DNA from: Gracilibacillus suaedae
GTDB lineage: Bacteria > Bacillota > Bacilli > Bacillales > Amphibacillaceae
Assembly (NCBI RefSeq): GCF_017599345.1
Contig: NZ_JAGFVL010000020.1
Coordinates: 62,001-126,000, forward strand
Reading direction: 5' to 3'
Length of the DNA: 64,000 bases
Shown: positions 1 through 64,000 of the stretch, in pieces
Position numbering within the stretch: position 1 is the first letter of the stretch
Layout of the letters: every line of letters starts with the position of its first letter
Made by a program: the position numbers and the translations under genes
The notes under the pieces: model-generated
What the model was told of the DNA's origin: nothing
The model's database searches: none
Seen by the model: only the letters and a program-made list of their open reading frames with translations

Positions 1-348
1 AATCGTTGGTGCCCATAACGTCAGACCCGTTTTTTCGTTCTGAAGCTGATAAAAGACTCTTGCTTCATCTCCTATTGCGCTTCCTACTTGGTGCATCAAT
101 GCTTTGTTCCACGTACTGGATAGTCCGATTGGCTGTGGAAATACGGTCGCCTTACCACCTTCGCGATCGACGACTCCATGTGCTGCTTCACCGCCTACTG
201 CATATTCTTTGATTCCTAATCTCGGTATCGCGCTTTGACTGGTACTTAACAGCGATATTTTTTCTTCTAACGTTAGCGCTTCCATTAATGTTGCTAATCG
301 TTGTTCTAATGATAAAGATGGTGATTGAATCTTTTCTACAATACTCAA
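1..348 (-). CDS. GH3 family glycoside hydrolase, N-terminal part (cut by window edge)
   Basis: The first 116 codons of a minus-strand gene are present and it continues past position 1. The reading has the GH3 N-terminal signature: EKISLLS, then IPRLGIKEY, GGEAAHGV and FPQPIGLSSTWN. This corresponds to the start of the GH3 (beta/alpha)8 domain of beta-glucosidases and beta-xylosidases. The start is set at a TTG (346-348) because AAAGGTG lies 8 bases upstream; the first in-frame ATG is 21 codons further in and lacks such a site. No signal peptide is visible, so the enzyme is probably intracellular. In a xylan region a beta-xylosidase or beta-glucosidase role fits, but the catalytic residues lie outside the window and the specificity cannot be read. 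A cre-like sequence lies just upstream. Confidence 0.85.
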   Translation of the reverse strand, partial: MSIVEKIQSPSLSLEQRLATLMEALTLEEKISLLSTSQSAIPRLGIKEYAVGGEAAHGVVDREGGKATVFPQPIGLSSTWNKALMHQVGSAIGDEARVFYQLQNEKTGLTLWAPTI

Positions 349-385
349 AAAATCACACCTTTCCATGGTTTGGGGGTGACTGAAA

Positions 386-399
386 GGAAAGCGGTTTCC
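386..399 (-). promoter_or_regulatory. cre-like site upstream of the GH3 gene
   Basis: GGAAAGCGGTTTCC matches the CcpA consensus TGWAANCGNTNWCA at 12 of 14 positions and is nearly palindromic. It lies 38 bases upstream of the TTG start of the GH3 gene, where catabolite repression would be expected for a glycosidase. I did not find a convincing -35/-10 pair. Confidence 0.4.
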
Positions 400-746
400 T
401 TTTAAGTAAAATTTTATGAAGTTAATAGTCGAATCAAGTACATTATAAATAAATTAATTTAAAAAAGCAATGGCAAATACCTTTCCATATTTTTAATGTC
501 AGAATAAGGAAAGGTATTAATATTGGGGGATTATGTATTGTTATAAACACTTCTACGGAATTGTAGTTGGTTCTATGTAACATTGACCTTCTCTTGAATT
601 TTTGCATGAAAAGTGATGGTTCGCTTTTCATTATATCAAAATGAATGACATTACATTAAGAAATGCCATTCACACACTACCTCTTTTGTAATGACTGTAT
701 TTATGTTACTTCGAATTTTGCCATAAATATTCTAGTTTTTCTACAA
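400..746. other. Intergenic stretch without a recognised gene
   Basis: AT-rich sequence between the GH3 start and the Nif3-like stop. A 62-codon minus-strand frame at 443-631 has no ribosome binding site and no recognisable composition, so I do not call it. An imperfect hairpin (GAATGGCATT facing AATGTCATTC on the minus strand, about 644-672) may end the Nif3-like transcript, but it lacks a clear U-run. Confidence 0.4.
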
Positions 747-1532
747 TTAAATGGTCTTGATACAATTATTAGTTGGAATAAACTCCACTGGAATAATTGG
801 GTAGATAGTAGAAAGATATTCAGAGAGAAATAACATTCCAGGCTCTTCACTTTCTAAGTGTCCAAGAATAATAGCAGCTTTGTTTTTTCCCATTGCCAAG
901 GCATCTCTTGTAAATTCTGGTGTTTCCCATTCAGGCCCTTCTCCATATACTACAACATCTGCATCGTTTTCAAGTGCTGGTATAGTATTAATTCCACCAC
1001 CTCTAAAACCTACTAGAATTGCAACTTTTGTGATGTTTTGAGATAAATCCCCAACGTATTGCAAACGATCTAATTGTAATTGTGATTTGATGTGTTCTGT
1101 CACTTGTTGCAATGATTGTATTGGCAAATCAAAAAGAGTATACTCTGTATGATGCTGTTTGACATAGCTATCCCAATTTAAGGCTTTTATCATTCCTTGC
1201 ATGATTCCATCAGGTTGATAACGATGGATGTAGTCATGTAATCTCCAGATTACGATTCCTGACTCTTGTATAAGCTTTACTTTTTGTTGGTACACATCTG
1301 TAACTGTTGCTACTTTATTATCATCATGACTATAAAAGGCACCCTCATGACATATTAGTAAATTAGCACCTGAAGCAATAGCTTGTTTTATTACTTCATA
1401 AGTTGGCATGAAAGCAACCGCCACTTTGTTAACAATTTTAGTATCATCCCCAGCAATTAACATATCAACACTATTTTCTACAGGTTCAATATTCTCCATT
1501 AATCTATTCATTAGCTCTTTAATTGTAAGCAT
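747..1532 (-). CDS. Nif3-like dinuclear metal centre protein
   Basis: A 261-residue protein with Nif3/YbgI-family features: VNKVAVAFMPTYEVIKQAI near the N-terminus, LLICHEGAFYS with the metal-binding histidine, and a C-terminal ILGHLESEEPGM in which the late His and Glu would complete a two-metal site. Nif3 proteins are conserved toroidal metal-binding proteins; some act as metal-dependent hydrolases, and the biochemical role is poorly defined. The start is the ATG at 1532, because AAAGGTGGA lies 8 bases before it; an earlier in-frame ATG at 1559 has no such site. Bacillaceae usually have another Nif3 protein beside sigA; this copy among carbohydrate genes may be a specialised paralogue. Its neighbours give no clear pathway. 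Confidence 0.75.
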   Translation of the reverse strand: MLTIKELMNRLMENIEPVENSVDMLIAGDDTKIVNKVAVAFMPTYEVIKQAIASGANLLICHEGAFYSHDDNKVATVTDVYQQKVKLIQESGIVIWRLHDYIHRYQPDGIMQGMIKALNWDSYVKQHHTEYTLFDLPIQSLQQVTEHIKSQLQLDRLQYVGDLSQNITKVAILVGFRGGGINTIPALENDADVVVYGEGPEWETPEFTRDALAMGKNKAAIILGHLESEEPGMLFLSEYLSTIYPIIPVEFIPTNNCIKTI

Positions 1533-1619
1533 TTCTATGTTCCACCTTTGATTATCCATACTTTCTGTGCATCTAGTACCACCATAAGACCAGTTACCTT
1601 TAGAGAAGCCATGATCAAT

Positions 1620-1775
1620 TTAAAGATCTTCTTTACCGTCTGAATTCATTCCGCGAAAGGTAATATTTTCTGTCAGTTGACGTTCACCGTCTTTTTTTGC
1701 AAATGTTTCGTCTTCAACGCGCCATTTAGAAAATTCTATTCCTTCCTCACTATGTAATCCTTCAGTTATCTTATA
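1620..1775 (-). pseudogene. Start-less gene remnant upstream of the Nif3-like gene
   Basis: A minus-strand frame of 51 codons opens after a stop at 1776-1778 and ends with TAA at 1620-1622. Its composition looks like real protein (it contains EFSKWRVEDETFAKKDGE and a tail ending SDGKEDL), but it has no start codon or ribosome binding site. The same frame stays open beyond the TAA into the Nif3-like gene, through a stretch containing DHGFSKGNWSYGG. It looks like the 3' end of a deleted gene. I do not recognise the family. Confidence 0.4.
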
Positions 1776-1904
1776 TCAAAGCAGGCCAAGTAAGTCTATT
1801 TAAAGATATGACAAGCTATATAGTAATAGAATATGTGATGGCCTGCCGAATAAAAAGAGCCAAAAACTAAGTTCATATACCTTGAAAACGGAGGTTATAG
1901 CAAA

Positions 1905-1930
1905 TGGGAGTGTGTTTAAAACCACTCCCA
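1905..1930 (-). terminator. Hairpin after the GH43 wall protein gene
   Basis: TGGGAGTG and CACTCCCA form an 8-bp stem with a 10-base loop just after the minus-strand stop. Only a short T-run follows, so termination may be partial. A wider repeat (GCAGGCCA/TGGCCTGC) brackets the stretch further downstream. Confidence 0.55.
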
Positions 1931-1943
1931 GTTCAATGGTTGT

Positions 1944-4900
1944 TTACTTATTTTTACTTATAGCTCTATTTACGGACAGAGTGATACCACCCAAAATGAA
2001 GAGCAATAATCCAAAAATTAAATAGTTAAATAGATTAGTGGCAGTAGAAGGTAATTCTTGACCATATTCATTTTCTTTTCCGGTTTGATCATCATCTCCA
2101 TCTTGGCCAGCTTCTCTGTCTTGTCCGTCTTCTCCACTCTGGGTATCTTCTTCCACTTGGCCGTCTTCTCCACCTTCTCCATCCTGGCTATCTTCTTCCA
2201 CTTGGCCACCTTCTCCATCCTGGCTATCTTCTTCCACTTGGCCACCTTCTCCATCTTGGTCGTCTTCTCCATCTGAACTATCAGCTGATACAAATACTCC
2301 ATACGTCGAGAAATGCGAAACTTGCAAAGAAATTACTTGATTTTCTTCATTCACTTCTCCTCCACGATATTCCCATTCATCTGCTTCTTCGTTGTAATAG
2401 TAGATTGCAAGAGAATCTGTTTTAGCATCCTCATTATAACCGAACTCTAATGCGAATTCATTCGATGGGATGATAGACCCATCTGGATATTCCAATGTGA
2501 AAGTTAACATTTCACCAGCAGGGGTTAAACCTTCGTAATTTGTTTCTTCAACATTCTTAGTCATTACGGTTACTTTTGTTCCTGCAGGTAGGTCAGTTGG
2601 CATAGTAACGTTAGCATTTATGCCACTAACACTGTATGTTTTACCAGCTGCAACTTCTTGTCCTTCTCCACCTAATTCAAGCTCAGTTGTCTCTTCATCA
2701 GGTATCCTATTTTCTTCATCAGCTTCCGTGAACTTCCAGTAATCAAAATTAAATAACTCGCCTTCACTGTCTCCTTTAAACAGGAAGAATAAATTGTGAA
2801 TCCCTGAAACATTTGATAAATCTGTTTCAATTAACTTCCAATTTTGCGCTCCTCCAGTGGCATCCACTTCTAGTGTACCAATTACTTCACCAACCGGGCT
2901 GTCTAAGCGAAGTTCGATTGTACCACCTACTGTAGAAGCAACATTGGCTTCAAATATTTCAGCGCCATTTTGTCCAAAATCAATATTTGATACCGCTAGC
3001 CAATCACCGTCATGAATATCTGTAACATTTAAATTTACCTCCTCGATCATGTTACCTGGTGCTGCTGAATCCTCTGTTGCTATACCCGCGTTCCACGCAA
3101 TGGTTTCGGCCTCGTTCCTTTGAAATGGGTCTAAATTCTGAAGTTGTGAAACACCTTCCATATCTGCAGTAATGTCTTTTATATTACCGTTATCATAATA
3201 GTCTACTTTGTTTAAATGGGGGGAGCGATAACCGTTCACTGAATCTAAAGCTTTCCCTAAAGTTTGAGCATGGTATGTAATATACCATTGATCTTTAAAT
3301 TCAAAGAAATCTTGATGGTTGTTTCCACCGACGCCAAAAAATTCAGACCCATTTTTCAAAACAGCATCGACATAATTAAATGGACCCATAGGATCGTCAC
3401 TTACCATGTATGCGATCTCGGCATACTTAGGGTCATCTACTTGGCGCACACCAGAAAAATTAGTGCTGTAAGAGTAGTAATATTTTCCATTATATTTATG
3501 GATACCACTCGACTCAAAATGGAATGGTGAATCAATTACTTGTGCTTCACCTTCTGTATGAATCATATCATCACTTAATTTTATTACTCTAGCAGTTTGA
3601 GGATGTTCTGCCTGCTCTTGTGTTGGATTATTTCCACCAGGAACTCCTCCACCGTAATAGAGATAACCCTCACCATCATCATCAATTAATACATCTGGAT
3701 CAAATATCCATACAACACCCTCAGTACCAGGAGTACTTCCATCAATTAAAGGTTCTCCAATCGGATCTTCCCATGGTCCAATAGGCGAATCTGCTGTTAA
3801 TACACCAATTCCTGAACCATTATTTGAAAAGTATAAGAGGAATCTATCCTTACCGTCAATCTCTTTCTGCCCAACTGCTACTGCCCACGAATTAGTTGCC
3901 CACGTTGCTGCACCATCTGGTCCAGCAACCGGAATGGCACCATGATCTGTCCAATTAACCATATCATCTGATGAAATAACTGTTATGGTATTTATACTTC
4001 CATAATTGTTATCAATGATATTTCCGTTTTCATCGTATTCCACTTGATCGTTTGTCAAATAGATATATACTCTGTCATCATAAACCAAAGCATTTGGATC
4101 TGCACCATACTTATGGCTTATTAGCGGGTTGTTGAAACCTGGTATCTTTGCCAGCGCTTCTGTATCTAGTAGTATTAAATCAATATTTGCAATAGAATCA
4201 TGTACATTGTATGCTACATCTTGATTACTAGTTACGTCGATATAGTTGATCCTTATTTCTTCTGTTCGATCCTCTGTAACAAAATCAGTCACTTTTAATT
4301 TAAGCGTCGCAAATAAATTGGAGGAGTCGTTACTAAAGTGGACATTATCTCCATTGACATTTAGTTTTAATTGATGATTGTCATAACTAAACGTACTTTC
4401 ACCATCAATATTATCTGTGTTAAAATCTACTCCAGATACTGTTAAACCTTTCGGAATATCAATAGAGGCAGCTATAGATGTGTGATTTCCTTCAGGAAGA
4501 GCATCCATTTCAAGTGGAACCTCAAATTCAACATTAGGAGCACCAACAATGTCAGAAACATCTCCTAAGTCTGCATTTAATACTGTTTGGGAAGACTCAG
4601 AATCTGTGATCTTATCATCTACTCTGAAATAATCAAAATCTACATATCCGCCAGTTTCTTGTGTTGCATAATTAAACAGTGCAAAACGATAACCCATGAA
4701 ATGAGGTATTGTGTACTCCATTTGTAGCGTATTCCCTATTTTTGTCCAATTTACACCGTCAAGACTATAATAAAAATACGCCTTGTCTGTTTGATTTTTA
4801 AAATCAAAATCCACCTTTAAGTACACTTTATTTTGGCCAATTTCGACTGCTTCTATTTCTTCTTCTGATTCAGAATCACCATTTACCATCACAATAGAGT

Positions 4901-7310
4901 TAGAATCACCGTCCGTTTTCACCCCTACAAATCCATAATTCTCTTGGAAGGCTGCTAAACCAGTTACATCTCCATTTTTCATGTTACTTATGTCTATTGC
5001 TACTTCTCCAGAACTTTCAGGACCAAATGTTCTTTGGGTAAGTGTGTTTCTTGAATCATGGATGCTTGTACTGGTTCTTCCATTTATTAGTCTTAAATAA
5101 CCTGAACGGTCGGTCAGTGACCAAAAATTATTATTAGGATTATGGTTCCACTGCCATGTTATACCTAGGTTAGAACCATTATCTTCATACTCTCCACTTT
5201 TTTCTGTATCAGGCTCAGGTTCGGGGGCAGATGTTTGTGTAAAAGATACATCATCCACATAATAATCCATTAAATCATTGTCAGGATCAGCCGGATCTGC
5301 ATACGTTGTTTCAATAAAAATGAATGACTCAGACAAATCTGCGTCTGCAGGAATTGTGTAAGTACCTTCAATCGTTCCCCACTCACCTTTTGTAATGGAA
5401 CTAGATCCGATCACCTCAATCGTTTCCCAAGTTGGTCCATTTTGAATGTTAAAATTAAATCCTTTCTGATCTGGACCTTCGGTATATTTCACTTTAGCTG
5501 AAAATTCGTATGTTCCACCAGCTACCACTTTATTCGTTAAATCTTGTTGTGGACCGTCAACAGTTGCCTGGCGATCAAAAACTAATAAACTACTGGATCC
5601 ACTGTTTGCTTCTTGATCAGTTACCTCAATACTAGCATTTCGGTATTCTGTCCATGGATCTATTCCCTCTTCAAAACCGCCATTTTCAATTAGATTAGGA
5701 TCTGGTGTAACATCTACAAATGATATATCATCCACATAGAAATCTAATAAGTCTACTTCTGAATCAGGTTCAGAAACCCAAGGTGTCTCAATGAATATAA
5801 AGGTTTCTGAAAAGTCTACATTTTCTGGGATAGTGTAGGTACCTTCTACAGTTCCCCACTCACCTTTGTTTACTGTTCCAGATCCGATAACTTCAATGCC
5901 TTCCCAACTTGTACCATGTTGGATATTAAAATTAAATTGTTTCTGATCTGGCCCTTCTGTATATTTTACCTGTGCTGAAAATTCATACGTATTTCCTTCC
6001 TGTACCTTATCGGTAATTACTTGTTTCGGTCCGTCACCCGTTGCAACTCTGTCTGTCACTAATAAACTGTTGGTGCCGCTGTTGGCTTCTTGATCAGCGA
6101 CCTGAACAGTAGCCTCCCCATTTACCCTCCACGGTTCTTGTCCATCTTCAAAACCACCATTTTCTAGCAGTTCTGTACCGTTATTAACATCAAGTAATTC
6201 CTGTGTAGCCAACATCATTTCTTTTTCATCTGATGAAGCAGCACCTTCTACTGACGCATCACTAGTGTTTAATGCACTTACTGTATTACTATTTTCATAC
6301 GATTGGTAGAATTCATCGGATTGCACAATATTACTAATTGAATTTGCCCCTTCTGCAGTTATAGACAACTCTTCTGGAACTTTACCATCCACGCCGAATA
6401 CCGGCCAATCATCTTCCCAAGTGACAGGTACTAAGTAAGGAATTCGTCCAACCGATCCTCGATCTCCGAATAAGAAACCATACCATTCCCCATCAGGTGT
6501 ATCAACCATTCCTCCTTGGGCAATACCAGAATCCTGTAATACTACTTTTCCTTCATATTCTCCGTCTATACTATCTGAACGGTACACTAATTGAGTTCGT
6601 CCGCTATTTTCCGGCCAAGATATCAGTGAAACATAGTATTTACCATTAATTTTTTGAAGATGTGCACCTTCTGCATTAATAATATGTTGTGAACCTGAAA
6701 TCGAACCTGCATCAGGAATTAGAACTTTGTCAAGTCCTCCTTCTTTAATAGAAGATGCATCAGATGTGAGTTCTATTATTCTAATATCCGTAGCACCATA
6801 CACCATGTAAACTCGACCATCATCATCGAACAACAAAGACATGTCATGGTATAGATTATCTAATGTCGTTTTGTTCCATTCTCCATTCTCAATATCATCT
6901 GTTTGTAAAATATATGTTTTTCCAGTGCTGTTGGAGGCAAATGCCAAATAAAATATACCTTCATGATATCGAAGGCTACTTGCCCATGATCCTTGTCCAT
7001 ATTCATTTTGACCATTTCTAAGCGCTTGTTCTTCCCCTCTATCAAGCGTATCATATGCATAATTAACTATTTCCCAATTGACTAAATCCTTTGATTTCAT
7101 AATAGGAACGCCAGGATTCATATGCATGGTTGTGCTTGACATGTAATAAGTATCTCCAACACGAATAACACTAGGGTCTGGTACATCGGCCCATACAACC
7201 GGATTTTTAGCTATGTTATTTTTTGTTTCCTGTGCTAAGGCACCCATATTAGGAATATAAGCAAATATTATTGTAAGCGCAACCAAAAATAATAATGATT
7301 TATTCTTCAT
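1944..7310 (-). CDS. Wall-anchored modular xylan-debranching enzyme with two GH43 domains
   Basis: A 1788-residue surface protein. Residues 1-26 form a signal peptide ending ALA. The first GH43 domain (about 37-320) shows base D45 in DVPDPSVIR, D156 and acid E214 in EGAHLQ. Two similar CBM4/9- or CBM22-like modules follow (about 378-535 and 536-695), then a GH43_C2-like beta-sandwich (about 712-900) and a cohesin-like domain (about 906-1050). The second GH43 domain (about 1057-1390) shows D1071, D1204 and E1266 and resembles arabinofuranosidases or xylosidases. A CBM6 (about 1394-1527), another beta domain, an acidic repeat linker (1678-1750), an LPSTA sorting motif (1753-1757), a membrane segment and a basic tail complete it. 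GH43 enzymes remove arabinose or xylose from xylan. AAAGGAGTG precedes the ATG. Exact specificities are inferred. Confidence 0.9.
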   Translation of the reverse strand: MKNKSLLFLVALTIIFAYIPNMGALAQETKNNIAKNPVVWADVPDPSVIRVGDTYYMSSTTMHMNPGVPIMKSKDLVNWEIVNYAYDTLDRGEEQALRNGQNEYGQGSWASSLRYHEGIFYLAFASNSTGKTYILQTDDIENGEWNKTTLDNLYHDMSLLFDDDGRVYMVYGATDIRIIELTSDASSIKEGGLDKVLIPDAGSISGSQHIINAEGAHLQKINGKYYVSLISWPENSGRTQLVYRSDSIDGEYEGKVVLQDSGIAQGGMVDTPDGEWYGFLFGDRGSVGRIPYLVPVTWEDDWPVFGVDGKVPEELSITAEGANSISNIVQSDEFYQSYENSNTVSALNTSDASVEGAASSDEKEMMLATQELLDVNNGTELLENGGFEDGQEPWRVNGEATVQVADQEANSGTNSLLVTDRVATGDGPKQVITDKVQEGNTYEFSAQVKYTEGPDQKQFNFNIQHGTSWEGIEVIGSGTVNKGEWGTVEGTYTIPENVDFSETFIFIETPWVSEPDSEVDLLDFYVDDISFVDVTPDPNLIENGGFEEGIDPWTEYRNASIEVTDQEANSGSSSLLVFDRQATVDGPQQDLTNKVVAGGTYEFSAKVKYTEGPDQKGFNFNIQNGPTWETIEVIGSSSITKGEWGTIEGTYTIPADADLSESFIFIETTYADPADPDNDLMDYYVDDVSFTQTSAPEPEPDTEKSGEYEDNGSNLGITWQWNHNPNNNFWSLTDRSGYLRLINGRTSTSIHDSRNTLTQRTFGPESSGEVAIDISNMKNGDVTGLAAFQENYGFVGVKTDGDSNSIVMVNGDSESEEEIEAVEIGQNKVYLKVDFDFKNQTDKAYFYYSLDGVNWTKIGNTLQMEYTIPHFMGYRFALFNYATQETGGYVDFDYFRVDDKITDSESSQTVLNADLGDVSDIVGAPNVEFEVPLEMDALPEGNHTSIAASIDIPKGLTVSGVDFNTDNIDGESTFSYDNHQLKLNVNGDNVHFSNDSSNLFATLKLKVTDFVTEDRTEEIRINYIDVTSNQDVAYNVHDSIANIDLILLDTEALAKIPGFNNPLISHKYGADPNALVYDDRVYIYLTNDQVEYDENGNIIDNNYGSINTITVISSDDMVNWTDHGAIPVAGPDGAATWATNSWAVAVGQKEIDGKDRFLLYFSNNGSGIGVLTADSPIGPWEDPIGEPLIDGSTPGTEGVVWIFDPDVLIDDDGEGYLYYGGGVPGGNNPTQEQAEHPQTARVIKLSDDMIHTEGEAQVIDSPFHFESSGIHKYNGKYYYSYSTNFSGVRQVDDPKYAEIAYMVSDDPMGPFNYVDAVLKNGSEFFGVGGNNHQDFFEFKDQWYITYHAQTLGKALDSVNGYRSPHLNKVDYYDNGNIKDITADMEGVSQLQNLDPFQRNEAETIAWNAGIATEDSAAPGNMIEEVNLNVTDIHDGDWLAVSNIDFGQNGAEIFEANVASTVGGTIELRLDSPVGEVIGTLEVDATGGAQNWKLIETDLSNVSGIHNLFFLFKGDSEGELFNFDYWKFTEADEENRIPDEETTELELGGEGQEVAAGKTYSVSGINANVTMPTDLPAGTKVTVMTKNVEETNYEGLTPAGEMLTFTLEYPDGSIIPSNEFALEFGYNEDAKTDSLAIYYYNEEADEWEYRGGEVNEENQVISLQVSHFSTYGVFVSADSSDGEDDQDGEGGQVEEDSQDGEGGQVEEDSQDGEGGEDGQVEEDTQSGEDGQDREAGQDGDDDQTGKENEYGQELPSTATNLFNYLIFGLLLFILGGITLSVNRAISKNK
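2171..2278 (-). repeat. 36-bp tandem repeats coding for the acidic cell-wall linker
   Basis: Two near-identical 36-base units (2171-2206 and 2207-2242) and a third, diverging one encode the 12-residue motif GQVEEDSQDGEG. Degenerate copies extend down to about 2090. The segment would span the peptidoglycan between the enzyme and its LPSTA anchor. Repeat number could change by slippage or recombination without shifting the frame. Confidence 0.8.
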
Positions 7311-7526
7311 ATAATCAAATCACTCCTTTTTTAATTCCGAATCATAACCTTATTACCTCAATTACCTTCATCAAACCCTTAGACTCTCATAACCCCCCTA
7401 TAAAAATGAAAATATCACTAATATTGATCAACCTCTCCTATATTATTTCATGTTAATTGCAAATATTTAATAGAATATTTTTTTATAAGATTACAATTTT
7501 TTTATATTTATTTTCCTTTACAAAGA

Positions 7527-7557
7527 AAACTCGTTTCACAGGATAGAAAACGAGTTT
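7527..7557 (-). terminator. Terminator after the GH10 xylanase gene
   Basis: AAACTCGTTT and AAACGAGTTT form a perfect 10-bp stem, followed on the minus strand by TTTTCTTT. It lies 41 bases beyond the GH10 stop and separates that operon from the GH43 gene. The GH43 promoter must therefore lie within 7311-7526, where I could not fix a -35/-10 pair. Confidence 0.8.
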
Positions 7558-7597
7558 ATACATACATCAAAATAATATTTTAGCAAAATCACGATAT

Positions 7598-8590
7598 TTA
7601 TGTTGCGATAATCTTCTTCATTGCTTCTTTAGGTTGTTGATTTTCATCTAAAAGAAATGGCCAGTTTTTCCGCCCTTTTACAGGAAAATCGTTCAGCCAT
7701 GTATAATCATCTGCCACTCCCCAGAACGTTACAGCTCCGATATTCTCCTTATACTCTTTAAAGACCTCAAAGAATTGTAAATATCTTTCCATTTGTAGGG
7801 CTTCCATTTCTTCTGTTGGTTCGGTTAAATCTGTCCGCTTATCATTAAAAGTAAACATCGATACATCCATCTCGGTAATTTGAATTTCGATACCTAAAGA
7901 TGCATACTTTTCAATCGCCTTACGGATATTATCCAAGGATGGATCGTAAATATTCCAGTGAGCTTGCATACCAACTCCATGAATGGGTACACCTTTTTCC
8001 TTTAACTGCTTGACTAATTGATAGATTTTATCCCGTTTGGCTGGATTCGATTCGTTATAATCATTGTATAGTAGTGTTGCATCTGGATCTGCCGAATGTG
8101 CATATTCGAATGCTTTTTCAATAAATGACTCTCCAAGCACCTGATACCATTTAGAATCACGATAAAACTTGTCCTCTTCATCGGCAATTACTTCATTGAC
8201 AACATCCCAACTGTATATCTTACTTTTATATCTACCAACAACAGTATCAATATGATCTTTCATTCTTTTTAATAAGATTTTTGCGTCAACCAGTCCACCA
8301 TTTTGTTCAAAAATCCAATCACTCGTTTGATTATGCCATACTAACGTGTGACCTCTCATTGCTTTTTGGTGTTTTTCTGCAAATGCTACCATTTTATCGC
8401 TGATCTCAAATGTATATTCATTTTCATTCGGATGAACACTCTCAAACTTCATTTCATTCTCTGCTGTTAAACTATTAAAATGTTTTTTAATTACTTCTTC
8501 TGATGAATACATGGTCCGTTGGTTAATCGCTGCCCCAATTTTGAAATCTTCCTCAAAATGCTGATAAAGACTCATTATTTGTTCTGCCAT
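7598..8590 (-). CDS. xynA2: Intracellular GH10 endo-1,4-beta-xylanase
   Basis: A 330-residue GH10 enzyme that hydrolyses internal beta-1,4-xylosidic bonds. The acid/base is E133 in WDVVNEV and the nucleophile is E240 in ITEMDV; HTLVWHNQ and the C-terminal FWGVADDYTWL are also typical. There is no signal peptide and no binding module, and the length matches the small intracellular GH10 enzymes such as Geobacillus stearothermophilus XynA2. It would cut imported aldouronates and xylo-oligosaccharides. It is the last gene after the ABC importer (20-base gap), with AAAGGAG upstream of the ATG, so uptake and intracellular cleavage are co-expressed. I see nothing degenerate in it. The symbol follows the Geobacillus orthologue. 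Confidence 0.93.
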   Translation of the reverse strand: MAEQIMSLYQHFEEDFKIGAAINQRTMYSSEEVIKKHFNSLTAENEMKFESVHPNENEYTFEISDKMVAFAEKHQKAMRGHTLVWHNQTSDWIFEQNGGLVDAKILLKRMKDHIDTVVGRYKSKIYSWDVVNEVIADEEDKFYRDSKWYQVLGESFIEKAFEYAHSADPDATLLYNDYNESNPAKRDKIYQLVKQLKEKGVPIHGVGMQAHWNIYDPSLDNIRKAIEKYASLGIEIQITEMDVSMFTFNDKRTDLTEPTEEMEALQMERYLQFFEVFKEYKENIGAVTFWGVADDYTWLNDFPVKGRKNWPFLLDENQQPKEAMKKIIAT

Positions 8591-8610
8591 TCGTATTACT
8601 CCTTTATTTT

Positions 8611-9528
8611 CTATTTTACTGCTCCAAGTGTCATCCCTTTAACAAAATATCGTTGCAAGAATGGATAAACCATAATAATTGGTACACTTGCAACTATTGT
8701 CATTGTCGCCTGAATCGATTTAGGTGTTACCATGTTAGAACCACCGTCAGCTGAATTAGCAAAAGCAGATGCCATGTCACCACTTGAGGTCGTACTTGAA
8801 TTTTGCAAAATTTTCATCAGCTCGTACTGAAGTGTTGTTAGATGTTCTTGACTTGAATTGTATAGAAACACATCGAACCATTGATTCCATTGAAACACGG
8901 CCACAAACAGAGCAACCGTTGCTAAGACCGGTAAGGATAACGGTAAAACAATCTGAAAGAAAATTCGAAAATCTCCTGCCCCATCAATTCTTGCTGATTC
9001 AAAAATACTGTTTGGCAACCCTTCTATAAAGGAACGCATAATGATCAAATTAAAGGCACTAATTAAAGTTGGTAAAATATAAACCCAGAAAGATCCAATT
9101 AATTGCAAATCTCTCATTAATAGAAATGTAGGGATTAAACCACCATTAAAATACATCGTCATAATAAAAATTATCGTCACTGACTTCTTAAAGATAAAAT
9201 TCGGTTGTGCAATAGCATAAGCTACCATTGCGGTACAAAATAATCCGATACCTGCTCCAACAATTGTTCTTAGCACCGAAATAAAGATAGCCTGATAGAT
9301 AGCAGCCTTCTCAAATACGTGCTCGTAGTTGTGCCATGTAAATTCTCTTGGCCATAAATAGATTCCGCCACGAACAGAATCTGTTGCATCATTTAAAGAA
9401 ATCGCAACTTGATTTAAGAACGGATACAACATAAATATACAAAGAATAATCATAAAAATAATATTAGATGTATCAAAAATGATATCTTCTTTTGTTCTCA
9501 TAAAACTTGCTTTTTTTCGTTTAAACAT
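8611..9528 (-). CDS. Carbohydrate ABC transporter permease (YtcP/AguG type)
   Basis: A 305-residue inner permease of the MalG-like CUT1 subfamily. About six hydrophobic segments are visible, beginning near residues 20-40, and the EAA-type cytoplasmic loop reads ESARIDGAGDFRIFFQIVLPL, which contacts the ATPase. The protein ends with QRYFVKGMTLGAVK, typical of this group. It pairs with the preceding LplB-like permease and the lipoprotein to import aldouronic acids or xylo-oligosaccharides; the substrate is inferred from the GH10, GH67 and GH39 genes nearby. No ATP-binding subunit is encoded here; CUT1 systems in Bacillus often share the MsmX ATPase. GGGGGG-type spacing precedes the ATG, 12 bases after the upstream stop. 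Confidence 0.9.
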   Translation of the reverse strand: MFKRKKASFMRTKEDIIFDTSNIIFMIILCIFMLYPFLNQVAISLNDATDSVRGGIYLWPREFTWHNYEHVFEKAAIYQAIFISVLRTIVGAGIGLFCTAMVAYAIAQPNFIFKKSVTIIFIMTMYFNGGLIPTFLLMRDLQLIGSFWVYILPTLISAFNLIIMRSFIEGLPNSIFESARIDGAGDFRIFFQIVLPLSLPVLATVALFVAVFQWNQWFDVFLYNSSQEHLTTLQYELMKILQNSSTTSSGDMASAFANSADGGSNMVTPKSIQATMTIVASVPIIMVYPFLQRYFVKGMTLGAVK

Positions 9529-9540
9529 GGATAGTCCCCC

Positions 9541-10509
9541 TTAATAAAGTCCGCCTTGACCCATTTTCTTCGATAATGAATTGGCTGCTATTAGGAATAT
9601 AAAGCTGATGACTGTCTTGAACATACCTGCTGCGGTTGCTAGTGAGAAGTTAAACATCGATATACCATATTTAATAACAAATACATCGATATTTTCCGAG
9701 TATTCGACGTTTTGACCATTTCCTAGTAAGTATTGTGGTTCAAAACCAGCCTCTAAAATATAACCAATATTCATAATTAGAAGAACGATGATAACAGACT
9801 TCATCCCAGGAATAGTAATATGCAAGATTCGCTGAATTCGGGAAGCTCCATCAATTTTCGCTGCTTCATATTGCTCCTGATCAATCATGGAAATCGCAGC
9901 CAAATAAATAATTGCATTCCATCCGACATTTTTCCATGTTTCGGCAGCACCTAAAATTCCCCAAAAGTACTCCCCTACACCTAACCAAAGAATTTCTTTG
10001 TCAATAAGACCTAATCCCATTAATATTTCGTTAAAAATACCTTCAATTGATAATACTGAAGAAACTAACGCTGCAGCTACTACCCATGATAAAAAGTGTG
10101 GCAGATAACTGATCGTTTGAACTACTCGTTTAAATTTCATATTAGATAATTCATTAATTAATACTGCTAGTGTGATTGCTGTAATAAATCCTAATACAAG
10201 GTTAATTAGACTTTGTGCTAGCGTATTTCGAAGTACACCAAGAAAACGATCATCAGTAAATAAAAACAGGAAATGTTTAAAACCTACCCATTCCTGATCG
10301 GAAAAACTTAATGCTGGTTTATAGTCTTGAAAGGCCATGGACCAGCCCCATACCGGTAAATATTTAAAAATAAACACCCAGATAACAAAAGGTACAGTCA
10401 TCCAAAGAAGTGCCTGCTGTTGTTTGCATTTCTTAAAAAAACCTTTCAAGCCTTTATTATCATCTGCTTGCGACATTGTTTTTGTTTTAATAGTTGATTC
10501 TGATTGCAT
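9541..10509 (-). CDS. Carbohydrate ABC transporter permease (LplB/AguF type)
   Basis: A 322-residue membrane permease of the LplB family, partner of the YtcP-like permease. An N-terminal cytoplasmic segment precedes the first membrane helix (WMTVPFVIWVFIFKYLPVW), and the EAA loop reads YEAAKIDGASRIQRILHITI. The protein ends in the family-typical KMGQGGLY. Together with the upstream lipoprotein it resembles AguEFG of Geobacillus stearothermophilus, the importer of methylglucuronic acid-substituted xylotriose. A strong site (AAAAGGGGG) lies before the ATG. A 224-base gap with two hairpins separates it from the lipoprotein gene, which probably lowers permease expression relative to the binding protein. 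Confidence 0.9.
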   Translation of the reverse strand: MQSESTIKTKTMSQADDNKGLKGFFKKCKQQQALLWMTVPFVIWVFIFKYLPVWGWSMAFQDYKPALSFSDQEWVGFKHFLFLFTDDRFLGVLRNTLAQSLINLVLGFITAITLAVLINELSNMKFKRVVQTISYLPHFLSWVVAAALVSSVLSIEGIFNEILMGLGLIDKEILWLGVGEYFWGILGAAETWKNVGWNAIIYLAAISMIDQEQYEAAKIDGASRIQRILHITIPGMKSVIIVLLIMNIGYILEAGFEPQYLLGNGQNVEYSENIDVFVIKYGISMFNFSLATAAGMFKTVISFIFLIAANSLSKKMGQGGLY

Positions 10510-10550
10510 CGATAGTCCCCCTTTTCTTACCTTAAAAATTTTCTTTATGG

Positions 10551-10636
10551 TTTCGGACCATCAGGCAAACATAACAGCTCGCCTAATGAACAATCCCTTA
10601 AAAGATTTACTTCATTCTTATCTGAATGGTCCGAAA
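10551..10636 (-). repeat. Intergenic hairpin between binding protein and permease
   Basis: TTTCGGACCAT (10551-10561) and ATGGTCCGAAA (10626-10636) form a perfect 11-bp stem around a 64-base interior containing a smaller AGGC/GCCT pair. There is no U-run, so it is not a classical terminator. Such structures after binding-protein genes usually protect the upstream mRNA and set subunit ratios. Confidence 0.6.
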
Positions 10637-10688
10637 ACAACAAAGAATCTTAGTTGTTTGAAAATATTGGCTTATTGTAAAAAGCGGA

Positions 10689-10711
10689 AGGCTGATAAAA
10701 GAAGTCAGCCT
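10689..10711 (-). terminator. Leaky terminator after the binding protein gene
   Basis: AGGCTGA/TCAGCCT with a 9-base loop is followed on the minus strand by TCCGCTTTTT. It lies just after the lipoprotein stop and before the permeases, consistent with partial termination inside the operon. Confidence 0.6.
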
Positions 10712-10733
10712 CCCCCTTCAACTCTTTAACTAC

Positions 10734-12455
10734 TTACTCAGCACTACCTTCAACAAGTGCTGCTTTGTTTTGCACAAAATTTGTGATTACTTCTTCGTAT
10801 GCTGCAAAAGGAAGACCTGAAAATTCATCTTTAAATGATGTCCATTGAGCATTGAATTCACCAGGGTCTGCAAATATAATTTCAGGGAATTTACGTTTCA
10901 TCAAGTCATCTAACTGTTGTTCATACAATTGAGCCTCAGATCCTGTTTCAATAGGTGCATCATATGCAGGATACCAAGGACGTTCATCAGGTTCTGAGAA
11001 CAATCCTGTAAAGGTGTCAATTTCATACGCATCCAAGAACTCTTTATCGCCTTCATCATACATTAAACTAGCAACTTCCTCTTGTTTCGGAGGTTCAACT
11101 GCATTTCCATCCTCATATTCACCATTCATACGCGGCCAGCCCCATTCGAAATATGAGAAGCCAAATTCATCACGGAATTCTGTACTAGATGTTTCATCAA
11201 TTTGTTCTTCCGTACGATAATAACGACCATCTTCGCCTACCTCATAAGTTTCCCCTTCTATTCCCCACGTGATTAGTTTTTGTGTTTCTTCTTTTGCGAT
11301 ATGATCAAGGTATTTTATAATACGTATTTGATCCTCTTCAGGTGTACCGGCTGTAATACCCATACCAGGTGAAGCAGTAAAACCGATTGGATCAAGATAT
11401 TGATCTTTCGTGTCTTCATCAAAGACTACCGGAAAGCCCATATAATCATTATATGGATCATCATCTTCCTCTAATGTGTCTAAGGCTTGACCTACTTGCC
11501 AGCGATAGTCGAAGAAACCAACCACTCTTCCAGAAGTGATTTTTGCAAGGTATTCATCATAATTCTGAGTAAATGCTTCTTGGTCAAATAAACCTTTGTC
11601 ATTCACTTCGTTTAATTTCTGCAACCAGTTTTTCGTAATTTCTTTATCATTGTAAACTTCCGCTTCACGCGTTTCCATATCAATTAAAGCCCCACCATCA
11701 TTTGGATATCCTGCCAAATGCATAGGTTGATTGGAAAGTGCGAAAAATCTCCAATCATGTGTTAGCGCAGTAAATCCAATTGTCTCTGCACCGTCAATTT
11801 GAGGGTTTTCAACTGTGTACTCCTCAATAATATTAAAATAATCTTCTAGGGTTTTTGGTTCTGGATAACCCAATTCTTTAAGTACATCACGTTTTATCCA
11901 CCATGCTCCTTGATTCAAGTTTGCTGGTTTTCGGTAACCGTGAGGCGCACCAGATGAAATAACATAAATATTCCCATCATCTCGTTTCATCAATTCCCAA
12001 TAAGGTTCATACATTTTATATAAGTTCGGTGCATGTTCTTTAATCAAGTCATTCAATGCTACAAAACCACCTGCATCAATAACTGCATCCGTTGACTGTT
12101 CTGCATTTAATAATGTTGGATATTCACCACTTGCAATCATTGTTCCAATCTTTTGGTTTACATCCCCAACAATGTGCTCGATGTCAAAATTTACACCTGT
12201 TTCTTCTTCAAACATCTTTCCTAGCGTTGTCTCGGCTGTATTGATATCTTCTCCAGGACCAGATGCATCAAAGAAATCATAAGTGTAAACCTCTCCATCA
12301 TCTCCACTATCATTTTCTTCATTACTTGACTCTTCAGAGCTGTCATCGCCACTATCAGTAGAGCCTGTTTCCTCACTATCATCGCTACAAGCTGCTAATA
12401 GTAACAATAGTGCGGCAAGTAAGCTTAATAGCCATGTATTCTTTTTCCAACCCAT
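10734..12455 (-). CDS. Lipoprotein solute-binding protein of the aldouronate-type ABC importer
   Basis: A 573-residue extracellular solute-binding protein. The N-terminus has a lipoprotein signal with lipobox LAAC (Cys at about residue 23), followed by a Ser/Glu/Asp-rich linker and a large family-1 binding fold. Its length and the partner permeases match the LplA/YtcQ/AguE group, which bind acidic plant oligosaccharides. It would capture aldouronates or xylo-oligosaccharides at the membrane surface. It heads the operon lipoprotein-LplB-YtcP-GH10. Upstream lie a cre-like site at 12501-12514 and a 23-base palindrome at 12547-12569, probably for the response regulator encoded next door. GGAAAGGGG precedes the ATG. 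The sugar specificity is inferred from context. Confidence 0.9.
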   Translation of the reverse strand: MGWKKNTWLLSLLAALLLLLAACSDDSEETGSTDSGDDSSEESSNEENDSGDDGEVYTYDFFDASGPGEDINTAETTLGKMFEEETGVNFDIEHIVGDVNQKIGTMIASGEYPTLLNAEQSTDAVIDAGGFVALNDLIKEHAPNLYKMYEPYWELMKRDDGNIYVISSGAPHGYRKPANLNQGAWWIKRDVLKELGYPEPKTLEDYFNIIEEYTVENPQIDGAETIGFTALTHDWRFFALSNQPMHLAGYPNDGGALIDMETREAEVYNDKEITKNWLQKLNEVNDKGLFDQEAFTQNYDEYLAKITSGRVVGFFDYRWQVGQALDTLEEDDDPYNDYMGFPVVFDEDTKDQYLDPIGFTASPGMGITAGTPEEDQIRIIKYLDHIAKEETQKLITWGIEGETYEVGEDGRYYRTEEQIDETSSTEFRDEFGFSYFEWGWPRMNGEYEDGNAVEPPKQEEVASLMYDEGDKEFLDAYEIDTFTGLFSEPDERPWYPAYDAPIETGSEAQLYEQQLDDLMKRKFPEIIFADPGEFNAQWTSFKDEFSGLPFAAYEEVITNFVQNKAALVEGSAE

Positions 12456-12500
12456 AAACTAATTCCCCTTTCCTTTTTTAAAATTTTCTTTTTCGCCTTT

Positions 12501-12514
12501 TGTAAGCACTTTCA
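12501..12514 (-). promoter_or_regulatory. cre site upstream of the binding protein gene
   Basis: TGTAAGCACTTTCA matches the CcpA consensus TGWAANCGNTNWCA at 13 of 14 positions. It abuts a possible -10 (TACAAT, minus strand, 12514-12519), so CcpA bound there would block initiation of the importer operon when preferred sugars are present. Confidence 0.7.
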
Positions 12515-12546
12515 TTGTAACGTGTAACGTTTTGAATTGTTACCCA

Positions 12547-12569
12547 TCAAAGTTTAGCTGAAACTTTGA
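12547..12569 (-). promoter_or_regulatory. Palindromic operator, probable response-regulator site
   Basis: TCAAAGTTT and AAACTTTGA form a perfect 9-bp inverted repeat with a 5-base spacer. Its centre lies roughly 50 bases upstream of the start point expected from the TACAAT -10, where an activator would bind. The adjacent AraC-type response regulator is the obvious candidate; this is inference. Confidence 0.5.
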
Positions 12570-12627
12570 AAAATAAACTATAATAATCAATAGTTCACAA
12601 AGTTTTAGTAACTTTAACCAAAAGAAA

Positions 12628-12675
12628 GAGACTACCCATAAGATTAGCTCGCTACTTAGTAACGGGAATAGTCTC
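12628..12675 (-). terminator. Terminator after the sensor kinase gene
   Basis: GAGACTA and TAGTCTC (with GGG/CCC extension) form the stem, followed on the minus strand by TTTCTTTT. It separates the two-component operon from the importer operon. Confidence 0.65.
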
Positions 12676-12721
12676 GTTTCCACAGACAACACTTGCTCCG
12701 TCTTGATTATTCCTACTAACC

Positions 12722-14482
12722 TTATTGAACAGTCCCTATCGCTTGAACATTAACAGGGATTTTAAGATAAACGGTTGTGCCCTGACCTTGTGCTGTTTCA
12801 ATTTTTAATTCAAAGTTATCCTGATAATACATTTTTAACCGCTGATAAACATTCCTTATACCGATGCTCTCCCCTGTAATTTCATTTTCTTGAAAGGATT
12901 CAACAATCTCATTGTACGTACCTTCTTCCATACCAACCCCATTATCTTCTATCATACAAATAAGATGGTTATTATCCATTTCAATTTTTATGTCGATCTT
13001 ACCGATTGTTTTTAATCGTTCAATCCCATGAATGCTAGCATTTTCGACAAAAGGGATAATCGTCATATTTGGTATTAAGACATTTTCTGCCGCTTCTGAT
13101 AGTTGAATACTATATTGCATCTTGTCAGCAAAACGATATTTTTGTATTTCTAAAAAGGCTTGGATTAATTGCACTTCTTCTTTCACCGTTACAAAGTCTT
13201 TATCCCAAGTAATCGAGTTTCTTAACAGTTGTGCCATATTACGAATGATTTCAGCCGTCTCATCTTCTTTTTTCAATAAACTTCTCATTCTGATCGTTTC
13301 CAGTACGTTAAATAAAAAATGTGGATTAATTTGACTTTGTAATGCTTTTAATTGTGTTTCTTTGTTTTGTATTTGCAGATCTTTTTTCTGAATCCGTGCA
13401 ATGTAAACATCATTGATCAAATCTTTAATCTTCTTGGACATTCGATTAAATTCGGTTGTTAATACACCTATCTCATCTTTATATGGTTTCCCAGGTATTA
13501 GCTCGAAATTTTGATTTTTGACTTTTCTCATTTTCTTCACGATCGTATTTAGGCGAAAATGAATATTACCAGCAATATAAATGATAAATAAGGTCGGGAT
13601 CACAAAATTCCATAACGCTAAATATAAAATAGACGGAATTGACTTTCTTACTTCTGCTAACAATTGATCTTCCGGCATGACACCTACAACTTTCCAATCA
13701 TCTATATACTGTACCGGATAGGATTCTTCTAATACGGTAGCATGGTTAGGAATCGAAATAGTATCAAAAGCAATATACTCAGACTGCCACGGAACAGATT
13801 CATTCGTGGTATATTCGATATTATTTTCCTCATTTAACAAATAGATATCTCCCTCAAATGTTTCATTTTCGAACAGCTGATGAATAAAACGATCATTTAA
13901 ATTAATCATAATAACCTTTTCGTGTGATGAAGTATCACTTGAGTCTAAAGCTCTTACGACGACAAATTGGCTTAGATCACCATTTTCTGCGGTACTCCTT
14001 GTTACAACTGGGTATTTTTTTCTCGTTTCAAGTGTTGATTGATACCAATGTGACTCCTTTACTGAATCATCAATCGCAAATACTCCACCTGCTGTAATGA
14101 CTGTCGGGTTGTCTGTATATAAATAAATGGAACGAATTGAAGAATATACTGGTGTATATTTATTAATATCACGAAAATTATTATTATATGCTATGATAAA
14201 ATCTACCGGTGACTCATACGTAGTATCTAATAATTGATAGACAAACGCATCAGCATAAAGAACGGATGCTATTCCGACAGCATCCTCAACTCCTTGTTTA
14301 AAGCTATTAGCCACTTGCCGTAACGCAAGTTCATTATCATGTATTTTTTGGGTACGGACATTTTCTGACGTCACATTATAGAAGATAACATTCGTGAGTA
14401 CAATCGGTAAAAATACGGAAAACATATAGATGAATAATAACTTATTGCGAATGCGAATATCATTTAAGTGAATTTTTTTCAT
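12722..14482 (-). CDS. YesM-type sensor histidine kinase
   Basis: A 586-residue membrane kinase. It has an N-terminal transmembrane helix (about 13-35), an extracellular sensor domain of about 250 residues (Cache-like), a second helix (about 283-305), a HAMP segment (about 310-365), and a His_kinase domain with H388 in QINPHFLFN. The C-terminal ATPase domain has ENASIHGIE and DNGVGME. It would sense an extracellular signal, likely a xylan fragment bound directly or through the binding protein, and phosphorylate the response regulator encoded 10 bases upstream. The gene order YesL-like, regulator, kinase, importer is common for CUT1 sugar systems in Bacillaceae. The ligand cannot be read from sequence. 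Confidence 0.92.
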   Translation of the reverse strand: MKKIHLNDIRIRNKLLFIYMFSVFLPIVLTNVIFYNVTSENVRTQKIHDNELALRQVANSFKQGVEDAVGIASVLYADAFVYQLLDTTYESPVDFIIAYNNNFRDINKYTPVYSSIRSIYLYTDNPTVITAGGVFAIDDSVKESHWYQSTLETRKKYPVVTRSTAENGDLSQFVVVRALDSSDTSSHEKVIMINLNDRFIHQLFENETFEGDIYLLNEENNIEYTTNESVPWQSEYIAFDTISIPNHATVLEESYPVQYIDDWKVVGVMPEDQLLAEVRKSIPSILYLALWNFVIPTLFIIYIAGNIHFRLNTIVKKMRKVKNQNFELIPGKPYKDEIGVLTTEFNRMSKKIKDLINDVYIARIQKKDLQIQNKETQLKALQSQINPHFLFNVLETIRMRSLLKKEDETAEIIRNMAQLLRNSITWDKDFVTVKEEVQLIQAFLEIQKYRFADKMQYSIQLSEAAENVLIPNMTIIPFVENASIHGIERLKTIGKIDIKIEMDNNHLICMIEDNGVGMEEGTYNEIVESFQENEITGESIGIRNVYQRLKMYYQDNFELKIETAQGQGTTVYLKIPVNVQAIGTVQ

Positions 14483-14492
14483 AGAAACCCTT

Positions 14493-16031
14493 CTAACTGA
14501 TTCGATCCATTAATTTTTTTCGATATTGTGACGGAGTGGTTCCAACAATCTTTTCAAATTGCGTAACAAAATAATCTGGATTATTAAATCCGACATTTTC
14601 TGCCACTTCATACACTTTTAAATCGGTAGTTCGTAAGAGTTTCTTAGCTTCATCCATTCTTACCGTTAAGATGTAATCCTTAAAATAAACACCATATGTT
14701 TTTTTAAACAATTGCCCCATGTATACCGGATTCATAAAAAATTTGTTCGCAATCGATTTTAGCGTTATCGGTTGATCATAATGCGTATGGATGTATTTCT
14801 TGATTTGATAAATGGTTCCTTTCACATTGTTTTGATTTAATTTAGCCAGGATGTTGGCTGCATCTTTGATAAAATCTCCCCATAAAACTTGTAATTGCTG
14901 AAGACTTAAAGAATATTGGTCCCACTCTAGCATTTCTTTTAAATTGGCGATTTCCTGTTCATTTCCTTCTGATTCTTTAATCGATTTAAGAATTTTATGA
15001 TTGAGGCGGTTAACCATGGTTCGCCAAGCATCTTTAGCGAACTTCATTTCTTTGCAAGCTTGTAGCATCTTATTTAATTGTTTGTCGATCTTTTCATGAC
15101 TATTTTCTTCTACACATTCCATCATTTTGTCATAGTAGGCCTGATCTAGATCAATGAAAAACACACCTTTTTCAGCAATCATGGCAGATGTAATAATCGG
15201 CTCATCAACTAAGTATTTGAATTGCACACACTTTTTTGCCGTCTTATATGAAGTAGTTAATTCTTCGACCTTCTGAACCGTTTCACCACAATAAATATGC
15301 ATATCTAAATCTGCTCGCCGATACCACTCATGGAGAAATTGATCTAGCGTTTGATGATTCGCAGACAAAAATTTGTCACTGATTACCAAACCAAAGCAAT
15401 TGATATTATCTTCAAAACAGATAAAATGATTTTGTGCGTCCATCGAAAGCAAAACATTTTCTAATTGTTCAAAGCTTTGTTGATAATCCATATTCAAGCC
15501 GTTTAACTCGGCTTTTATAAATGTATAAGCCGTCGCTTCCAAGAAAGGATGCTGCCATTCATTTGACAGGTTACATTCTTTGTCACATAAAAGAAACTTC
15601 TTCAATTCTGATACCGTTTCCAATTTATCTTCCATTTGTTTGGTTTCATATTCAGCTTCGATCGCATCAGCTATTTTTTTCAATGTTTGATGAATTTCAT
15701 CTTGATCAACAGGTTTCAAAATAAAATCTTTTACTCCATAACGAAGTGCGCGCTGTGCATATTTAAAATCGTTATATCCACTAATGACAATAAAATAAGG
15801 GGATTGGGATAACGTTTCTTTCGCATGTTTAATTAAATCCAAACCATCTAAGACAGGCATTCTGATATCGGTTAATACAAGGTCTGGCTGAAGTTTCTTT
15901 ATTTCCGTCAATGCATCTTCTCCATTTCCTGCTTCCCCGCAGACTGTAAAGCCATATGATTCCCAATCTATCAATGTTTTGATTCCTTTACGAACAAAGA
16001 CATCATCATCGACCAAATAAACTTTATACAT
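14493..16031 (-). CDS. YesN-type response regulator with AraC DNA-binding domain
   Basis: A 512-residue two-component regulator. The receiver domain (about 1-120) has the acidic pocket VDDD at the start and the phospho-acceptor D55 in LVLTDIRMP, with K107 in the conserved FILKPV. A long middle region of unknown fold follows. The C-terminal AraC/XylS domain (about 405-510) has two helix-turn-helix motifs, including YEVAENVGFNNPDYFVTQF. It probably activates the importer-GH10 operon. Its start overlaps the end of the YesL-like gene by 8 bases, showing translational coupling, and the kinase follows 10 bases downstream. Partners and target are inferred from order; the palindrome at 12547-12569 is a candidate site. 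Confidence 0.92.
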   Translation of the reverse strand: MYKVYLVDDDVFVRKGIKTLIDWESYGFTVCGEAGNGEDALTEIKKLQPDLVLTDIRMPVLDGLDLIKHAKETLSQSPYFIVISGYNDFKYAQRALRYGVKDFILKPVDQDEIHQTLKKIADAIEAEYETKQMEDKLETVSELKKFLLCDKECNLSNEWQHPFLEATAYTFIKAELNGLNMDYQQSFEQLENVLLSMDAQNHFICFEDNINCFGLVISDKFLSANHQTLDQFLHEWYRRADLDMHIYCGETVQKVEELTTSYKTAKKCVQFKYLVDEPIITSAMIAEKGVFFIDLDQAYYDKMMECVEENSHEKIDKQLNKMLQACKEMKFAKDAWRTMVNRLNHKILKSIKESEGNEQEIANLKEMLEWDQYSLSLQQLQVLWGDFIKDAANILAKLNQNNVKGTIYQIKKYIHTHYDQPITLKSIANKFFMNPVYMGQLFKKTYGVYFKDYILTVRMDEAKKLLRTTDLKVYEVAENVGFNNPDYFVTQFEKIVGTTPSQYRKKLMDRIS

Positions 16032-16689
16032 GCTTCTTCTCCCCTTTCATATATTCTTTCTCTAATAAGCTTTGCTGCCTGTTTTCAAAGCTTTCAAAGG
16101 CAAAAATAGCCAACCGAGTGACAATATAAAAAGTGAAGCTGATGCCAACGACTGGGAGTAGACCAGGAATAAACCTCCATACATATTGCAGTAAAAATAA
16201 AGCAACGAACATTGCTAGCGTAACAAAAGGACTAAATAACCCTAATACAATCGCATGCTTAAATGTTTGCCGTATCGTTAAGTCGAAATGTGCAAAGGTT
16301 GGAAATATGTACAATATCGTAATCGTGTAAATAATCCCAATGACGATAAATAAGACCAGAAATAATGATTGAAAGGTTGAAGTATGCTGGGTAATCCATT
16401 GAAAATCCACATATAAAATATAGCCAATAATAGTCAATAGATAGCCGATTACGTTTGATTGGATAAACTTATGCTTATAAGCTTTGAAAAATGTTTTGTT
16501 AAAAGCAATCTCATCCTTTCGCACACACCACTCCCTCATGGTAATCACTAAAGCCGCTGTAGCCGGAAATATACCGAGAACAAGCAAGCCAACAAGTGAC
16601 ATCATTACCCACAACAAATTTAAATACATAATCCACATCAACCATTCCAAAAAACGATAAAAGCCATTGGAATTTACTGTTTTTGCCAT
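16024..16689 (-). CDS. YesL-like DUF624 membrane protein
   Basis: A 221-residue integral membrane protein with about five hydrophobic helices, typical of the DUF624/YesL family. The N-terminal NSNGFYRFLEWLMWIMYLNL and the MREWCVRKDE loop are characteristic. The family almost always accompanies YesM/YesN sensors and CUT1 importers, and its function is unknown; a role in signalling or assembly has been assumed only from this linkage. It is the first gene of the regulator operon, behind a cre site and a TATAAT -10 (minus strand, 16765-16770). AAAGGGGGG precedes the ATG, and the last codons overlap the response regulator start. Confidence 0.85.
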   Translation of the reverse strand: MAKTVNSNGFYRFLEWLMWIMYLNLLWVMMSLVGLLVLGIFPATAALVITMREWCVRKDEIAFNKTFFKAYKHKFIQSNVIGYLLTIIGYILYVDFQWITQHTSTFQSLFLVLFIVIGIIYTITILYIFPTFAHFDLTIRQTFKHAIVLGLFSPFVTLAMFVALFLLQYVWRFIPGLLPVVGISFTFYIVTRLAIFAFESFENRQQSLLEKEYMKGEKKHV

Positions 16690-16705
16690 TGTGACCCCCC
16701 TTTAT

Positions 16706-16719
16706 TGAAAACGCTTTAA
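16706..16719 (-). promoter_or_regulatory. cre site upstream of the YesL-like gene
   Basis: TGAAAACGCTTTAA matches the cre consensus at 13 of 14 positions. It lies 17 bases upstream of the start codon and downstream of the TATAAT at 16765-16770, a roadblock position for CcpA. Confidence 0.7.
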
Positions 16720-16893
16720 AAAACAAAGAAAAAAATATACTTTGTTTATTCGATAGACATACTTATTATAGTACAATATGTATCAAAAGAAAAGTGGGTT
16801 TTCGATTTATTGTGATTATTTTGCCCTAGAAATTTCCACTAATTGATTTTATTGTGTAAGTAGCCCATGCAGAACAGCAGAAGGAGGAGTTTT

Positions 16894-18033
16894 ATGAGTT
16901 ACGCAGCTACATTTACCAACAGAAACTATCGAAACGTATGGAAGGAATATGAGTATGAAGAGGAGCTAATCAATCGTAAAGTAGAGAATACATGGAAACA
17001 ATTATTTGATCCCTCACACCCAGAAACACAAATCTATTTTCCTGTCGGTGATGATCTAGGTTATATGCTTGATACCGGAAATGACGACGTCCGAACAGAA
17101 GGTATGTCCTATGGAATGATGATGGCAGTACAAATGAATGATCACGATATTTTTGATCGATTATGGAAGTGGTCAATGACTTATATGTATATGGAAGAAG
17201 GAGAAAATGCTGGCTACTTTGCCTGGTCATGTGCACCAGATGGTTCAAAGAATGCTTATGGCCCTGCCCCAGACGGTGAAGAATATTTTGCATTAGCACT
17301 GTTTTTTGCTTCACATCGCTGGGGTGATGGTTCAGGAATCTATCAATATAGTAAACATGCAAAGGATTTATTACATCGTTGCATTCATAAAGGAGAAAAT
17401 AATGATGGCTATCCAATGTGGAATCCAGATAATAAACTGATAAAGTTTGTTCCTAGCGTAGAATTTTCTGATCCCTCCTATCACTTGCCGCATTTTTATG
17501 AATTGTTTGCGTTATGGAGTTATGAGGAAGATCGTGATTTTTGGAAGGAAGCTGCCATCGCTAGTAGGCAATATATTGCAAAGTCGGCACACCCGATAAC
17601 CGGTTTGGCACCCGAGTATGCTTTTTATGATGGTTCACCTAATCATATTAGAGGGTTCGGCCATTTCTTCAGTGATTCTTACCGCGTTGCCTGTAATATT
17701 GGATTAGATTATGAATGGTTTCAAGATAATGCTTGTCCAGTCGTCGTCACGGAAAAGATCCAAGCATTCTTTGCTGATAAAGATCCTGAGGATTACAGAA
17801 GGTATAAAATTGACGGAGAACCTTTCGACGAAAAAGCACTTCATCCAGTGGGACTAATCGCCGCCAATGCTATGGCATCATTAGCGACAAGCGGTGACAA
17901 TGCGAAAAAAGCTGTTGATCTATTTTGGAATACCCCCGTCAGGAAAGGAAAGAGAAGATACTATGATAACTGTCTTTACTTTTTCAGTCTTTTAGCATTA
18001 AGTGGGAGATTTAAAATTTGGTTTCCATCATAA
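16894..18033 (+). CDS. GH8 reducing-end xylose-releasing exo-oligoxylanase
   Basis: A 379-residue GH8 enzyme that releases xylose from the reducing end of xylo-oligosaccharides, which beta-xylosidases attack from the other end. It has the acid E69 in VRTEGMSYG, D127 in PAPDGEEY, and D261 in FSDSYR. An L-H-P loop at 316-318 corresponds to the kink that closes the active site in Bacillus halodurans Rex, so exo-activity is likely. No signal peptide is present; it acts on imported oligomers. The start is the ATG at 16894 because AAGGAGGA lies 5 bases upstream; an in-frame ATG at 16867 precedes the ribosome binding site. It is divergent from the YesL operon and ends at a bidirectional terminator. 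Confidence 0.92.
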   Translation: MSYAATFTNRNYRNVWKEYEYEEELINRKVENTWKQLFDPSHPETQIYFPVGDDLGYMLDTGNDDVRTEGMSYGMMMAVQMNDHDIFDRLWKWSMTYMYMEEGENAGYFAWSCAPDGSKNAYGPAPDGEEYFALALFFASHRWGDGSGIYQYSKHAKDLLHRCIHKGENNDGYPMWNPDNKLIKFVPSVEFSDPSYHLPHFYELFALWSYEEDRDFWKEAAIASRQYIAKSAHPITGLAPEYAFYDGSPNHIRGFGHFFSDSYRVACNIGLDYEWFQDNACPVVVTEKIQAFFADKDPEDYRRYKIDGEPFDEKALHPVGLIAANAMASLATSGDNAKKAVDLFWNTPVRKGKRRYYDNCLYFFSLLALSGRFKIWFPS

Positions 18034-18094
18034 ATAAGGATATGGATTGATAGGGTAATAGTAAGTATCGGCAGTGTTATACTGTGATTATACT

Positions 18095-18127
18095 AAAAAG
18101 CCAAGGAAATTAACCCTTGGCTTTTTT
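18095..18127. terminator. Bidirectional terminator between GH8 and xylB
   Basis: AAAAAGCCAAGG and CCTTGGCTTTTT form a 12-bp stem with T-runs on both strands. It ends the plus-strand GH8 gene and the minus-strand xylAB unit. Confidence 0.9.
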
Positions 18128-18129
18128 TA

Positions 18130-19629
18130 TTATTTTCTAAAGTCCATCAAATCTTGATTTAGTTGCTTTGTTTGTTGGTATACATCTAGATACAGCTTAA
18201 ATAACTGCTTATATTTTTCTACGTTGTCTGGATTTGGTTGATAAGTTTCAGCATCTTCTAAAATGGCATCTGCACATTCTTTTAATGAAGGATACCAGCC
18301 AGAACCATAGGCAGCAAGCATCGCAGCTCCCATTCCAGGACCCTGCTCACTTTTTAATTTCACAATATTGGCATCAAAGATATCAGCTTGCATCTGTAGC
18401 CAATCTTGATTCTTCGCTCCACCACCGATCGAATAGATCGTATCGATTTGCTTGCCATTTTCTCTAAAGATCGCAATCGATTCGTTAAGTGAGAAGGTAA
18501 TTCCTTCTAATACTGCACGGGCAAAATCCTTTAATGTATGGGAACTATCCATACCGATAAAGCTACCGCGAATTTGCGAATCGGCATGTGGCGTACGTTC
18601 ACCCACAAGATAAGGCGTGAAAAGTAAACCATTTGCCCCAGCAGGTACTTCACCAACACCATCTAACAGCTCATCAAAGCTCTGTTCAGCTGCAAATGTT
18701 GTTTTAAACCAATTTAAGCTATGCCCAGCTGCTAACGTAACACCCATGGCATAGTATGCATCCTGTTCACCATGGTTGAAATAGTGTACTTTTCCTTTAT
18801 AGTCTTTATCACCTGTTGGTTCATAGGAAAGTACCACACCAGATGTTCCAATACTTGCAAAAGTTTTTCCTTCAGATAATATACCTGAACCGATCGCACC
18901 ACAGGCATTATCCGCTCCACCAGCAAATACATCTGTATCTGGAGATAATCCAGTTTCAGTTGCAATCTCTGACGTTATTTTTCCGACATTGTCATGTGAA
19001 TCAACTAGTGGCGGGCAAATCGAAACGTCTAAGTCAAGTAAGTCACAGATTTCTTTGCTCCACTCTTTTTTCGCTACATCTAATAAACTAGTACCAGCTG
19101 CGTCAGAGTAATCCATATGCACTTGCTCTGTTAAGCGGTAACGCACATAATCCTTAGGTAAAACGAATGTTTTTGCTTTCGCAAAGATTTCCGGCTCATG
19201 TTCTTTCACCCATAAAATTTTCGGTAAGGTAAAACCTTCTAATGCTAAATTTTTCGTAATATCAATAAACTTTTCTTTGCCTACTTTTTGATAAATTTCC
19301 ACGCATTGTGAAGTTGTACGCGTATCATTCCAAAGAATAGCATTACGCAACACTTGATTATTTGCATCAAGTAGTACTAATCCATGCATTTGACCGGAAA
19401 AGCTTAAACCTTCAATTTCAGAAACATTTCCACCAAATTGTTGTACAAGCTCTTTTAGCCCAGCTACTGTTTGTTCTACCCAGTCTTCTGGCTTTTGCTC
19501 AGAGTATCCCGTTTTCTCTTGAATTAATGGGTAATCCTTCGAAACTTCCTGAACTACTTCACCAGCTTTGTTTACTAATAAAAGTTTCACTGCGCTTGTG
19601 CCAAGATCGACACCGATTACATAACTCAC
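18130..19629 (-). CDS. xylB: Xylulokinase
   Basis: A FGGY-family kinase of 499 residues that phosphorylates D-xylulose to xylulose 5-phosphate, the entry to the pentose phosphate pathway. The N-terminal GVDLGTSAVK is the first ATPase motif; LSFSGQMHGLVLLD carries the family substrate-site M-H-G; the late GGGAKNQDWLQMQADI is the adenosine motif. It is downstream of xylA with a 114-base gap holding a hairpin. Two GTG starts are possible. The one at 19629 gives MSYVIGVDLGT, aligning with the usual xylulokinase start; the one at 19635 lies too close to the GAGGAGAGG site. Confidence 0.93.
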   Translation of the reverse strand: MSYVIGVDLGTSAVKLLLVNKAGEVVQEVSKDYPLIQEKTGYSEQKPEDWVEQTVAGLKELVQQFGGNVSEIEGLSFSGQMHGLVLLDANNQVLRNAILWNDTRTTSQCVEIYQKVGKEKFIDITKNLALEGFTLPKILWVKEHEPEIFAKAKTFVLPKDYVRYRLTEQVHMDYSDAAGTSLLDVAKKEWSKEICDLLDLDVSICPPLVDSHDNVGKITSEIATETGLSPDTDVFAGGADNACGAIGSGILSEGKTFASIGTSGVVLSYEPTGDKDYKGKVHYFNHGEQDAYYAMGVTLAAGHSLNWFKTTFAAEQSFDELLDGVGEVPAGANGLLFTPYLVGERTPHADSQIRGSFIGMDSSHTLKDFARAVLEGITFSLNESIAIFRENGKQIDTIYSIGGGAKNQDWLQMQADIFDANIVKLKSEQGPGMGAAMLAAYGSGWYPSLKECADAILEDAETYQPNPDNVEKYKQLFKLYLDVYQQTKQLNQDLMDFRK

Positions 19630-19692
19630 AGTCACACCTCTCCTCTAACTTTTGCTTATCATTGTAACCAATACAACTCCTATAATCGAAGG

Positions 19693-19728
19693 GAAGACTT
19701 AGCTATGCACGAGATCAGCTAAGTCTTC
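19693..19728 (-). repeat. Hairpin between xylA and xylB
   Basis: GAAGACTTAGCT and AGCTAAGTCTTC form a perfect 12-bp stem with a 12-base loop. There is no U-run on the minus strand, so it probably acts as an RNA stabiliser or processing site that favours xylA over xylB. Confidence 0.6.
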
Positions 19729-19743
19729 TTCACACTGTATTAA

Positions 19744-21069
19744 TTATTGATCAGCGTATGCGTTTAATAGATATTGGTTGATCGTTGCTTTGATTAATTC
19801 TAAGCGACCTGATTTGTTTTTAATTTCTTTAAGGTTTAATGCATGTTCTTCTAATGATTTGAAGTCTGCTTTACCTTCTACGATATCTTTACCGATACCT
19901 TCTTTAAAGCTTGCATAACGGTCATCAATGATTTTTTCAAATACTTGGTCTTCTACTAATTTGCTAGCTACTTTGTATCCAACTGCAAAGTGATCCATAC
20001 CTGCAATATGTGCAAGGAATAGGTCATCTTGTTCAAATGAACCACGACGTACTTTGGCATCGAAGTTCAGACCACCAGATCCAAGTCCACCGTTTTTGAT
20101 GATTTCATACATAGCTAGAGTTGTAGAGTAGATATCTGCAGGGAATTCATCTGTATCCCATCCTAATAATGGGTCACCTTGGTTTGCATCCACAGATCCT
20201 AGTAATCCGTTAACACGTGCATAACGAAGCTCGTGTTCGAATGTATGACCAGCAAGTGTCGCGTGGTTTGCTTCAATATTTAATTTAAAATGATCCTCCA
20301 AACCATACTTTAATAAGAATGCATGTGCAGATTGAGAATCAAAGTCATATTGGTGAGTTGTTGGTTCTTTTGGTTTCGGCTCGATTAAGAATTGCGCATC
20401 AAAGCCGATTTCTTTCGCATAATCTACTGCCATGTGGAAGAAACGTCCAAGATTGTCTTGCTCTAATCCTAGATCAGTGTTAAGTAGTGTTTCGTAACCT
20501 TCACGTCCTCCCCAGAATACGTAGTTTTCTCCACCAAGTTCTTTTCCTATTTCTAATTGTTTCTTTACCTTCGCTGCTGCATATGCGAATACATCGGCAT
20601 TGCTAGAAGATGCCGCACCATGAACAAAGCGTGGATTCGTAAAGTTATTTGCTGTGTTCCAAAGTAGTTTTACATCACTATCTTTCTTATAATCTTTAAT
20701 CATTTCAACAATTGTATCAAGGTTTTGATTTGATTCGCGTAGTGTAGCACCTTCTGGAGCAATATCTACGTCGTGGAAACAAAAATATTTCACACCTAGT
20801 TTTTCAAAGAATTCAAATGCCGCTTCTACTCTCGCTTTAGCGCGATCCATACCATCATACTTATCCCAGTTACGGATTGCTGTCCCTGTACCAAATGGAT
20901 CAGATAAATCTTCAGTAAATGTGTGCCAGTAAGCTACACCAAAACGAAGGAATTCTTCCATTGTTTTACCATTGATCTTCTCTTCCGGATTATAAAATTT
21001 AAATGCTAACGGGTTAGTGGATTTCGAGCCTTCATATTTAATTTTGTCAACGTTTTCAAACCATGTCAT
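19744..21069 (-). CDS. xylA: Xylose isomerase
   Basis: A 441-residue class II xylose isomerase that converts D-xylose to D-xylulose using two divalent metals. Typical blocks are [14 protein letters not shown] with the catalytic His, [46 protein letters not shown] and the metal-binding [13 protein letters not shown] and [18 protein letters not shown]. The length equals that of Bacillus XylA. It is the first gene of the xylAB unit, with GGAGGT before the ATG. Its promoter at 21118-21146 overlaps a XylR-type operator, so it should be induced by xylose. I see no unusual residue. Confidence 0.97.
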
Positions 21070-21117
21070 TTATACATACCTCCAAGTTATATCCATTATA
21101 GATTTGATTTCGTGATT

Positions 21118-21146
21118 ATTATAGCAACAACACTTAAGTTTGTCTA
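21118..21146 (-). promoter_or_regulatory. xylA promoter
   Basis: On the minus strand, TAGACA (21141-21146) and TATAAT (21118-21123) are separated by 17 bases, a near-consensus sigma-A promoter. It lies about 50 bases upstream of the xylA start and overlaps the XylR operator. Confidence 0.85.
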
Positions 21147-21164
21147 GTGAATAAACAAAGATTA
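21134..21164. promoter_or_regulatory. XylR operator
   Basis: An imperfect inverted repeat with half sites TTAAGTTTGTCTA and, on the other strand, TAATCTTTGTTTA (9 of 13 identical, sharing TTTGT). It resembles the AGTTTGTTT..AAACAAACT operators bound by XylR in Bacillus. It covers the -35 of xylA and lies between the divergent xylA and xylR, so repressor bound there would block xylA. Confidence 0.7.
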
Positions 21165-21230
21165 TAGAATTATTTTTTTGATTGTGTTAAAATGAGGTTA
21201 ATTTATTATGTTAAGGGAAGAGTGAGCAGA

Positions 21231-22406
21231 TTGAGTCAAACGTGGAATCAGCATGTCGTAAAAAAAGAGAACAAAGCACTAGTTCTTAAAACTATTCAAG
21301 AAAGAGCGCCTATCTCTCGAGCAACAATTGCAAATGTTACCGGTTTAAACAAAGGGACTGTTTCATCACTCGTAAGTGAACTAATAGATGAAAAGTTAAT
21401 TCATGAATCTGGTACAGGTAAATCCAGCGGTGGCAGACGACCAGTGATGTTACTTTTAAATGAAACTGCTGGATTTACTATTTCAGTTGATCTCGGTGTT
21501 AAAAGTATTTTAGGTGTGCTAACCGATCTTCGTGGTAATATCTTGTCAGAGAAGAAAGTCCGTTTCAAACAGGAAGATTTCGATGAAGTATTGGCATTGT
21601 TATATCAATTAATTGATGGCTTAAAAAACGATGCCCCAGAATCTGAATACGGAATTGTTGGTATCGGTATCGGTGTACCAGGAGTTGTAACTATGAATGG
21701 CGAAATTTTATTGGCACCAAACCTTGGTTGGAAAAAGGTTCCGCTCCAACAAATTCTTTTTGACCACTACAAGGTCCCTGTTACGGTGGAAAATGAAGCA
21801 AATGCCGGGGCATACGGTGAGAAAGTTTACGGAGTCGGACAAATGTCCAATGAGTTAGTCTATACAAGTATTAGTATCGGTATTGGTGTCGGTTTGATTT
21901 TGGAAGGTAAATTATATAAAGGTTTAAGAGGCTTCTCTGGTGAACTCGGACACATGACAATTGAAAAGGATGGACCAAATTGTCGTTGTGGAAACCAAGG
22001 TTGTTGGGAACTCTATGCTTCTGAACAAGCATTGCTAGACCAAGCAGAAGCAGATGGATTTAAAGATGCTACGGTTGAACATTTAATCGAAACTGCTGAT
22101 CAAGGTGACGCGAAAGCGATACAGTTATTAGAAAATGTAGGTGACTATTTAGGTGTAGGAATTACTAATATTATTCATATTTTTAATCCTGAACAAGTAG
22201 TTGTCGGCAACACACTACGCCAGGCCGAAAAATATATTATGCCCGCCATTGAAAGAAGAATTGAGAAGAATGCAATCGGCTTTAACAAGAACGACGTCCA
22301 GTTAAACGTAGCTAAACTGCAGAACCATTCTACCGTAATGGGAATGGCTGCCTTTAATATTGAGAAGTTTTTTACGGAAACTGGGAATGAACCTGTGATA
22401 CATTAA
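21231..22406 (+). CDS. xylR: Xylose repressor, ROK family
   Basis: A ROK-family repressor of 391 residues. An N-terminal winged helix-turn-helix (APISRATIANVTGLNKGTVS) precedes SSGGRRPVML, a conserved link, and the ROK sugar-binding domain with VENEANAGAYGE, GELGHMTIEKDGP and the zinc-binding CRCGNQGCWE. It would repress xylAB in the absence of xylose. The start is taken as the TTG at 21231, 10 bases after AGGGAAG; an in-frame ATG at 21192 has no ribosome binding site and would add 13 residues not typical of XylR. It is divergent from xylA with the operator between them. Confidence 0.93.
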   Translation: MSQTWNQHVVKKENKALVLKTIQERAPISRATIANVTGLNKGTVSSLVSELIDEKLIHESGTGKSSGGRRPVMLLLNETAGFTISVDLGVKSILGVLTDLRGNILSEKKVRFKQEDFDEVLALLYQLIDGLKNDAPESEYGIVGIGIGVPGVVTMNGEILLAPNLGWKKVPLQQILFDHYKVPVTVENEANAGAYGEKVYGVGQMSNELVYTSISIGIGVGLILEGKLYKGLRGFSGELGHMTIEKDGPNCRCGNQGCWELYASEQALLDQAEADGFKDATVEHLIETADQGDAKAIQLLENVGDYLGVGITNIIHIFNPEQVVVGNTLRQAEKYIMPAIERRIEKNAIGFNKNDVQLNVAKLQNHSTVMGMAAFNIEKFFTETGNEPVIH

Positions 22407-22433
22407 ATTATCATTTTGTTTACATTTTTACAT

Positions 22434-22474
22434 GCAGCTGGAGCATTTTCTCATTCCTCTTCTATTCCAGCTGC
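22434..22474 (+). repeat. Hairpin downstream of xylR
   Basis: GCAGCTGGA and TCCAGCTGC form a perfect 9-bp stem with a 23-base loop after the xylR stop. No T-run follows directly, so termination here is uncertain. Confidence 0.4.
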
Positions 22475-22582
22475 TGTTACCACTTTAATTCCTTCTTTCT
22501 ACTCCATTATTATTGAATAATTAGATGTACTAATGTATTCACCCCGTTTAGGCTTTTTTCATATGCTACATGGGGTGATGAC

Positions 22583-23455
22583 ATGAATAAAGAATACAAA
22601 GAATATCTTGAAAACTTGTTGAATTGGGGAGAAAAGCTGAAACAGACTATTCAACAGAGTGAGCTTTTGGACGATGAAAAAATGCATGCTTTAAATCAAG
22701 TGGAAAAATGGCAAGGGAATATTTACGAATTATTAGACCAAGAAGAGACGGAGGCAAATCCTGAAAGAATGTTAGATTTAAGAGCAGAGGGGGAACATTT
22801 GATCCAAGAAATACAAGGTTCTTCCAATAGAGATAGTGTGCCTTATGGTAAGCACAAACTGCCTCCTTTGCCTTATGCTTATAATGCATTGGAACCTTAT
22901 ATTAGTGAACAAACTATGCGTTTACATCACACAAAACACCACCAGTCCTATGTTGACGGATTAAATAAAGCTGAAGAAGCTTTATACACCGGCAAAAAAG
23001 GCAAAGATCCGATCAAGCATTGGTTAAGAGAACAAGCATTTAACGGTTCAGGTCATTATTTGCATACCATCTTCTGGTATAACATGACACCAAACAGTAA
23101 GAAGAAACCATCTGGTGAGATACTCAAACAAATCGAAAAAGATTTTGGTTCATGGAGTAGCTTTAAAAAGTTGTTTACTGATGTTGCGGAATCAGTAGAA
23201 GGTAATGGTTGGGCAGTATTGCTGTGGTCACCGAGAAGTGGTAAACTAGCGATCCAATCATTTGAAAAGCATCAATTATTCCAATTACCGGACACCATTC
23301 CTTTATTAGTGCTAGATGTTTGGGAACATGCCTATTACTTGCAACACCAAAATGATAGAGCGTCCTATATAAAAAATTGGTGGAATGTCGTGAATTGGGA
23401 TAATGTGAACGAGAGATTAAAAGAAGCTAAAAAAATCAAATGGAAATTATATTAA
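22583..23455 (+). CDS. sodF: Fe/Mn superoxide dismutase with N-terminal extension
   Basis: A 290-residue protein. The C-terminal 200 residues form an Fe/Mn superoxide dismutase that converts superoxide to oxygen and peroxide. Metal ligands are all present: H115 in LHHTKHH, H161 in HYLHTIFW, and D245 and H249 in LDVWEHAYYL. The first 90 residues are a charged, probably helical extension, as in Bacillus subtilis SodF (281 residues), so the gene is assigned to that long group rather than to SodA. GGGGTGATG precedes the ATG. It is flanked by xylR and a NERD gene with no obvious functional link to either. No signal peptide is seen. Confidence 0.88.
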   Translation: MNKEYKEYLENLLNWGEKLKQTIQQSELLDDEKMHALNQVEKWQGNIYELLDQEETEANPERMLDLRAEGEHLIQEIQGSSNRDSVPYGKHKLPPLPYAYNALEPYISEQTMRLHHTKHHQSYVDGLNKAEEALYTGKKGKDPIKHWLREQAFNGSGHYLHTIFWYNMTPNSKKKPSGEILKQIEKDFGSWSSFKKLFTDVAESVEGNGWAVLLWSPRSGKLAIQSFEKHQLFQLPDTIPLLVLDVWEHAYYLQHQNDRASYIKNWWNVVNWDNVNERLKEAKKIKWKLY

Positions 23456-23538
23456 AATGAATGAAGCGATATTTTTATCGCTTCATTCGACTATTTAACG
23501 ACCTTTTTGCTATACTTATTAGGAGAGGAGTTGATTAA

Positions 23539-24480
23539 TTGATATTAAAAACCCCACAAAAAACGAAATCATTGTTACAGTTAGAAATACTACAAGATCG
23601 TTACCTCGAAGTACCTCCTAATATTGTAGATGCATTCGGTCGTGAACTAGCAGGTTACCTCGGAGAAAAAAGCTTACCTTATTACATCAACCTCACATCA
23701 TTAAATTCCCATTATGATTTATATAACTTGCGCCTTGAGCATAATAGACACCATTTTCAAATGGATGGATTATTCCTTTTTTCGAACTTTCTTTTGATAA
23801 TAGAAGTTAAAGGAAAGATAATGCTAAATGATGCAAATCAACTGATTCAATCGAAAGATACTGAAGAAAAAGTTTATGATAATCCCATTATGCAAGCTGC
23901 TTTACAAAAAGAACAACTACATTCATTACTGTCAGAATTAGGCTACCACTCCATTCCTATTCACCCTTTAGTCGTTTTCACACATAAAAAAGTAAACCTA
24001 TCAATTGATCATCCAGATATAATCACTGCTCAACTGCTACCATTTCGACTAAAAAAACTTTCAAAGGATTTCCCTAACCATATACTAACAATGGATCAGT
24101 TGCTCACCCTTGGAAAAGAATTGCTTACTTTGAATAGTGAAAAAAATTTGAAACTATTACAGGATACACACACAGATTTACGCAATATTCGCCGTGGTGT
24201 ATTTTGTCCAAAGTGTAAACCTATTGTCATGAAACGTACACACGGTGGATGGGTATGTCCCAAGTGTAACTATAAAAATCGAGACTGCCACATATATGCT
24301 TTAATTGATTTCATTTATCTCTTTGGAGAATTCATTACAAACAGACAGCTTAGATGGTTCCTTTTAATAAATTCAGAATATACTGCAACAAGAATATTAA
24401 AAGATTTAGGTTTAAAAGCAGAAGGTAACACGAAAAACAGAAGGTATAATTTGTTACCTTTGTTGAAATATCAAAGATAG
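23539..24480 (+). CDS. NERD-domain protein with C-terminal zinc ribbon
   Basis: A 313-residue protein. Residues about 35-150 form a NERD (nuclease-related) domain: D in FQMDGLFLF, then LLIIEVKGKI, which together match the D..(E/Q)xK core of PD-(D/E)xK-like nucleases. Near residues 225-250 are two CPKC knuckles (FCPKCKP and VCPKCNY) that would bind zinc. The C-terminal segment after it looks like a helix-turn-helix (YTATRILKDLGLKAEG). NERD proteins are common in Bacillaceae, and nuclease function is predicted but rarely shown. The start is TTG at 23539, 8 bases after AGGAGAGGAG. No operon partner is evident. Confidence 0.78.
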   Translation: MILKTPQKTKSLLQLEILQDRYLEVPPNIVDAFGRELAGYLGEKSLPYYINLTSLNSHYDLYNLRLEHNRHHFQMDGLFLFSNFLLIIEVKGKIMLNDANQLIQSKDTEEKVYDNPIMQAALQKEQLHSLLSELGYHSIPIHPLVVFTHKKVNLSIDHPDIITAQLLPFRLKKLSKDFPNHILTMDQLLTLGKELLTLNSEKNLKLLQDTHTDLRNIRRGVFCPKCKPIVMKRTHGGWVCPKCNYKNRDCHIYALIDFIYLFGEFITNRQLRWFLLINSEYTATRILKDLGLKAEGNTKNRRYNLLPLLKYQR

Positions 24481-24536
24481 AACATTTCTTTTATATTAAT
24501 GCAAGTTGCACAGCCTTTATTCGATATCAGCTTTTA

Positions 24537-24590
24537 TTTATTGCGAAACGATGCTCATTTATTGCGAAATCACCTTTGTTTATTGCGAAA
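24537..24590 (+). repeat. Three-copy 21-bp repeat with core TTTATTGCGAAA
   Basis: TTTATTGCGAAA occurs at 24537, 24558 and 24579, exactly 21 bases apart with variable 9-base spacers. Read in one frame it encodes FIAK heptads, but there is no start or ribosome binding site. It lies in the gap between the NERD and xynB genes. A second array with the same period but a different core lies at 40204-40275. Confidence 0.8.
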
Positions 24591-24613
24591 CACTTCTGGA
24601 ACTATTAATTGAA

Positions 24614-24653
24614 AATCCGGTGTGATCTCCTTGAGGCACACCGGATTATTTTT
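24614..24653. terminator. Bidirectional terminator after xynB and the NERD gene
   Basis: AATCCGGTGTG and CACACCGGATT form a perfect 11-bp stem with ATTTTTT on the plus strand and TTTTC on the minus strand. It ends the seven-gene glucuronate operon and could also end the NERD transcript. Confidence 0.85.
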
Positions 24654-26161
24654 TATGAATATGAATCAATCAAGCTATCATCCAACCCTGGGTACGAAGA
24701 TGTTTCATCCTTTAGTAATTCTACTTCAATTAATTTCACTTCATTTTTTGTTAATAGAAGGTCTAGTTGTAACCTTGAATCTTTAGCATTCTCTTGAAAG
24801 GATTCAAATAGTGGCACTGCACTATGTTTTAATGTTTCCACTTGTGCTTTTGACGGAAAACGCGGTCGGCCCATCTCTTGCCATACTCGCCATGGGTTGG
24901 CATGTTTTTCACTGATTGATTTAGAAGAGACAAAATACTTCCCGTTAGCTAAAGGCAATTGAATGTTTATTACACGATTATGATCATCACCTTTCTCCAT
25001 CACTAAATTCCAGACAACCAGCGAAATACTCCCATCTTTCTTTTCCGTAACAAGGATGTGATCATCTCGATATAATACCTTCCTTCCTAATCGATTAAAA
25101 AAGGCAAAAAGATGATAGGTTGGCTTTCGTACATGACCTAAGCCCATCAAGCCAAAGCCTCCATGAAATTGCGCTTTCGGTACATCTAGTTCTTCGAAAA
25201 TATCACTAAATGTCCAATACGAGAAGGAATCAACATGATCGCCACCTGCACTTAATATCTTTGCTAAATAGGCAGCATTTAATGTTGTATCATGAACCGG
25301 ATTAATCGGACTATACGATGTATTATATTCCGTTATATGAAAAGGTAGATCAGGAAAATCGGAGTCTTTAATCATCTGTCTAACATTTTTAAATTCAGTT
25401 AACATCTTATCTGGTTCTGCTAACTCTTGATAATAATAATCCGCTGTTACTTTATGTGGTGGACGTGATGTATAGGCATGACGCGAAACGAAATCAACAG
25501 GCACGTTTTCGTTTTTGCAAAATGTCAAAAAGTCTGTAATCCATTCATCTGATCCACCACAAATAGCCGGTCCACCTACTTGGATTTGCTGATCAACAGA
25601 TTTAATCGCATTAGCTGTCACTTGATATAACGTAAAATATTCTTCCTTGTCAGCATCTTTCCAAAAATTCACGAGATTCGGTTCATTCCAAACTTCAAAC
25701 GGCCATGTTAACACTTCTTCTCTACCATAACGGTCGATAAAGTGTTGCGTTATCGCTTTGATTAAGTCTTCCCATTTTTGATAATCATTTGGTGGTGTGA
25801 CATTGCCTTCCCAGGCAAAAATCGTTTGATGATCAGAAGCCAATCGTTTAGGCATAAATCCAATTTCAACGAATGGCTTTAGGTCAAGCTCCAGAAATGA
25901 ATCGAAAATTCGGTCAATATAAGTAAAGTTATAAAAAGATCTCTTCTCTCCATCAACTTCGATCTCTCGATAAATCCCGATATCATCATGTAACAGACCA
26001 TGACCTCTTATATAGGAAAAGCCGATTTCTTCTTGTACCGTTTTTAAGTGCTCCAAATATTCCTGCTGTAAAGCTAAACCTAAGCGACCAGTACCGATAC
26101 ATTTTTTCCAATTATCCGAAAAAATAGCTTTATTTTCTCTTTTCACCTGAATTGTGGTCAT
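24653..26161 (-). CDS. xynB: GH39 beta-xylosidase
   Basis: A 502-residue GH39 enzyme that removes xylose from the non-reducing end of xylo-oligosaccharides. The acid/base is E160 in EVWNEPNL and the nucleophile is E278 in [10 protein letters not shown], the same positions as in Geobacillus stearothermophilus XynB1. No signal peptide: it works inside the cell on imported oligomers. It is the last gene of the GntR-aguA-uxuA-uxuB-kdgK-kdgA operon; its ATG overlaps the kdgA stop by 4 bases, indicating coupled translation. GGAAGGAA lies upstream. Together with the GH8 and GH10 enzymes it completes intracellular xylo-oligosaccharide breakdown. Confidence 0.96.
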
Positions 26162-26808
26162 CTTAAGTTCCTTCCTTTCTCCACCGCTTCAATAAATGCT
26201 TTTGCTCTATTGGTTAAATCATCTAAATAATTCTTTGTAATCTGATCCGCCTGTTTAACTAATGTACTTCCCGCTCCTACTGCAACAGCTCCTGCCTCGA
26301 TGTATGCCCTAGTATTATCAACATCTATACCACCTGTAGGCATTAAAGGAATATGTGGAAGCGGACCTTTGATATCCTTAAAAAACCTCGGCCCTACTAC
26401 ACTAGCAGGAAATATTTTAATCATATCTGCCCCTTTTTCATAGGCTGTTAAAATTTCAGTCGGTGTAAAGGCACCAGCAACAGATACGGCACCATATCGT
26501 TTCGTCATTTCAATCGTTTCTTCTTTTACTGTTGGCGAGAAAATAAACGATGCACCGGACATTAAGGCTGCACGTGCTGTTTCCGCATCAAGCACGGTTC
26601 CTGCCCCAACCATTACCTCGTCACCTAATTCGTCTTTTACTTTCTCTATAAGTGTTAACGCTTTAGGTGTTTCCACTGTTATTTCAAGCGATGTTATCCC
26701 GCCATCACGTAATGCTTGCGCAATAGGAATAATTGTTTCAGGTGTGGTTTTGCGCATTACCGCTACTACACCAGTATCTAACATCCTTTGTAATACAGTC
26801 ATTTGCAT
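26158..26808 (-). CDS. kdgA: KDPG aldolase
   Basis: A 216-residue class I aldolase that splits 2-keto-3-deoxy-6-phosphogluconate into pyruvate and glyceraldehyde 3-phosphate, and may also use 4-hydroxy-2-oxoglutarate. The Schiff-base lysine is K131 in DMIKIFPAS and the catalytic Glu is E42 in [15 protein letters not shown] and MPTGGI are typical. It follows kdgK by 5 bases and overlaps xynB by 4, inside the glucuronate operon, and takes the product of KdgK. Nothing is unusual. Confidence 0.95.
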
Positions 26809-26813
26809 TCAAC

Positions 26814-27770
26814 CTACCTTTTGACATCGATATTATCTAGCTGGAACATAAATTGATGTAATTCTTCTTGATCTGGTAATCCTTCGTAATCACCTTTCAC
26901 TTGTGTTTGCATTGCCCCTACAGCATTCGCCCGCTTGACCGCATCGCTTAACGGAAGTTGATCAAGCATACCAGATAAAAAACCTGCCACGAAGCCATCA
27001 CCTGCCCCGACAGGGTCGATCACTCGTGGAACTGGAAATCCTTCGATATATCCGCTTTCATTTTTAGTCTTAAAATACGCTCCCTTTTCTCCAAGCTTAA
27101 TAATAACTGTTTCACAGCCACGAGCTAAAAATGGATCGGATACCTGTTCTGGATCTGTTTCATCAAATAAGAAGTCCGCCTCTGCTAAGCCTGGTAAAAC
27201 AATATCTGATAACGCCACCATTTCTGTTAGCACAGTTCTTGCTTTTTGTTCTGACCATAGCTTCCGTCTTAAATTCGGATCAAAAACGACTTTTACCTGG
27301 TGCTTACGAGCTAGCTTCATCATTCGAATCACAGTATGATAGGCAGAATCACTCAAAGCTGGCGTTATTCCGGTCACATGGAGATATTTGGCATCTTTTA
27401 TATAAGCTTCATCGATATCATCCGTTTGTAAAGTACTTGCTGCCGATCCTTTGCGATAATAACTGACACGGATATCATCAGCATGGCGGATTTCTTTAAA
27501 ATAAAGCCCTGTCGGAAAATCCGGATCTCGTTTAACTTGGCTGACATCGATTCCTTCTCCACGCACCGTATTTAAAATATATGTACCAAATTCATCTTTC
27601 CCTAGCTTACTAACCCAGCCTACGTTATGCCCAAGGCGAGCAAGACCTATTGCTACATTAGTCTCGGCTCCACCTACATTTTTGGAAAAGGTCTCTGCAT
27701 AGCGCATCATTGGAATTGATACGGGAGTAAATACAACCATTGATTCACCAATCGTAATGACATCTTGCAT
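26814..27770 (-). CDS. kdgK: 2-keto-3-deoxygluconate kinase
   Basis: A 318-residue PfkB/ribokinase-family kinase that phosphorylates KDG, the product of mannonate dehydratase, to KDPG. It has GGAETNVAIGLARLG near the N-terminus and the anion-hole/catalytic motif DPVGAGDGFVAGFL near residues 250-265, in which the Asp is the base. The gene sits between uxuB (2-base gap) and kdgA (5-base gap), which supports KDG rather than fructose as substrate. A GGGGTG site overlaps the end of uxuB, so translation is coupled. Confidence 0.93.
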   Translation of the reverse strand: MQDVITIGESMVVFTPVSIPMMRYAETFSKNVGGAETNVAIGLARLGHNVGWVSKLGKDEFGTYILNTVRGEGIDVSQVKRDPDFPTGLYFKEIRHADDIRVSYYRKGSAASTLQTDDIDEAYIKDAKYLHVTGITPALSDSAYHTVIRMMKLARKHQVKVVFDPNLRRKLWSEQKARTVLTEMVALSDIVLPGLAEADFLFDETDPEQVSDPFLARGCETVIIKLGEKGAYFKTKNESGYIEGFPVPRVIDPVGAGDGFVAGFLSGMLDQLPLSDAVKRANAVGAMQTQVKGDYEGLPDQEELHQFMFQLDNIDVKR

Positions 27771-27772
27771 GA

Positions 27773-28618
27773 TTACACCCCACTATATGCCATAAATCCG
27801 CCATCAACTGGAATACAAGTACCGGTTACAAAACCACTTGCTTCTTCATCAACAAGCCAAAGCAATGTTCCTAATAAATCTTCTGGCGATCCTAGGCAAC
27901 GCATTGGTGTATGATCAATAATTTTTTGCATACGTGGTGTTGGTGAACCATCTTCATTTGTTAAAAGCGGTCTGTTTTGATCTGTTAAAAAGAAGCCGGG
28001 AGCAATTGCATTGACACGTACATTCGCTTCCGCCATATGCACTGCAAGCCATTGTGTAAAGTTATTGATCGCAGCTTTGGCAGCACTGTATGCTGGCACT
28101 TTTGTCATTGGACTCGGTGCACTCATTGATGAAATGTTGATAACGGTCGTTTTCCGTTCCACCATCCGCTCGGCAAAAACTTGTGTTGGAATCAAGGAAC
28201 CGATAAAATTAAGGTTAAATACCGATGAGAAGCCTTCTGTTGTCATATCAAAAAATGTGCGGATGGAGGGGGCTGACAATTCTTCTTTTTCAAACTTTTC
28301 ACTTGCTGTTGTACCGTCAGGATGATTACCTCCTGCACCATTTATCAGAACGTCACAGGCTCCATATTCTTGGAATATTTTTTCTTCGGCTTTCATCACC
28401 GCTTCTCGATCGAGTACATCACAGCCAATTGCCAACGCTTCTCCACCTTGTTCTTTAATAGCATCAACTACCTTTTCTGCTTTTTCGTAAGTGCGATTTA
28501 ATATGGCTACCTTCATGCCTTGACGTGATAATTCCTTAGCCATTGCTCCACACAGGACACCGCCGCCACCAGTAACAACGGCTACTTTATTTTTTAAGTT
28601 CGAATGGATTGGTAACAT
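27773..28618 (-). CDS. uxuB: D-mannonate oxidoreductase, SDR family
   Basis: A 281-residue short-chain dehydrogenase that interconverts D-fructuronate and D-mannonate. The nucleotide motif reads [22 protein letters not shown] is the second motif, and the catalytic set is S in NISSMSA with YSAAK. This SDR type is the Gram-positive counterpart of E. coli UxuB (a different fold) and is recognised by its position between uxuA and kdgK. Its start lies 32 bases inside the end of uxuA, an unusually long overlap, with AAAGGAT as ribosome binding site. It provides mannonate for UxuA. Confidence 0.9.
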
Positions 28619-29693
28619 CTAATTCATCCTTTCCTTTGACTAATTGGTAAGCATCCCATAATCCCCATAAATACATAATGCCAAGTGCTCGATCATATAG
28701 CCCATAACCTGGTCTACACTGCTCATCCCAAATATGCCTACCATGATCAGGTCTCGTGTAGCCTGTAAAGTTAATATCATGATAGGCTCTGACAATCTCG
28801 TCAATGCCAATTGAACCATCATTTGTTCGGTGAGATGTTTCAATAAAATTACCATTATCAAATAATTTCACATTACGAATATGAGCAAAATGAATACGAT
28901 CTTGAAACTCATGAATCATCGAGACAATATCATTATCTCTTCGAACTCCTAATGCACCTGAACATAAAGTAATCCCATTATACTCGCTTGGCACCAGACG
29001 CATAATGTTACGGAGGCGCTCTTGTGTTGTCACTATCCGCGGAAGACCGAAAATTTCCCATGGCGGATCATCTGGATGAATCGCTAATTTGATATCATAT
29101 TCTTCACATACTGGAATGACTTTTTGTAAAAAGTACCGTAGATGATCGATTAAATCATCTTCTGTCACGTGCCGATAGGCTGCAAATAAATCCTTTAGTG
29201 TCTCTAATCGTTCCGGCTCCCAGCCTGGCATCGTATAATCAGGATTTGCGGCAATTTTTTCGACCAATTCTAACGGATCCATATCTGTCACTTTTGCCTT
29301 TTCATAGAAAAGTGCTGTCGATTGATCAGGTAAGGAACCAAATAAATCGGTTCTTACCCAATCAAATACTGGCATGAAATTATAGCAGATGACTTTTACA
29401 TTTACTGCCGCTAAATTTTTGATCGTCTCTATATAATTCGTAATATATCGATCACGGTCTGCTCTCCCTAGTTTAATAGATTCATGAATATTGACACTCT
29501 CCACAACATCTAGGTGTAATCCATAACGGTCTACTTGTTGCTTCACTTCATAGATGCGATCTTGCGGCCATATTTCACCTGGAGGAATATCATGCAATGC
29601 CCAAACAATACCCTCCACTCCGGGAATTTGTTTAATTTGAGATAAAGTTACACTATCATTCCCCTCACCAAACCATCGAAACACCATTCGCAT
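28587..29693 (-). CDS. uxuA: D-mannonate dehydratase
   Basis: A 368-residue UxuA-family TIM-barrel enzyme that dehydrates D-mannonate to 2-keto-3-deoxygluconate. The N-terminal [17 protein letters not shown], the [14 protein letters not shown] block, AIHPDDPPW and [12 protein letters not shown], with metal-binding histidines, are diagnostic. It follows aguA by 17 bases and runs 32 bases into uxuB. It forms the committed step of the glucuronate branch after fructuronate reduction. Glucuronate isomerase (uxaC), needed to supply fructuronate, is not in this window. Confidence 0.96.
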
Positions 29694-29710
29694 GTTGTCA
29701 CATCCCTTCT

Positions 29711-31756
29711 TTAGTAGATGGTTCGTCCGTATTGATCTGGGATACCAGATTTACGGTAAAAATAGGTGTTGATCTGATCACGCCATTCCTTAGCGTTCTC
29801 CAATTGTCGCTCTAAGCGATTCTTTACATTCTCAAATCGTTCCCTATCAATATGGTTGTTTAATCCATTCCATTGCTTGATTAAGCCTTCAACCTGTTCA
29901 TAGCCTTTATAATGAGTGTCATAGATATGTTGAATAACCGTCTTCCCGCTTTTTAACGTATACTTGTATGGTACATGGTGAAAAAATAAAAGCAGTTCAT
30001 CTGGAACTTTATCTAAGTCATTATATATAGATTGATGCGGTTCTTGATATTGTTCGGTATAACCTGTTCCTGTTTCTTTCGTCCGATCAACACCAATTCC
30101 AGCCCGATCAGCGAAATGATAGGTTCCCCATTTCGAATACTCATACCCATCAATATTAGGTCCGTAATGCAAACCAGGCGTTACCATCCAGCCCACTCCA
30201 AGTGGAGCGGTATAATTTTCATAGATTTTCCATGCGTTTAATAGCATATCTTCAATCGTGTGAAGCACTTCTTCGTTCGTACCAAACGTCTGCCTAATCC
30301 ATTCTTTTGCAATCTCTTCCGAGGTTAATGCTGGATTCCAGGTTAATCTGCCATATCCATAGAGATTTGCTTGTGCTAATGTATTTCCTGTCCAGTTTTC
30401 ATCATCACCAATATTTGAAACTGCTGCTACCCCACTGTATTTATTGTGATGAATATTGCCGGCTACTATTTCTTCAATGGTCGTTCCTTCTCCCTTAATG
30501 TGCGTATCAAAGGCAAGGACTTCTTTCCACTGTGGTATTAGATAGCATAAATCGATTTGTTGGCCAGTATATTCTTGCGCCACTTGAAATTCGATCATTT
30601 GATTCGTATTTGGCATCACCCCAATTAATGGTGAGACAGGCTCTCGCACTTGAAAATCCATCGGCCCATTTTTCACTTGTAAAATCACATTTTCATGGAA
30701 ACGTCCATCCAATGGTTTAAAGTGATCATAAGCTGCTCTTGCCCGATCTGTTGACCGGTCACGCCAATCCTGTAAGTGGTTATAGACAAAACAGCGCCAG
30801 ATTACTTTACCTTGAAATGGTTCTAACGCTGCTGCTAACATGTTCGCCCCATCGGCATGGTCACGATCATATGTAAAAGGGCCAGGTCTATTCTCGGAGT
30901 CTGCTTTCACAACAAATCCGCCAAAATCCGAAATATAATCATAAATTTCTTTACTTTTTTCTTTCCACCAATATTTTACGTTTTGATTAAGTGGATCTGC
31001 TGTATCTAGATCTCCGAGTGTCACAGGGCTGGCAAAATTGATACTTAGATAAAGTCTGATACCATATGTACGGAAAATGCTAGCAATCTCTTGGATTTCA
31101 GGAAGATACTTTTTCGTAATAAAATAGGTTTCTTCTTCCCAAACGTTGACATTGTTGATCGAAATGGCATTGATACCGACAGATGACAAAAATCTCGCAT
31201 AATCTTTGATTCTCGTTTTATCTTCGACAAATTGATTATTTTGATAGAAAATCGATTGACCGGAATACCCTCTCTCAATACTACCGTCAAAGTTATCCCA
31301 CTGATTCAGCATTCGAAATTGATTTTTCGGCTGTTCGACTATACTTAATTGTGTGATATCTGCATGGAGTTGCATCAACCTTAACAAATGATGTACTCCA
31401 TACAAAACAGCAACATCAGAATTACCGGTAATGATTAATTGTTTTTCATCCGACGCAAGCAGGAAAGCTTCTTCATTCTTATCTACTAATTTCGCTTGCT
31501 TGTTTTCATCTAAATATTGAGCTAGCTCACTCTTGTTACCGATTACAACTTTGCTTTTAAAGGGGTTATTCGAAACGTTGAATTCCTTGCCAAGCATTTG
31601 TGGTACAGCCACAAGCAGTTCTTCCTTTGCAGCTTGTACCTGTAACCCATCACCTACCACACTAACTTGATCAAACAAAAGTTGGTATTGCTCTTTCGTT
31701 TTGCTATCTGTTACTGGCTGATATTGCAGCCACATGTTATATTCTTTACTATTCAT
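29711..31756 (-). CDS. aguA: GH67 alpha-glucuronidase
   Basis: A 681-residue GH67 enzyme that removes (4-O-methyl)glucuronic acid from the non-reducing terminal xylose of aldouronic acids. Comparison with Geobacillus stearothermophilus AguA places the acid at E288 in ADSENRPG and the basic pair at D367 in NGPMDFQ and E395 in [26 protein letters not shown] and DQYGRTIY at the C-terminus are also typical. There is no signal peptide; it acts on imported fragments. It is the second gene of the seven-gene operon, 17 bases after the regulator, with AAGGAG upstream. It links the importer to the UxuA/UxuB/KDG branch. Confidence 0.97.
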
Positions 31757-31773
31757 ACCTACTCTCCTTCTCT

Positions 31774-32451
31774 CTAAACAAAAAATTCTGGATTTTGATC
31801 TTTTAGCTGATCTTTTTCTATTTCAACGAGCTGTAGATGTTCCATCGCTGCTTTTTCAGCTGTCTCAGGATCTCTGCCAGCTATTGCTTCAAATATATTA
31901 CGATGCTGGGCGACGATGATTTTCCAATCATGATTGACAGAAAGACGTAGTAGACGTAAACGATCAAATTGAACATTCATTCGTTTTACCATATTCCATG
32001 TTCTATGTTTACCACAACCTCGATACATTAACTGGTGAAATTCATCATCTAATTCGAATAAGCGTTGATAAGATCCTTTTTCTAATGAAAATTCCTGAAG
32101 TGTTAAGTTGGATTCCATTTGCAACAAATCTTCTTTTTCCATTGTTTCGGCTGCTTCTCTTACAATAGCTTTTTCAATATTTTCTCTGACAAAGCGTCCT
32201 TCCTCTACTAATGCTAAATTAATTTTAGTCACAATAGTTCCAATTTGTGGATAGACCCCTAGCAATTCTTCTTGATTTAATTGTAGAAAAGCTTCTCTAA
32301 CTGGCGTTCTGCTAACATTAAGCTTATCCGAGATTTCTTTTTCAGATAGCTTTGTTCCAGGGGCAATTTCCCCATTCATAATTTGTGTTTTAATCGTGTT
32401 ATACACATAATCCCGTGACGATCCTCTTGTTCTTTGACTTTGAGTGACCAT
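31774..32451 (-). CDS. GntR/FadR-family regulator of the glucuronate operon
   Basis: A 225-residue regulator with an N-terminal winged helix (about 10-80, [20 protein letters not shown]) and a C-terminal FCD ligand-binding helical domain (about 90-220) with metal-type histidines ([20 protein letters not shown]). It leads the operon ahead of aguA and matches in position the UxuR/AxuR regulators that respond to glucuronate or mannonate intermediates. It probably represses its own operon through the palindrome at 32467-32476 next to the start point. AAGGTG precedes the ATG. The effector is inferred from context. Confidence 0.88.
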
Positions 32452-32466
32452 TCCTACACCTTCTTT

Positions 32467-32476
32467 ATACTAGTAT
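32467..32476. promoter_or_regulatory. Palindromic operator at the glucuronate operon start
   Basis: ATACTAGTAT is a perfect 10-base palindrome placed 10 bases downstream of the -10, near or just after the start of transcription, and 16 bases upstream of the regulator ATG. FadR/GntR-type proteins bind short palindromes in such places; autoregulation is inferred. Confidence 0.5.
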
Positions 32477-32486
32477 GGTAGTTTAT

Positions 32487-32515
32487 ATTATACGCTTATT
32501 ATTAGTAAATTTCAA
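32487..32515 (-). promoter_or_regulatory. Promoter of the seven-gene glucuronate operon
   Basis: On the minus strand TTGAAA (32510-32515) and TATAAT (32487-32492) are separated by 17 bases, a close sigma-A consensus. It lies 36 bases upstream of the regulator start codon. Confidence 0.85.
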
Positions 32516-32528
32516 CATTGAACATGGA

Positions 32529-33014
32529 TCATTCTTCATATTCCCATAAAATTCGCCATTCTTGATCCTCTTCAGCTAAAATAACTGGTTGATCAATTTC
32601 TAAATAACCATATTTACTCTGATAAATATAGGTTACGATAAGTCGATAAACGGTTTGAGTGTTTGCCAGATCTGTGGTCATTTGATAATTTTCAATTTTC
32701 ACCGGTTCATCGATCGTAAAATCAAACGTGTTAACACCAAAATGTTCAAGAAATACATGGGCACGATCCTGAATATAGTCGCTCTTGTCGAATCTGTTCT
32801 TCATGGACGAATGAAACATCTCCCATGAATTGGAGAAGTCTCCGCTTTGTTCGTATTGGTAAAACTGTTCTGCAACTTCTTCCACTTCTCGTTCTGTGGA
32901 AAAAAACTGTATGATCACATACACAACTAACGTGATGAAAGCTACCGAAAGGATTAATCCGATTAGCAATATGATGTTACGGTTTTTTTGATAATTATAA
33001 CGGCGAAATTTCAT
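32529..33014 (-). CDS. Membrane-anchored protein of unknown function
   Basis: A 161-residue protein with a basic N-terminus (MKFRRYNYQKNRN), one transmembrane helix (about 15-39, LLIGLILSVAFITLVVYV) and an extracellular domain of about 120 residues. The outer domain begins EVEEVAEQFYQYEQSGDFSNSWEM-like sequence, reminiscent of NTF2-like or DUF4878-type domains that follow a single helix, but I cannot assign a family. The start is the ATG at 33014, 6 bases after GGGTGA; an upstream in-frame ATG at 33077 has no ribosome binding site. Two cre sites lie upstream between it and the candidate small RNA and might affect it as well. Confidence 0.65.
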   Translation of the reverse strand: MKFRRYNYQKNRNIILLIGLILSVAFITLVVYVIIQFFSTEREVEEVAEQFYQYEQSGDFSNSWEMFHSSMKNRFDKSDYIQDRAHVFLEHFGVNTFDFTIDEPVKIENYQMTTDLANTQTVYRLIVTYIYQSKYGYLEIDQPVILAEEDQEWRILWEYEE

Positions 33015-33129
33015 TTTGATCACCCAATTTTCAAAATTATATTCATTTAAAAAGCCTTTATATAGCATATTCGCCATTACTTAATTTAGAATTAACATTA
33101 TTTACCAATAAAATAAGTATATATACCTA

Positions 33130-33171
33130 TTGTAATCGCTTTCTAAATTTTATATACTGAAATCGGTTACA
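33130..33171 (+). promoter_or_regulatory. Promoter with two cre sites for a candidate small RNA
   Basis: On the plus strand TTGTAA (33130-33135) and TATACT (33153-33158) are separated by 17 bases. A cre with 13 of 14 matches (TGTAATCGCTTTCT, 33131-33144) covers the -35 and spacer. A cre with 14 of 14 matches (TGAAATCGGTTACA, 33158-33171) covers the predicted start point. Their centres are 27 bases apart. Strong repression by CcpA in the presence of glucose is expected. Confidence 0.75.
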
Positions 33172-33291
33172 ATAATAGTTGTTGTGTACATATACTGTTC
33201 ACATCTTCCTGAGATGTGGATACATGTACAGTATTTTGATTCAAAATAGATTGTCCCCCTTTGCACCCTATAATATAGGGTGCCTTTTTTT
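33165..33291 (+). ncRNA. Candidate CcpA-controlled small RNA
   Basis: A predicted transcript of about 127 nt starts behind the double-cre promoter. It contains a hairpin with stem CACATCT/AGATGTG (33200-33218) nested in ATACTGT/ACAGTAT (33192-33234), an unpaired stretch with TCCCCCTTTG (33254-33263), and a perfect terminator GCACCCTATA-A-TATAGGGTGC (33263-33283) followed by CTTTTTTT. C-rich unpaired stretches of this kind are used by RsaE/RoxS-type and other Gram-positive small RNAs to pair with ribosome binding sites, and RsaI of Staphylococcus is CcpA-repressed. I do not recognise the sequence as a named family, and no ribosome binding site or credible ORF is inside it. Confidence 0.55.
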
Positions 33292-33542
33292 GCAACAACA
33301 AAACTCCTTTACCGAAATCTCCGATCCTGCTTGTTTTTATGATGTGGAGTAGATACATACTGCGAACTAATGAAAATTTGTGGAGTGAGGTTTTCCCCAT
33401 TCTGATTTTTACTGAGTGCTTACATACGCTACGGCAAGATACTTCGCTGTGCGTAGTGTTCTGTTTTTTGAAAGAAGTAATACATGGGAGTAGATTTCCG
33501 AGTATTTTCGCTTTAAAAAGATAGAACACTGTTACTAGCGTA
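33292..33542. other. Intergenic stretch without a recognised gene
   Basis: No supported gene. The minus-strand frame at 33167-33529 overlaps the candidate small RNA and has no ribosome binding site or recognisable composition. No promoter pair was found. Confidence 0.4.
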
Positions 33543-33656
33543 GGCAGAATACGGAGACTCCTTTGGGAACAGCACGAGCCGAAGATCCACTTGGTAAAGT
33601 GGTTTTCTTTACCAAGTTAGCTGAGGCCGTGCCCACGGAAAGCGGAGTATTCTGCC
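33543..33656. repeat. Bacillaceae-type intergenic repeat forming a long hairpin
   Basis: The element begins GGCAGAATAC (33543-33552) and ends with its complement GTATTCTGCC (33647-33656). The phrases GGAGACTCCT, GGGAACAGCACGAG, GCCCACGGAAAGCGGAG are, from memory, a recurrent intergenic repeat in Bacillaceae genomes. Inside, GCACG/CGTGC and GCC/GGC pair, and the top is a perfect 11-bp stem ACTTGGTAAAG/CTTTACCAAGT (33589-33617). The whole can fold as one long imperfect hairpin. No transposase is present. Its function is unknown. Confidence 0.7.
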
Positions 33657-33765
33657 GGAGCGGTTTGTCTGCACTCTCAAAGTCAAGAATGGAAGAGAGC
33701 AAACACATGTCCAAGTTACTTCGCGGTTTATTGATTTTGTGCTATTCTTTGATATTCTTGGAACA

Positions 33766-33796
33766 AAAAACACACTCCACTTGGGAGCGTGTTTTT
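33766..33796 (-). terminator. Terminator after the DoxX genes
   Basis: AAAAACACACTCC and GGAGCGTGTTTTT pair with one mismatch, leaving T-runs on both strands. It directly follows the stop of the downstream DoxX gene. Confidence 0.8.
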
Positions 33797-33799
33797 AGC

Positions 33800-34318
33800 T
33801 TAGTGTGCTTCTGCTTGTTTGATAAAGCTTTCTGCATTTTTGTGTGTAACTTTTTCTTTGATAAAAGGAATCACATATCTATCTAATCCAAATCTTCCAG
33901 CGTTATAACCTGCTACAAGTATGAATAATGTGAGTAAAATCATTTGACCATTTGTGCTGATGGTTCCACTGAATAGGAATGCAAAGTTCATGATGATTCC
34001 CATTAATGCTGCGAAATTAGTAAACACACCTAGGATAAGTGCGATACCTACTAGTAATTCTCCCCACATAACGAGGAATGTAAAGATATCAGCTCCAGGA
34101 ATTGCAACAGCTTCTAAGAATGCAGCCCACCAGCCTTGAACAGTTGGATTCTCACCACTCGCATTTGCTACAGCTCCTTGTAGAAATCCGCTAGCATCAA
34201 ATTCTCCACCAGTAATCTTACCCCAACCTGCTGTCATCCATTGATACCCTAAATACACTCTAATGAAAGCTAATATTCCTGCTACTACTTTATTATTTCT
34301 TAATAAGTTTACAAACAT
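33800..34318 (-). CDS. DoxX-family membrane protein (second of a tandem pair)
   Basis: A 172-residue protein with four hydrophobic helices, DoxX/DoxD family. Conserved features are IRVYLGYQWMTAGWGKI near the N-terminus, MWGELLVGIALILG and AGYNAGRFGLDRYVIPF at the end. Family members include the DoxD subunit of archaeal thiosulfate:quinone oxidoreductase and bacterial proteins tied to redox or oxidative stress; the exact role here is unknown. It is about two-thirds identical by eye to the upstream gene at 34372-34890, so the two arose by tandem duplication. The 5' regions of both share a similar block containing TATGTGAA and GTTGAACA or TTGAACA. Confidence 0.85.
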   Translation of the reverse strand: MFVNLLRNNKVVAGILAFIRVYLGYQWMTAGWGKITGGEFDASGFLQGAVANASGENPTVQGWWAAFLEAVAIPGADIFTFLVMWGELLVGIALILGVFTNFAALMGIIMNFAFLFSGTISTNGQMILLTLFILVAGYNAGRFGLDRYVIPFIKEKVTHKNAESFIKQAEAH

Positions 34319-34371
34319 TATTGGTCACTCCTTTTAATTTTTGTTCAACACTTCACATATTTAACTATAAA

Positions 34372-34890
34372 TTAATTTGTTTCTGCTACGACTTGTTTTA
34401 ATTGATTTCTTCTCTTATTTGCTATTTTTTGGCGAATAAATGGAATTACGAAACGGTCTAAACCAAATCTACCTGCATTAAAACCTGCTGCTAACAGAAG
34501 TGCTGTTAATAAAATCATTTGCGGATTACTGCTTACTGTTCCACTGAATACAAATGCAAAGTTCATTACAATTCCCATCAACGCTGCAAAGTTTGTGAAG
34601 ATCCCTAGAATAAGCGCAATTCCTACTAAGAACTCTCCCCACATTACTAGAAAGCTAAAGACATTTGCTCCTGGAATTGCCACATTTTCAAGAAATGCTG
34701 CCCACCAGCCTTGTACTGCAGGATGGTCACCTCCTGCTTTAGCTACTGCTCCTTGTAAATAACCGGACGCATCAAAACCTCCTGTTATTTTGCCCCAACC
34801 TGATGTCAACCAAGTATACCCTAAATAAACACGAATAATAGCTAGAAACCCTGCAACATAACGATTAGTCCTTAAGAATTCTAAAAACAT
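34372..34890 (-). CDS. DoxX-family membrane protein (first of a tandem pair)
   Basis: A 172-residue, four-helix DoxX-family protein, paralogous to the next gene. It has the same blocks (IRVYLGYTWLTSGWGKI, MWGEFLVGIALILG, AGFNAGRFGLDRFVIPF) and the same length, but a different, more basic C-terminal tail (RQKIANKRRNQLKQ). AAAAGGAGTG lies before the ATG. The 53-base gap to the second gene repeats part of this gene's own 5' region, so duplication included regulatory DNA. Whether both belong to one transcript or each has its own promoter is not clear. A redox-related function is likely from the family only. Confidence 0.85.
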   Translation of the reverse strand: MFLEFLRTNRYVAGFLAIIRVYLGYTWLTSGWGKITGGFDASGYLQGAVAKAGGDHPAVQGWWAAFLENVAIPGANVFSFLVMWGEFLVGIALILGIFTNFAALMGIVMNFAFVFSGTVSSNPQMILLTALLLAAGFNAGRFGLDRFVIPFIRQKIANKRRNQLKQVVAETN

Positions 34891-35134
34891 CTTCCATCAC
34901 TCCTTTTTAATGTTCAATATTTCACATATAGTTATATGTTTGTTATCTTTAATACACTTATATCATATCATGTTTGAGTTCTATTTCAACAATATTGTTC
35001 ATTTATTCACAATTAAGTCAATTCTTTGTGTCTAATTTGTGACATCGCTTCCTTTTTCAGTTATGCTAATAATACATGCTTTTATTTGCAAGGGATAAAC
35101 GATCACTTATAAAAAAAGAGATGAGGTGCAAGGA

Positions 35135-36055
35135 ATGAAATATCGCAGACTCGGTAAAACAAATCTAGATGTCTCAGTAGTAGGAATTGGTACTTGGCAA
35201 TTCGGTGGTGAGTGGGGACAGGATTTTACGCAAGTAGAAGTTGATCAAATTCTCGATCAGGCAAAACAAGAAGGAATCAACCTGATCGACACTGCTGAAT
35301 GTTATGGTGATCATCTCTCTGAACAATTTATCGGTAATTATTTAAGTAAAAATAATCGTGAAGACTGGATTGTAGCAACAAAATTCGGTCACCATTTTCA
35401 CCGTAATTTTGAACGAACGCGCCATTGGTCTGCAGATGAAGTGTTGAAACAACTGGATGACTCCTTGAGATCATTAAAAACGGATTACATTGATGTTTAT
35501 CAGGCCCATTCCTGTACTGATGAAGAATTTACTAATGATGATTTATGGACCACGTTAGACAAACAGAAGCAGGCAGGTAAGATTCGACACTTAGCGATTT
35601 CACTAGCTGGAAATGAAGACAGTTATCAGACTGATCAAGCAACAGAGGTTGGAGCGGAAGCAATTCAAGTAGTTTATAACCGCCTTGACCGTGCACCCGA
35701 GGAAAAAATATATCCTGCTGCCATTAACCAAGATCTTGGCGTTCTGGCCAGAGTTCCATTAGCAAGTGGCTACTTAACCGGCAAGTATAAACCAGGTTCT
35801 ACATTTGAAGCAAATGATGTAAGATCCAGACATGATCGTGACAAAACCGACCGCTTGTTAAGAATCGTTGAAGAAATTGCCCGCCATGAAGTTCCTGAAG
35901 GAGTAAATATGGCAAGTTGGGCGCTTGCTTGGTGCTTAAAACACGATGCTGTCACGACTGTTATACCAGGTTGTAAAAACCGAGAACAGGTCATTTCCAA
36001 TGCACGTGCGGCTGATTTAGGTATCGTTTCAGAGAAACATCCGCAAGCTAAATGA
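35135..36055 (+). CDS. Aldo/keto reductase
   Basis: A 306-residue NAD(P)H-dependent aldo/keto reductase. The catalytic tetrad is visible: D and Y in DTAECYG, K in VATKFG and H in YQAHSC. The N-terminal KYRRLGKTNLDVSVVGIGTW and late IPGCKNREQV, which binds the cofactor phosphate, are typical. The substrate is unknown; the sequence is of the broad YhdN/IolS-like group. The start is ATG 35135, 6 bases after GAGGTG; a GTG at 35126 overlaps that site. It ends at a strong terminator and appears monocistronic. Confidence 0.88.
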   Translation: MKYRRLGKTNLDVSVVGIGTWQFGGEWGQDFTQVEVDQILDQAKQEGINLIDTAECYGDHLSEQFIGNYLSKNNREDWIVATKFGHHFHRNFERTRHWSADEVLKQLDDSLRSLKTDYIDVYQAHSCTDEEFTNDDLWTTLDKQKQAGKIRHLAISLAGNEDSYQTDQATEVGAEAIQVVYNRLDRAPEEKIYPAAINQDLGVLARVPLASGYLTGKYKPGSTFEANDVRSRHDRDKTDRLLRIVEEIARHEVPEGVNMASWALAWCLKHDAVTTVIPGCKNREQVISNARAADLGIVSEKHPQAK

Positions 36056-36082
36056 ATTATCTTGTAAATAATTGTTTCAATA

Positions 36083-36120
36083 AAAAAACAACAGCTCAAT
36101 GATGGAAGCTGTTGTTTTTT
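36083..36120. terminator. Bidirectional terminator after the aldo/keto reductase
   Basis: AAAAAACAACAGCT and AGCTGTTGTTTTTT form a 14-bp stem with T-runs on both strands, shared with the convergent small membrane protein gene. Confidence 0.9.
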
Positions 36121-36126
36121 ATGTAG

Positions 36127-36588
36127 TTATCCACCATATACATCTTCACGAACTGTAGGGCTACTACTATTACCGCTACTACTGCTGCTGCCACTGTTAT
36201 AACTGCTGGAACCGTCATTATTATCTTGATAATAGTATCTATTATTATTGCTGGACTCTACTTGCTCGGTTCCTTCATATAGGTTTTCTTCATTTTCTAG
36301 TTCAACAGTTTCATCAATGTCTTCCTCATCTTCTATTTCTTCACTTTCTTCATTTTCATCCTGTTCTTCTTCTCCAGCTAGTATTTCTAATTCTTTAGGT
36401 AAATGAGTATTGATCGTGCTTAATGCCTTTGTCTGATGAAAATCATAAGCATATTGCTGAATGGAATTGTTATTAAAGACGGTTTTACCATCAAGGTAAC
36501 TTTTAATAAACCATCCTAAGCCAATCAGTAATGTAATCCCTAATGCAATTGTAATGTATACGGCCATCGAATCTTGATTATTTCTCAG
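36127..36588 (-). CDS. Small acidic membrane protein of unknown function
   Basis: About 153 residues. A single hydrophobic helix (VYITIALGITLLIGLGWF) is followed by a short linker, a strongly acidic run (about residues 72-107, Glu/Asp-rich) and a Ser/Asn/Tyr-rich C-terminus. The low-complexity tail would lie outside the membrane. I do not recognise a family. The start is unclear: the only good ribosome binding site, GGAGGGGAG (36592-36600), lies 4 bases upstream of a CTG at 36588. A TTG at 36603 precedes that site, and the first ATG at 36567 is too far from it. The coding status is supported by consistent membrane-protein composition and the terminator. Confidence 0.55.
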   Translation of the reverse strand: MRNNQDSMAVYITIALGITLLIGLGWFIKSYLDGKTVFNNNSIQQYAYDFHQTKALSTINTHLPKELEILAGEEEQDENEESEEIEDEEDIDETVELENEENLYEGTEQVESSNNNRYYYQDNNDGSSSYNSGSSSSSGNSSSPTVREDVYGG

Positions 36589-36839
36589 GGCTCTCCCCTC
36601 CAAGCATTACGACATTCATACTACTAAATTACCATTGAAAGATAAAAATGTAAATAAACCATTTAAATTATTCATAGTTTGCTAGTTTTTAATTCAAGTC
36701 TAATGTCCCACTTTTATTTCGCATACAGGTAAGGATCCCCTTTTCGATTTCTAGTTGAGCTACTTGAATCGAGGAACGTTTAGATAGATAAGAATCTTCT
36801 CCGTAACCTTTTAAACGGTCAGGATGAGTAAAGTAGAAA

Positions 36840-36866
36840 GGAGTGTACCCTTAAAAGATACACCCC
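36840..36866 (-). terminator. Weak terminator after the sugar isomerase operon
   Basis: GGAGTGTA and TACACCCC pair with one mismatch around an 11-base loop, followed on the minus strand by TTTCT. It lies 23 bases past the operon stop. Confidence 0.5.
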
Positions 36867-36888
36867 TTCATCCCATCCCTATCAGTAT

Positions 36889-37710
36889 TTATACATATTT
36901 AGCAAAACTTTGCTTGACCTCTTGCAATACGTCATCCCCATCACGATCCCACAATGATTGATTAATGATCTCAACTTCAATCGGACCATGGTAACCTGCT
37001 GCTTCTACTGCTTTTCTCATTCTATTAATTTCGATCACACCGTCTCCCATCATAAAACGGCCTTTAAACATATCATCCATCGGAACTTTCCAATCAGACA
37101 CATGAAACCCTAAAATTCTTCCTTTTGCCCGTTCTATTTCTACATATAGACTGGGGTCCCACCATACATGGTAGACATCGACAATAACACCGACTTCACT
37201 TGGATCATATTTTTCTGCGATAGTTGTCGCTTGGTCCATTGTGTTAATAACCGACCTGTCTGCCGCAAACATCGGGTGCAACGGTTCAATCGCAAGTTTG
37301 ACACCATAATCTTTTGCAAAAGGAACTAATGCATCTATTCCTTCTGCAACATGCTCTCTTGCCGTATCAATATCTTTATCGGCACTTGGACCACAAACCA
37401 ACACCAATGTATCTGTACCTAATTCTGCTGCTTCTTCTACCGCCCTTTTATTATCATCGATTCTTTCTGCTCTTTCTTTTGCAGTAGCTGCTGGGAACAT
37501 ACCACCACGGCAAACACTGGATACTTGTAAGCCTGCATCCTTGATTAGTTGCTTCGATTTATTCAAACCAATTTCTGCTATTTTATGGCGCCAGACTGAG
37601 ATCCATGGTACATCATGACGGAGGCAACCTTCTACTGCCTCCTGAAGATTCCATTGTTCGGTTGTGATTTGATTTAAACTGAGACGGCTCATTAATTGAT
37701 CTTCTGTCAT
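36889..37710 (-). CDS. Sugar phosphate isomerase/epimerase-family TIM barrel
   Basis: A 273-residue protein of the xylose isomerase-like TIM-barrel (AP endonuclease 2) superfamily. Metal-site blocks are visible: AIEPLHPMFAADR, VIVDVYHVWWDPSLY, GFHVSDWKVP and GPIEVEIIN. It is the last gene of a three-gene operon, overlapping the DUF993 gene by 4 bases (ATGA). Such proteins isomerise or epimerise ketoses and inositol-like compounds, or cleave derivatives; the substrate here is unknown. The DUF993 and Gfo/Idh partners suggest oxidation of a sugar followed by isomerisation and aldol cleavage. Confidence 0.82.
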   Translation of the reverse strand: MTEDQLMSRLSLNQITTEQWNLQEAVEGCLRHDVPWISVWRHKIAEIGLNKSKQLIKDAGLQVSSVCRGGMFPAATAKERAERIDDNKRAVEEAAELGTDTLVLVCGPSADKDIDTAREHVAEGIDALVPFAKDYGVKLAIEPLHPMFAADRSVINTMDQATTIAEKYDPSEVGVIVDVYHVWWDPSLYVEIERAKGRILGFHVSDWKVPMDDMFKGRFMMGDGVIEINRMRKAVEAAGYHGPIEVEIINQSLWDRDGDDVLQEVKQSFAKYV

Positions 37711-38885
37711 CTTGTACCCTCCTGTTTCACGCCGGCTAATTCTAACGTCAAACGCATTCTTTCTGTTGCTAACTCTGGGTTTCGTAACAAGCCTGCTTGA
37801 TCTGCCATCACAAATAAATCAGCCAAATGAACGATTGAACGAGCACTTTCTTTTCCACCGATCATGCGGAAATGATCTTGATGACCATTAAGGTATGCCA
37901 TAAAGACAACACCTGTTTTATAAGAAAAAGTTGGCGTCTGGAAAATATGGCGCGATAGTGGTACTGTTTTTTCTAATAAGTGATTATATTTTTCTAGGTC
38001 ACCTGCATCTAATGCATGCATCGCTGCCGCTGCCGCCGGAGCAATTGCGTCAAAAATACCTAACAAGGCGTGACTGTATCCTTGTTCATCACCTTTGATA
38101 AGTTCTGGATAGTTGAAATCATCGCCGGTATACATTCTAACACTAACTGGTAACTTACGACGCATCTCAATTTCTTTTTGATCATCTAGGAGCGAAATCT
38201 TAATACCATCGACTTTTGCTTCATTATCTCGAATGATTTGCAAGCATACTTCCATGGCTTCATCTAAATTTTCATGGCCCCAGTAGCCTTTTAATGCTGG
38301 ATCAAACATATCACCAAGCCAGTGTAAAATAACAGGCTGGGACACATTTTGTAAAATTTTATTATAGACACGTTGATAATCCTCTGGCCCTTTTGCACAG
38401 GCAGCAAGTGCTCGGCTTGCCATCATAATAATTTTACCGCCTTCTCCTTCTACAAAAGAAACTTGTTCTTCGTATGCTCTCTCTACATCTTCTAATGTCA
38501 CAGACGGAGATGGTTCCAGATGGTCTGTTCCAACTCCGCTTGCGATATTCCCACCGACAGCTTCTGCTTCTTTAATCGAACGTGAGATCAACTCTTTTGC
38601 ACCTTCCCAGCTTAATCCCATGCCGCGTTGTGCGGTATCCATTGCCTCTGCTACAGATAACCCGAGTGACCATAAATAATGACGATATTCCATCGTTTTA
38701 TCCCAATCAATTTGAGAATGAAAGGTTGGATCAGCATCTGCTAGTGGATCGGCTACTACATGAGCAGCCGAAAATGCAGTTCTTTTTTCAAAAGGTTTAT
38801 CTGCTGGAACATCAAAAGATTTGTAATTACTAGCTTGATACGTATATAGTTTTCGATCCTTTTTCGGTAAAATCAGCTTTGTCAT
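37707..38885 (-). CDS. DUF993 protein, dihydrodipicolinate-synthase-like fold
   Basis: A 392-residue protein of the DUF993 family, which is distantly related to DapA/NAL-type aldolases. Recognisable blocks are DKTMEYRHYLWSLGLSVAEAM-like text near residues 60-85, GTDHLEP, VILHWLGDMFDPALKGYWG and GIKISLLDD, in which the Lys (about residue 226) may be the Schiff-base residue. It overlaps the isomerase-like gene by 4 bases and follows the Gfo/Idh gene by 12. AAGGAGG is present upstream. The family has no established reaction that I know of; an aldol cleavage of a keto sugar is an inference from fold and neighbours. Confidence 0.8.
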   Translation of the reverse strand: MTKLILPKKDRKLYTYQASNYKSFDVPADKPFEKRTAFSAAHVVADPLADADPTFHSQIDWDKTMEYRHYLWSLGLSVAEAMDTAQRGMGLSWEGAKELISRSIKEAEAVGGNIASGVGTDHLEPSPSVTLEDVERAYEEQVSFVEGEGGKIIMMASRALAACAKGPEDYQRVYNKILQNVSQPVILHWLGDMFDPALKGYWGHENLDEAMEVCLQIIRDNEAKVDGIKISLLDDQKEIEMRRKLPVSVRMYTGDDFNYPELIKGDEQGYSHALLGIFDAIAPAAAAAMHALDAGDLEKYNHLLEKTVPLSRHIFQTPTFSYKTGVVFMAYLNGHQDHFRMIGGKESARSIVHLADLFVMADQAGLLRNPELATERMRLTLELAGVKQEGTR

Positions 38886-38897
38886 TTGTGAACCTCC

Positions 38898-40049
38898 TTA
38901 CAATTTGATTTCCGGTACGTCGATCCACCGTCTTTCTTCCCAAGATTTCAAACCAAGATCAGAAAGTTGCGTCCCTTTTGCTCCTTCAAGCAGATCCCAA
39001 GGGAACTCCTCATCTGCAAAGACATGTTTAAGGAACAACTCCCATTGCACTTTGAATCCATTGTCATACACATCATTTGTCGGTACTTCCTGCCACTGCG
39101 CTTGGAAATCAAATGGATTTTCGATATCCGGGTTCCACGTTGGCTTTGGTGTATTGACACGATGCTGTACTTTGCAATCTCGAAGTCCTGCAACCGCACT
39201 ACCTTCCGTACCATCCACTTGAATAGTTAACAAATCATCACGGTTTACTCGTACAGCCCATGATGAATTTGCCTGGACAATCACACCATTATCTAATTCA
39301 AATGTTCCATATGCTGCATCATCTGCCGTTGCCTTATATGTTTCGCCATTTTCACCGACACGCTCTGGAATATGAGTAGCTCCTAAGCATGACACTGCTT
39401 TTACATTGCCAAAAAGGTTATCGATGACATAGCGCCAATGTGCAAACATATCAACAATAATGCCGCCACCATCTTCTTTCCGATAGTTCCAAGATGGACG
39501 TTGCGCTTCTTGCCAATCTCCTTCAAACACCCAATAACCAAATTCCATTCTTACCGATAACATTTTGCCAAAGAAACCGGATTCGATAAGACGCTTTAAT
39601 TTGAGTAAACCTGGTAAGAATAATTTGTCTTGTACTACCCCATTTTTCACTCCCGCTTCTCTTGCCAATCTTGCTAGTTCAATGGATCCTTCTAGATTAG
39701 TAGCGGTTGGCTTTTCACAATAAATATGTTTCCCAGCTGCTATTGCTTGCTTAATACTATCAGCGCGCCTAACAGTTGTTTGGGAGTCAAAATAAATTTC
39801 ATTATAATCATTTTTTAATGCCGCCTCTAAATCTGTTGAATAGCGTTCAATGCCATGAGCTTCTGCCAGCGCTTTCAATTTCTTTTCATTTCTCCCTACT
39901 AAGATTGGGTCAGGCATTAATGTATCTTCATTTTTTAACAAAACACCACCTTGTTCTCTAATTGCTTTAATAGAACGAATTAAGTGCTGGTTCGTTCCCA
40001 TTCTCCCTGTAACCCCATTCATAATAATTCCGATTTTGTGCTCTGCCAT
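38898..40049 (-). CDS. Gfo/Idh/MocA-family oxidoreductase
   Basis: A 383-residue NAD(P)-dependent sugar dehydrogenase-type protein. The N-terminus is a Rossmann fold (IIMNGVTGRMGTNQHLIRSI), the EKP motif is in YCEKPTATN (about residues 110-120), and DMFAHWRYV supplies the family active-site His/Asp. It leads the three-gene operon with DUF993 and isomerase-like genes; AAAGGGGAAG is before the ATG. The likely role is oxidation of a sugar or cyclitol to a keto form. The substrate is not readable. The AraC gene upstream on the same strand is a candidate regulator. Confidence 0.88.
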   Translation of the reverse strand: MAEHKIGIIMNGVTGRMGTNQHLIRSIKAIREQGGVLLKNEDTLMPDPILVGRNEKKLKALAEAHGIERYSTDLEAALKNDYNEIYFDSQTTVRRADSIKQAIAAGKHIYCEKPTATNLEGSIELARLAREAGVKNGVVQDKLFLPGLLKLKRLIESGFFGKMLSVRMEFGYWVFEGDWQEAQRPSWNYRKEDGGGIIVDMFAHWRYVIDNLFGNVKAVSCLGATHIPERVGENGETYKATADDAAYGTFELDNGVIVQANSSWAVRVNRDDLLTIQVDGTEGSAVAGLRDCKVQHRVNTPKPTWNPDIENPFDFQAQWQEVPTNDVYDNGFKVQWELFLKHVFADEEFPWDLLEGAKGTQLSDLGLKSWEERRWIDVPEIKL

Positions 40050-40203
40050 TATTTCTTCCCCTTTCAGTTGCTAATTTATAATAAGTTTATCGTAATAAAA
40101 AAAATTCGTCTTATTAATCTAAGAACGAATTTCTTAAAATCGGAAATGAATTTGTAAGATAACTAGCATTTTGATCGATTATTGGGCTTCTTTTGTTAAT
40201 TTA

Positions 40204-40275
40204 CTGGCAACTTTCCATGGTTTTCTGGCAACTTCGATAAGGTTACTGGCAACTTTCTCCGTTTTCCGGCAACTT
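40204..40275 (+). repeat. Four-copy 20-21-bp repeat with core CTGGCAACTT
   Basis: CTGGCAACTT occurs at 40204, 40225 and 40246, and as CCGGCAACTT at 40266. Spacing is 21, 21 and 20 bases. On the plus strand it reads as LLATxxx heptads; on the minus strand it supplies the last codons and the TAA stop of the AraC gene. The period equals that of the array at 24537-24590, although the core differs. Confidence 0.8.
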
Positions 40276-41085
40276 ATCTATATGTTGCTGTTTAGTCCGG
40301 TACTTATGAGGAGAAATCTCCGTGATGTTTTTAAAGGCTCGATAAAAAGTAGAAAGCGACTCAAACCCAACCTCAAAACAAATCGAAGCAATATCTTTGT
40401 CCGTTTCTGCTAACATTTTCTTAGCTAGACCTACGCGCACTTCTGTTAAATATTGAATAGGGGTCATATAATAGGTTTCTTTGAAAATCGTATTCATATG
40501 TCTCGTACTAATTCCTAGCCGTGATGCCAAGTCTTCTGCATGGATCCAGTCAAAGTAATGGGAATCAATATAATCCTTTAGCCGCTCTGCCCGTAATGTA
40601 TTTGCATCGACTTTTTCATTATTTTTGCCACCACGTGCGATTAACAGTAAAAGTTGTGACAAATATGTGCGTAAAGCTGTTTCCTGATGCAAACTGGCAT
40701 GAGTCTGTTCATAAAGCATTGTCCGCAAAAGCTGGCGAATCTCACTGCTATTAAAAGGGTTTAAACTGATAAATTTAGATTCGTATAAAGTTTTCTCAAA
40801 TAATTCTGTATTCGTTCCGTCTTTTATTCGTCTATCAAAAGCGAGCACTAAAACAGTTAATTTATGATCTGAGATAATTGCATGTGGTGTCAATGGTGTA
40901 ATAAATGTTAGGTGATCCTGTTCAAGAAGATATTCTTTTCCATCTAGGATGATTTCACCTGTCCCTTCAAGCGCATAAAGTAGTTGATAGACTTGATGAT
41001 GATGTTCTTCAATACGATCACCAGCATGATGCTTGCTTTCATATAGTTGTATACCGAATGGTTCGATTCGAATATCTTTTAACAT
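40243..41085 (-). CDS. AraC-family transcriptional regulator
   Basis: A 280-residue regulator with an N-terminal cupin sensor (HHAGDRIEEHHHQVYQLLY, then GTGEIILDGKEY) and a C-terminal AraC domain with two helix-turn-helix motifs (LASRLGISTRHMNTIFKE and ICFEVGFESLSTFYRAF). It probably binds a sugar and activates the Gfo/Idh-DUF993-isomerase operon downstream or the divergent Gfo/Idh gene. The start is the ATG at 41085, 6 bases after GGAGGA; an earlier ATG at 41196 would add 37 unrelated residues. The final ten residues are coded by the 21-bp repeat and look like a late addition. Confidence 0.88.
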   Translation of the reverse strand: MLKDIRIEPFGIQLYESKHHAGDRIEEHHHQVYQLLYALEGTGEIILDGKEYLLEQDHLTFITPLTPHAIISDHKLTVLVLAFDRRIKDGTNTELFEKTLYESKFISLNPFNSSEIRQLLRTMLYEQTHASLHQETALRTYLSQLLLLIARGGKNNEKVDANTLRAERLKDYIDSHYFDWIHAEDLASRLGISTRHMNTIFKETYYMTPIQYLTEVRVGLAKKMLAETDKDIASICFEVGFESLSTFYRAFKNITEISPHKYRTKQQHIDKLPENGESCQ

Positions 41086-41216
41086 GGAACTTCCTCCAGA
41101 TTTCAGATTTTTTTGTTTTGTTTTATAGCATCTACTGCGAAAAATAGGAAGTTGTGATATATTGCTATTATATAGTATTGATTTTAAAAAAAGCAAAAAG
41201 TGAGGAGATTTGTCTT

Positions 41217-42398
41217 ATGGATAACCAGATTTCCATTGTATTAGTTGGTATCGGCGGTTATGGAAATGTTTATTTAAAAAATTTATTTGAAAACAATTAT
41301 GAAAACGTATTCTTGAAAGGTGCTGTTGACGTTGCTCCTGAACAATCGAGGTATTATCAGGAAATCAAGGATAAAAATATCCCAATCTATGATACGTTGG
41401 AGCAATTCTATCTAGATCATCAAGCTGACCTTGCTATTATATCAACACCTATCCATCTACATAAAGAACAAGCATGTCTTGCGATGGAAAAAGGCAGTCA
41501 CGTACTTTGTGAAAAACCAGCAACAGCCAATCGCGAGCATTTGCAGGAAATGATTGAAACACGGGATCGTACCCAGAAAAAATTAGCCATCGGATTTAAC
41601 TGGTCTTTTACTAAATCAATTCAATCATTAAAACAGGATATTTTAGCCGGAGAATTTGGTCGTCCGATCAGGATGAAAAGTCTAGTATTATGGCCGCGAA
41701 ACGCTGACTATTTTAATCGCTCCGGCTGGGCAGGAAAAAAATATAGTCCAGACGGAGAAATGATTTTTGATAGTGTAGCCAATAATGCTACCGCTCATTT
41801 CTTGCATCATTTACTCTATTTATCTGGTGATTCTATTGAAACGAGTGTAGAAATCGATCAAATTTCGGCTGAACTATATCGTGCAAATCCAATTGAAACA
41901 TTTGATACCTGTGCGATTCATATTCATACCAAAAACGATGTCGAAATGATTTATCTTGCTTCTCATGCAGTTGCTGATGAACATCGCCCGAAATATACGT
42001 TGGAGTTTGAAGATGCAACGATCACGTATCATCCAGAGGGAGAGCGCGGAGATATTGTAGCAAACTGGCATGACGGCAGAGAAAAAATATACGAAGATCC
42101 TGAAAATATTCATATCGTAAAATTAGAAGTTATGTTAGAAGCGCTCCGTAATGAAAAGCAAAGTATTTTGTGTGGACCGGAAGCAGCAAGCGCACATGTT
42201 AATGCTATTTATGGGATACATCAATCTGTAAAAGATATTCCTAAATTCCCTAAACATTGGATAGCTTATGACGAAGACCGAAAATTGACTACTGTTCAAG
42301 GGTTAGATGAGACACTAAAACAATGCTATAATCAGTTTTGTCTTCCCAATGATTTAGGTGTTGAATGGAGTAAGCCGGGGAAGATTGTGAAATTTTAA
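41217..42398 (+). CDS. Gfo/Idh/MocA-family oxidoreductase
   Basis: A 393-residue NAD(P)-dependent oxidoreductase. It has the Rossmann motif VLVGIGGYGNVYL-like near residues 8-20, the EKP motif in LCEKPATANREHL, and GFNWSFTKSIQSL. The C-terminal beta-sheet domain covers about 125-330. It is divergent from the AraC gene with 131 bases between, suggesting joint control by that regulator. The start is the ATG at 41217 because GAGGAGAT lies 7 bases upstream; the frame extends 21 codons further without a site. A strong hairpin follows the stop. The substrate is unknown. Confidence 0.87.
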   Translation: MDNQISIVLVGIGGYGNVYLKNLFENNYENVFLKGAVDVAPEQSRYYQEIKDKNIPIYDTLEQFYLDHQADLAIISTPIHLHKEQACLAMEKGSHVLCEKPATANREHLQEMIETRDRTQKKLAIGFNWSFTKSIQSLKQDILAGEFGRPIRMKSLVLWPRNADYFNRSGWAGKKYSPDGEMIFDSVANNATAHFLHHLLYLSGDSIETSVEIDQISAELYRANPIETFDTCAIHIHTKNDVEMIYLASHAVADEHRPKYTLEFEDATITYHPEGERGDIVANWHDGREKIYEDPENIHIVKLEVMLEALRNEKQSILCGPEAASAHVNAIYGIHQSVKDIPKFPKHWIAYDEDRKLTTVQGLDETLKQCYNQFCLPNDLGVEWSKPGKIVKF

Positions 42399-42408
42399 AT
42401 AGACCTTA

Positions 42409-42440
42409 AGAAGCCATGGCATGGGTTTACCATGGCTTCT
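42409..42440 (+). terminator. Terminator after the Gfo/Idh gene
   Basis: AGAAGCCATGG and CCATGGCTTCT form a perfect 11-bp stem with a 10-base loop, followed by CTTATTT. It also abuts the stop codon of the convergent truncated gene. Confidence 0.75.
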
Positions 42441-42441
42441 C

Positions 42442-42690
42442 TTATTTGGAATGAAGAAGTGAAGGGTGAAAACTTAAAACGGCTTCTACATTCTCGTTAT
42501 ACATCATTTCTTTGTAGCTATGGTAGAAAGGAATATCTGGATAATGGTAATGGACTATTCTTTTTATGGAAGGATCTTTATCAAAGATTGCAACTACATT
42601 TAAGTTTTGAATTAACCCATCATTGATAAAAGAGATATAATCATTAACTTCCTGATTCCAACCAACAATACCTAATCTTAATAATGCCAT
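42442..42690 (-). pseudogene. Truncated Gfo/Idh-type oxidoreductase, N-terminal fragment
   Basis: An 82-codon frame that begins like a Gfo/Idh protein (MALLRLGIVGWNQEVNDYI, VVAIFDKDPSIKR, then YKEMMYNENVEAVL), covering only the first half of the Rossmann domain. It has a proper start region with GAGGGAG upstream, but ends at a TAA next to the terminator of the convergent gene, and the EKP motif and C-terminal domain are missing. It is best read as the 5' remnant of a deleted gene, formerly transcribed after the AraC gene at 42727. Confidence 0.7.
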
Positions 42691-42726
42691 TCGTCAAAAC
42701 TCCCTCTTTATAATACTTAGTAAGCG

Positions 42727-43617
42727 CTATCTCTTTAAGTAAGATAAATGAAGAGACTTATAATCATTCGCATTATGATAAATTTCAAGACGCTTTTTTC
42801 GGTAATCTCTTGGGGATATGCCAACCTTCTCCTTGAAGTATCGACTAAAGTGTGAAATATTTTCAAAACCACTCTCATACGCGATTTCTTGCACTGGTTT
42901 CTTTTCTTCTGCTTCTAGCAAATATTTAACTTGTTTCAGCCGGCACGCCATCACATATTCCATGATCGTATATCCTGTCATCTCTTTAAATACGTGCGAT
43001 ACATATGATTTATTTAAGCAAAGGTTGTACGCAATTTCTGAAATGGTAATTTTATCTTGAAAATGATGCTGAATATAGGATGCGATTTTTTCAGCATGCT
43101 CTGTTTTACTGCTAAATTCTTTACTGACATTTGAACAATCATCCCTAAAAAGGAAATTAATCCACACTAGCATTTGACCTAGCAAGAATTTCAGTTCCCA
43201 TTCCTTCTCGGAGTACTTCATACTCTTACATCGATCAACACGATCCATCTTTTTAAAAATCTCTTCTATCTGTTGAATACTTTGCGTATTATTTGTACGA
43301 ATTAGGTAATGGGAATGATGAAATACATTTAGTAATTCTATTGCCTTCATGGAATGTAAGACTGGTTCTATTACTTCTGGGATAAAATGAATATGACTTC
43401 TAATGTATTCACCCTCTTCTGGTATATTTGGTTTATGGAGAGCAAGTCCATCCATTAACAAAATATCTCCAGGTTGTAAATCATAGATTTGATTGTTAAT
43501 AAGGTAACGACAAACGCCTTTGTGGAACATAAAAATTTCAAAATCTTCATGGGAATGTAGTTTTTGATGATCAGGATTTCCGCTTAATTGGTACTTTACG
43601 GAGAACAATTTATCCAC
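42727..43617 (-). CDS. AraC-family transcriptional regulator
   Basis: A 296-residue regulator with an N-terminal cupin (HSHEDFEIFMFHKGVCRYLI, DLQPGDILLMDG) and a C-terminal AraC domain (ISEIAYNLCLNKSYVSHVFKE and IAYESGFENISHFSRYF). The start is taken as the GTG at 43617, which fits the AGGAG upstream; a GTG at 43629 lies too close to it. It stands upstream of a truncated oxidoreductase on its own strand and divergent from the GH30 xylanase, with about 280 bases between. It could regulate the GH30 gene, but no site can be assigned. Its former partner may have been the deleted gene. Confidence 0.86.
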   Translation of the reverse strand: MDKLFSVKYQLSGNPDHQKLHSHEDFEIFMFHKGVCRYLINNQIYDLQPGDILLMDGLALHKPNIPEEGEYIRSHIHFIPEVIEPVLHSMKAIELLNVFHHSHYLIRTNNTQSIQQIEEIFKKMDRVDRCKSMKYSEKEWELKFLLGQMLVWINFLFRDDCSNVSKEFSSKTEHAEKIASYIQHHFQDKITISEIAYNLCLNKSYVSHVFKEMTGYTIMEYVMACRLKQVKYLLEAEEKKPVQEIAYESGFENISHFSRYFKEKVGISPRDYRKKRLEIYHNANDYKSLHLSYLKR

Positions 43618-43895
43618 TATTATTCTCACTCCTAAGCTATGTTAGTTTTATTTTATTGTATTATAAACCGAGATAAAATAGCTAGCAGTGGCAAATTTCA
43701 TTTCAAATTTTGCTGTGAGTGTTTTCTTTTCATAAATGCTTGATTTTTAATTGTTTTGATGATATTAATGTAAACGTATAGTACCATACTAGACAATCTA
43801 GAATATCTCTATGTGACTTAACCGTGAAAGGAGGTATTTAATATCATTTATTGAAAGTGCTATCTTTTAAAAATTATATTAAGGATGTGTCTATT

Positions 43896-46265
43896 ATGAG
43901 TAGAAAAAGGCTTTATTTTATTTCCATTTTAGTGTTAACAATTAGCTTTGTTTCAACTAATCTTTGGTTACCGCAAGTAAAAGCTACTTCACCAACTAGT
44001 GTTATTGAATGGGATGAAAATCGACAGCATATAGACGGATTTGGCGGATCAGGAGCTTTTCAGAAACCATCATATATTATGGAACTTCCAGAACCCCAAA
44101 GAACGAAAATTTTAGATATGATTTTTTCTCAAGAGAAAGGCATTGGATTATCCATGGTACGTAACTTAGTTGGAGATGGTGAAGCCGCCTCTACAATCCA
44201 ACCTGAGCCTGGCAAATATGTGTGGGATGAGCCGGATTGGGAATTAAAGAAAGATGATTTTGACAAGGATCAAATTTGGTTTATGAGAGAGGCCGAAAAA
44301 CGAGGAGTTACTACATTTTTTAGTTCTGTTTGGAGTCCTCCTGCTTGGATGAAGACAAACGATAGTGTAATTGGTACGGGAGAAGGAAAATTAAAGCGAG
44401 AAAATTATCAAGACTTCGCCAATTATCTAGCTGAATATGTGCTAGGCTATAAGGAACATTTTGATCTTGATATAACCTATATTTCGATTGCCAACGAACC
44501 CCATTATGGTCCAAGTTATTCGGGAGCAGTTTGGACACCAGAGGAAATGAATATATTTATTCGAGATTATCTTGGGCCTACCTTCGAAGAAAGGAATGTT
44601 CCGGCTAAAATTGTAATGCCTGAACATATGCATTTTACTGAGGAGTATGCACTTCCAGCACTAAATGATCCTGTTACGGTCGATTATATTGATGTAGTAG
44701 CTTCACACGCATATGGTATTGGCACTGAGGTCCCAGAATTTCCAGTATCAACAGAAAAAGGTAAAACGATTTGGCAAACAGAATATATGAACCAAGGGGA
44801 AGGCTTACAGTCTTATGAATTCAATACGATAAAAGATGGACTGCGCCACGCTAATTTGATCGGAGATATGTTTGATGTAACTGGGATTAGTGCATATTTC
44901 TGGTGGTGGCCTGCTGCTGTTAACGGTGCAGATGGTTCTGATTTAATACGTTTGACCACAGATGAAAACGAGAAAGTAAATGGAATGTTTAGAGTTTTTA
45001 AGCGGTATTATGCAATTGGTAACTACAGCCGCTTTATTCGTCCTGGGTATATGATGATCGGATCAGACAAATCTCCTGTTGAAGGTGTACAGATCTCTGC
45101 ATATAAGGATCCGGAAACAAATAATTTTAGTATCGTTGCTGTCAATAATAATGATACAAATCAAACCATCACATTAAAACTAGATCAGTTCCCTGAAAAA
45201 ATAAAAGAACTTGTCCCATATCGGACATCAGGTAACGAAAACTTGAAAAAATTAGACAATGTGAAGGTTACGAATAACGGTAAATCTATTACGGTGAATT
45301 TACGTAGTAATAGTGTAACCACTTTTATTCCAAAAGATTATGAGCTTCCAGCATTTGAAGATATGAAGGATGTCTTTTCAAGTTATGAGGCAGAAGAAAA
45401 TGACGGTCAATCGAAAGGTATTCCTAAAAGTAAGGAAAAAACATACATTAAGCATGTTAGAAACGGCGACTATATCAAGTATGAAAATATAAATTTTGCA
45501 GATGGTACAGCTAATGGCCAACCTGGAATGGAACATATTTTATCAATGGATGCTTCTGTGAGGCCAATAAACGGAGGATTGATTGAAATTCGACTTGATG
45601 ATCCAGTAGACGGACCGGTCGTAGGGGAAATGTCCGTTTCAACTGATAACTCTAATAAATGGGAAACAGTTTCGACCATGATTGATACAAATCCATCTGA
45701 TGGTGCGTATGGTTTCCATGACATGTACCTTGTATTTAAAGGAGATAGCAGAAAAAAGCTTTTTGCTATAGATAAATTTACTTTCAATGATGGAATTGAA
45801 GAACCTATCGAACTGGAAAAGTTTTTGTTTGATTATGAAGATGGCACAACGAATGGCTGGAAAGGTAGAGGGGGATCAGAAATATTAGAAGCTACACAAG
45901 TAGAGAAGCAATCTGGTGAATTTAGTTTAAAAACAACTAATCGGACTTCCTCTTGGCACGGACCTTCTATTGATATTACAGATATGGTTGTAAAAGGAGA
46001 AGAATACGAATTCTCAGCCTATTTCCGTTTCGTTGATGCACCTGAAACTCCTAGTACGGTCAAATTCATGCTTGAAATAACAGATTTCGGAGGCACAACT
46101 TATTTACCACTTGAGGAGATAGAAACCAATAACGGTGAATGGCTCCCATTAACAGGAAACTATATGATCAGTCAGGAAATTTCTTCCTTGAAATTATATG
46201 TTGAAACTTCCAATCCTGAAGATTCATTTTATATCGATAATGTTATAATTGATCCAATAAACTAA
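43896..46265 (+). CDS. xynC: Secreted GH30 glucuronoxylanase with CBM6 and a second binding module
   Basis: A 789-residue extracellular enzyme. The signal peptide (1-30, LYFISILVLTISFVS then VKA) is followed by a GH30 catalytic domain (about 32-485) with acid/base E201 in SIANEPHYG and nucleophile E296 in WQTEYMNQG. The C-terminal half carries a CBM6 (about 494-633) and a CBM4/9- or CBM22-like module (about 642-789). GH30 subfamily 8 enzymes cut xylan next to methylglucuronic acid branches, releasing aldouronates suited to the importer in this window; the subfamily is likely but not proven. The start is the ATG at 43896 (AAGGA 10 bases upstream). A strong AAAGGAGG at 43826 lies too far from any start. 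It ends at a terminator. Confidence 0.9.
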   Translation: MSRKRLYFISILVLTISFVSTNLWLPQVKATSPTSVIEWDENRQHIDGFGGSGAFQKPSYIMELPEPQRTKILDMIFSQEKGIGLSMVRNLVGDGEAASTIQPEPGKYVWDEPDWELKKDDFDKDQIWFMREAEKRGVTTFFSSVWSPPAWMKTNDSVIGTGEGKLKRENYQDFANYLAEYVLGYKEHFDLDITYISIANEPHYGPSYSGAVWTPEEMNIFIRDYLGPTFEERNVPAKIVMPEHMHFTEEYALPALNDPVTVDYIDVVASHAYGIGTEVPEFPVSTEKGKTIWQTEYMNQGEGLQSYEFNTIKDGLRHANLIGDMFDVTGISAYFWWWPAAVNGADGSDLIRLTTDENEKVNGMFRVFKRYYAIGNYSRFIRPGYMMIGSDKSPVEGVQISAYKDPETNNFSIVAVNNNDTNQTITLKLDQFPEKIKELVPYRTSGNENLKKLDNVKVTNNGKSITVNLRSNSVTTFIPKDYELPAFEDMKDVFSSYEAEENDGQSKGIPKSKEKTYIKHVRNGDYIKYENINFADGTANGQPGMEHILSMDASVRPINGGLIEIRLDDPVDGPVVGEMSVSTDNSNKWETVSTMIDTNPSDGAYGFHDMYLVFKGDSRKKLFAIDKFTFNDGIEEPIELEKFLFDYEDGTTNGWKGRGGSEILEATQVEKQSGEFSLKTTNRTSSWHGPSIDITDMVVKGEEYEFSAYFRFVDAPETPSTVKFMLEITDFGGTTYLPLEEIETNNGEWLPLTGNYMISQEISSLKLYVETSNPEDSFYIDNVIIDPIN

Positions 46266-46288
46266 TCTTTCAATCTAATATGAAACCT

Positions 46289-46322
46289 AATCCCCTGTCT
46301 TATCCAGTGATGACAGGGGATT
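46289..46322. terminator. Terminator between GH30 and dhaM
   Basis: AATCCCCTGTC and GACAGGGGATT form a perfect 11-bp stem with a 12-base loop between the convergent genes. The flanking T-runs are short. Confidence 0.75.
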
Positions 46323-46328
46323 CTTATA

Positions 46329-46715
46329 TTACATATTTATCTTCATTTTTTCTAAGCTAGACATAATTTCCTCTACAGACTTACCTAAGTTAGATTCCAC
46401 CGCTGCAATATAAGAACCTTCTACAACTGGAATATCCTCAGCGATACGAATACTCGAAGACTCCAGCAATTCTAGCGCCATTTCTGCATTCATTTTTGCA
46501 CTACCCAGATCGTAAAAGATAATAGCGCCACTATCACTTACAGCTTGTTCAATGGCTTCTTGGATTTTTTCAATACTGGTACCAATTTCATTATCCTCTG
46601 TTCCACATGCCAGCGAAAGTGGCACATCATCAATAACTTGATCAATCAACGCCTTGATTCCTTGACCAATTGAATAACTGTGGGAAACAATAATAATTCC
46701 TACCTTTTGTGACAT
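46329..46715 (-). CDS. dhaM: Dihydroxyacetone kinase phosphotransfer subunit DhaM
   Basis: A 128-residue EIIA-mannose-like protein. The phospho-acceptor is H11 in IIVSHSYSIGQGI; AIIFYDLGSAKMNAEMA is the other typical block. It takes a phosphate from HPr and passes it to ADP bound on DhaL, so dihydroxyacetone is phosphorylated at the expense of PEP. Only the EIIA domain is present, as in Firmicutes; the EI- and HPr-like extensions of E. coli DhaM are missing. It is the last of dhaK-dhaL-dhaM, with a 2-base gap from dhaL and GGAGG upstream. Confidence 0.93.
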   Translation of the reverse strand: MSQKVGIIIVSHSYSIGQGIKALIDQVIDDVPLSLACGTEDNEIGTSIEKIQEAIEQAVSDSGAIIFYDLGSAKMNAEMALELLESSSIRIAEDIPVVEGSYIAAVESNLGKSVEEIMSSLEKMKINM

Positions 46716-46717
46716 CT

Positions 46718-47338
46718 CTATTCCTCCAAATCGAGTACTTCGGCTAGAGCTTCAAAAATATAAAAAGAGGACATCGAACCAGGATCTACATGTCCTTTGG
46801 AACGTTCTTTGAGATAGGAAGCTCGGCCTTTCGTTGCAGCCATTTCTCGTGTGTCCTCAATCGTTGCCTGACAAACTTCTAGTATACCGTACCAATCTTT
46901 TACATCTTCTTCTTGTAAAAAATTCGCCACTTGCTTCCATACATCATACATGGTTTTCTCGCCGAAATCTGCTTTACCGCGAGCTTGTAGCCCTTCAACT
47001 GCATCATTTATCGCTTGTTTAAAGACGTCCTGATCTACTTCTTTCCCTTGCATTGCCAAAGACATTTTGAGAAAAGCAGTTCCATATAGCGGACCTGATG
47101 CCCCACCAACTTTCGCCATTAAAGTCATTGCAGCACTTTTGAGGACATCCGCTACGGAATCATATGTCGTATGATTAACTTTTGCAACAACTTCATGGAA
47201 TCCACGCGCCATATTAATCCCGTGATCCCCATCTCCGATCGCTTGATCTAGTTCTGTTAATTGATCTTTATGATCAAACATTCTTTTTTGAATTTCTTTC
47301 ATCCAATCCTTTGCTTTATCAACCGTTAATATAATCAT
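46718..47338 (-). CDS. dhaL: Dihydroxyacetone kinase ADP-binding subunit DhaL
   Basis: A 206-residue all-helical subunit that holds ADP/ATP through two magnesium ions. The metal-binding AIGDGDHGINMARG gives the Asp pair, and VGGASGPLYGTAFLKM and GHVDPGSMSSFYI form the nucleotide pocket. It transfers phosphate from DhaM to dihydroxyacetone bound on DhaK. It lies 12 bases after dhaK and 2 before dhaM. AAAAGGAG precedes the ATG. This is the expected length and nothing is missing. Confidence 0.95.
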   Translation of the reverse strand: MIILTVDKAKDWMKEIQKRMFDHKDQLTELDQAIGDGDHGINMARGFHEVVAKVNHTTYDSVADVLKSAAMTLMAKVGGASGPLYGTAFLKMSLAMQGKEVDQDVFKQAINDAVEGLQARGKADFGEKTMYDVWKQVANFLQEEDVKDWYGILEVCQATIEDTREMAATKGRASYLKERSKGHVDPGSMSSFYIFEALAEVLDLEE

Positions 47339-47350
47339 CCAATTCTCCTT

Positions 47351-48343
47351 TTACACGTGAAATGCAATTGTTTTGACATCTTGAACTAATAGATTTTTTA
47401 ATTCGCTATCTAATTTTAATAAGGTTATCGAAAATCCTGCCATATCAAGTGATGTCATATATTCCCCTACCCAAGTTTTGTACAGTGTAATCTCTTTTTC
47501 CTTTAAAAGATCCGATACCTTTCTATTCACAATATGTAACTCCATTTCAGGTGTTGCCCCTAAACCGTTCACCATTAAGGCAACTTCTGCTTTTACATAA
47601 TTGATATCTGCTAGAACCTTGTCAACCAGAATGGTGGCAATATTATCCGCTTTCTCCAATGGTACTCGTTCTATCCCTGGCTCACCATGGATACCAATAC
47701 CAATTTCCATCTCATTATCCGCTAATGTAAAGCTTGGTTTTCCAGCAGCAGGTACAGTACATGATGATAATGCCACCCCCATAGATCGAACATTTGCAAT
47801 CGTTTTTTCAGCGACAGCTTTTACTTCTTCTAATGATGCTCCCGTATCTGCCTTAGCACCAGCTATTTTATGAACAAACACAGTGCCAGCTATTCCCCTT
47901 CTTCCCACTGTAAAAGTACTATCTTCCACAGCGACATCGTCATTAACAATGACACTGTCTACTTTTATTCCTTCCATTTCCGCCATCTCTTGTGCCATTT
48001 CAAAATTCATGACATCGCCCGTATAATTCTTGATAATTAAGAGAACGCCATTGCCACTGTCTACCGCTTTAATCGCTTCGATAATTTGGTCAGGAGTTGG
48101 AGACGTGAAGACCTCCCCTGCTACGGCTACATCTAACATACCTTTTCCTACAAATCCAGCATGTGCTGGCTCATGACCACTTCCGCCACCACTTACAATA
48201 CCAACTTTCCCCTGTACCGGCGCATCACTTCTCGAAATGACAGTTGTCCCTGGAAGCCTTTTCAAAAAGGTCGGATAAGCTTCCACTAATCCATCTAACA
48301 TTTCATCCACGACATGATTGGCATCATTTATCACTTTTTTCAT
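47351..48343 (-). CDS. dhaK: Dihydroxyacetone kinase substrate-binding subunit DhaK
   Basis: A 330-residue subunit that binds dihydroxyacetone covalently through a histidine, here in EIGIGIHGEPGI (about residue 218). GKVGIVSGGGSGHEPAHAGFVG and IIKNYTGDVMNFEMA are typical. It produces DHAP with DhaL and DhaM, feeding lower glycolysis. The gene lies 117 bases after glpD, possibly in the same long transcript, and starts the dhaKLM set with AGAGGTGATAGG upstream. Dihydroxyacetone could come from glycerol dehydrogenase, which is not in the window. Confidence 0.95.
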   Translation of the reverse strand: MKKVINDANHVVDEMLDGLVEAYPTFLKRLPGTTVISRSDAPVQGKVGIVSGGGSGHEPAHAGFVGKGMLDVAVAGEVFTSPTPDQIIEAIKAVDSGNGVLLIIKNYTGDVMNFEMAQEMAEMEGIKVDSVIVNDDVAVEDSTFTVGRRGIAGTVFVHKIAGAKADTGASLEEVKAVAEKTIANVRSMGVALSSCTVPAAGKPSFTLADNEMEIGIGIHGEPGIERVPLEKADNIATILVDKVLADINYVKAEVALMVNGLGATPEMELHIVNRKVSDLLKEKEITLYKTWVGEYMTSLDMAGFSITLLKLDSELKNLLVQDVKTIAFHV

Positions 48344-48460
48344 TTACCTATCACCTCTTTTTATTTATTTTTATCATAGCGGAAATCAATTGGTTTTTCC
48401 AGTTTTTAGACAATAAAGATATAATGGACTCAGCATGTTAGACTAAGTCCACTATTTCCC

Positions 48461-50113
48461 TTATTTTTTAGTTGGATGTACAGCTTCGTATGATAATAGT
48501 TCCAGTTCCTCTGTATAAGCTTGTTTTGTTTGATCGGACCAATTAAAGATCTGCTGCATCTCACTAATGACCGCTTCTTTCTCTTTTCTAACCCAGTTAA
48601 TATCGAAGAAAAGTGCACCTGTTCTGCGAATAAAAAAGTCAACTGGTTTACAAGTCGCTTCATGCTCGATGCTATATTGAAGCATAGCATATGTTACAGG
48701 TGCAAGAGAATTATCATTGGTTAAAGCTTGTTGATAGTAATCATAAACAATCGGAATATTAGAGCCATAACGCTGTACAAGCATTCTAGCCTCTTCTGTA
48801 GATAATCCTAATTCTACCCCTTTGGCGATTTGTTTTTTCATATATGCTTTAAAACCTGTTGATCCACCAACATCACCACCTGATATGGGTAAATGCTTTG
48901 TATCACTTGGATAAAAGACTTTTTTCTCAGCTTGAACCATTTTATCTCGAATGACATTTACTACATGTTCCGCCATTTTTCGATAACCAGTTAATTTACC
49001 TCCGGCAATCGAAATAAGACCAGAATCTGATTCAAAAATCTCATCCTTACGTGAAATTTCGGAAGGATCTTTTCCCTCTTCATGAATTAATGGGCGTAAT
49101 CCTGCCCAACTAGATTCAACATCATCAGCTGTAATCTTCTGATCAGGAAACATAAACGCAATTGCGTTTAATACATAATCTCTGTCTGCCACGGTCATTG
49201 TCGGGTGTGCGATATTTCCTTGGTAGACAGTATCTGTAGTTCCTACATATGTTTTACCGTCCCGTGGAATTGCAAAAACCATTCGACCATCAGGTGTATC
49301 GAAATAGATCGCTTGCTTTAAAGGGAACCGTGATTGATCAAAGACAAGGTGGATCCCTTTCGTCAATTGCAATGTTTTTCCTCGTTTCGAGTGATCTTTC
49401 TCACGAATGGTATCTACCCATGGACCAGCCGCATTGATAATATATTTTGCTTTTATTTCGTGTACTTCATCTGTTAATTGATCTGCTACTTCTACACCAA
49501 TGACACGGTCGTTTTCATAAAGGAGATTCGATACTTTTGCATAGTTTAAGGCAAGAGCTCCTTTCTCCACTGCTTTCTTCATTACTTCCATCGTTAGTCT
49601 TGCATCATCGGTACGATATTCGACATAATATCCTGCACCTTTAAGTCCTTCAGCTTTCAATAACGGTTCACGTTGAATAGCTTCTTCCCGGTTGAGCATT
49701 TTTCGACGTTCCGATTTTTTGACCCCGGCAAGGAAATCGTACACTCGCAATCCGATATTAGTTGAAAAAGGACCAAACGTCCCGTCTTGATAGAATGGAA
49801 GCATCATCCATTCCGGTGTTGTCACATGAGGGCCATTTTCATAGACTATTTCTCTTTCCTTCCCAACTTCAGCAACCATTTTCACTTCAAATTGTTTTAA
49901 ATAACGTAACCCACCGTGGACAAGCTTGGTAGATCTGCTTGAAGTACCAGCTGCAAAATCCTGCATATCGACAACGGCCACTTTCAACCCTCGTAAGACA
50001 GCATCAAGAGCAATTCCTGCACCTGTAATACCGCCACCTATTATGATCATATCCAATGAATTATGTTTCATTTGATCATACATATTAGTGCGATTTTTGC
50101 TTGAAAAAGTCAT
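48461..50113 (-). CDS. glpD: Aerobic glycerol-3-phosphate dehydrogenase
   Basis: A 550-residue FAD-dependent dehydrogenase that oxidises glycerol 3-phosphate to DHAP and passes electrons to menaquinone at the membrane. The FAD motif is MIIIGGGITGAGIALDA; GTSSRSTKLVHGGLRYL and GPWVDTI are conserved; the C-terminal DAO domain carries PVTYAMLQYSIEHE. The start is the ATG at 50113, which follows AAAGGGGAG; a frame extension to 50140 has no site. It is downstream of glpK with a gap of 121 bases that holds no clear terminator, so it may share the glpF promoter. No GlpP-type leader is seen directly upstream. Confidence 0.95.
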   Translation of the reverse strand: MTFSSKNRTNMYDQMKHNSLDMIIIGGGITGAGIALDAVLRGLKVAVVDMQDFAAGTSSRSTKLVHGGLRYLKQFEVKMVAEVGKEREIVYENGPHVTTPEWMMLPFYQDGTFGPFSTNIGLRVYDFLAGVKKSERRKMLNREEAIQREPLLKAEGLKGAGYYVEYRTDDARLTMEVMKKAVEKGALALNYAKVSNLLYENDRVIGVEVADQLTDEVHEIKAKYIINAAGPWVDTIREKDHSKRGKTLQLTKGIHLVFDQSRFPLKQAIYFDTPDGRMVFAIPRDGKTYVGTTDTVYQGNIAHPTMTVADRDYVLNAIAFMFPDQKITADDVESSWAGLRPLIHEEGKDPSEISRKDEIFESDSGLISIAGGKLTGYRKMAEHVVNVIRDKMVQAEKKVFYPSDTKHLPISGGDVGGSTGFKAYMKKQIAKGVELGLSTEEARMLVQRYGSNIPIVYDYYQQALTNDNSLAPVTYAMLQYSIEHEATCKPVDFFIRRTGALFFDINWVRKEKEAVISEMQQIFNWSDQTKQAYTEELELLSYEAVHPTKK

Positions 50114-50234
50114 AGATTTCTCCCCTTTAAATTCTGACAATCAATTGTTGCTCGTTTTTGGTTACAATAATAATTTTATAACGATGCTTATCGTCCATAA
50201 GACTTCTGCTACTGGAAGGCTCACTTTATTTCTT

Positions 50235-51776
<1,542 letters not shown>

Positions 51777-51804
51777 CTAGCTGATGGAAGTCTCATTTTA
51801 TCTT

Positions 51805-52647
51805 TTAAACTGCTTCCTTTTCAGAAGAGCTGTTGGATGACTTAATTGGCCCATTATGCTTTTTCAACTCTGCAGTTAACGCTACTCCTAATATAACTAC
51901 CATCACAATCGACATGATCCAAAATAAAAGCGTGATGTCACCAACAAAGATAGCGTTATAAAAAACTGCTCCATAAACCCCACCGATAATCGGACCTATT
52001 ACCGGTATTAAAGCATAACCCCAATCGGAATCTCCCTTTCCAATAATCGGCAAAACAGCATGAGCAATTCGGGGGCCTAAGTCTCTGGCCGGATTAATCG
52101 CATAACCCGTTGTTCCCCCCAGTGACATCCCGATTGCTACAATTAACAAACCTACTATGGCAGGATTTAGCCCTTCCGTAAATTGATTGGCACCGATAAA
52201 TAACAGCCCCATAATTAATACGAAGGTACCAATTATTTCACTGACTAAATTGGAAGGTTTACTTTTTACGGCAGGGTCTGTAGAAAATACTGCTAACTTA
52301 GCCCCTTTATCTTCTGTTTCCTTCCAGTGCGGTAAGTATTGAAAGAAGACAATGACCGCTCCAATAAATGCACCGATCAATTGCGCCCCAACATACATCG
52401 GAACTTTTGCCCATGGGAATTCACCAATTGAAGCAAAACCTATAGTTACAGCAGGGTTGATATGTGCTCCAGAGACATTTCCTACGGCATAAACTCCCAT
52501 CGCAACAGCTAGCCCCCAGCCTATTGAAATGACGACCCAACCTGCACCTTCTGCTTTTGATTTCTTCAAAACCACACCACCGACAACACCGCCTCCAAAG
52601 ATAATCAGAATCATCGTTCCTATCAACTCAGCTAAAAACTCTGACAA
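51805..52647 (-). CDS. glpF: Glycerol uptake facilitator
   Basis: A 280-residue aquaglyceroporin with six membrane helices and the two half-helix NPA motifs, in GAHINPAVTIGF and GYAINPARDLGPRI; the D after the second NPAR is a mark of glycerol-conducting members. It lets glycerol enter for trapping by GlpK. The start is TTG 52647, 6 bases after GGGGTGG, giving MSEFLAELIGTMIL, which aligns with other GlpF starts. The frame runs further upstream through the leader terminator, but that part is not coding. It is the first gene of the glpF-glpK-glpD unit. Confidence 0.93.
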   Translation of the reverse strand: MSEFLAELIGTMILIIFGGGVVGGVVLKKSKAEGAGWVVISIGWGLAVAMGVYAVGNVSGAHINPAVTIGFASIGEFPWAKVPMYVGAQLIGAFIGAVIVFFQYLPHWKETEDKGAKLAVFSTDPAVKSKPSNLVSEIIGTFVLIMGLLFIGANQFTEGLNPAIVGLLIVAIGMSLGGTTGYAINPARDLGPRIAHAVLPIIGKGDSDWGYALIPVIGPIIGGVYGAVFYNAIFVGDITLLFWIMSIVMVVILGVALTAELKKHNGPIKSSNSSSEKEAV

Positions 52648-52710
52648 AATGATCCACCCCTTATTTTTAATAAGTTCCATCTTCAACAAGAGATGCACGT
52701 GCAGTGCCAG

Positions 52711-52787
52711 AAAAAAAGCCCACACAGCCTTTTACGCACCACTTCCTAGGAAAGTGCGCAAAATTGCTGTGTGGACTCCTTATCTCC
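52711..52787 (-). ncRNA. glpF leader with GlpP-type antitermination structure
   Basis: The minus-strand transcript begins near 52808. It contains GGAGATAAGGAGTCCA (52772-52787), then CCACACAGC's partner strands GCTGTGTGG/CCACACAGC (52766-52774 and 52720-52728) forming a terminator stem with a U7 run, and an inner hairpin (GCGCACTT/AGTGGTGCG). GlpP with glycerol 3-phosphate is known to allow readthrough of such leaders in Bacillus subtilis. The first motif recurs in the TRAP operon leader. Confidence 0.75.
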
Positions 52788-52814
52788 GACACATTTTTTA
52801 ACTTGTTAACTATA

Positions 52815-52843
52815 ACGATACACCTAAAGTAAAGCGCTGTCAA
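52815..52843 (-). promoter_or_regulatory. glpF promoter with overlapping cre-like site
   Basis: On the minus strand TTGACA (52838-52843) and TATCGT (52815-52820) are 17 bases apart. On the plus strand GTAAAGCGCTGTCA (52829-52842) matches the cre consensus at 12 of 14 positions and covers the -35. Catabolite repression of glycerol uptake is expected. Confidence 0.8.
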
Positions 52844-52942
52844 TGATTTTCTTTTCCAAAATTTTGCTCATTTGTGTTAACTTTTCAATAGAATCGTAAT
52901 ATTTACGATTAATCATGTCCATATCACGGGGTTTAACTACAT

Positions 52943-55327
52943 TTAAATATCCAGTACGAATTGATGGTGATTCTGACTAATTTGACCATTTATTTTCACT
53001 TTTCTTTCTTCCACTTTCGGTAAATAGAAGGTTATTTTGTCATATGGCAGTTGATATTCTCCAACTACTTCTGTGTTAATATCTATAAATTCACCATTAC
53101 ATGCCATCTTAATTTTGATATACGTATATTCCCCGTCTTTATAGTTGTTTGTCTGACCATCATCTTCATATATATATTCTTCCGATACCCCACTCTTTTC
53201 ATATGGGAAAAGGAGTACACCTCTCTCTTCTTCGGTATTGGAGAAGCTTATCTCTCCGTCTCGAATTGGAATGATGGCTCCTGCTTGAGCAAACATAGGA
53301 ATCGTATCTAATGGCGCTTCATTCGTTAAGCTGATTCCGCCATGATAGAATGTATCTGAATTAATATCGTACCAACCATATTCGTTATCTGGTAAATAAA
53401 CATCGCGATGACGTGCCCCCTCTTCTACCACATTACAAATCAACAATTGATCTCCTACGATAAAATCATCATTTTCTTCAAATGCTTTTTTATCATGATC
53501 AAACTGATAGAACGTAGGAGTTAAAATGGGTTTGTAATCTTTGTGTGCCTTATGCAATGCGTTATAGAAGAATGGAATCCATTTAACACGCTCTTTCATT
53601 AAGCCTCTTATGAGATCCAAATATTCTGGATACATCCAGGGAACATTTACTGTCTTATCTTCATTCCAAGAATGAATAGTAAAGCGCGGATGGAAAATTC
53701 CATTTTGTATCCAACGAATAAACAATTCAGGATCAGGAGCTTTACCTGAAAAACCTCCTACATCATGCCCAAAGTTATATACACCACTCATGCTTAGACT
53801 TAGTCCCATTTTAATATTGAAGCGGATTGTTTTCCATTCTGTAAAATTATCCCCTGACCATGTTTGCACATATTTCTGCATGCCTGCCGCTCCAGAGCGG
53901 GAAATTAGATAAGGACGTATTTCTGGATAGAATTCACGCTGAGCTTCATAAGATGCTTTCATCATTAACATTGTTTGTATTGGCTTTATATAGCTCACAG
54001 GAATCTGTTCTCCAAAGCCATTTGCTTTAGCTTGTTCATCCCATATCTCATACTCATTATTGTCATTCCAAGTAGAATCGATACCATAGGATAGTAATTG
54101 TTCTTTTATTTTATCTTTCCACCAGTTAAATGTTTCGTAATTGGTAAAATCCAAGTAAGAGCCGACATCATCCCAGAACTGAGAAATTTCTGGTTCATTC
54201 AAATCTTTAGACATAATAAAATAATTGTTATCAGCTAAGTCGTTATATAAGGGATGATCTTTTAATAATGCCGGTTTAATATTGGCACATAGCTTAATAC
54301 CATTTTCCTGAAAGTTTTTGATCATATCTTCAGGTGAAGGGATTTTGGAATAATCCCAATTAAAAACGTAACGCTTATCTCCTATACTTGTATAACCAGA
54401 TGAGAGCTGGAATGAATCACAAGGTATATCATATTCTTTACAGGATTCTACAAACTTTTTCAGCTGTTCCTGTGCGTTCGGTGCATCAGTATAAGTCATC
54501 GTTGAGCCTGAATATCCCAAACTCCACTTTGGAGGCATGATTGTTTTGCCCGTTAACCTTGAAAATGTCTCTACGACATCTTTTATTCGTGGGCCTAACA
54601 TAAAATAATAATCCAAATTTCCTTTACTCGCGTGATAATACCGATATAAACCATGATAATTATCAAGTTCATTTCCTAAATCGAAAATAGCATCACTGTA
54701 ATTATCATAATATAAACCATAAGCAATTTCCGTATGATCATTGTAGGTAATATAGTAAGGGATATGCTTATACAATGGATCAGTATACTCAGCATCATAC
54801 CCCATTGCATCTATCGTCTTCATTCGATACCGTTTACCAACTTTATTTAAATGGCCGCCTTTTTCACCGAGTCCGTAATAATAATCATTCGGATTTCTCT
54901 CCATATAATGATAAACACCAGTACCTAAGTTTTGATTAAAGTTGTAATTTTGTGTCTTTCTATCGTTAGCAATATTGATCCAGTTTTCTTTCACTTTTGC
55001 AAACCAATGAAACTTCAAGCCAGTTAAATCAATTACAACTCTTAATTTACTTGTAAAAATCTCTATCTCATTTTCAGTCTCCTGAAGCTGGAATTTAGGT
55101 AAACTAAATGGTGATAAGTCTGATTTATCTCTTCCCTCTTTAGCCACATCCTCTGCTTCTGGTGTAATGGTCCACGTTCTATTTAGTAATGGATGCCGCT
55201 CTTCAGGAATATATACTCTAAAAACGTCATCTTCTAAAATATATACATATGCAATTGTATCTTCTCCACGTAAAATAACGGTATTATTCTCTACTGTTCC
55301 CAATTTGAAATTAATATCTTTTATCAT
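52943..55327 (-). CDS. GH31 alpha-glycosidase
   Basis: A 794-residue GH31 enzyme. The catalytic nucleophile is D422 in STWNDNNEYE and the acid/base is D493 in WSGDNFTEW; LIRSGAAG-type text appears as ISRSGAAGMQKY, and HPRFTIHSW follows. An N-terminal beta-sandwich (about 1-240) and C-terminal beta domains surround the barrel. GH31 includes alpha-glucosidases, alpha-xylosidases and alpha-galactosidases; the WNDNNE form is not that of YicI-type alpha-xylosidases (KTDFGE), so alpha-xylosidase is less likely. There is no signal peptide, so it cleaves an imported glycoside. It follows the TRAP permease by 22 bases. AGCGAGGTT precedes the ATG. The substrate is unknown. Confidence 0.88.
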   Translation of the reverse strand: MIKDINFKLGTVENNTVILRGEDTIAYVYILEDDVFRVYIPEERHPLLNRTWTITPEAEDVAKEGRDKSDLSPFSLPKFQLQETENEIEIFTSKLRVVIDLTGLKFHWFAKVKENWINIANDRKTQNYNFNQNLGTGVYHYMERNPNDYYYGLGEKGGHLNKVGKRYRMKTIDAMGYDAEYTDPLYKHIPYYITYNDHTEIAYGLYYDNYSDAIFDLGNELDNYHGLYRYYHASKGNLDYYFMLGPRIKDVVETFSRLTGKTIMPPKWSLGYSGSTMTYTDAPNAQEQLKKFVESCKEYDIPCDSFQLSSGYTSIGDKRYVFNWDYSKIPSPEDMIKNFQENGIKLCANIKPALLKDHPLYNDLADNNYFIMSKDLNEPEISQFWDDVGSYLDFTNYETFNWWKDKIKEQLLSYGIDSTWNDNNEYEIWDEQAKANGFGEQIPVSYIKPIQTMLMMKASYEAQREFYPEIRPYLISRSGAAGMQKYVQTWSGDNFTEWKTIRFNIKMGLSLSMSGVYNFGHDVGGFSGKAPDPELFIRWIQNGIFHPRFTIHSWNEDKTVNVPWMYPEYLDLIRGLMKERVKWIPFFYNALHKAHKDYKPILTPTFYQFDHDKKAFEENDDFIVGDQLLICNVVEEGARHRDVYLPDNEYGWYDINSDTFYHGGISLTNEAPLDTIPMFAQAGAIIPIRDGEISFSNTEEERGVLLFPYEKSGVSEEYIYEDDGQTNNYKDGEYTYIKIKMACNGEFIDINTEVVGEYQLPYDKITFYLPKVEERKVKINGQISQNHHQFVLDI

Positions 55328-55349
55328 AACTAAACCTCGCTTCTAAAAT

Positions 55350-56654
55350 TTACATCAAACCAAATAACCTAGGTATAAATAAACTTATCCATTCAAAATA
55401 AGTGACTAATAATAAGGCAATAACCAATGGTATATACAATTTAATCAATGGTCTTACTACCGATTCTATCGAAACACCGGCAACACTACTACCAACAAAT
55501 AACGCACTTCCCACCGGTGGAGTTGTTATGCCAATACAAAGGTTAAAAACTAAAATTACTCCAAAATGAACAGGATCTACACCTATATTGGTAACAATAG
55601 GAAGAAATATTGGAGTAAAGATTAGAATCGCTGGTGTAATATCCATAAAAATTCCTACTGCTAGCAGGATGATATTCATTAACAGAAGGATGATAATTGG
55701 ATTCTCAGATATGGATAACAAGATATTGGTAATTTGCTGCGGAATACCTGCATAAGCCATTACCCATGACATAATAGAAGAAGCTCCAACCAGGAACAAT
55801 ACAATACCTGTCATTACAATCGATTCTTTTAAAATCCCTGGAATCTGTGAAATTTTGATTTGACGATAGAAAGCTGCCAGAATAGCAGAATATAATACCG
55901 CAACTGCAGCACCTTCTGTAGCAGTGAAAATCCCAGCAACAATACCGCCAATTACGACTACGATTAGAGAAAGACTTGGAATAGCATCTAATACAACACG
56001 TACTCCCTGTTTAAAGGTAACCTTTTCAGATACAGGATATTTTTCCTTTTTCGCAATAAAGTATGCTACAACCATTATCGCTAACCCCATTAAAATACCA
56101 GGTAAATATCCAGCCATAAACAATGCCGATATGGATGTACCTCCACTCACTAAGGAATAAACAATGAATGCTGTGGTAGGTGGGATTAATAAGCCAGTTG
56201 GTGCTGAAGCTATATTTACTGCTGCAGAGAAAGAAGGATCATATTTTTCCTTTTTTTGCAATGGATTCATAACACTTCCGATAGCTGCTGCCGATGCAAC
56301 AGCTGAACCAGAAATAGATCCAAATAACATGTTACCTACTACATTCGTATGAGCTAAAGACCCAGGCATTCGCCCAACAAAAAGCTTAGCCAAATTAATC
56401 AAACGGATAGCAATTCCACCATTATTCATGATACTACCAGATAACATAAAAAAGATGATGGCTAGTAATGTGAAGCTATCTATACCTTGAAACAGTTTTT
56501 GGGCTGCTGTAAATGAAATCATATCTAAAGGAACTAAGGTTAATGCAGCTAATAGCGATGAAATTCCAATTCCTATTGATATCGGTACACCTATGACTAA
56601 TAATACAAAAAAAGAACCAAATAAAATGATTGTTGCCAGTAAACTTGCATCCAC
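55350..56654 (-). CDS. dctM: TRAP transporter large permease
   Basis: A 434-residue DctM-family protein with about 12-13 membrane helices that forms the sodium-coupled transport channel. Typical text is FFMLSGSIMNNGGIAIRL near residues 70-90, the GSVMNPLQKKEKYDPSF loop, and LCIGITTPPVGSALFVG near the C-terminus. It pairs with DctQ and the DctP lipoprotein. I take the GTG at 56654 as start, 8 bases after AGAAGG and 1 base after the dctQ stop; a GTG at 56663 overlaps that site. Sodium-dependent uptake suits a halophile. The GH31 gene follows 22 bases downstream. Confidence 0.92.
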   Translation of the reverse strand: MDASLLATIILFGSFFVLLVIGVPISIGIGISSLLAALTLVPLDMISFTAAQKLFQGIDSFTLLAIIFFMLSGSIMNNGGIAIRLINLAKLFVGRMPGSLAHTNVVGNMLFGSISGSAVASAAAIGSVMNPLQKKEKYDPSFSAAVNIASAPTGLLIPPTTAFIVYSLVSGGTSISALFMAGYLPGILMGLAIMVVAYFIAKKEKYPVSEKVTFKQGVRVVLDAIPSLSLIVVVIGGIVAGIFTATEGAAVAVLYSAILAAFYRQIKISQIPGILKESIVMTGIVLFLVGASSIMSWVMAYAGIPQQITNILLSISENPIIILLLMNIILLAVGIFMDITPAILIFTPIFLPIVTNIGVDPVHFGVILVFNLCIGITTPPVGSALFVGSSVAGVSIESVVRPLIKLYIPLVIALLLVTYFEWISLFIPRLFGLM

Positions 56655-56655
56655 C

Positions 56656-57144
56656 TTATTCACCTTCTTTCTGAATGATTTTTTTATAACTGTTAATTCC
56701 TAGTAGTTTATACAAAATAATAAGCACGCCACTTATTGGTAATATGGAATAAACTAGCCCTTTTGGCACACCTAAAATAGGAGTAGTTTGAGACATTGTC
56801 ATATCAACTGCTTCCATACCGCCTTTTAATAATATAACCACTGCGAAAAAAACTACGAAGATATCATTAATCACAGTAATAATTAGCCCTTTCATTCCGG
56901 TTAATTTATTGGTAATAAAAGTTAATGCTAAATGCTTATTCGCTCCAAACGCATAGCATGCTCCTAATAAAGAAGTCCACACTAATAAAAACCCTAATAA
57001 TTCATTAGTGAAAGTACTAGGATCCTTTAAAACATAGCGTGTAAAAACTTGCCACAAGGCTCCTAGTACTAATATAACCAGTAATGAGGAAGCTACAAAT
57101 ATAATGCCGCGGTCCAACATCTTTTTTATTTTATCTACCATCAT
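56656..57144 (-). CDS. dctQ: TRAP transporter small permease
   Basis: A 162-residue DctQ-family protein with four helices. The conserved WQVFTRYVLKDPSTFTNELLGFLLVW-like region lies around residues 26-55, including TRYVL and the E in NELL. It stabilises the large permease and docks the binding protein. It lies 153 bases after dctP, a gap filled by a long hairpin, and ends just before the dctM start. AGAAGGAG precedes the ATG. No fusion with DctM is seen; the subunits are separate as in classical DctPQM systems. Confidence 0.9.
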   Translation of the reverse strand: MMVDKIKKMLDRGIIFVASSLLVILVLGALWQVFTRYVLKDPSTFTNELLGFLLVWTSLLGACYAFGANKHLALTFITNKLTGMKGLIITVINDIFVVFFAVVILLKGGMEAVDMTMSQTTPILGVPKGLVYSILPISGVLIILYKLLGINSYKKIIQKEGE

Positions 57145-57194
57145 GAAGTAACTTCTCCTTCTTTATCCTGATTTAGAAATATCTTAATGATAAT

Positions 57195-57285
57195 GGCGGT
57201 CTCATAAGGTTTAATATAATTTATAGAAATTTCACGAAATGCGTCTATCTTCATTTCGTTTGTACTGTAACCTTATGAGACTGCC
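57195..57285 (-). repeat. Long hairpin between dctP and dctQ
   Basis: A 17-bp stem (57195-57211 with 57269-57285) pairs at 16 of 17 positions, containing GGTCTCATAAGGTT. Inside it a perfect 8-bp stem ACGAAATG/CATTTCGT (57234-57259) pairs. No U-run follows. It probably protects the binding-protein mRNA and lowers permease translation, as at 10551-10636. Confidence 0.65.
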
Positions 57286-57297
57286 CAATATCATCAT

Positions 57298-58302
57298 CTA
57301 TTCATCAAGTTCGTTAATTGCGTTAATAATTTCAGCTAATCTGTCATCTTCTTTATATTCTTCATGTAATGGTTGTACTAATTCGATAAATGGCTCTTTG
57401 TTCACTTCGTTAAATTCTACACCCATCTCTTCAGCTTCGGTTACAGCTTCTTCAATCGCTTGATTCCATAATTCCGTGTGCTCTTCTCTTGTTTCATTTG
57501 CAGCCTCTTTAAAAATTTCTTTTTCTTCATCTGAAAGGCTACTCCATAATTCAGTACTAACAACTAATATATCCGGTATATTCGTATGTTCTGTATATGA
57601 GAAGTTTTTAGCTACTTCACCATGCTGACCAGTAGTCAGTGCAGTCGGATTACTCTCTGCACCATCAATTACCCCTTGTTGTAAGGAAGTATAAATTTCA
57701 TTATAGCCTAATGGTGTCGGTGTACCACCTAAAAGATCAACCATATCAATCGCAGTTTGACTGTCCATCACTCGAATATTCAAACCTTCTAAGTCTTCTG
57801 GGGTTTCAATCGGTGTATCTACAGTATAGAAACTTCGGGCGCCAGAATCAAAATAAGAAACACCTACAAAGCCCTTATCTTCAGTCGATTGATATATTTC
57901 TTGTACTATATCAGACTCCATTACACTTCTATAATGTGTATCACTTGTGAAAATATAAGGTAATGAAAATACAGCGTATTCATTTGAGAAAGATTCTAAC
58001 GCACCAGCGCTTACTTTCGTCATGTCAACACTACCGTTCTGTACTTGTTCTAACACTTCTGATTCACTACCTAAAACACCATTTGGAAATACTTCAAACG
58101 TAATATTACCGTCTGTCTTTTCTTCTACACTGTCAACAAAAGTAGTTAGTGCCTGATGAATTGGATGATCCTCACTTAAGTTATGCGCTAACTTTAGTTC
58201 TTTAGATTCTGTACCTGATGCGGAATCATTATCATCTGACTCGTTATTACCACATGCTGCTAGTATTCCTAATATCAAAAACATAATTCCTAGCTTTTTC
58301 AT
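57298..58302 (-). CDS. dctP: TRAP transporter substrate-binding lipoprotein
   Basis: A 334-residue DctP-family binding protein. A lipoprotein signal with lipobox LAAC (Cys about residue 17) is followed by the binding fold. Conserved text includes GARSFYT and LNIRVMDSQTAIDM; the Arg in IRVM(D/N) is the residue that usually fixes a carboxylate of the ligand, and GVIDGAESN is also typical. The retained Arg argues for an acidic ligand. It heads the operon dctP-dctQ-dctM-GH31 behind a 100-nt leader with a terminator. GGAGGG precedes the ATG. Possible ligands are glycosylglycerate, a uronide or another glycosylated acid; neutral glycosylglycerol would be exceptional for the family. Confidence 0.92.
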   Translation of the reverse strand: MKKLGIMFLILGILAACGNNESDDNDSASGTESKELKLAHNLSEDHPIHQALTTFVDSVEEKTDGNITFEVFPNGVLGSESEVLEQVQNGSVDMTKVSAGALESFSNEYAVFSLPYIFTSDTHYRSVMESDIVQEIYQSTEDKGFVGVSYFDSGARSFYTVDTPIETPEDLEGLNIRVMDSQTAIDMVDLLGGTPTPLGYNEIYTSLQQGVIDGAESNPTALTTGQHGEVAKNFSYTEHTNIPDILVVSTELWSSLSDEEKEIFKEAANETREEHTELWNQAIEEAVTEAEEMGVEFNEVNKEPFIELVQPLHEEYKEDDRLAEIINAINELDE

Positions 58303-58396
58303 TATTTACCCTCCTATATTGTCTTCTTGTTGTTATTTAACAAAACTTCATTTAATAAATTAATAAATTAATTATGGAAAAAAGATCCAGAAGCAA

Positions 58397-58484
58397 CAAA
58401 AAAAGATCCATCACTAAACTCAGGTACGCGTTTTCAAAAAGCCTAAAACGCCATACCTTAAATAGCTTGGATCTCCGTTTCTCC
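58397..58484 (-). ncRNA. dctP leader resembling the glpF antitermination leader
   Basis: The minus-strand leader contains GGAGAAACGGAGATCCA (58468-58484), a middle hairpin (AGGTA..GCGTTTT with AAAACGC..TACCT), and a terminator stem TGGATCT/AGATCCA whose 5' half overlaps the first motif, ending in a T7 run (58404 downward). The order of elements and the GGAGA-W-AA-GGAG-TCCA motif match the glpF leader. It lies directly after glpP. Readthrough with GlpP is a strong inference. Confidence 0.7.
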
Positions 58485-58511
58485 ACAATAATATTATTAA
58501 CTTATGGATAA

Positions 58512-58540
58512 ATCATATATTATTACTAAAACGCTGTCAA
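58512..58540 (-). promoter_or_regulatory. dctP promoter with overlapping cre-like site
   Basis: On the minus strand TTGACA (58535-58540) and TATGAT (58512-58517) are 17 bases apart. CTAAAACGCTGTCA (plus strand, 58526-58539) matches the cre consensus at 12 of 14 positions. The stretch TTGACAGCG-TTTA is shared with the glpF promoter. Confidence 0.8.
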
Positions 58541-58562
58541 CGATAATTTTACGGTCAATCTT

Positions 58563-58601
58563 AAAAAAACGATAGATTTGATAGTTTAAAACTACCGTTT
58601 T
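58563..58601 (-). terminator. Terminator after glpP
   Basis: AACGGTAG and CTATCGTT form an 8-bp stem with one G-U pair, followed on the minus strand by a run of T. It separates glpP from the dctP promoter, so glpP is a separate transcript. Confidence 0.7.
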
Positions 58602-58612
58602 CGAATCTTGAC

Positions 58613-59155
58613 TTATAGTTGAAAAAGATCTTTATTTGAAGTAGTAATTGCTACCGCACCACATTTCAGAGCATTTCTAATATCTTCTTCTTTTCTAATT
58701 AAGCCACCAGCTATCACAGGAATACCAGTTTGTTCAATAATATCACTTATTACAGACGGGATAATTCCCGGTAATACCTCGATATAATCAGGTTTTGTTT
58801 TTTCTATGAGCTCAATATTCTTTTCAATCGCCGAACTATCAATCGCAAATAGACGTTGAATAGCTACTATATCACTTTTCTTAGCCATGGATATTACATT
58901 TGCTCTAGTAGAAATAATTCCATCGACTTTTACTTGTCTTATTAAAAATTCCATACCGTACTGATCAACTTTTAAACCATTTATTAGATCTGCATGGACG
59001 AAAACCTTTTTATTAAACTTTTTAGCGTATTGAACAATTTGAGGTAATTGAGCAATTCTAGTTTCCAATATAATAAATAATTCATGATCACTGTTTAAAA
59101 TATAATCAAAGTCCTTCATTTTCCGAATTGCAGGTAGAACCCCTTCGAGTTTCAT
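58613..59155 (-). CDS. glpP: Glycerol uptake operon antiterminator
   Basis: A 180-residue GlpP-family protein with a small TIM-barrel-like fold. Conserved text includes VLPAIRKMKDFD at the start, VHADLINGLKVDQYGMEFLI, DGIISTRANVISMAK and VIAGGLIRKEEDI, the last being a phosphate-binding loop for glycerol 3-phosphate. It binds leader RNA of glp operons and prevents termination. The start is the ATG at 59155, 6 bases after AAGGGGGT. A frame extension to 59206 has no site. It lies just upstream of the dctP leader and 6 kb from glpF, whose leaders share a motif, so it probably controls both. It is divergent from ppc. Confidence 0.92.
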   Translation of the reverse strand: MKLEGVLPAIRKMKDFDYILNSDHELFIILETRIAQLPQIVQYAKKFNKKVFVHADLINGLKVDQYGMEFLIRQVKVDGIISTRANVISMAKKSDIVAIQRLFAIDSSAIEKNIELIEKTKPDYIEVLPGIIPSVISDIIEQTGIPVIAGGLIRKEEDIRNALKCGAVAITTSNKDLFQL

Positions 59156-59523
59156 ATTTTTACCCCCTTTTCCTTTAATGATTTGCGAATTTCTTTCATT
59201 TAGCATAAACTTATTATAGAAATAGACTCAACTATTATACATAAAAAACGTGGATTTTCAGACAATTACGACAATAAAGAAAAATCATTATTCATTTTGT
59301 CAAAATCATGTTATCATAATAGATGTGTCTATTTTATATACTATTTTCATTTATTTCTCTGACGATTCTTAAGGCAGTGTGGAATCGCTCGTCCAGTTTA
59401 AGTCCTCTAACCAATTCCAGCCAACTATCAATTGCAAGTTATTCAAAGCACGACACTATTAAATGCACACGTTTATTTCATAACATCTCATTGTAAGAAA
59501 ACTTTGAAAGGAAGTGGGACAAT
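59156..59523. other. Divergent promoter region of glpP and ppc
   Basis: A 368-base region with several TATAAT-like hexamers on the minus strand (near 59210-59245) for glpP. A plus-strand promoter for ppc is likely, but no -35/-10 pair with correct spacing stands out. No cre match and no small ORF with a ribosome binding site was found. Confidence 0.4.
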
Positions 59524-62277
59524 ATGACAACAACATCAGAGGAAAAAATCAATGTATCATTGTTAAAAGATGTCGAATACCTAACCAAGATTTTAGACGA
59601 TGTATTGCTTCATGAAGGTGGCGATACACTGTTAAATACAGTTAAAGAGATTCGTGTTCTTTCCACAGAATTTAGAGAGACACAGGATGCAACCACTCAA
59701 GATAAAATCAAACAAAAAATTAATGAACTGGAGCCTGGATTGAGAAAAACTGTTATTCGTGCTTTCTCTATTCACTTGCATTTACTAAACATTGCCGAGC
59801 AAAACTACCGCACAAGAAGACGTCGGGAATATCAAGCACAGGATGCAAATATTATCCAACCTGGTTCATTAGAAGCTGGAGTAAAAACACTAATTGATAA
59901 CAATGTTAGTCCTGATCAGATTACAGATTTACTTGGGAAACTGTCTTTAGAATTAATTATGACCGCGCACCCAACAGAGGCAACGAGAAGAACTATCTTA
60001 CAAATTCATAAAAGAATTGCACGCTTATTAACACAGTGGGATTATTCCTATACAAGATATGAGAAGAAAATGATCAAAGAGCGTATTGCAAATGAAATAA
60101 CTTTCTTATGGCAAACACAAGAAATCAGACAAAAGAAACCATCTGTTATGAAAGAGGTTTCTAACGGATTATATTATTTTGATCGTGTACTATTTGATGT
60201 TTTACCAAAAATACATGACGATCTTGAAGATTTATTATATGAAAAATATAACCAGCGTTGGAATATCCCTTCATTCTTACGTTTTGGTTCTTGGATCGGT
60301 GGCGATCGTGACGGTAACCCGAATGTAAAAGCAACAACAACATACGAAACTTTAAAACGCCACCGTGAACTAGTCTTAAAAAAATATAAAGAGGCACTTG
60401 ATACTTTAAAAGATCGTTTGAGTCATTCCGATTCTAAGATCGAAGTAAGTGAAGCGTTGAGATCTTCTATTGAAAAAGACCGCAAAGAATTATCATTTAA
60501 CGGCTGGCATAAAGATGATGAAGTATATCGAGTAAAACTTTCTCTTATGTTGAAAAAGCTTGACTATACAGACCAAGATGATAAACGTGGTTATGCAAAA
60601 GCAGAAGAGTTACTTGAGGATTTAAATCTTATCCGCGAAAGCATGAAAATTCATCATCCCAATCACAATCCAGTCAAGCTTTTACGGAAAGTAATTCGCC
60701 AAGTTGATCTATTCGGATTCCACCTTGCATCATTAGATATCCGAAACCATAGTGGTGAGCACGAATCAGCACTTAGTGAAATATTCCATAAAGTAGGTAT
60801 CGCTGATAAATATAAATCATTAGATGAGGAAGAAAAAGTAGCAACACTTATTTCTGTTCTAGAGAACCCTCGTCCACTGATTTCTATTTATGATGAATTC
60901 AGCCCTGAAACATTAGAAGTAATTGATACGTTCCGTATGATCAAGCGTGCACAGGACACATTTGGTTTACGTGCGATTGAGGTTTACTTAATCAGCATGA
61001 CTGACAATGTAAGTGACCTTCTAGAAGTTTTAGTATTAGCAAAAGAAGCTGGTCTATATCGTGTCTATCCAGATGGAAAAGTAGTGAGTCGCATCCATGT
61101 AGCACCTCTTTTGGAAACGATTGATGACTTGAAGAACGGACCCGAAATGATTAAAAAATTATTCGATATTCCTTTATATCGTAAACATCTTGAAGCACGT
61201 GGGGACCTACAGGAAGTAATGCTTGGCTACTCTGACAGTAGTAAAGATGGTGGTAACATCACAGCAAACTGGGAGTTATACCAAGCACAACAAGAAATTC
61301 ATGACATTGCTTCCAGTTACGGCGTTAAATTAAAATACTTCCACGGACGTGGTGGATCACTTGGACGTGGCGGTGGACCATTATATTCCAGTCTATTATC
61401 ACAACCAGCCGTAACACTTGGGGATGGTGTTAAAATTACCGAGCAAGGGGAAGTATTATCTTCTCGATATCTACTAGAAGATATTGCTTACCGTAGTTTA
61501 GAACAAGCTACTTCCACCCTATTAACAGGTATCATGGGATTAAATGATGATAATACAAACATGAAACCTTCACAAGAAGAAGTGGATGCGATGAGTCTTA
61601 TTTCTGAATACGCATTGAAGAAATATCAATCATTAGTTTTTGAAGATCCAGGATTTATCCAATACTTCAACCAGGCAACTCCTTTACACGAATTAGGTGA
61701 CTTGAACATTGGTTCCCGTCCGATGAAACGTAAAGGTAGTGACCGCTTTGAAGATTTACGTGCAATCCCTTGGGTATTCGCTTGGACCCAAAGTCGTCAA
61801 TTACTGCCAGCTTGGTATGCTGCAGGTACTGGCTTTAAGAAATATCTTGAAGAAACAGGTAACTTAGACTTACTGAAAAAAATGTATGAAAAATGGCCAT
61901 TCTTTAATGCAACTATCAATAACCTACAAATGGCCCTAACGAAAGCAGATATTCAAACAGCCCAAGAGTATGCTAATATGATGCAAGATAATGAAATTAG
62001 CTCTCGTATCTTTAACGCTATTAAAGAGGAATATACGCAAACTAAAGAAATCGTCTTAACTATCACAGGACAAGAGGAATTACTTGATAACCGTCACAAC
62101 ATCAAAGACTCTGTAAGATTACGTAATCCATTGGTTGATCCATTGAATTTATTACAAGTTCAACTCGTTTCACAATTACGCAATCAGGGAGAGGAAAGCG
62201 AGCAATATGATGAACTGTTAATGGAAGCTCTGCTTACCATTAATGGTGTTGCTGCCGGACTGCGTAATACAGGTTAA
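59524..62277 (+). CDS. ppc: Phosphoenolpyruvate carboxylase
   Basis: A 917-residue PEP carboxylase that makes oxaloacetate from PEP and bicarbonate, an anaplerotic step. The catalytic His is H149 in LIMTAHPTEATRRT; the second core block is YFHGRGGSLGRGGGP, and the glycine- and Arg-containing SWIGGDRDGNPNV is present. The protein ends in the nearly invariant RNTG. AAAGGAAGTGGG precedes the ATG. Many Bacillus rely on pyruvate carboxylase instead; ppc occurs in a subset, including several halophilic and alkaliphilic genera. It is monocistronic and ends at a terminator. Confidence 0.97.
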   Translation: MTTTSEEKINVSLLKDVEYLTKILDDVLLHEGGDTLLNTVKEIRVLSTEFRETQDATTQDKIKQKINELEPGLRKTVIRAFSIHLHLLNIAEQNYRTRRRREYQAQDANIIQPGSLEAGVKTLIDNNVSPDQITDLLGKLSLELIMTAHPTEATRRTILQIHKRIARLLTQWDYSYTRYEKKMIKERIANEITFLWQTQEIRQKKPSVMKEVSNGLYYFDRVLFDVLPKIHDDLEDLLYEKYNQRWNIPSFLRFGSWIGGDRDGNPNVKATTTYETLKRHRELVLKKYKEALDTLKDRLSHSDSKIEVSEALRSSIEKDRKELSFNGWHKDDEVYRVKLSLMLKKLDYTDQDDKRGYAKAEELLEDLNLIRESMKIHHPNHNPVKLLRKVIRQVDLFGFHLASLDIRNHSGEHESALSEIFHKVGIADKYKSLDEEEKVATLISVLENPRPLISIYDEFSPETLEVIDTFRMIKRAQDTFGLRAIEVYLISMTDNVSDLLEVLVLAKEAGLYRVYPDGKVVSRIHVAPLLETIDDLKNGPEMIKKLFDIPLYRKHLEARGDLQEVMLGYSDSSKDGGNITANWELYQAQQEIHDIASSYGVKLKYFHGRGGSLGRGGGPLYSSLLSQPAVTLGDGVKITEQGEVLSSRYLLEDIAYRSLEQATSTLLTGIMGLNDDNTNMKPSQEEVDAMSLISEYALKKYQSLVFEDPGFIQYFNQATPLHELGDLNIGSRPMKRKGSDRFEDLRAIPWVFAWTQSRQLLPAWYAAGTGFKKYLEETGNLDLLKKMYEKWPFFNATINNLQMALTKADIQTAQEYANMMQDNEISSRIFNAIKEEYTQTKEIVLTITGQEELLDNRHNIKDSVRLRNPLVDPLNLLQVQLVSQLRNQGEESEQYDELLMEALLTINGVAAGLRNTG

Positions 62278-62289
62278 AATATTCTTGAG

Positions 62290-62327
62290 AAAGCCTTTAA
62301 GTACACATTGCTTAGAGGCTTTTTTTC
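62290..62327 (+). terminator. Terminator after ppc
   Basis: AAAGCCTTTAAG and CTTAGAGGCTTT pair at 11 of 12 positions around a 9-base loop, followed by TTTT. Confidence 0.85.
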
Positions 62328-62657
62328 ATGGTATAGGAAAATTGATACGCTCGGACGATTTGAATAAAGATAGTGGCGTTTAAAGCCCCGTCCAAAAACT
62401 AAGTGATTTTCACTCAAACGTCCTGATAGGCAAAAATCAACTTCGAGTCGTTTCTCTTAGTGATACCTTTATCCCTTTGATTCTCAAGTTGTTATGTTTC
62501 TAATCTTGTGGCTTTATTCTTATAAACGGGTTTAACGTTCCATTAATCATGGTAAAGGGTTAGTAAATCCATCAAATTTCATATACTTTACCTTAAACAA
62601 ACCACGTACTCTACTCCGTTCCATCCAGAAATTTGTGTCTAAAATATGAACTAATTG
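62328..62657. other. Intergenic stretch, possibly a decayed element
   Basis: No supported gene. The minus strand contains a short phrase, CACTTAGTTTTTGGACGGGG, that is reminiscent of the ends of Bacillaceae insertion sequences, but no terminal repeat pair, target duplication or transposase frame can be shown. Confidence 0.3.
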
Positions 62658-62705
62658 TTACAAAAATATGAACCTTATGTTATACTAATGTTGAAAACAC
62701 TTACA
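62658..62705 (+). promoter_or_regulatory. Promoter with downstream cre for the small membrane protein
   Basis: TTACAA (62658-62663) and TATACT (62681-62686) are 17 bases apart. TGAAAACACTTACA (62692-62705) matches the cre consensus at 13 of 14 positions and covers the start point. CcpA repression is expected. Confidence 0.7.
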
Positions 62706-62731
62706 AACTTTAAAACTTGAGGTGACTCAGT

Positions 62732-63013
62732 ATGGATATACTATTAACTTTCTTGCTGATTTTTAGCTTCACTCCTTTTTTACTTTGGGGCGACAACTGG
62801 AAGAAAACTGCGATAGGCCAAATACCTTTTGTTATAGGTGCATGGTTTACCTTTGTAAAATATGTAACCGCTGGAATAGGACCTGGAGAGGCCTATTTAT
62901 GGGGGATATTCATTGCCAATCTGGTATACGGTCATATTGCCTTTACTATCGTGTTACTTGAAATGCGAAAATCTATTAAAATACGTCAACCAATGGTACA
63001 ACAAAATAATTAA
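62732..63013 (+). CDS. Small three-helix membrane protein of unknown function
   Basis: A 93-residue protein with three hydrophobic segments (about 3-19, 30-46 and 54-76), separated by WGDNWKKTA and the GPGEAYLWG loop, and a basic tail (RKSIKIRQP). GAGGTGACT lies before the ATG, a good promoter with a cre lies upstream and a terminator downstream, so it is a real single-gene transcript. I do not recognise a named family. Its cre site suggests a role when preferred sugars are exhausted. Confidence 0.7.
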   Translation: MDILLTFLLIFSFTPFLLWGDNWKKTAIGQIPFVIGAWFTFVKYVTAGIGPGEAYLWGIFIANLVYGHIAFTIVLLEMRKSIKIRQPMVQQNN

Positions 63014-63015
63014 TC

Positions 63016-63048
63016 AAGATGATGTGATTGTTGCATCATCTTTTTTTT
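63016..63048 (+). terminator. Terminator after the small membrane protein gene
   Basis: AAGATGATG and CATCATCTT form a perfect 9-bp stem with a 9-base loop, followed by TTTTTT, immediately after the stop. Confidence 0.9.
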
Positions 63049-63102
63049 ATAAGAAAAGTATATAATCTGCGGTACCAAAGTATCCTCTCTCCCATTTTAA
63101 GA

Positions 63103-63131
63103 TTGATTGAAAGCGGTATCTCCTTTATACT
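63103..63131 (+). promoter_or_regulatory. Promoter and cre site for the glycerate kinase gene
   Basis: TTGATT (63103-63108) and TATACT (63126-63131) are 17 bases apart. TGAAAGCGGTATCT (63108-63121) fills the spacer and matches the cre consensus at 13 of 14 positions. Catabolite repression is expected. Confidence 0.7.
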
Positions 63132-63167
63132 TTACTAAAAAGTATCTTATTTATTGGAGGAAGTGTT

Positions 63168-64000
63168 ATGAAAATTGTTGTTGCACCTGATTCTTATAAA
63201 GGAAGTCTTTCCGCTACGGAAGTCGCAAATGCGATAAAGACAGCAATTCAAGCAAGTGGAAATCATGAAGTTATCACAAAACCAATGGCAGATGGTGGTG
63301 AAGGCACGATCGAGGCAATTTTATCAGCTACATCTGGAGAACAAGTCCAGATCTCTACACTCGGACCATTAGGCACTACAATTCAGACGAGCTACGCTAT
63401 TATTAACAAGACTACTGCTGTCATTGAAACAGCCATGCATGCAGGATTGTATCAAGTTCCAACTGAAAAGCGAAACCCGGATTTAACAACAACTTTCGGT
63501 ATGGGACAAGCGATTCTCGATGCATTAGATAAAGGCTGTCAGGAAATCATTGTCGGTCTCGGTGGTAGTGCTACGAATGATGGTGGTTTAGGTTTATTAC
63601 AAGCACTTGGATTAAAAGCATTTGATAAAAATGGTAATGCTGTCGATAAATTCGGCAAAGACCTATTACGTATTGACACTGTTCAACTGGATGATTTAGA
63701 CCCTCGTATTCAAGATGTTGATTTTCGAATTGCATGTGATGTCGATAATCCTTTATGTGGAAAGCTTGGTGCAAGTGCTATATACGGTCCACAAAAAGGC
63801 GCATCCTCGGAACAAATCCGCTTATATGATAATGCTCTAAACAAGTTTGCTCATCTGATAGAAGATCAATTACATCATCGTTGGCAGCAGGTTCCCGGTG
63901 CTGGTGCTGCTGGTGGTCTAGGATTCGCATTCCTGGCACTTGGTGGTCAATTAGAATCTGGAGCCTCTTTAATTGCTGATGCTATCCATCTAGAACAAAG
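63168..64000 (+). CDS. glxK: Glycerate kinase, N-terminal part (cut by window edge)
   Basis: The first 277 codons of a GlxK/GarK-type glycerate kinase are present; the gene continues past 64000 (the family is about 380 residues). It begins MKIVVAPDSYKGSLSATEVA and has KPMADGGEGTIEAI and GLGGSATNDGGLGLL, the diagnostic glycerate-kinase blocks. It phosphorylates D-glycerate to a phosphoglycerate, the entry to lower glycolysis. GGAGGAAGTG precedes the ATG, and the promoter carries a cre. It may serve serine, glyoxylate or glucarate breakdown. It could also serve glycerate released from a glycosylglycerate by the GH31 enzyme at 52943-55327, but that link is only positional. Confidence 0.9.
   Translation, partial: MKIVVAPDSYKGSLSATEVANAIKTAIQASGNHEVITKPMADGGEGTIEAILSATSGEQVQISTLGPLGTTIQTSYAIINKTTAVIETAMHAGLYQVPTEKRNPDLTTTFGMGQAILDALDKGCQEIIVGLGGSATNDGGLGLLQALGLKAFDKNGNAVDKFGKDLLRIDTVQLDDLDPRIQDVDFRIACDVDNPLCGKLGASAIYGPQKGASSEQIRLYDNALNKFAHLIEDQLHHRWQQVPGAGAAGGLGFAFLALGGQLESGASLIADAIHLEQ

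Follow-up and report, generated by a model that had tools for sequence, protein, structure and literature searches.

Genes and promoters of the region

The window, a stretch of 64,000 nucleotides from Gracilibacillus suaedae, contains a set of glycerol genes and, between glpF and glpP, an operon for a TRAP transporter and a GH31 glycosidase (Table 1). As the earlier note had it, glpP lies directly upstream of dctP, and the genome has only one copy of GlpP (a single PF04309 match). A separate stretch of uronate genes, kdgA, kdgK, mannonate oxidoreductase and uxuA, is the predicted route for freed glucuronate; the uxaC gene of this genome is on a different contig. The dhaM gene was named by eye and from its position.

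Table 1. Features of the region, with positions in the window
Feature	Position	Strand	Basis
glpP, glycerol-3-phosphate responsive antiterminator	58613..59206	-	PF04309 217.2 bits; nearest solved structure 3kts
dctP promoter: -35 TTGACA 58540-58535, 17-base spacer, -10 TATGAT 58517-58512	58512..58540	-	read directly
dctP leader, 106 nt	58398..58503	-	AAGTTAA; GGAGA-N3-GGAG 58484-58473; terminator and inner hairpin
dctP, TRAP solute-binding protein, probably of hexuronate type	57298..58302	-	PF03480; nearest chains 4n91, 4n8y, 4x8r
dctQ, TRAP small permease	56656..57144	-	NF007374 49.2 bits (below its cut-off); position
dctM, TRAP large permease	55350..56663	-	TIGR00786 425.7 bits
GH31 alpha-glycosidase, predicted alpha-glucuronosidase	52943..55327	-	PF01055 285.5 bits; catalytic Asp pair; neighbourhoods
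glpF promoter: -35 TTGACA 52843-52838, 17-base spacer, -10 TATCGT 52820-52815	52815..52843	-	read directly
glpF leader, GlpP-type, 94 nt	52711..52804	-	GGAGA-N3-GGAG 52787-52776; fold; R2 90.7 bits
glpF, glycerol facilitator	51805..52650	-	TIGR00861 208.5 bits
glpK, glycerol kinase	50235..51725	-	TIGR01311 764 bits
glpD/glpO, glycerol-3-phosphate dehydrogenase/oxidase	48461..50110	-	NF033461 581.3 bits (below its cut-off); DAO, DAO_C
dhaK, dhaL, dhaM, dihydroxyacetone kinase genes	46329..48343	-	TIGR02363 and TIGR02365 over cut-off (dhaK, dhaL)
kdgA, kdgK, mannonate oxidoreductase, uxuA	26158..29693	-	tblastn 38-58% (kdgK 28%) to representatives

The common promoter layout and the leaders of about 100 nt that had been described for the glpF and dctP units were both found. 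Within the genus, TTGACAGCG, which may resemble a cre site, is present in 7/7 dctP promoters and 9/15 glpF/glpK promoters, including both promoters in the window.

Leader anatomy and covariance models

The glpF and dctP leaders share AAGTTAA, the element GGAGA-N3-GGAG, which was derived from the glp leaders of the genus, an intrinsic terminator and an inner hairpin. Folding agrees with the terminator and inner hairpin noted previously (-41.2 kcal/mol, z -6.43, for glpF and -28.4 kcal/mol, z -3.30, for dctP), and in the dctP leader GGAGA-N3-GGAG overlaps the 5' arm of the terminator just after the promoter. The motif region reads GGAGATAAGGAGTCCA in the glpF leader and GGAGAAACGGAGATCCA in the dctP leader. 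The motif had been given as GGAGA-W-AA-GGAG-TCCA; GGAGA and GGAG are indeed common to both leaders, but the exact wording needs correcting, to AAGTTAA followed by GGAGA-N3-GGAG. Genome-wide there are 3 occurrences of the bare pattern GGAGANNNGGAGNNC and 4 of its reversed control, so the motif by itself is not above chance; motif, terminator and position combined are. The arms of the terminator differ in sequence among ten dctP leaders with pairing kept. No Rfam family matched anywhere in the window at the gathering threshold and, as the glpF leader was likewise unmatched, this does not separate the two leaders.

Two covariance models were used. R1 was trained solely on 15 glpF/glpK leaders (the glpF leader of the window among them), and R2 on 24 R1 matches, which included the dctP leaders of genome G014 and of loci L079, L085 and L100; six glpP-linked Gracilibacillus dctP leaders were held out. 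With R1, the dctP leader of the window scored 19.9 bits (E 0.051 in 183 kb) and was not among the genome-wide matches at E<=1. The dctP leader of G014, which is at another locus, scored 42.2 bits (E 1.1e-5), and those of Aquibacillus L079, a Bacillus MAG (L085) and Neobacillus L100 scored 45.8, 35.4 and 35.2 bits, respectively (E 2.6e-7 to 6.5e-5 in 664 kb). With R2, the six held-out leaders scored 35.9, 34.9, 27.7, 24.0, 21.9 and 17.2 bits (E 4.6e-5 to 0.44 in 183 kb). In genome-wide searches, two of the six had E <0.01 (the window, 0.0019, and G013, 0.0013), two more were found at E<=0.5, and those of G006 and G011 were not among the matches at that threshold. The window leader (34.9 bits) is a middling match to the leader family. 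Antisense R2 matches to palindromic glpF terminators come close to its score (32.2 and 26.0 bits). R2 also recovered the leader of a glpT-like gene (named by eye) in L213. The earlier note had named a covariance search as a test that could refute its reading, and the search did not place the two leaders in different families.

Because MAFFT misaligned the stems when both leader groups were aligned, an R1-fitted alignment, A5, was used. It has 24 rows, 22 of them distinct (L018 and L078 are the same place, and L099 and L100 are an identical pair). The window, L017, L025, L029, L031 and L033 were excluded from it because R1 also matches the antisense of their palindromic terminators. In A5, 17/20 pairs vary on both sides (10.0 in shuffles) and 95.4% of cells are paired (74.7% in shuffles), figures that are biased towards the model to which the alignment was fitted.

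Across 120 genomes, R2 matches and GlpP were both present in 87, R2 matches alone in 1, GlpP alone in 6 and neither in 26. GlpP is thus present in 87/88 R2-positive genomes, and leaders of this family mark GlpP. Side by side glpP and glpF were found in 8/8 Gracilibacillus genomes that have GlpP over the cut-off and lack the cassette. No GlpF match at E<=1e-20 was found in 4/8 cassette carriers searched; Gracilibacillus kekensis is a species in which GlpF was not detected. In a small sample, loss of glpF was counted in 3/7 against 0/8.

GlpP-type control of the dctP operon, which we regard as well supported, draws on sequence evidence: the anatomy of the leaders, their covariation and joint occurrence with GlpP, the order of the genes and the neighbourhoods. 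We infer that GlpP binds the dctP leader. The GlpP-type wiring proposed in the earlier note is supported by the R1 and R2 leader matches and is very probably correct. We stop short of greater confidence because R2 did not list two of the six held-out leaders genome-wide and because of where the leaders lie in L085 and L100: in L085 the leader sits on a second dctP after the GH31 gene, not on the dctP directly before it, and in L100 the leader-bearing dctP lies beyond the glp genes, not directly before GH31. Glycerol genes also lie near the cassettes of L091, L097 and L098, yet no GlpP-type leader on dctP was found there among the matches listed; a LacI-type gene is near the cassette in L091 and L097. 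The chance level of the bare motif, the weak R1 score of the window leader and the two unlisted leaders would all fit an ordinary attenuator that merely resembles a GlpP site. However, we consider this improbable, given that R1, trained on glp leaders, recovers the dctP leaders of G014, a separate locus, and of three other genera, and that R2 recovers the window leader.

The TRAP-GH31 cassette and its probable substrate

The proposed function of the operon, on which the earlier note was silent, is new in this analysis. The cassette was found in Bacillota, Vibrio, Pasteurellaceae and others. Around 85 cassette loci, the neighbours were dctM (56/85), uxaC (39/85), uxuA (31/85), a UxuR-like gene (20/85) and kdgA (15/85). 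Glycerol genes were near the cassette in 15/85 loci, from 9 genera, and none was found within the stretch covered in the other 70. The Gracilibacillus cassettes have no adjoining uronate gene. In L084 a beta-glucuronidase over the cut-off is encoded between dctP and dctQ; in Vibrio L117 dctP is adjoined by a beta-glucuronidase-like protein that scores below the cut-off. In Zophobihabitans L147, glycerol dehydrogenase and dihydroxyacetone kinase directly follow GH31; a kinase near the L156 cassette is below the GlpK cut-off. A plasmid search returned 48 records of further GH31 homologues.

DctP retains the Arg of the aligned IRV stretch found in its nearest solved chains. According to excerpts of PMC7660916 and PMC11668362, glucuronate or galacturonate is the ligand of its closest solved relatives. 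In the GH31 protein, the catalytic pair of the TIM-barrel domain, Asp422 and Asp493, is present in 85/85 aligned sequences. Gln307, Arg319 and a loop are shared with the sulfoquinovosidase YihQ, whereas His and Trp/Tyr stand there in seven further GH31 proteins from the genus. Arg319 was considered as proof of an anionic substrate and downgraded, as glucosidase II (5f0e) also has Arg there.

The explanation that we favour, and lean towards as a whole, combines a terminator switch, import and cleavage of a glycoside, and induction by its aglycone. The dctP leader would act as a conditional terminator of the GlpP type. When glycerol 3-phosphate is lacking, GGAG and the bases downstream would pair with the 3' arm, stopping transcription before dctP; when it is present, GlpP would bind the AAGTTAA/GGAGA-N3-GGAG region and the operon would be read. 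The transporter, probably of hexuronate type, would import a carboxylated alpha-glycoside. The likeliest candidate is alpha-D-glucuronosyl glycerol, which is what remains of glucuronosyl diacylglycerol once the acyl chains are removed, although both the substrate and its anomer are our reading of the evidence above. Cleavage by GH31 would yield glucuronate, which would enter the uxaC/uxuA/kdgK/kdgA route, and glycerol, which GlpK from the neighbouring operon would convert to glycerol 3-phosphate, so that both operons would be induced via the single GlpP.

It is also conceivable, though we think it unlikely, that GlpP controls the operon and the substrate is another alpha-glucuronide or a free hexuronate, with glycerol 3-phosphate coupling it only to the general carbon state, or that the cassette was inserted into the glp cluster and acquired a copied leader. 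Uronate genes are the commonest neighbours of the cassette, glycerol genes are present at just 15/85 loci, and the solved DctP relatives bind free uronates. However, GH31 would be needless for a free uronate, glycerol genes, including glycerol dehydrogenase and dihydroxyacetone kinase, are repeatedly found near the cassette, across unrelated genera and with varied arrangements, and the GlpP-type dctP leaders of four genera differ in terminator sequence.

GlpP control and the presence of glycerol genes would make sense if the substrate were a glycerol glycoside that is neutral or phosphorylated, such as glucosylglycerol, floridoside or a teichoic-acid fragment, and alpha-glucosidases are common among GH31 enzymes. 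We give this little credence, as it leaves the uronate genes unexplained and the ligand of a TRAP binding protein is normally a carboxylate (PMC7660916, in part). Least probable of all is sulfoquinovosyl glycerol with GH31 as a sulfoquinovosidase, a reading suggested by the YihQ-like loop and lowered by the active site, where, of three residues taken to form the sulfonate site of YihQ, Arg301 is kept but Trp304 and Tyr508 are Phe in 85/85, and by named neighbours that are glucuronate genes.

More generally, and falling a little short of what we would call probable, the TRAP-GH31 cassette may be an alpha-glucuronosyl glycerol catabolic route, the carboxylate counterpart of sulfoquinovosyl glycerol use, that some Bacillota induce via the glycerol half through a GlpP RNA switch.

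Relationship to known systems

With GlpP-type control of this operon, the GlpP antitermination regulon would gain a target of a new kind. For the group of GH31 enzymes that accompanies TRAP transporters in several phyla, alpha-glucuronosyl glycerol is a concrete guess at the substrate. Among the lipids without phosphorus in one marine mesocosm starved of that element, glucuronic acid diacylglycerol was the most abundant (PMC4796936, in part). If the proposal is true, the cassette consumes the head group of lipids, the glucuronosyl diacylglycerols, that build up in seas short of phosphorus; among the literature matches listed, no account of the use of this head group was recognised.

The GlpP targets given for Bacillus subtilis in excerpts of PMC9604022 are glpD, glpFK and glpT, with one regulator serving several operons. 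By that published description, their leaders resemble the dctP leader in having a promoter, a GlpP site and an inherent terminator in the 5' leader, whereas the target here is a TRAP-GH31 operon. Hexuronate TRAP transporters (STM3169, 4n91, 4n8y, 4x8r) share the binding protein family, and UxuA, UxuB and UxaC genes adjoin some of their homologues (PMC7660916, in part), but here a GH31 glycosidase is part of the operon and the leader is GlpP-type. Sulfoquinovosyl glycerol is a substrate of GH31 sulfoquinovosidases, as reported in parts of PMC10755693 and PMC11968277. The likeness to that system would be that a GH31 enzyme splits an anionic alpha-glycosyl glycerol derived from a membrane lipid and frees glycerol. 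The cassette differs from it in its glucuronate-gene neighbours, TRAP import and GlpP-type leader, and its GH31 differs from YihQ-type enzymes at two of the residues that we take to form the sulfonate site.

Promoters and leaders of the dctP and glpF units

The glpP gene, of which one copy was found in the genome, precedes the two units on the same strand. The promoters of both units consist of TTGACA, a 17-base spacer and then TATGAT or TATCGT, and both leaders start near AAGTTAA and contain GGAGA-N3-GGAG and a terminator fold with an inner hairpin. The exact motif given in the earlier note, GGAGA-W-AA-GGAG-TCCA, holds for glpF but not for dctP, where the spacer is AAC and one extra A precedes TCCA. 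By itself, the motif is not significant across this genome (3 matches vs 4 for the reversed control).

Features of the window and of contig C14 of the same genome
Feature	Position	Strand	Remarks
glpP, leader, dctP, dctQ, dctM, GH31, leader, glpF, glpK, glpO/D, dhaK, dhaL, dhaM		minus	in this order
Repeated 3' arm of the dctP terminator	58378-58390		own T-run (CTGGATCTTTTTT); follows the first copy
Inverted repeat between dctP and dctQ	57199-57281		arms GTCTCATAAGG (57199-57209) and CCTTATGAGAC (57271-57281)
uxuA, mannonate oxidoreductase, kdgK, kdgA	26158-29693	minus
681-aa protein	29711-31756		resembles GH67 alpha-glucuronidases by eye
Xylan and glucuronate island	24653-32451	minus	a GH39-like xylosidase, the GH67-like protein and a GntR-type regulator (by eye) surround kdgA, kdgK, mannonate oxidoreductase and uxuA
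Third leader	C14:20808-20878 (L173:5809-5879)	minus	R2 37.6 bits, E 5.1e-4

The doubled 3' arm possibly represents tandem terminators, and an extra arm similar to it by eye is also found in genome G009. The repeat between dctP and dctQ may act as a partial terminator or a stabiliser, so that DctP would be made in excess of the permease. At loci L018, L019 and L020, which have no glpF between GH31 and glpK, the GlpP leader is kept upstream of glpK, but TTGACAGCG is missing from the promoter. The link between loss of TTGACAGCG and loss of glpF is loose, because TTGACAGCG is kept at glpK of G014 and is absent in G013, G002 and G012 despite the presence of glpF there.

The leader family and its association with GlpP

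A close GH31 (69-100 % identity) was found in 7 of 17 Gracilibacillus genomes, including that of the window (G000). In six (G000, G013, G010, G009, G006 and G011), the TRAP-GH31 operon is flanked by glpP on one side and by glpF or glpK on the other; in G014 it is at another place. Covariance model R1, trained on 15 glpF and glpK leaders (alignment A1), matched four dctP leaders, from G014 (42.2 bits, E 1.1e-5), Aquibacillus L079 (45.8 bits), the Bacillus MAG locus L085 (35.4 bits) and Neobacillus L100 (35.2 bits). The window dctP leader was absent from the genome-wide R1 matches at E<=1, and scored 19.9 bits in a smaller search. Model R2 was built on alignment A5, comprising 24 R1 matches, among them these four dctP leaders, and all six glpP-linked Gracilibacillus dctP leaders were left out of its training. 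In a 183 kb search, the scores of these held-out leaders were 35.9 (G013), 34.9 (window), 27.7 (G010), 24.0 (G009), 21.9 (G006) and 17.2 bits (G011, E 0.44). Genome-wide, E was 0.0013 (G013), 0.0019 (window), 0.064 (G010) and 0.36 (G009), and the G006 and G011 leaders were not among the matches at E<=0.5. The claim that the two leaders share a module was not refuted by the covariance search, in which the window dctP leader was recovered, as a middling match, by a model not trained on it. An R2 score near 30 is not proof by itself, because palindromic glpF terminators gave antisense matches of up to 32.2 bits in the 183 kb. In A5, both partners vary in 17 of 20 pairs, with a covariation score of 0.515 (shuffles 0.194), though A5 was fitted to the model and is biased towards structure. 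The arm sequences differ yet pair in ten dctP leaders from four genera. GlpP-type wiring of the dctP operon is very likely.

Outside Gracilibacillus, the order at L079 is glpP, leader, dctP, dctQ, dctM, GH31, glpK, glpO. At L085 a second dctP, standing after GH31, has the leader in front of it, and at L100 the leader lies before dctP-dctQ-dctM beyond glpP-glpK-glpO, with GH31 on the other side of glpP-glpK-glpO. Thus, at L085 and L100, unlike L079, the TRAP genes behind the leader lie close to GH31 without forming a continuous run with it.

At family level, with stricter filters, R2 matches were found in 88 of 120 genomes, and GlpP over the cut-off in 93 (broken copies counted). Both were present in 87 genomes, R2 only in one (G025, E 0.0024), GlpP only in six and neither in 26; the leader family goes together with GlpP. 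The leader is by glpF, glpK or glpO in 21 of 22 new loci (L181-L202), and before dctP in the Aquibacillus locus L192. Of four further places, two are by glpO (L211 and L214) and one by a glpT-like gene (L213), and no gene was recognised at the fourth (L212). Second GlpP-like proteins, 32-36 % identical to that of the window, are encoded in G015, G014, G010 and G016 (L074-L077). By eye, ABC transporter operons adjoin these genes in L074 and L077, and L074 has a weak leader-like match divergent from the glpP-like gene (R2 26.7 bits, E 0.099).

The third leader in the window's genome was not in the R2 training set, which included those of L073 and L078. It precedes the gene for a 326-aa alpha/beta hydrolase, which we take to resemble a monoacylglycerol lipase. 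This protein had no NCBIfam match at E<=1e-30, and is closely similar by eye to a leader-bearing G009 protein (L073, Hydrolase_4). In G009, a leader of this type is also present at the gene for a 677-aa membrane hydrolase (L078).

Neighbours of the GH31 gene and the predicted substrate

Neighbours were clustered for 85 loci, namely the best 80 of 570 relatives from a search of named genomes that used a GH31 alignment as query, plus Gracilibacillus L016, L017, L018, L020 and L021. Clusters were named from one representative each. Those found were dctM (56 loci), dctP and dctQ (54 each), glucuronate isomerase (39), mannonate dehydratase (31), mannonate oxidoreductase (21), a UxuR-like regulator (20), fructuronate reductase (16), KDPG aldolase (15) and a KDG-kinase-like protein (13), the UxuR-like and KDG-kinase-like representatives being below NCBIfam cut-offs. 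A major-facilitator transporter cluster occurs in 23 of the 85 loci, mostly enterobacterial and most without TRAP genes. In L084, a beta-glucuronidase over the cut-off is encoded between dctP and dctQ, and L087 has a protein of the same cluster; a beta-glucuronidase-like protein below the cut-off is encoded beside dctP in Vibrio L117, with the same cluster in L118-L121 and L140. GH31 at E<=1e-200 is patchy in the GTDB family, occurring in 15 of 159 genomes and in 4 of 46 genera. In six family genomes (L204-L209), a GH31 47-48 % identical, one with an internal stop, adjoins TRAP, uxaC, uxuA and mannonate oxidoreductase genes; neither uxaC nor uxuA was seen in L203. Glucuronate released by the cassette would be handled by uxuA, mannonate oxidoreductase, kdgK and kdgA, all in the window, and by uxaC on contig C59 of the same genome. 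The GH67-like protein would act on another substrate, methylglucuronate from xylan. The substrate of the cassette is probably a uronoside.

A glycerol gene is present in 15 of the 85 loci, and by a rough estimate about 1-2 % would be expected from position alone. These loci are from Gracilibacillus, Aquibacillus, the Bacillus MAG, Metabacillus, Halalkalibacter, Neobacillus, Vibrio, Zophobihabitans and Aeromonas, the Aeromonas kinase being below the GlpK cut-off. Genes for glycerol dehydrogenase and dihydroxyacetone kinase come after GH31 in Zophobihabitans, and in Vibrio L117 those for glycerol dehydrogenase and for a dihydroxyacetone kinase relative lie on the same strand as uxuA, dctP and the UxuR-like gene. 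Among eight cassette carriers searched, G006, G009, G014 and G030 had no GlpF match at E<=1e-20; all four have GlpP and glpK (in G030, glpK at Aquibacillus L079/L210). By comparison, glpP adjoins glpF in each of the eight Gracilibacillus genomes that have GlpP over the cut-off but lack the cassette. Glycerol is more likely than not the aglycone, though this part is less certain, because no glycerol gene was found in 70 of the 85 loci within the stretch examined, which was short in some.

Among open papers, two mention GlpP together with glycerol and a TRAP transporter, and none was found joining GH31 with glucuronidase and a TRAP transporter, naming this enzyme family alongside both glucuronides or glucuronidases and sulfoquinovosides or sulfoquinovosidases, or combining at least four of glucuronate isomerase, TRAP transporter, GH31/glycoside hydrolase family 31, alpha-glucosidase and glycerol kinase; as coverage was limited to open papers, this does not prove absence.

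Comparison with known proteins

The structures nearest to DctP are 4n91, 4n8y and 4x8r, whose ligands are glucuronate, galacturonate and glucuronate, respectively (PMC7660916, PMC11668362).

Both catalytic Asp residues are kept in the 85 GH31 sequences, from 84 loci, among the matches listed. The reference for other residues was E. coli YihQ, in which we take Gln288, Arg301, Trp304 and Tyr508 to be functional positions. In seven other Gracilibacillus GH31 proteins, His stands in place of Gln288, and Arg301 is replaced by Trp in six and by Tyr in one. Glucosidase II (5f0e) has an Arg in the aligned KRY, and Arg alone is therefore not proof of an anionic substrate. Among the matches listed, Gln288 is kept in 83 of the 85 sequences and Arg301 in all 85, and Phe replaces both Trp304 and Tyr508 of YihQ in all 85.
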